From positions 1 through 16,176 of the forward strand of contig JAPTWR010000045.1 in NCBI GenBank assembly GCA_028065135.1: a stretch of DNA of 16,176 nt. The letters are read 5' to 3'. This stretch comes from Acidithiobacillus sp. (lineage in GTDB: Bacteria; Pseudomonadota; Gammaproteobacteria; Acidithiobacillales; Acidithiobacillaceae). Shown one piece after another: positions 1-16,176 of the stretch (position 1 is its first letter; each line of letters starts with the position of its first letter). A program made the translations under genes and the position numbers. Under the pieces are notes generated by a model. It saw only the letters and a program-made list of their open reading frames with translations, had not been told where the DNA came from and made no database searches.

Positions 1-2
1 TC

Positions 3-719
3 AAGAATCAGGGCAAAGAGGAGGTCGTGGTCAAAGTGGTGGATGAGCATGGACAGGAGCAATGGAAGCCCGCCCACCGCAACCGCTTCGACGTCAAAGT
101 GGCCGACATGCCCCTCAAGTCCGCGCCGCACCTGTCTGATGTAGCAGGCAAAGCCGGGTACACACACGATGCCGCCACCGGTCGCGTGACCATCCCGGCG
201 GGGAATTATCTCGCCGCCAAAGCGGATCTCTCGGTGCTGTCGGGGTCCGGGCACTACGCCCTGCACCAGGCCAGCCAGATTCCGTTCACGGATCTCCAGC
301 CCACCGAAAAACATGCCTTGGTATCCACCGGGCTGGCGGACGAAAACGGACTGAACCGCCGTGGCATCGCGGCGGTGCTGACTTCCGACCGCCTGCTGGA
401 AATCCGCCGTGCGCAGGCTCCGGAAAATCTCAAGGGCGCCGCCGTTCAGCCGGGATATGAAAAGGCTGCGGCACTGCCTGAACGTGAATCGGCGCAGGAA
501 CAGGCGCTGGCCAAGGCCCAGGAAGTCGCCCAGGAACAGGACCAGAAGCGCATCCTGGTCCGCAACGAGGACAGCCAGGCCCAGGAGAAGAAGGCTGAAG
601 TCAAGGAACGCAAGGACGGTAAAAAGGAACGGAAGATCGAAGAGCGGAAGGTCGAGCGTCCCGCGCGCGGCTTTGGGCGCCAGTCGCAAATCGACAAGGG
701 GCAGGAACTGTCCCGGTAA
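3..719 (+). CDS. C-terminal part of a large conjugation-associated protein (possible relaxase tail), 5' end missing
   Basis: The frame is open from the first bases of the window, so the true start lies upstream and only the last ~239 residues are seen. A GTG at 27 is in frame but has no convincing ribosome binding site and is probably internal. The first ~150 residues look like a folded domain (motifs YTHDAATGRVTIPAGNYLAA and GLADENGLNRRGIAAVLTSD). The last ~90 are a highly charged Gln/Glu/Lys-rich helical tail (AQEVAQEQDQKR, KKAEVKERKDGKKERKIEER), typical of the disordered ends of large mobilisation or polyvalent proteins. In RP4 the relaxase gene traI precedes traG in the same orientation, so position suggests a TraI-like relaxase or associated primase. 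No relaxase motif is visible in this part, so that is inference. A strong terminator follows at once. Confidence 0.6.
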   Translation, partial: KNQGKEEVVVKVVDEHGQEQWKPAHRNRFDVKVADMPLKSAPHLSDVAGKAGYTHDAATGRVTIPAGNYLAAKADLSVLSGSGHYALHQASQIPFTDLQPTEKHALVSTGLADENGLNRRGIAAVLTSDRLLEIRRAQAPENLKGAAVQPGYEKAAALPERESAQEQALAKAQEVAQEQDQKRILVRNEDSQAQEKKAEVKERKDGKKERKIEERKVERPARGFGRQSQIDKGQELSR

Positions 720-766
720 TATCCACTTCACCCTTGCAGGGTGCGGCCCAGGTTCGCCACCAGTAG

Positions 767-791
767 CCCCGGCCAGGAACCGGGGTTTTTT
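767..791 (+). terminator. Rho-independent terminator after the partial first gene
   Basis: A perfect 6-bp stem CCCCGG/CCGGGG (767-772 with 780-785) encloses a 7-nt loop CCAGGAA and is followed by six T residues. It is nearly identical to the terminator split by the element at 1696-1871, and so shows what the uninterrupted form looks like. Confidence 0.85.
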
Positions 792-823
792 ATGTCCACT
801 CCTTCGCGGGACACGCGACTCCT

Positions 824-836
824 AACCGGTGGTGAG
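824..836 (+). repeat. 13-bp intergenic repeat AACCGGTGGTGAG, copy 1
   Basis: An exact second copy lies at 13213-13225. Both copies are in intergenic DNA upstream of a conserved box (copies at 950 and 13318). Here GTGGTG (829-834) could pair with CACCAC about 80 bp downstream to form a long imperfect hairpin in the 720-1020 spacer. The spacer also holds a run of nine C (907-915). No gene is seen in it. Confidence 0.4.
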
Positions 837-949
837 GGGATTGGGAAAGGAAAAAGGATCGGGCACGGCTGCAGCCGCAACAACATCGGCGCTTTTCTTT
901 ATCCCACCCCCCCCCAACACCACTATCTCGGCGACCGTTCCAGGGCGAG

Positions 950-985
950 AAACCGCGATCAGGTTCCGCATGGTCCGGTAAGAAT
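950..985 (+). promoter_or_regulatory. Conserved upstream box, copy 1 (barrel pseudogene)
   Basis: It reads AAACCGCGATCAGG, then TTCCG, five bases, GTCCG and TAAGAAT. GATC lies 64 bp before the ATG at 1021. The family consensus has a GATCAGGTCC core, pentamers GTCCG repeated ten bases apart (one helical turn), and a -10-like TAnAnnT about 27 bases after GATC. A TTGACA-type -35 is absent, and the core sits where a -35 would be, which suggests a factor-dependent promoter. The family is seen directly; promoter function is inferred. Confidence 0.6.
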
Positions 986-1020
986 GTAGGCGATAACGCC
1001 TTTTCCTTGAGGATTTTCCC

Positions 1021-1653
1021 ATGAAGAAAGTTTTGATTCCCGTCATCGCGGCCATGACCCTTAACGCCTCCGGCCTAGCTATGGCCGGAACCACGAGCAT
1101 CGGCATTGGTTACGACAATGTGGGCATCCACCTGGGCAATGGCATCAACGCCAGCGTCCCGCTGGCGAACTCACCGTAGGCCACCGGTTCCGTGACAATT
1201 ATGGTGTTGGTTTTGACATGGTGGATGGCGCCGGCAACGGCCTGACCTATCAACACCTGCAGGTTAGTGCCGATAAGCTGTTGCCATTTGACGGCGGCAA
1301 CCTCTCGCCGGAAGTCATAATCGGTGGATCCCGCGTTGGTGTCGCTGGTGACAATGTGTATCACGTCAGCACCGCCTACGCGGGTTTTGGCGCTTCGTAT
1401 AGCTACCCCATTGGTCGATATGTCTCTCTTGATGGCAGTGCCGCCATCGGCCGCGACTTCGCAACACATGTAACCGGGTTGCACATGGTCGGAGGATTGT
1501 TTTACCAGGCTGGCGCGGAGGTGGATTTTAGCGGTGTGGGACCGGGTCTATTCAGCGTTGGTTACGAATACCGCCACCTGCCCATCTCATGTATCCCACA
1601 GTATCCACATGAACACCAGTGGCTTTCAGGCGCGGTACAGCATCACTTTTTAG
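1021..1653 (+). pseudogene. Frameshifted outer-membrane beta-barrel protein
   Basis: The start at 1021 has a GAGGA ribosome binding site (TTGAGGA, about 1007-1013) and encodes a clear signal peptide (MKKVLIPVIAAMTLNASGLAMA). The frame stops after 52 codons at TAG 1177-1179. The homologous reading continues in another frame (ELTVGHRFRDNYGVGFDMVDG, then barrel strands such as VSTAYAGFGASYSYPIGRYV and LFSVGYEYRH). It returns to the first frame near 1590-1610 and ends MNTSGFQARYSITF at TAG 1651-1653. The terminal aromatic residue is the classic outer-membrane barrel C-terminus. At least two compensating frameshifts (about 1158-1167 and 1580-1610) are needed, so the gene is broken unless the sequence has errors. 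The longer open frame running to 1871 is an artefact that reads into the inserted element. Confidence 0.75.
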
Positions 1654-1695
1654 TATTGTGCCATATCCCGCAGGATGCAGCCCCGGCCAGAGGAA

Positions 1696-1871
1696 CTAGC
1701 CGTTGGCGAAAGGTGTTGGTTTTTGGTGCCTTGATTCCCGCAAACCCGTTCGTAGCTTGGTTCTCAGAGGATTTGCCATCGGCGGAGATTTTTTCTTCAA
1801 TAAAAAGGCCGCAAACCCTTTATTGGGTGCGGCGTTCAGTCAAACCACCCACACCTTTCGCCAACGGCTAG
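1696..1871. mobile_element. 176-bp MITE-like element with 21-bp terminal inverted repeats and 9-bp target duplication
   Basis: The ends are perfect inverted repeats over 21 bp (1696-1716 and 1851-1871), beginning CTAGCCGTTGG and ending CCAACGGCTAG, with weaker similarity further in. Direct repeats CCAGAGGAA flank it at 1687-1695 and 1872-1880. No transposase can be encoded, so it would have been moved in trans by a full-length insertion sequence with the same ends. The 9-bp duplication is compatible with several IS families and does not identify one. The interior has a minus-strand terminator at 1802-1833. The target is the loop of a transcription terminator. Confidence 0.85.
1802..1833 (-). 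terminator. Minus-strand terminator inside the inserted element
   Basis: On the minus strand GCCGCACCC, an AATAAA loop, GGGTTTGCGGC and then CTTTTTA form an 8-9 bp stem with a 2-nt bulge and a five-T run. It would stop minus-strand transcripts. It may be the remnant of the end of a transposase gene in the parent insertion sequence. Confidence 0.55.
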
Positions 1872-1966
1872 CCAGAGGAACCGGGGCTTTTTATTGTCTG
1901 GCGTCAAAAAAACCTTGCTCGGTATTTCCAAGAGGCGTGGAACTTGCCTGATAAGGAGATACAACC

Positions 1967-2143
1967 ATGGAAACGCTCTTCACTGTTCTGGGATTTTTCA
2001 TTCTCATGGCCTGCCTGTTTTACATCATCGATGTCATCCAGGAGAACGGGTTCGCGCCGGTGCTGAAGGTGTTTGCATTCCCATTCATTCTGATTTTGAT
2101 AGGCATAAATGCCATTTATGAATGGATACGCTGGAATATTTGA
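1967..2143 (+). CDS. Small hydrophobic membrane protein, 58 aa
   Basis: The ATG at 1967 is preceded by a strong AAGGAG site (TAAGGAGATACAACC). The protein has two membrane-spanning stretches, about residues 4-22 (LFTVLGFFILMACLFYIID) and 33-50 (LKVFAFPFILILIGINAI). They are joined by a short polar loop (VIQENGFAP), and the tail is basic and aromatic (YEWIRWNI). I do not recognise the family. It lies between the split terminator and traG in the same direction, which would fit a small inner-membrane accessory of the coupling protein or an entry-exclusion-like factor. That is inference from position and topology only. Confidence 0.7.
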   Translation: METLFTVLGFFILMACLFYIIDVIQENGFAPVLKVFAFPFILILIGINAIYEWIRWNI

Positions 2144-2153
2144 CCGCGCGGTT

Positions 2154-2184
2154 CTGGCCGCCATCGCCATCAGGCGGCGGCCAG
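2154..2184 (+). promoter_or_regulatory. Hairpin in the traG leader
   Basis: A perfect 9-bp stem CTGGCCGCC/GGCGGCCAG (2154-2162 with 2176-2184) encloses a 13-nt loop. It falls between the stop of the 58-aa gene and the traG ribosome binding site AAGGAG (2216-2221). No T-run follows, so it is not an ordinary terminator. It could be an RNA processing, stability or regulatory site. Confidence 0.4.
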
Positions 2185-2228
2185 CCCTACAGAGGGGGTT
2201 AACCACCGTCTCTGTAAGGAGTGCCGTC

Positions 2229-4433
2229 ATGGCGAACCCCAATCTGTATCAGATCCCCAAATCCCAGGGCGACATGACCCGTGTGGTCTGGCCCGCGCTG
2301 GGTCTCTTTCTCATCATCACGCTCATCGGCTTTTGGGCTGCGACCGAATACGCCGCCTGGGCCTTTCAATATAACAAGGTCCTGGGTGCCGCCATGGGGG
2401 TACCCTTTGTCTATGCGCCGTGGGACATCGTTGTCTGGAGCCTGAAGTTCGACAAAGGACTTACCGGCCCGGTGCCCCATGTGTTCCAAATCGCGCACGC
2501 GACGATGGGCGTGTTTGGCCTGCTGGCATTACTCTTTCCCATCGCCTACTCCTACCGGCGCACGCGCAAGCTGGCGAATGTGCAAAACGACCTGCACGGC
2601 TCGGCGCACTGGGCCAGCGATGTGGAGGTCCACGCCACGGGGCTGCTCCCTTCTCCGCAAAACGCGGGCGGCGTCCTGTTCGGCGCGCATACCATGGAAA
2701 ACGGCGAGACTTTTTATCTTCGGCACAATGGCCCGGAACATATTCTGGTGTATGCGCCGACCCGCTCCGGCAAGGGCGTCGGTATCGTCATTCCGACACT
2801 GTTATCCTGGCTCGCCAGCGTTTTCGTGTACGACATCAAGGGCGAAAACTGGCACCTGACCGCAGGGTTCCGAGAGAAAGTGCTGGGGCAACGCTGCATC
2901 CGCTTCGCGCCCTGGGATCTGCAATCGGCAAGATTCAATCCGCTGGATGAAATCCGCCTCGACCACAATCTGGTGAAAGACACCCAGAATATCTCTACTA
3001 TGATCGTGGACCCCGACGGCAAGGGTCTGAACGATCACTGGGCGAAAACCGGCTTTGACCTGATGTCCGGCGTGGTGATCTTCGTCAAGTTGACACCAGA
3101 ATTGAAAGGCGATGAGCGGTGTCTCTCCACGGTTCAGGCCATTCTCTCCGACGGCGGTCCGATCCGTAAAATCGCGGAACGCATCGAGCAAGAGAAAGCG
3201 GACGCCCGTGACGAGGACGATGACGCCAAAATGATGGCGGGGTTCGCCGCCGTCATGACTTATGTGCGCGATACGGCGCATGAGATGCAGGAAAACGGAC
3301 AAGAAACGGACCAATGGCGACTATTCGGCTGGAAGGCGGCCGGCGAGGCGGCGCAAAGCTATCTGAACAAGGCCAGCAACGAGGCTTCGGGCGTTCTGTC
3401 CACTGCCATGAGTTTTTTGAGCGTCTACCGGGATCCGTTGGTGGCGCGAAACACCGCCGTCTCGGACTTCACGCTGGAATCACTGATGGGTGGACCGGAT
3501 ATCGACGGTAAACCCTGCGCGCGCAAGACCTCCTTCTACATGGTCAACCCGCCTACCGACGCGGACCGGCTCAAGCCGCTGACCCGTTTGCTGCTGAACC
3601 AGGTGGTGCGGCGACTGACGGAAAGAATGGATTTTGATGAATCCGGCCAGGGGCACAGCGTCTATCCCCATCGCCTGTTGCTGTTGATCGATGAGTTTCC
3701 CAGTCTGGGCAAGCTGGATGTGTTTCAGAAAGCCCTGGCATTCATCGCCGGATACGGCCTCAAAGCCCTGTTGATCATCCAGAGTAAGAATCAGCTTTAT
3801 GGTGAGTACACGAAAGACGAAGCGATTACGGATAACTGCCACATCCGCATCGCCTACACCCCAAATCGTGTGGATTCAGCGGAAGAGCTTTCAAAAACCG
3901 TGGGGAATTTCACAGCTTCGCACACCCAGCGGCAATATTCCGGCAACCGGTTGCAGGTGCTTTTGCAGCATGTCAACACGAATGAGCAGGTCATCCAGCG
4001 GCCCCTGCTGACGCCTGAAGAGTTTATGCGGTTACCGGCTACCGATGAGGTGGTTTTCGTGTCCGGCCATGCGCCGATCTATTGCCGGAAGATCGTTTAT
4101 TACACCGATCCAGTGCTGAACAAGCGCAGGGCGATACCGCCGCCGACGTTATCCTTTCCGGCCACATCGGTCCCCATTGACGTGGTACAGGCGGAGAAAG
4201 TGATACCGACTGCACCAGGCACGGCCGCATCGGCAGGCACAGAAACGGGCGGCAACAATTTGGGGCATAAGGAAGCAGAGTATCCCCGTGCGGTTATTGC
4301 CAGGTTCGTCGGAGCGAATCCGGTTCCGGAAAAATCCCCAAGCCTTGAACCACAAGGGCCGGTGGAGACCGCAAAAACCCGTGGTATTGAGGAACAGGAC
4401 GAGGAGAAGACCGAAGATGACCCCCTTGCTTAA
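2229..4433 (+). CDS. traG: Type IV coupling protein TraG/VirD4
   Basis: This is the inner-membrane ATPase that recruits the relaxase-DNA complex and hands it to the type IV secretion channel. The 734-aa length is usual for the family, though a little longer than some members. Two N-terminal membrane segments lie at about residues 21-40 and 90-108. A conserved LHGSAHWAS motif (122-130) follows. Walker A is APTRSGKGVG (176-185, Lys182), and Walker B is LLLLIDEFPSLGKLD with Asp488 and Glu489. The C-terminal ~80 residues are Pro/Glu-rich and probably disordered. The start at 2229 has AAGGAG seven bases upstream. An upstream in-frame ATG at 2109 would lack such a site and overlap the 58-aa gene. 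traF overlaps its 3' end, as in the RP4 traG-traF arrangement. Confidence 0.95.
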   Translation: MANPNLYQIPKSQGDMTRVVWPALGLFLIITLIGFWAATEYAAWAFQYNKVLGAAMGVPFVYAPWDIVVWSLKFDKGLTGPVPHVFQIAHATMGVFGLLALLFPIAYSYRRTRKLANVQNDLHGSAHWASDVEVHATGLLPSPQNAGGVLFGAHTMENGETFYLRHNGPEHILVYAPTRSGKGVGIVIPTLLSWLASVFVYDIKGENWHLTAGFREKVLGQRCIRFAPWDLQSARFNPLDEIRLDHNLVKDTQNISTMIVDPDGKGLNDHWAKTGFDLMSGVVIFVKLTPELKGDERCLSTVQAILSDGGPIRKIAERIEQEKADARDEDDDAKMMAGFAAVMTYVRDTAHEMQENGQETDQWRLFGWKAAGEAAQSYLNKASNEASGVLSTAMSFLSVYRDPLVARNTAVSDFTLESLMGGPDIDGKPCARKTSFYMVNPPTDADRLKPLTRLLLNQVVRRLTERMDFDESGQGHSVYPHRLLLLIDEFPSLGKLDVFQKALAFIAGYGLKALLIIQSKNQLYGEYTKDEAITDNCHIRIAYTPNRVDSAEELSKTVGNFTASHTQRQYSGNRLQVLLQHVNTNEQVIQRPLLTPEEFMRLPATDEVVFVSGHAPIYCRKIVYYTDPVLNKRRAIPPPTLSFPATSVPIDVVQAEKVIPTAPGTAASAGTETGGNNLGHKEAEYPRAVIARFVGANPVPEKSPSLEPQGPVETAKTRGIEEQDEEKTEDDPLA

Positions 4434-5058
4434 AAACGCCCTGTCTTTTTCCTACACCCCATTCACCACCACCCGGCGGCGGCACTGGAAGAGGTTGCTA
4501 CCTGTCGCTGTGATCGGGGCGATTGTCGCCGGTGCCGTCACGGCCTGGGATAACGGCAACTGGCGGCTGAACCTCTCGCCTAGCGAGCCAATGGGGATCT
4601 GGACCATCACGCCGATTACACAGGGAACCAGGCTGCACACCGGTGAGATCGTGACACTCTGCCCGCGCCTGCCGTCCGGCTATCACTACGGCTGGCTGGC
4701 GGACAAAACCCATGCCGCGAACACCTGCACCGATGGACGTGCGCCATTCCTCAAGACGATCGTGGCAGGCCCTGGTGACGTGATTCGCGAGACTGGTCAT
4801 GGCGTCATCATTAAGGGCCGACCGGTCCCGGACAGCAAGCCATTGTTTTATACCACCAGCCGTCCGCAGGTCCGGCTTCCGCAATGGAGGGGGATCATCA
4901 CGCTCAAGGCGGGACAATATTGGGCCTACGGTGCGGGGGATCCGCGTTTTTCCTTCGATTCACGGTACTGGGGACCGTTCCGGCAGACGCAGGTACGGGG
5001 CGTTGCCACCCCGGTCCTGACCTGGCGGTGGCGATGGACGCCTGGGTTGAAAGACTGA
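4417..5058 (+). CDS. traF: Conjugative pilin-processing peptidase/cyclase TraF (S26 family)
   Basis: TraF is a membrane-bound serine peptidase related to signal peptidase I. In RP4 it trims the C-terminus of the TrbC pilin and joins the ends into a circle. This 213-aa protein has a basic N-terminus, one membrane segment (about residues 27-43), the nucleophile in SPSEPMGIW (Ser56), the general base in FLKTIVAGPGDVI (Lys113) and a family Asp in FDSRYWGP (Asp181). The spacing resembles RP4 TraF Ser37/Lys89/Asp155. The ATG at 4417 overlaps the end of traG by 17 nt and has GAGGAG (4401-4406) upstream, so translation is probably coupled. Its likely substrate, TrbC, is at 13388. A role as a general signal peptidase is less likely. 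Confidence 0.93.
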   Translation: MTPLLKNALSFSYTPFTTTRRRHWKRLLPVAVIGAIVAGAVTAWDNGNWRLNLSPSEPMGIWTITPITQGTRLHTGEIVTLCPRLPSGYHYGWLADKTHAANTCTDGRAPFLKTIVAGPGDVIRETGHGVIIKGRPVPDSKPLFYTTSRPQVRLPQWRGIITLKAGQYWAYGAGDPRFSFDSRYWGPFRQTQVRGVATPVLTWRWRWTPGLKD

Positions 5059-5062
5059 AGAG

Positions 5063-5108
5063 GCACCCCGTGAAATGAAAATTTTTGCTCGATACTTTCA
5101 AGGGGTGC
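5063..5108 (+). other. Imperfect hairpin after traF
   Basis: GCACCCC-G-TGAAA (5063-5075) pairs with TTTCA-A-GGGGTGC (5096-5108), giving 12 of 13 pairs around a 20-nt AT-rich loop. The palindromic run GGGGTACCCC follows it. There is no T-run, so intrinsic termination is doubtful. A role in transcript end formation or as a protein-binding site is possible. Confidence 0.35.
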
Positions 5109-5142
5109 GGGGTACCCCCGCCACCCTTCACTACGTCCAAGG

Positions 5143-5179
5143 AAACCCACGATCAGGTCTCCGTCCGTCCGGTATAGGT
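5143..5179 (+). promoter_or_regulatory. Conserved upstream box, copy 2 (barrel gene)
   Basis: It reads AAACCCACGATCAGGTCT, then CCGTCC GTCCG and GTATAGGT. GATC is 64 bp before the ATG at 5215, the same distance as copy 1. The -10-like TATAGG is the closest of the set to a consensus -10. Confidence 0.6.
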
Positions 5180-5214
5180 CAGGAACATCCTGTTTCTCGA
5201 CTCCGGAGATCGTC

Positions 5215-5877
5215 ATGGCACGCATACACAAAACTTTTCATCGCAAGGCGTTAATCGTCGCACTGGCCTTTGCAGTTCTTTCCATTTTTTCCTCCACCTA
5301 CAGTCTTGCAGACGGCGCAACCTCCCCGTTTTCCATAATCGCCGGTGCTGGCACAACCGGCATATTTGGCGGAGCACAGTACCGTGAATCGCCATATTTT
5401 TCCACAACCGCAGAAATCGGTGGGCTGAATGTAGATCCGCAACTTTCTTCGGGCGGAGCTAGTTATAACATGAATATTCATTTGTTCAACGGCTATGTGT
5501 CTGAGCAGTGGTATCCCTGGCGGCGTGGGTTTTATGTCACGGCAGGTGTTTTTATCAATGGTAATAATCTGTCCTTGGCCCCCGCAGCATCAAACGCTGG
5601 ATATTATGCCCTGGCGACCCCTGCAAAAGTCACGATTAGCCCCTTTGATCCGTATTTTGGCTTGGGCTATGAGCAGCGTTTTTCAAGACGCTCGCACTGG
5701 TCATTCAATGTAAGTGCAGGCGCCGCATATCAGGGCACTCCAAAAGTCAGCGTAACGCACGGCGTTGGGCCGTATGCGCAACATGCATATACCGCAGAAA
5801 TCCCCAGCCTGCAGCAGTCTTTGAGCGGCTTTAAGTGGTACCCGGTTGTCCAGGCCGGCATTCAGTACCGCTGGTAA
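5215..5877 (+). CDS. Predicted outer-membrane beta-barrel protein, 220 aa
   Basis: The N-terminus is a typical signal peptide (basic RIHKTFHRK, hydrophobic ALIVALAFAVLSIFS, cleavage near SLADG). The mature part alternates polar and aromatic residues as barrel strands do (FYVTAGVFINGNN, DPYFGLGYEQRF, SFNVSAGAAYQG). It ends VQAGIQYRW, with the terminal aromatic residue recognised by the BAM machinery. The length fits an eight-stranded barrel. No enzyme motif is recognised, and a lipid A deacylase or OmpW-type family cannot be confirmed. It is a self-contained unit with its own box (5143) and terminator (5957), directly after traF. It belongs to the same broad class as the broken barrel gene at 1021. 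Being inside the transfer region, it may act in surface exclusion or mating-pair contact (inference). Confidence 0.75.
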   Translation: MARIHKTFHRKALIVALAFAVLSIFSSTYSLADGATSPFSIIAGAGTTGIFGGAQYRESPYFSTTAEIGGLNVDPQLSSGGASYNMNIHLFNGYVSEQWYPWRRGFYVTAGVFINGNNLSLAPAASNAGYYALATPAKVTISPFDPYFGLGYEQRFSRRSHWSFNVSAGAAYQGTPKVSVTHGVGPYAQHAYTAEIPSLQQSLSGFKWYPVVQAGIQYRW

Positions 5878-5956
5878 AAAACAGTACAGGAAAAAACCCC
5901 TGATTTTTTTAAATGGTGAGAGCTCGCGTGAATACATCACGGAATGAACACCACTC

Positions 5957-5982
5957 AATCCGGCCACCGCGCCGGATTTTTT
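5957..5982 (+). terminator. Rho-independent terminator after the barrel gene
   Basis: A perfect 8-bp stem AATCCGGC/GCCGGATT encloses the 6-nt loop CACCGC and runs into a T tract. It lies 80 bp past the stop codon. The rest of the 5878-6135 spacer holds the next conserved box. Confidence 0.85.
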
Positions 5983-6067
5983 GTGCCTCAGCGGCCCCTT
6001 TGAAGGGGATTTACCGCGTCAGAAAATTCAATTTTGCAGTGGCCTATAGGTGTGGTTCTACCGCATC

Positions 6068-6104
6068 AAAAACAGCGATCAGGTCCGTCGCCGTCCGCAT
6101 AAAT
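6068..6104 (+). promoter_or_regulatory. Conserved upstream box, copy 3 (autotransporter-like gene)
   Basis: It reads AAAAACAGCGATCAGG, then TCCGTCGCC GTCCG and CATAAAT. The GTCCG pair is exact and ten bases apart. GATC is 59 bp before the ATG at 6136. The leader after it shares GCAGATCCACT and GAGCACTGCC with the leader of copy 5. Confidence 0.6.
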
Positions 6105-6135
6105 GGCAGATCCACTTTCCAACAAGAGCACTGCC

Positions 6136-8610
6136 ATGAATATCGCACCAATATCTTCATTCCGTCGCCGCGCGGTGACCATCGCCGTCTTTCTGGCCCT
6201 CGCGGTAGCCATGCCGGTCACCGCAAACGCCGCGGCGCCGCTAATTCCGACATCTTCCGACATCGGCAACTACGACGGCGGTGGCGGGTTCGGTACGGCG
6301 ATAGACGCAACCAGCGGGACCACGATCACCTCTCAGCAGTCCACGCCGCAAATCACTTTCGACGGCGGCAATGTCCTCGATACCTACGATGCAGGGAGCC
6401 TGGGCACGGGTGACATGTGGGTGAACCCCAATGGAATTAGCCTTGGACAGAATGGAACGCTGACCGTAGACGCGGGGAATCTGAACCTCACCGGGTTCGG
6501 GAACGGCAGCCAAATCGGCCTCCAGTCCCTGGACACGCTCACCGTACAGAATACTTCATCGCCATCCACACTCACGGCGACGACCACAACGGCCTCAGCA
6601 CCCTATGACACCAACGTATACTTGTCCGGTGTCGACCCACTAAATGGCGGACTTGCGGATAACGCCGCAGGCAATCTGGGCTTTGGCGAGTTCGAGAGCG
6701 GCGGCGTTCTGTATGGCAATGCGACAAACAGTTTCGGCGGCCCTGCGACCAACGATATTCCTTTGAGCTCCTTGGCCTTGGGGTCCGCTAGTTCCGGGCA
6801 GATCAGCTTGTTTGACTCCACTGTCACCAATGACGGCAACGTAACCGCCAATGATGCCGCCGGACTTCTGGTGGCTGGGGTTGGCGGGGATAACACGTTT
6901 AGCTCCTACACAGACACCGTCAACGGACCCGCCACCATCGAAAACCTCATCAGCGGTGGATACCTGATTTTCGCGGCTGGCCAATTTACAGCCAGCAGCT
7001 TGGATTTGCTGGCACCAGAAGGCACGACGTACTTCCAGTCGCTGAGCGTGAGTCTGGGAGGCACCGGTACCATGACGACCAACGCAGGTGTTGACGCTGC
7101 CCCCGGTCTCGCGGTCGATGGCAATGTGCTGAATCAGGGCGGCAATTTCTACGCGGGTGGCGGGTTGAGGGTGTCTGGCGAGTTGACGCAGACCAGTGGC
7201 AACCTCTACCTGACCGTCACTCCCAGCAACACCCTCGCAGCGACCGGTGGCGCGCCAATCATCTCTGCCAGCCAGTTCAATGTGAGCGGCGGCAATGTGT
7301 TCATCGATGCATATGATAGCAAGGACACGAACATTACTAGTCCGTTTCCTGGATCCATGATTTCGTCCGGCAGCGGTAGCTTCGCTAACGGGGATAAATG
7401 GGCGCTCATCAAATCCACCGGGAGTGGGGTAACGAACACATCCAACCCGGCGGATGCTTACATCGTTTACGATGGCAGTCAGTCGTCCACGATCGCGGGA
7501 TATCAGCCTTACCTGGCGGAAACTTCCACCGCAGACTATTTGTGCATCGGGTCCGATTGCGTGACGTCGGCACCCGCTCCGGCACCTGCGCCTACTCCAG
7601 CACCTGCGCCCGCTCCGGCTCCGGCTCCGGCTCCAGTACCCGTGCCAACGAAGATCATCCCCGTCCACGTGGTGACCCCAGTGCAAGAAGCAAAGCCGAT
7701 CCTGGCTGACGCTCCGCAGGCAACCCAGGCGGCGATCCGGTCCGACACGCAAACTCTTGTCAGCACTGGCGTTGTCGGTGGCGGTCCGCGCGGATTGTGG
7801 TTAAAAACGCTGGTTGGCTTCAGCCGCCAAGGGGGATACCAGGGCATGAACTATGGCTTGCTGGCCGGGTATGGAAAGTCCGTAGGACCGGATGGGCGCG
7901 ATGTGGCAGGTGTTGCGTTCAGCGCGGGCCAGGCCGGGCTGGGGACTGGCTGGCGGGACTTCACCAAGGCCAGTGATTACGGCTTGTGGCTGTATGGTAC
8001 CTACTACCCCTCTGCTTCTCGTGCCTGGAAGATCACGGGCACGATTGGTGGCGGATTGTCCACCAACACCCTGATGAGCACGGCCTTGGGATTGCCCCAG
8101 ACGGCGCACTTCGGGGGTGGTTTCATGGGAACCGAGATCCGGGCTTCTTACTGGAAGACACTGGACGGCATCATCGTTAGCCCGCGGCTCAGTGTTGGGT
8201 ATAACCAATCCTGGACGAGCGGCTACAGCACCCGCGGCGGCGGCCCTCTGGACGTGCAGGTGAGCAGTGAGAATACCGGTCAGGCATACCTGGAACCAGC
8301 CTTGCTTGTCGGCAAGAAATTCAACTACCGCAGCCAATCTGGTAACCATACCGTGTTACCTCAAGTGCGGTTGGGTATGGTGGAAAACGTGGGGCCGAAC
8401 CCGTCAGCGGAAATCAGTTCCGGGCAAGTTGCAGGACAGGTGCAGGGTTTAGCTTATCCCCACCTGCAAGGCATGGCGGAATTGCGTCTGGATGTGGTTT
8501 CCCACACCTGGTTCAGCAAAGGTTTGTCGGCCAACGTCTCGGCCCGTCAACTCTTCGGGGGCGGCGCATCCAGCACGGAATTCGTGGCGGCCATCAAGTA
8601 CCACTGGTAA
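6136..8610 (+). CDS. Autotransporter-like surface protein, 824 aa
   Basis: The start at 6136 is preferred over the in-frame ATG at 6103, because AAGAG lies just upstream and the signal peptide begins here (SFRRRAVTIAVFLALAVAMP, cleavage near ANAAA). Residues ~30-470 are Gly/Asn/Thr/Ser-rich with many short repeats of beta-helix type (GTLTVDAGNLNLTGF, NVLNQGGNFYAGGGLRVSG). The only cysteine pair is near residue 470 (LCIGSDC). A Pro-Ala linker spans residues 479-504. The last ~280 residues (about 540-824) look like a membrane barrel (GLWLKTLVGFSRQGG, YGLWLYGTYYPS, ending AAIKYHW). The order signal peptide, passenger, linker, barrel matches type V secretion. A Pro-rich linker is not itself diagnostic, and an adhesin role is inferred. 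The gene has its own box and terminator. Confidence 0.75.
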   Translation: MNIAPISSFRRRAVTIAVFLALAVAMPVTANAAAPLIPTSSDIGNYDGGGGFGTAIDATSGTTITSQQSTPQITFDGGNVLDTYDAGSLGTGDMWVNPNGISLGQNGTLTVDAGNLNLTGFGNGSQIGLQSLDTLTVQNTSSPSTLTATTTTASAPYDTNVYLSGVDPLNGGLADNAAGNLGFGEFESGGVLYGNATNSFGGPATNDIPLSSLALGSASSGQISLFDSTVTNDGNVTANDAAGLLVAGVGGDNTFSSYTDTVNGPATIENLISGGYLIFAAGQFTASSLDLLAPEGTTYFQSLSVSLGGTGTMTTNAGVDAAPGLAVDGNVLNQGGNFYAGGGLRVSGELTQTSGNLYLTVTPSNTLAATGGAPIISASQFNVSGGNVFIDAYDSKDTNITSPFPGSMISSGSGSFANGDKWALIKSTGSGVTNTSNPADAYIVYDGSQSSTIAGYQPYLAETSTADYLCIGSDCVTSAPAPAPAPTPAPAPAPAPAPAPVPVPTKIIPVHVVTPVQEAKPILADAPQATQAAIRSDTQTLVSTGVVGGGPRGLWLKTLVGFSRQGGYQGMNYGLLAGYGKSVGPDGRDVAGVAFSAGQAGLGTGWRDFTKASDYGLWLYGTYYPSASRAWKITGTIGGGLSTNTLMSTALGLPQTAHFGGGFMGTEIRASYWKTLDGIIVSPRLSVGYNQSWTSGYSTRGGGPLDVQVSSENTGQAYLEPALLVGKKFNYRSQSGNHTVLPQVRLGMVENVGPNPSAEISSGQVAGQVQGLAYPHLQGMAELRLDVVSHTWFSKGLSANVSARQLFGGGASSTEFVAAIKYHW
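7570..7647 (+). repeat. Pro-Ala dipeptide-coding repeat
   Basis: Thirteen consecutive dipeptides, mostly Ala-Pro, with Thr-Pro once and Val-Pro near the end, are encoded by imperfect hexamers such as GCTCCG and GCACCT. The repeat separates the passenger-like region from the barrel. Codon wobble between units suggests an old repeat, but the unit number may vary between relatives. Confidence 0.8.
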
Positions 8611-8638
8611 TACAGACGGTAAACCGCACATCCACTAC

Positions 8639-8663
8639 GGCCGGGGCAACCCCGGCCATTTTT
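8639..8663 (+). terminator. Rho-independent terminator after the autotransporter-like gene
   Basis: A perfect 8-bp stem GGCCGGGG/CCCCGGCC encloses the 3-nt loop CAA and is followed by ATTTTTC. It is 28 bp past the stop codon. Confidence 0.88.
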
Positions 8664-8680
8664 CTGTTCAGCCCCCCCAA

Positions 8681-8718
8681 AAAAACGCGATCAGCTGGCG
8701 CGAAGCCGACAAATAGGT
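8681..8718 (+). promoter_or_regulatory. Conserved upstream box, copy 4, divergent (TraG-like paralogue)
   Basis: It reads AAAAACGCGATCAG, then CTGGCGCGAAGCCG and ACAAATAGGT. The left half is well conserved, but the GTCCG pair is degraded to CTGG and AGCCG. GATC is 89 bp before the ATG at 8778, farther than in other copies. A run of seven C and seven A (8672-8685) abuts it. Confidence 0.45.
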
Positions 8719-8777
8719 AGAGGCCCGGCATGGTGCCGTCCTCACTATTTTTTTTCCTACCCAATGAGGTACTTGCC

Positions 8778-10061
8778 ATGAACATCTTCAATTGTATTTT
8801 TAGCAAGAGCAACAACCAGCCAACAGAGGATAATCTATGGGCACGCGGTTTCATCCAGAATCATCCAGTTGATCATTTTCATAAAGGTATTGTTCTGGGT
8901 AGCCACAAGTCCAGCAAGGGCTTCGGTAAGCGCAAGGCTGTCACTTATCCCGGTAACGCCCCTCTTCTGGTGGTTAGCCCGGCCCGTGGGGGATTCACTA
9001 CCAGCATCGCCATCCCCACGCTGTTCTCGACGGATAGTCAATTCTTGGTGGCACCAGACATCAATGGTGAACACTACCAGGCGTTGTCCGGGTATTTGAA
9101 GGACGCGGCGCTGAAATTTGCTCCCGCATCCGAAGACACAGTGCATTACAATCCGCTGCAATTTGTGCGGTTTAGAACTGAACACGAATTGCGGGACATT
9201 ATGCAGATTGCGCATGCGCTGATTGGCAATCATGATATGGACGGTCTCTTTGCAAAAATGGCATCAACCGTGATCGTGGACGCCATTCAACAGGTCTTCG
9301 CTGAGGGGAAACGCCTGCATGACGCGGTGCCTTTTACTGACCAGATAGTGATGCTCGACGGCGATATGGATTATCTGGATTTGGGTTACGCCAAGCCAGA
9401 TATTACGCTGAATGCCGTTTACCAACTGATCCATGACACCCCTGAAAAGTTAAATCATCTGCAGGGACGTCTAGAGGGGAACGAGTGGTCTGGCGTCCTC
9501 AAAACGTCCGAGTCAATCTTATCCCCGTTCACGGACCCGCTGATTGCCAAAGCCACCGCCGATTGCGAAGGCCTTTATTGTAGATACCACAAGGGCATAT
9601 TCCTGGTCACAGGTGCATTGGATGTTCAACGGCTGGCCCCACTGTTCCGGGTGATCGTGGAACAGCAACTGCGAAGCGGATTCGACAGCCCAACTCTGTT
9701 GTGCGGCAAAAACAGCTTACTCGTGCTGGATAATCTGTCGGAACTGGGCTATCTGCCCAGTTTGCGAAAGAGCCTGCCTGTCGCAGGGGATCGTGATCTG
9801 AAGTTTCTTCTCCATACGCACAGCGTTCGCCAGATCGAAGTGGTCTATGGGGCTGCCGCAGCGGGCATCCTTGAAAATAGCACAACTCGTGTGTATCTAG
9901 CACCAGTCCAGATCGGAGATGATATTGCGTATATGGCATGGCGGTCGATGGGAGCACGCAAAGATTCTGCCGTGATTTTTGAAGGTGAGAAACCGTTTGC
10001 CGTCATCGACAAGGCCCCATGGTACCGGGACAACACCATGCTCTTGAAATCCCGCCTGTAA
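8778..10061 (+). CDS. Degenerate TraG/VirD4-like paralogue (predicted pseudo-ATPase), 427 aa
   Basis: Read against TraG in this window it keeps the family skeleton. NLWARGF matches GSAHWAS, and KGIVLGSH matches GGVLFGAH. LLVVSPARGGFTTSIAIPTL (64-82) matches ILVYAPTRSGKGVGIVIPTL. SGVLKTSESILSPFTDPLIA matches SGVLSTAMSFLSVYRDPLVA. LLVLDNLSELGYLPSL (314-329) matches the Walker B region. The Walker A Lys is Phe73 and the Walker B Asp-Glu is Asp318-Asn319, so ATP hydrolysis is not expected. It has no N-terminal membrane segments and a shortened core. The start at 8778 has GAGG upstream; an ATG at 8730 is too close to the predicted -10. The frame is intact over 427 codons with its own box and terminator, which argues against simple decay. 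A regulatory or adaptor role towards TraG or a substrate is inference. Confidence 0.75.
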   Translation: MNIFNCIFSKSNNQPTEDNLWARGFIQNHPVDHFHKGIVLGSHKSSKGFGKRKAVTYPGNAPLLVVSPARGGFTTSIAIPTLFSTDSQFLVAPDINGEHYQALSGYLKDAALKFAPASEDTVHYNPLQFVRFRTEHELRDIMQIAHALIGNHDMDGLFAKMASTVIVDAIQQVFAEGKRLHDAVPFTDQIVMLDGDMDYLDLGYAKPDITLNAVYQLIHDTPEKLNHLQGRLEGNEWSGVLKTSESILSPFTDPLIAKATADCEGLYCRYHKGIFLVTGALDVQRLAPLFRVIVEQQLRSGFDSPTLLCGKNSLLVLDNLSELGYLPSLRKSLPVAGDRDLKFLLHTHSVRQIEVVYGAAAAGILENSTTRVYLAPVQIGDDIAYMAWRSMGARKDSAVIFEGEKPFAVIDKAPWYRDNTMLLKSRL

Positions 10062-10081
10062 AGCGCTTACGCCACCAACTC

Positions 10082-10106
10082 AGGCCGGTCCAACCCCGGC
10101 CTTTTT
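10082..10106 (+). terminator. Rho-independent terminator after the TraG-like paralogue
   Basis: A 7-bp stem AGGCCGG/CCGGCCT (10082-10088 with 10096-10102) encloses a 7-nt loop and runs into TTTTTC. It lies 21 bp after the stop codon. Confidence 0.87.
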
Positions 10107-10140
10107 CTTTTCATCATCCCGCGCGCTCCAATCCCTCAAC

Positions 10141-10175
10141 AAAACCTGCATCAGGTCCATCGGCATCCTTACAAA
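10141..10175 (+). promoter_or_regulatory. Conserved upstream box, copy 5 (operon containing trbB)
   Basis: It reads AAAACCTGCATCAGGTCC, then ATCGGC ATCCT and TACAAA. The core has CATC in place of GATC. It is 61 bp before the ATG at 10210. The leader repeats GCAGATCCACT (10178-10188) and GAGCACTGCC (10200-10209) found before the autotransporter-like gene. Confidence 0.55.
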
Positions 10176-10209
10176 CAGCAGATCCACTCATCAATTCAGG
10201 AGCACTGCC

Positions 10210-10566
10210 ATGTTGACCGCCAAAGACATTCTGGACAAGCATTCGGTCGCGGATTATGCCGTGATTTACCTGGGCGCCCGCCGCCCATCTCCCGTCATCG
10301 ACCCGAATACTCGCTATTGCGTGGAGGAAACCCCCGCCCCAGAACTCTGCAAAGACCGGGATGGCAACGTCATGATCTTCGACAGCGAGGCCCAGGCGTT
10401 CGATTTTCGCAAAGCCTTGGGGATTCCATATCCGGTGCTGGCTTTCCATGACCAGCCGCTGCCGGATTTTGGACCCAACTTCGCGCCGGACATGGACGAG
10501 CCGGAAGGTTCCGCGTTTGATCCCGACGAAATGGACATCCCCGACATTGAGGAGCCCCTGGCATGA
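10210..10566 (+). CDS. Small acidic protein of unknown function, 118 aa
   Basis: The ATG at 10210 follows TCAGGAG, a good ribosome binding site. There is no signal peptide or membrane segment, so it is predicted cytoplasmic. Residues ~1-85 look folded (LTAKDILDKHSVADYAVIYLG, FDSEAQAFDFRKALG). The last ~30 are strongly acidic and Pro-rich (DMDEPEGSAFDPDEMD IPDIEEP), probably disordered and perhaps a contact site for a basic partner. The family is not recognised. Its stop overlaps the next start by 4 nt (ATGA), so it is translationally coupled to the exported 554-aa protein and then to trbB, suggesting a role at the transfer apparatus. Confidence 0.75.
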   Translation: MLTAKDILDKHSVADYAVIYLGARRPSPVIDPNTRYCVEETPAPELCKDRDGNVMIFDSEAQAFDFRKALGIPYPVLAFHDQPLPDFGPNFAPDMDEPEGSAFDPDEMDIPDIEEPLA

Positions 10567-12227
10567 AGGCCGCGAAAAATCTCCGCATGGCGGTGCTGAC
10601 AGCGATTCTCGCCCTGCCGGTACTGGCCACGGGCGGTGCTTCCGCCGCCACCGCATCGAATGCCGCCCTTGCCAATGACACCGGAGTTTCCCAGGCCGAA
10701 GTGCAAGCCGGGAACTCCTGGTTTAACAGCGACCAGAACAGTACCGGCTACCAGAACAGCGGGCAGTTGCAGACGGGGAACTTTTTGGGCGGACAGTCCC
10801 AGGTCCAGGGATCCCTTGCGGCCAGCCAGTCGGCGGCGGCCACGGATCCGTACTTCGCCAGCGTTCTGGCCCAGTACTACAACCTGTACAACGGCTATTA
10901 CAACAATTACCTGACGGACGAATCCTTGGCGTCAGGGGCGTCATCCGCCTATTCCGCCTGCATCGCCAAAGGCGGAACCAACTGCCTCAATAAAAGCGCC
11001 TATTACAGCGGCCTCGCCGTCACGGCTTACGGACAGTACCAGTATTATTACGGTCTCTGGAATAAGGACTACCAGCAGCAGCAGGCGATGGAGGCCACAG
11101 CCGGTCAGCAGGCTATATTATCCGGAACATCTGCACAGCAGTCCCAGCAATCCTACGGCAACTACCAGAACGATCAGTCCACCATGAACGCTAACGCTCA
11201 GGCGGCGGCGACGGATACGCAAACAGCGAACATCGGAACCAATACCGCCGCCGTGAGCTCCGGCCAGCAGGCGGCATCCAATGCGCTGAACACCATTCAG
11301 CAGGAGACGGGGGTCACTCAGAACCAGCAGAGCGGCGCTGTTGTACCGGGCACGACGGTGTCTACCTTCTCCTATACCGACCCACTACAGACCGCCATGG
11401 AAAACGCCAACCAGGCGGCCATGCAGGATGCGCAAACCGCCGTGGTCCAGCAGCAGTACAGCGACAACCGGTCGGCGGCGGCTACCACTGCCGACAGCCA
11501 AGCGCAGGCGGATGGCGCAGCGGCTTCCGTGGCGCCGACACCGGAGAGTGCCACGATCTGGTCCACCGGGGCCAGCCTCGCGAGCGGCACGGCTAGTGCT
11601 TACCAACAGGACGCGAACCAGACGGCGGTGACGGCACTGCAGGCCCAACAGTCGTTTGTCCAGAACCAGAATCAGGCAAATGCCGACGCCATTCAGATCG
11701 CCAACGATACCAACGCGGCCGCAGAGCAATACGCCCAGCAGCAGGCAGCGAAGAGCGGCGTGACATTCACGGCGCCAGTTACGTCGGACACCGCCGTCCA
11801 GAACCAGATCGCCCAGGCGCAATCGGCCATCAACGCGGACAGCATGACCGCCGAAGTCCAGACAGCGAATGCTTACAGCCAACAGCGCATCGCATCGGAT
11901 ATGACGGCCAGCGCCGGTACAGCATCGCAGCAGGCTCAGGCGGCCCAGAGCAATGCCAGTGCAGCGCAGAGCACCTCGCCATCTCTGGCGAAAACCTGGG
12001 ATGCCGTGGCGGGATCGGAAACCGCCAGCACTTCCCAGGCCCAGCAAGCAGCACTTTCAGCCGACAGCGCGGCCAGTACGGACATCGCCGCCGCCAATGC
12101 GGCGGAGGCCAACGCGAAACAGGCGGCGGGGAGCACGGGCATGGACGGTGCCGCGATGACGCAGGGACAAAACGCCGCCCAGGCGGCTTTTCAGGCCATT
12201 CAGCAAGCCACAGGGGTACCGCAATGA
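10563..12227 (+). CDS. Exported Gln/Ala-rich protein of unknown function, 554 aa
   Basis: A signal peptide is clear (AAKNLRMAVLTAILALPVLA, cleavage near GGASA). Residues ~95-180 form a Tyr-rich segment (AQYYNLYNGYYNNYL, YGQYQYYYGLWNKDY) with the only two cysteines (ACIAKGGTNC), a likely disulphide. The rest is Gln/Ala/Ser/Asn-rich and predicted helical or coiled coil. A motif recurs: GQQAASNALNTIQQETGVTQ at 234-253 and [20 protein letters not shown] at the very C-terminus, with a short TGVSQ at 40-44. The product would be periplasmic or surface-exposed. It occupies the place before trbB, where RP4 has no such gene. It could be a pilus-tip or TrbJ/VirB5-like part, but no homology is claimed. 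It overlaps both neighbours by ATGA. Confidence 0.75.
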   Translation: MKAAKNLRMAVLTAILALPVLATGGASAATASNAALANDTGVSQAEVQAGNSWFNSDQNSTGYQNSGQLQTGNFLGGQSQVQGSLAASQSAAATDPYFASVLAQYYNLYNGYYNNYLTDESLASGASSAYSACIAKGGTNCLNKSAYYSGLAVTAYGQYQYYYGLWNKDYQQQQAMEATAGQQAILSGTSAQQSQQSYGNYQNDQSTMNANAQAAATDTQTANIGTNTAAVSSGQQAASNALNTIQQETGVTQNQQSGAVVPGTTVSTFSYTDPLQTAMENANQAAMQDAQTAVVQQQYSDNRSAAATTADSQAQADGAAASVAPTPESATIWSTGASLASGTASAYQQDANQTAVTALQAQQSFVQNQNQANADAIQIANDTNAAAEQYAQQQAAKSGVTFTAPVTSDTAVQNQIAQAQSAINADSMTAEVQTANAYSQQRIASDMTASAGTASQQAQAAQSNASAAQSTSPSLAKTWDAVAGSETASTSQAQQAALSADSAASTDIAAANAAEANAKQAAGSTGMDGAAMTQGQNAAQAAFQAIQQATGVPQ

Positions 12228-13195
12228 GCACGGACAATTCACAAAAGCCGCAAACCCAGGCGCAGGTCTACCGCGAGCGTCAGATGGAGAGTCTGCGCCG
12301 CACGCTGGGCGACGACATTCTGGAGTTCCTGAACGACCCGGCCATCATCGAGATCATGCTGAACCAGGACGGCATGGTCTGGGTTGATATTCTGGGCGGG
12401 GACATGGAGCCCCGCTCGGCGATGGACCCGGTGCGCGCCAAGATGGTGATAGAAACCGTCGCCTCTATGCTGGAAACCAGCATCACCAAGGAGAATCCGA
12501 TCATCTCCGGGGAATTACCTTTAGATGGCTCCCGCTTCGAGGCGCAGATTCCACCCATCGTCGAGGCGCCAACCTTCGCCATTCGCAAAAAGGCGCTGCT
12601 GGTCTTCACCCTGGATGATTACGTCGCCAAGGGAATCATGACGGAGCGGCAGCGGGACCTGATTATCGACGCGGTCCGGGAGCGGAAGAATATTCTGGTG
12701 AGCGGGGGTACCGGTACTGGTAAAACCACTCTGGCTAACGCCATCCTTCACACGATTTCAGAAAAAACGCCAGATCACCGAATCATGATCATCCAGGATA
12801 CCCTTGAGCTACAGTGCGCTGCGCCCAATGCGGTGTTCTTCCGCACGTCGGATGAAATCGACATGACCCGGCTCCTGAAATCCACCATGCGCATGCGCCC
12901 TGACCGGATCATTGTCGGCGAGGTGCGTGGGAAGGAAGCCCTGGACCTGCTCAAAGCCTGGAACACCGGCCACCCCGGTGGCATCGGCACCGTCCATGCC
13001 AACGACGCAAGAGCCGCACTGGTGCGGATCGGCATGCTTGTCCAGGAGGCCAACGTGCCGCCCAATCCGGAACTCATTGCCGAAGCCGTCAACATCGTCA
13101 TCAGCATCAAGCGCACGGCAACCGGTCGCATCGTTGACGAAGTGCTGGCAGTGAAGGGTTTTGAAAACGGACGGTTTCTGACCGAGTCGCTATAG
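12224..13195 (+). CDS. trbB: Conjugal transfer ATPase TrbB (VirB11 family)
   Basis: TrbB is the cytoplasmic hexameric ATPase at the base of the mating channel that drives pilus assembly and substrate transfer. The 323 aa match the family length. The N-terminal domain ([20 protein letters not shown]) leads to a linker ([18 protein letters not shown]). Walker A is GGTGTGKTT (161-169, Lys167), and an Asp box (IIQDTLELQ) lies near residue 190. The Walker B/His-box region is [19 protein letters not shown] and [10 protein letters not shown]. It starts inside the stop of the preceding gene (ATGA), so it is the third gene of a coupled operon, unlike RP4 where trbB opens the trb run. Confidence 0.96.
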
Positions 13196-13317
13196 CCGCC
13201 GCAGTTGACCGCAACCGGTGGTGAGAGGGTGGAGGGAGAGAAAAGTCCTCCGCCCCTTCCTTATTTCCCATCACCCCAACCCCTTGCAGGGGGCAAACTC
13301 TTGCAGGGGCAGCCTCA
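13196..13317 (+). other. Spacer after trbB with repeat copy 2 and hairpin-forming sequence
   Basis: It holds the second copy of AACCGGTGGTGAG (13213-13225). GGAGG and CCTCC flank an A-rich loop (about 13231-13252), and CTTGCAGGGG occurs as a close direct repeat (second copy near 13301-13310). No clean stem plus T-run terminator was found, so trbB transcripts may continue into trbC. No gene is seen. Confidence 0.4.
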
Positions 13318-13355
13318 AAAAAACCGCGATCAGGTCCCCCGGCGTCCGCATACAT
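13318..13355 (+). promoter_or_regulatory. Conserved upstream box, copy 6 (trbC)
   Basis: It reads AAAAAACCGCGATCAGG, then TCCCCCGGC GTCCG and CATACAT. GATC is 60 bp before the ATG at 13388. It is one of the best copies, and the trbC ribosome binding site CAGGAGGAAA lies downstream. Confidence 0.65.
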
Positions 13356-13387
13356 AGCAGGCACATCACATCCAGGAGGAAATTGCC

Positions 13388-13759
13388 ATGTTGAAAAAGT
13401 TGAAGCAAGAAGTGGTAAACGCTGGCGTACAGTTTGGTGCGGCGGTTCACGACGCCTGGTTCAAGGCTGGCATGGTCATCGGCGTGATCCTGCAGGCGGG
13501 AGCCGTTCCGGCCTTCGCCACAGGATCCGGCACCCTGCCCTGGGACGGTCCCATCCAGACCCTGACCAGTAACCTGACCGGTCCGGTCGCCACCGCCATC
13601 AGTGTCGTGGCGTTCCTGGCCGCAGGTGCCGCGCTGGTCTTCGGGGAGGAATTGGGCGGCATCGCCAAGAAGGCCCTCTACGTGGTCCTGGGCATTTCCA
13701 TGATCGTGTTCGGCAACAACTTCATGAGTGACCTGGGCATCACCGGCGCCATGGTGTAA
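13388..13759 (+). CDS. trbC: Conjugative prepilin TrbC (VirB2 family), probable cyclic pilin precursor
   Basis: This is the 123-aa precursor of the conjugative pilus subunit. A long leader ends AVPAFA before TGSG, giving a signal peptidase site between residues 44 and 45. The mature part has two membrane segments (about 66-86 and 96-110) and the family motif LTGPVATAISVVAFLAAGAALVF, matching RP4 TrbC (VTGPVAFALSIIG) closely. The C-terminus is DLGITG followed by AMV. RP4 TraF cuts a Gly-Ala junction near the end of TrbC and joins the ends, so cleavage after Gly120 would release AMV and give a 76-residue circle (45-120), close to the 78 residues of RP4 pilin. The RP4 C-terminal extension beyond this point is absent. 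The start has AGGAGGAAA upstream. Confidence 0.93.
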   Translation: MLKKLKQEVVNAGVQFGAAVHDAWFKAGMVIGVILQAGAVPAFATGSGTLPWDGPIQTLTSNLTGPVATAISVVAFLAAGAALVFGEELGGIAKKALYVVLGISMIVFGNNFMSDLGITGAMV

Positions 13760-13781
13760 AGCCGCGGTGAAAAGGAAGAAC

Positions 13782-13808
13782 AGGCTCGGGATGTTTCCGG
13801 GCCTTTTT
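13782..13808 (+). terminator. Rho-independent terminator after trbC
   Basis: AGGCTCGG (13782-13789) pairs with CCGGGCCT (13797-13804), 8 pairs including one T-G, around a 7-nt loop and followed by TTTTTC. It separates trbC from trbD, which may let pilin mRNA be made in excess. Confidence 0.83.
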
Positions 13809-13864
13809 CTTTCCCTCAACCCCTGCCGGGTGCAACCCCAACCACTACTCGCGCCACCACTTTC

Positions 13865-13899
13865 AAACCGCAATCAGGTCCGCGTGCGTCCGTATACCT
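13865..13899 (+). promoter_or_regulatory. Conserved upstream box, copy 7 (trbD-trbE)
   Basis: It reads AAACCGCAATCAGGTCCG, then CGTGC GTCCG and TATACCT. The core has AATC in place of GATC, and the GTCCG pair is exact. It is 55 bp before the ATG at 13927. TATACC is a good -10 candidate. Confidence 0.65.
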
Positions 13900-13926
13900 G
13901 ACAGAAACATTTATTTGGAGACCGGA

Positions 13927-14232
13927 ATGGACACAACCACAAAGCAGGAAATCACCATCCACCAGGCGCTGCACCAGCCCATTCTGGTCATGGGTGGCGA
14001 GCGCAATCTGGTCATGATGCTGGGCGTCATCGCCGGCGTGTTCATCTTTTCCTTAGCGCAACTCTGGGCCGCCGTGATCGGCATCCTGCTTTGGGTTTTC
14101 GGGCAATGGGGCCTAGCGGAACTAGCGAAGTACGACCCCATGCTGAGTAAAACCGGGAAACGCCACATGAAGTACAAAAAATACTATCCGGCTTCGGCAA
14201 CACCTTTCGCGCCGAATCGCGTCATCAAATAA
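13927..14232 (+). CDS. trbD: Conjugal transfer protein TrbD (VirB3 family)
   Basis: A 101-aa inner-membrane protein of the VirB3/TrbD family, which works with TrbE in pilus biogenesis. The N-terminal motif ITIHQALHQPILVMGGERNLVM is characteristic of TrbD. One hydrophobic region, probably a hairpin of two segments, spans about residues 29-63 (MLGVIAGVFIFSLAQLWAAVIGILLW as two stretches). A basic tail follows (KTGKRHMKYKKYY). The ATG at 13927 is preferred over the TTG at 13915, because TTGGAG (13915-13920) serves as its ribosome binding site. trbE follows after 17 nt. Confidence 0.92.
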   Translation: MDTTTKQEITIHQALHQPILVMGGERNLVMMLGVIAGVFIFSLAQLWAAVIGILLWVFGQWGLAELAKYDPMLSKTGKRHMKYKKYYPASATPFAPNRVIK

Positions 14233-14249
14233 TCACAGGAGACTAAACC

Positions 14250-16176
14250 ATGCGTTCATTGAAAGAGTTTCGCAACAAAGCCTACGGACTGCCTGACCTG
14301 CTGCCCTGGGCGGCACTGGTAGACAACGGCGTCGTCCTCAACAAGAACGGCAGTCTCATGGCCGGGTTTTATTACACCGGCCCCGACCTGGACTCGGCGA
14401 CGAATGCGGAACTGGCGGCCATGTCCAAACGCATCAATACCGCGCTGTCCCTGGGGGATGGATGGGTGCTGAACTGCGACGCCATCCGTATCCCGGCGCC
14501 GGGCTATGCCGCGGAAGCGAACTTCCCGGATCGCACCACGCGCCTGATCGATGATGTCCGGCGCGTGCGCTTCGAGTCCGAAAGCGCGGGCTACACCAGC
14601 CGCTTCGTGCTGACGGTGACGTATTTCCAGGCCCCGGATGCCGCCACCAAGGCCGGATCCTTTCTGGTGGATGGCGAGGAAAAGAGCACCCCAGGCGGCA
14701 ATAACCTCAAGCGCTTCAAGGAACGCATCAAGGAGATACAGGGACGGCTTTCGGGTTTCCTCAAAATCCGCCGTATGGAAGACATCCTGGACGAGCGCAC
14801 CGGAGAAATCATCAACAGCGAAATTCTGCAATACCTGGAGTATTGCGTGAGCTTCCGCAACCGGCCCTTTCGGCTCTCCATGGTCCCCATGTATCTGGAC
14901 TCGGTGCTGGGCCGGCACGAACTGGTGACCGGATTCAATCCGCGAATCGACACCCAGGCCATCGCCTGCCTCGCCATTGAAGGATTCCCGGCCATGACCT
15001 CGCCGGGCATTCTGGATTTTCTGTCCAGGCTACCCGTCAGCTACCGCTGGTCCAACCGCTTCATTTATCTGGATCCGATTCAGGCCGAGAAGGAGATCAA
15101 CCGGTATCGGTCACGCTGGAGCCAGAAGCGGAAATCAGCTCTCAATGTCGTCCGGGAGAGTCAGGGCGGGCAGGCCACGCACATCAACATCCACGCCGAT
15201 CAGCAGACGAACGATACCGTGGTTGCCATGGCGGAGGCGTCCAGCGGCGCGGTGCGCTTCGGGTACTACACCAGCGTCATCCTGCTGGCGCATGAAAGCG
15301 AGAAGGTGGTCATGGACACGGCGAGCGAAGTCCAGAAGGTCATCGAAAACGCGGGTTTCGGAGTTCGCATTGAGGACGTGAACGCGGTGGAGGCATTGAT
15401 GGGCTCCATGCCGGGCAACGTCTACGCCAACGTCCGGCGGCCCCTGATCCACACATTGAATCTGGCACATCTGCTGCCCTTCACCAGCGTCTGGCCGGGT
15501 CCTGACGAAAACGCCTGCCCGTTCTATCCACCGCACAGCGCGGTCTTGATGCACGCCAATACGGACGGCAGTACGCCGTTTCGCATTTCGCTTCATGCGG
15601 GGGACATTGGGCATAGCATGATTCTCGGCCCTACCGGCATGGGTAAAAGTACCCTTCTGGCAATGGTGGTAGCACAACAGTTCCGTTACCCCAACGCCCA
15701 GGTCTTCGCGTTCGACAAGGGGTATTCCATGCTGCCCCTGGTCTCCGCCGCCGGTGGTCAGCACTACGATACCGCCGGCGACGCCCATGATCTGGCGTTT
15801 TGTCCCTTGGGCATGGTGGACAAGCCTTCGGAGCAGTCCTGGGCGGCGGAGTGGGTCGAGGGACTGGTGATATTGCAAGGTATCGCCGTCACCCCCCGCA
15901 TGCGCGATGAAATCTATCGCACCGTCGTCCAGTTAGGATCCAGCACGACGGAAATGCGGCAGCGGACCATGGGGTCATTGGTCACGATCATCCAGGACGA
16001 CAATCTCCGCGGCGCCCTCGGTTACTACACGCTGAAAGGCCCCGCCGGACACCTGCTGGACGCCGAGAGCGACGGCCTGGGCGATGACATCTTCCAGGTC
16101 TTCGAGATGGAGCACCTGATGAACCTGGGCGAAAAAATCCTGTTGCCCACGCTCCTGTATCTCTTCCATCGCATCG
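14250..16176 (+). CDS. trbE: Conjugal transfer ATPase TrbE (VirB4 family), 3' end outside the window
   Basis: TrbE/VirB4 is the large ATPase that energises pilus assembly at the inner membrane. The frame is open from ATG 14250 (CAGGAG at 14235-14240) to the window end, 642 codons. The N-terminus RSLKEFRNKAYGLPDLLPWA and the repeated GRHELVTGFNPRIDTQAIACL region are typical of TrbE. Walker A is GPTGMGKST at about residues 460-468 (Lys466). The last visible residues LLPTLLYLFHRI come just before the expected Walker B of the family, which is therefore not in view. Members are usually ~800-850 aa, so about a fifth to a quarter is missing. It is co-transcribed with trbD (17-nt gap). Confidence 0.95.
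   Translation, partial: MRSLKEFRNKAYGLPDLLPWAALVDNGVVLNKNGSLMAGFYYTGPDLDSATNAELAAMSKRINTALSLGDGWVLNCDAIRIPAPGYAAEANFPDRTTRLIDDVRRVRFESESAGYTSRFVLTVTYFQAPDAATKAGSFLVDGEEKSTPGGNNLKRFKERIKEIQGRLSGFLKIRRMEDILDERTGEIINSEILQYLEYCVSFRNRPFRLSMVPMYLDSVLGRHELVTGFNPRIDTQAIACLAIEGFPAMTSPGILDFLSRLPVSYRWSNRFIYLDPIQAEKEINRYRSRWSQKRKSALNVVRESQGGQATHINIHADQQTNDTVVAMAEASSGAVRFGYYTSVILLAHESEKVVMDTASEVQKVIENAGFGVRIEDVNAVEALMGSMPGNVYANVRRPLIHTLNLAHLLPFTSVWPGPDENACPFYPPHSAVLMHANTDGSTPFRISLHAGDIGHSMILGPTGMGKSTLLAMVVAQQFRYPNAQVFAFDKGYSMLPLVSAAGGQHYDTAGDAHDLAFCPLGMVDKPSEQSWAAEWVEGLVILQGIAVTPRMRDEIYRTVVQLGSSTTEMRQRTMGSLVTIIQDDNLRGALGYYTLKGPAGHLLDAESDGLGDDIFQVFEMEHLMNLGEKILLPTLLYLFHRI

Follow-up and report, generated by a model that had tools for sequence, protein, structure and literature searches.

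In SXT/R391, one box stands ahead of many transfer operons, at or next to the -35 position and without TTGACA, where it serves the SetR/SetCD system, and a repressor related to lambda CI is encoded close to an att end, as described in PMC4344509. A comparable plan is proposed for elements of Acidithiobacillales. As with SetCD, and with AcaCD of IncA/C, the same box precedes most transfer operons (18 copies in the element of genome G376 and 20 in that of G387) and a CI-like S24 repressor is encoded on the sister elements of G376, G387 and G378. The elements differ from these systems in the box itself, in being Trb-type Acidithiobacillus elements, in their leader hairpins and in having no FlhC relative: PF05280 was found in none of these three box-rich genomes, while the E. 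coli control was detected. By analogy, the best reading of this arrangement would be a regulon plan like that of SetR/SetCD, without an FlhC relative.

In IncP plasmids, the tra and trb operons are under the global control of KorA, KorB and TrbA, and the operators of KorA and KorB are palindromic. The locus described here belongs to the same P-type transfer family, but its box is asymmetric and not palindromic. Within the genus, the transfer genes of ICEAfe1 of A. ferrooxidans rise with mitomycin C, although that element is Tra-type (PMC6370655) and not Trb-type as here; ICEAfe2 of the same species, apparently Trb-type, "remains primarily uncharacterized" (PMC10322971). In the open-access literature searched, neither the box nor a description of how Trb-type Acidithiobacillus elements are switched on was found.

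Seven type A sites in the window

The window (the whole 16,176-nucleotide stretch of DNA that was analysed) comes from an Acidithiobacillus conjugative element of the Trb type. The preliminary description reported seven related intergenic sites in it, and these are real (Table 1). With ATCAG as the anchor, they lie on the + strand at 958, 5152, 6078, 8690, 10150, 13329 and 13873, which places them 63, 63, 58, 88, 60, 59 and 54 nt, respectively, upstream of the start codons of their genes. Each site was scored with a matrix trained on the remaining six window sites and five copies from G378, some of which are near-identical, so that the leave-one-out scores are not fully independent. Among 32,284 window positions on both strands, any that outscored a left-out site belonged to the other six, and 0 of 179,660 background positions (five G376 stretches, 90 kb, both strands) reached the score of any left-out site.

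Table 1. Features of the window, with leave-one-out matrix scores for the boxes
Feature	Coordinates	Strand	Evidence
Type A box ahead of broken barrel gene (ATG 1021)	949..983	+	leave-one-out 15.5
Possible leader hairpin AGGCG-ATAA-CGCCT, then TTTT	988..1001	+	fold, no shuffle control
Broken barrel-like gene, start frame interrupted by 4 in-frame stops	1021..1653	+	its open part resembles barrel genes of G376 and G387
Type A box ahead of barrel 2	5143..5177	+	leave-one-out 13.1
Barrel-like protein (by-eye label), 220 aa	5215..5877	+	43-44% to G376 gene behind a box
Type A box ahead of autotransporter-like gene	6069..6103	+	leave-one-out 42.3
Possible leader hairpin ATGGCAG...CTGCCAT, extends to start codon	6103..6137	+	fold, no shuffle control
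Autotransporter-like protein (by-eye label), 824 aa	6136..8610	+	no Pfam match
Decayed type A box ahead of TraG paralogue	8681..8715	+	leave-one-out 6.1
TraG/VirD4 paralogue without Walker A	8778..10061	+	PF02534 E 2.5e-23
Type A box ahead of orf118 - trbJ-like - trbB	10141..10175	+	leave-one-out 30.1; same place in G378
orf118, 554-aa protein (trbJ-like by eye, no Pfam match), trbB	10210..13195	+	
Type A box ahead of trbC	13320..13354	+	leave-one-out 45.8
trbC pilin	13388..13759	+	PF04956 E 6.6e-15
Type A box ahead of trbD-trbE	13864..13898	+	leave-one-out 38.0
trbD (VirB3), trbE (VirB4, cut by window end)	13927..16175	+	

The box is sense-oriented and about 28 to 35 bases long, and the distance to the start codon downstream is mostly 50 to 63 nt. 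The weakest copy is site 8690, whose GGTCC core is gone, and at site 10150 the second half reads ATCC. The earlier proposal of repeats one helical turn apart holds for the clean copies (10 bp), although the GTCC-to-GTCC gap is six bases and not five; this period is compatible with, rather than proof of, a dimer on one DNA face. Likewise, a TAnAnnT-like -10 survives as an approximate pattern but not in a single register, as the strings at the seven sites are TAAGAAT, TATAGGT, CATAAAT, CATACAT, TATACCT, TACAAAC and CAAATAG. It had further been claimed that one regulon joins pilus genes, barrels, an autotransporter-like protein and the TraG paralogue lacking Walker A. All of these do share the box set, and from this we infer their common control. 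In G376, boxes are likewise found ahead of two genes for barrels and one for a surface-type protein of 703 aa, which has no match to the surface protein of the window.

Two box types in sister elements

The sister elements that carry boxes belong to genomes of the same order (G378, G376 and G387). Type A boxes of G378 stand ahead of orf118-trbB, two tandem trbC genes, trbD and a primase gene, and weaker ones precede trbF and a homologue of g200. Because non-leader matches in the soft-matrix scan reach 20.8 over 720,938 positions, the assignment of the trbF boxes (24.1 and 20.6) and the g200 box (21.9) rests mainly on location.

The elements of G376 and G387 carry a second type of box, type B, the sites of which were collected at up to 3 mismatches. 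Types A and B have the upstream half (ACCRCRAWCAGGTYC) in common and diverge in the downstream half. The shared half is unspecific by itself, with two non-site places in the window matching it at 2 mismatches, and site 8690 fails to match it even at 3 mismatches. By eye, the box promoters lack a good -35 and a good -10 hexamer. ECF, sigma-28 and sigma-54 promoters were also weighed, by eye, against their consensuses.

All 18 type B sites of G376 are situated between 2,916,024 and 158,834, a stretch of about 164 kb that spans the contig origin, and no others were found at up to 3 mismatches in the rest of the 2.92 Mb. The same pattern written backwards, used as a control, gave 0 matches in G376, 0 in G387 and 7 across all 31 genomes. 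When no more than 1 mismatch is allowed, type B is present in 3 of the 31 genomes (14 in G376, 13 in G387 and 1 in G381). The frequency of the motif inside genes and across the chromosome had been named beforehand as a check on it; when this was run, type B was restricted to the G376 element and type A, at 0 or 1 mismatch, occurred exclusively on conjugation contigs. Lone copies in two genomes without PF11112, type B in G381 and type A in G396, count against the proposed private regulon.

At 36 of 39 type B sites, a Shine-Dalgarno-like stretch and the start codon of an ORF of at least 80 aa were found 50-110 nt downstream on the same strand, and in 31 of these 36 the start codon lies at 50-63 nt. 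The units include trbC (homologue), trbC-D-E, orf118-trbB, trbF (VirB8), trbL, relaxase, primase, ArdC and barrel genes, among others, and traG in G387; the names trbJ, traJ, traK, traL and topoisomerase within type B units are by-eye labels. Across 40 type B sites, 10 columns are invariant, a count inflated by selection at up to 3 mismatches. Transcription units borne by the element can be told by the sequence of the box, and the genes behind it make up what the element handles as its transfer programme; the barrels and large surface proteins of unknown role among them may therefore serve mating.

Such a distribution might also arise if the box were a promoter cassette copied from gene to gene and used by an ordinary host sigma factor, with no dedicated regulator. 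Some leaders are indeed near copies of one another (6078 and 10150, by eye), and window positions 6069-6138 and 13320-13360 both resemble the G378 orf118 leader. We nevertheless consider this origin improbable: in the type B alignment strong columns are found within the box while its flanks are near-random, the remainder of the G376 chromosome has no box at up to 3 mismatches, and type B contains no sigma-70 -10 (against TATAAT, CCATTA matches at 0/6 and CATTAC at 3/6).

No third box type was recognised in G384 or in more distant trb loci by a 9-mer test that also missed known type A boxes. In IMG/VR, the type A pattern gave two matches, which were taken as chance (no box-like leader was seen in the stretches read), a looser pattern matched 35 contigs and exact type B matched none. 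The sole megablast match in PLSDB was a 105-base trbB stretch in 5 Vibrio plasmids; with blastn, trbB-region matches covered at most 26% among the matches listed, and the trbC leader had 15 weak matches, in which no box was recognised.

Regulator and candidate readers

We propose, with a probability of roughly 0.52, that a Trb-type integrative and conjugative element has a transfer regulon of its own, for which the box is the control site, served by an element-encoded activator that is itself under an S24 repressor. Units for transfer, the relaxosome, DNA processing and surface proteins carry a copy of the box. A putative element-encoded DNA-binding activator would bind the shared half and recruit host RNA polymerase to a promoter with neither a good -35 nor a good -10. 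DNA damage would inactivate the S24 (CI/LexA-type) repressor, the activator would probably be made only then, and the units would turn on together. The repressor at the head of this predicted SOS link is not visible within the window; in the G376, G387 and G378 elements, an S24 gene (PF00717) is found together with a YdaS/Cro-like gene, the YdaS match in G376 being below the Pfam cut-off.

Repression could account for the same gene list. KorA and TrbA are global repressors in IncP plasmids, and here the box might be the operator of a similar protein over an otherwise active promoter, keeping transfer genes low until they are jointly derepressed. The box distribution would be identical, and in both G376 and G387 the gene of the small protein g201 has a box of its own ahead of it, which would suit an autoregulated repressor; relatives of about 40% identity are encoded near the g200 homologue in G378. 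This account is possible but has a low probability, as the box overlies the promoter region and leaves no good hexamer (by eye) for unaided activity, and for the two G378 relatives of g201, the 130 nt upstream of the called start show no box.

For the proposed activator, g201, which has a weak HTH_17 match below the cut-off, and the PF11112 protein (PrtN/RdfN family) are the candidates. PF11112 is present in all three box-rich genomes (E 2.5e-21 in G376). It is weakened as an activator for two reasons. First, the protein is 99% identical between type A and type B genomes, where the downstream box halves differ. Second, there is precedent for an excision factor: RdfN is the PF11112 excision factor of dusA elements (PMC8409611), and the protein here may be RdfN instead of a PrtN. 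The PHROG label of the element's protein is "excisionase", and in G376 an integrase (PF00589 E 7.4e-18) adjoins a Dus gene (PF01207 E 3.6e-65), so that this element has the layout of dusA-specific integrative elements, with the integrase next to dusA and a PF11112 RDF at the other end. G389 also carries PF11112, and the stretches of it that were read show nothing recognisable as an A- or B-like box.

PF11112 is kept as a candidate because the protein is constant where the shared half is constant, and because the opposite strand of that half is similar to a P-box unit. As in PrtR/PrtN pyocin activation, an S24 repressor and a PF11112 protein are encoded on one element. The P box usually consists of four repeats of ATTGnn(n)GTnn(n) (PMC4905994); on the opposite strand the shared half reads WTYGYGGT, which is near one unit, ATTGnn(n)GT. 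Units agreeing in 5 or more of the 6 letters were found on that strand, within the box or close to it, at 7/12 type A and 23/37 type B sites, compared with 10-13% in shuffles, the sites not being independent of each other; exact units on the reverse strand occur at 2/12 and 1/37, respectively. No array of four repeats stands out at type A or B sites (best four-unit sum 17/24). If PF11112 were the reader, excision of the element and activation of its transfer genes would be in the hands of a single small protein. The two box types, in elements of similar gene content, form a natural pair for a reader search.

Two other proteins were set aside as readers. Lambda CII sites read TTGC-N6-TTGC, and type A likewise has two tetranucleotides six bases apart (GTCC-N6-GTCC), although the letters are different; a CII-like gene (PF05269) is present in only one of the three box-rich genomes, G387, with no match in G376 or G378. 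The homologues of g206 from two G378 contigs are only 29% identical, while their trbF boxes agree at 31/35 positions. It is very unlikely that the reader is a sigma factor or RNA polymerase encoded by the element, with the box as its promoter: the match scores are within the range that the search tool calls common, g206 does not follow the box and no sigma or polymerase domain above the cut-off was found among the element proteins scanned.

Leaders, hairpins and transcription start

Pairing of the leader arms is better with the 3' part of the same leader than with those of other leaders (0/5000 permutations as good). In type B elements and some type A leaders, the ribosome-binding site can be enclosed in the hairpin, which could silence read-through RNA. 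A fuller version, in which the boxes form a promoter class of their own with an element-encoded reader and the hairpin locks each leader against read-through RNA until transcription initiates at the box, appears doubtful to us.

The arm preference would also suit a box that acts in RNA, as a translation-controlling leader element or a mini-ORF (type B: ATG GCC ATT ACC AGA TAG). An in-frame stop shortly follows the ATG position of the type B box in 23/37 sites, whereas the other two frames give 1 and 3. However, this surplus comes largely from one copied leader (TAG in 18/37) and, by eye, the start codon is absent from type A boxes, which makes an RNA role highly improbable. The leader hairpin points to a predicted transcription start at or before the box end. 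A purine follows T26 in type B leaders, which points to a putative start about 7 nt past the type B box.

Seven type A boxes and their counterparts in relatives

The seven intergenic sites that the preliminary description had united under one upstream box align without gaps on their ATCAG over about 25 bases. With a leave-one-out matrix, the window positions scoring above each site all belong to the set, and for each of the seven sites 0 of 179,660 background positions reached the score of the site left out. From best to worst, the sites (named by the ATCAG anchor) are 13329, 6078, 13873, 10150, 958, 5152 and 8690. Two of the three weakest precede a broken gene (958) and a TraG paralogue without a Walker A motif (8690), which would fit loss of use; 5152 is also weak, yet the gene behind it is intact.

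Besides this paralogue, the window carries genes for a coupling protein, an S26 peptidase, orf118, trbB, trbC, trbD and trbE, together with barrel-like, autotransporter-like and trbJ-like proteins labelled by eye only. A protein search with orf118 (118 aa) gave 31 relatives at 63-91% identity, all from Acidithiobacillus wherever the source gave an organism name. Among 31 genomes of one order, taken as Acidithiobacillales, the window trbE is 95 and 94% identical to those on two contigs of genome G378, and 87%, 86% and 64% identical to those of G376, G387 and G384, respectively.

The box of the window (type A) is found in G378 on two contigs, before orf118, trbD and two tandem trbC genes, and it also precedes a primase gene. 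A softer matrix, with which hits outside leaders score up to 20.8, adds trbF boxes scoring 24.1 and 20.6, each on a further contig, and one of 21.9 before a homologue of the element gene g200. At two or fewer mismatches, the type A pattern occurs at 22 places in the 31 genomes: five at 0 or 1 mismatch, every one on G378 conjugation contigs, and 17 at two mismatches, compared with 20 for a backwards control. One of these 17, in G396, has the A-tract and the second half with no clear gene downstream, and from its sequence looks like a true orphan type A box.

The type B sister box

The homologous places in G376 and G387 bear a related box (type B), ACAAACAGGTCCCCGATGGCCATTA, with 18 sites in G376 and 20 in G387 at three or fewer mismatches and none in either genome for a backwards control. 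It had been asked earlier whether the motif is equally common across the chromosome; in G376, all 18 sites lie within about 164 kb, spanning the contig origin. A plausible same-strand start codon lies downstream of 36 of 39 sites, 50-63 nt away in 31. The units headed by the box are trbC-D-E, orf118-trbB, trbF, trbL, two barrels, a 703-aa surface-type protein, ArdC, primase, relaxase and an antA-domain gene, as well as trbJ, traJ, traK, traL, a topoisomerase operon and g201-g200 (labelled by eye). The traG box is shortened in G376 and whole in G387, and type B elements have no separate box before trbD.

Of 40 sites, 38 or more agree at every column of A(-1)-T5 and G10-T19, and all 40 agree at ten of these columns; choosing sites at three or fewer mismatches inflates this conservation. 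Positions 6 and 7 are variable and the flanks upstream of -8 near random. By eye, the half common to both types is ACCRCRAWCAGGTYC, which at 0-3 mismatches is present at six of the seven window sites but also at places without a box. On its 3' side, type A has a second GTCC 10 bp on, followed by an ATA-like string, and type B has GGCCATTA. No sigma-70 -35 element is visible in either type. Positions 11-28 of type B form a mini-ORF (ATG GCC ATT ACC AGA TAG) in the box and leader of many sites, with an in-frame stop in 23 of 37.

Confinement, spacing and conservation give good support to an element-private regulon that has a box of its own. In G381, a genome without PF11112 (the PrtN/RdfN family) and without a close trbE, one perfect type B box is either a stray copy or part of another element.

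Features of the window and of related genomes
Location	Genome	Feature
1021-1653	window	barrel-like gene with in-frame stops; box at 958 still recognisable
1696-1871	window	176 bp, 96% identical to a G376 stretch (L188); termini form an inverted match of 25 bases; predicted MITE-like insert between broken barrel gene and traG
6136-8610	window	autotransporter-like protein, behind a box; unrelated to the 703-aa protein of G376
8778-10061	window	TraG/VirD4 paralogue, SPARGGFTTS in place of Walker A APTRSGKGVG; decayed box adjoins
L189:11408-13519	G376	703-aa protein, behind a box; YadA-like head repeats by eye
C1 2910152-164793 (L250, L258)	G376	ICE, integrase by dus; S24, YdaS/Cro-like and PF11112 genes at far end
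L192, L193	G378	two tandem trbC pilin genes, one box each
L264:8612	G381	perfect type B box, EAL-domain gene behind it
L303:2520	G396	orphan-like type A copy
L258:4682-6433, L263:5777-7552, L301:4156-6099, L302:4038-6143		g206 copies, no significant Pfam match

Leader folds and the transcription start

Among type B leaders that do not continue with CCAG, T26 is kept in 17 of 21 and a purine at 27 in all 21, a pattern that may mark a transcription start. At least five predicted pairs start near the box end in 35 of 37 leaders, with 21 different arm starts, a count that includes some weak folds and was made without a shuffle control. Predicted pairing of a leader is stronger with its own 3' part than with the 3' parts of other leaders (mean -8.1 vs -6.0 kcal/mol); permutations did as well in 0/5000 cases overall, 6/5000 for G376 alone and 0/5000 for G387, while only 5 of 37 single leaders beat 95% of swaps. 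Compared with shuffled sequences, z averages -1.5 (median -0.9) and falls below -1 in 18 of 36 leaders. Some type A leaders fold too, in predictions made without a control. A start at 27 would leave half of the stem outside the native mRNA and confine the hairpin to read-through RNA, while a start at or before 21 would place it in every transcript. T4 gene e and IS10 have hairpins that exist only in read-through RNA.

Candidate readers of the box

Our first choice is activation by a dedicated putative protein, and the main rival is repression through the box. An S24 repressor gene adjoins a YdaS/Cro-like gene in G376, G387 and G378, with a PF11112 gene close by; in the G376 element, the integrase adjoins a dus gene at the opposite end from this region. 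The regulon would work along the lines of the SetR/SetCD plan of SXT (PMC4344509). It differs in its box and in the absence of an FlhC relative (0 of the three genomes G376, G387 and G378), and for these reasons membership is not claimed. CII was found in one of these three box-rich genomes.

The PF11112 family includes the pyocin activator PrtN as well as RdfN, which serves dusA elements as an excision factor (PMC8409611). The PF11112 protein is 99% identical across genomes whose downstream box halves differ. The shared half on the other strand resembles one unit of the P box (the PrtN site), a likeness that counts as a single coincidence of roughly one in ten because all sites share that half. 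The PF11112 protein could still read the shared half. The element gene g201 encodes 98 aa with a weak HTH_17 match and has a box in front in G376 and G387; relatives of about 40% identity lie near the G378 g200 homologue, and some match occurs in 14 of the 31 genomes.

A third gene, g206, was promising by co-occurrence and was set aside as reader on account of its divergence: two contigs that share 89% identity in trbF share 29% in g206, which is therefore hypervariable. On the G378 contigs, g206 is followed by a gene for a J-domain protein.
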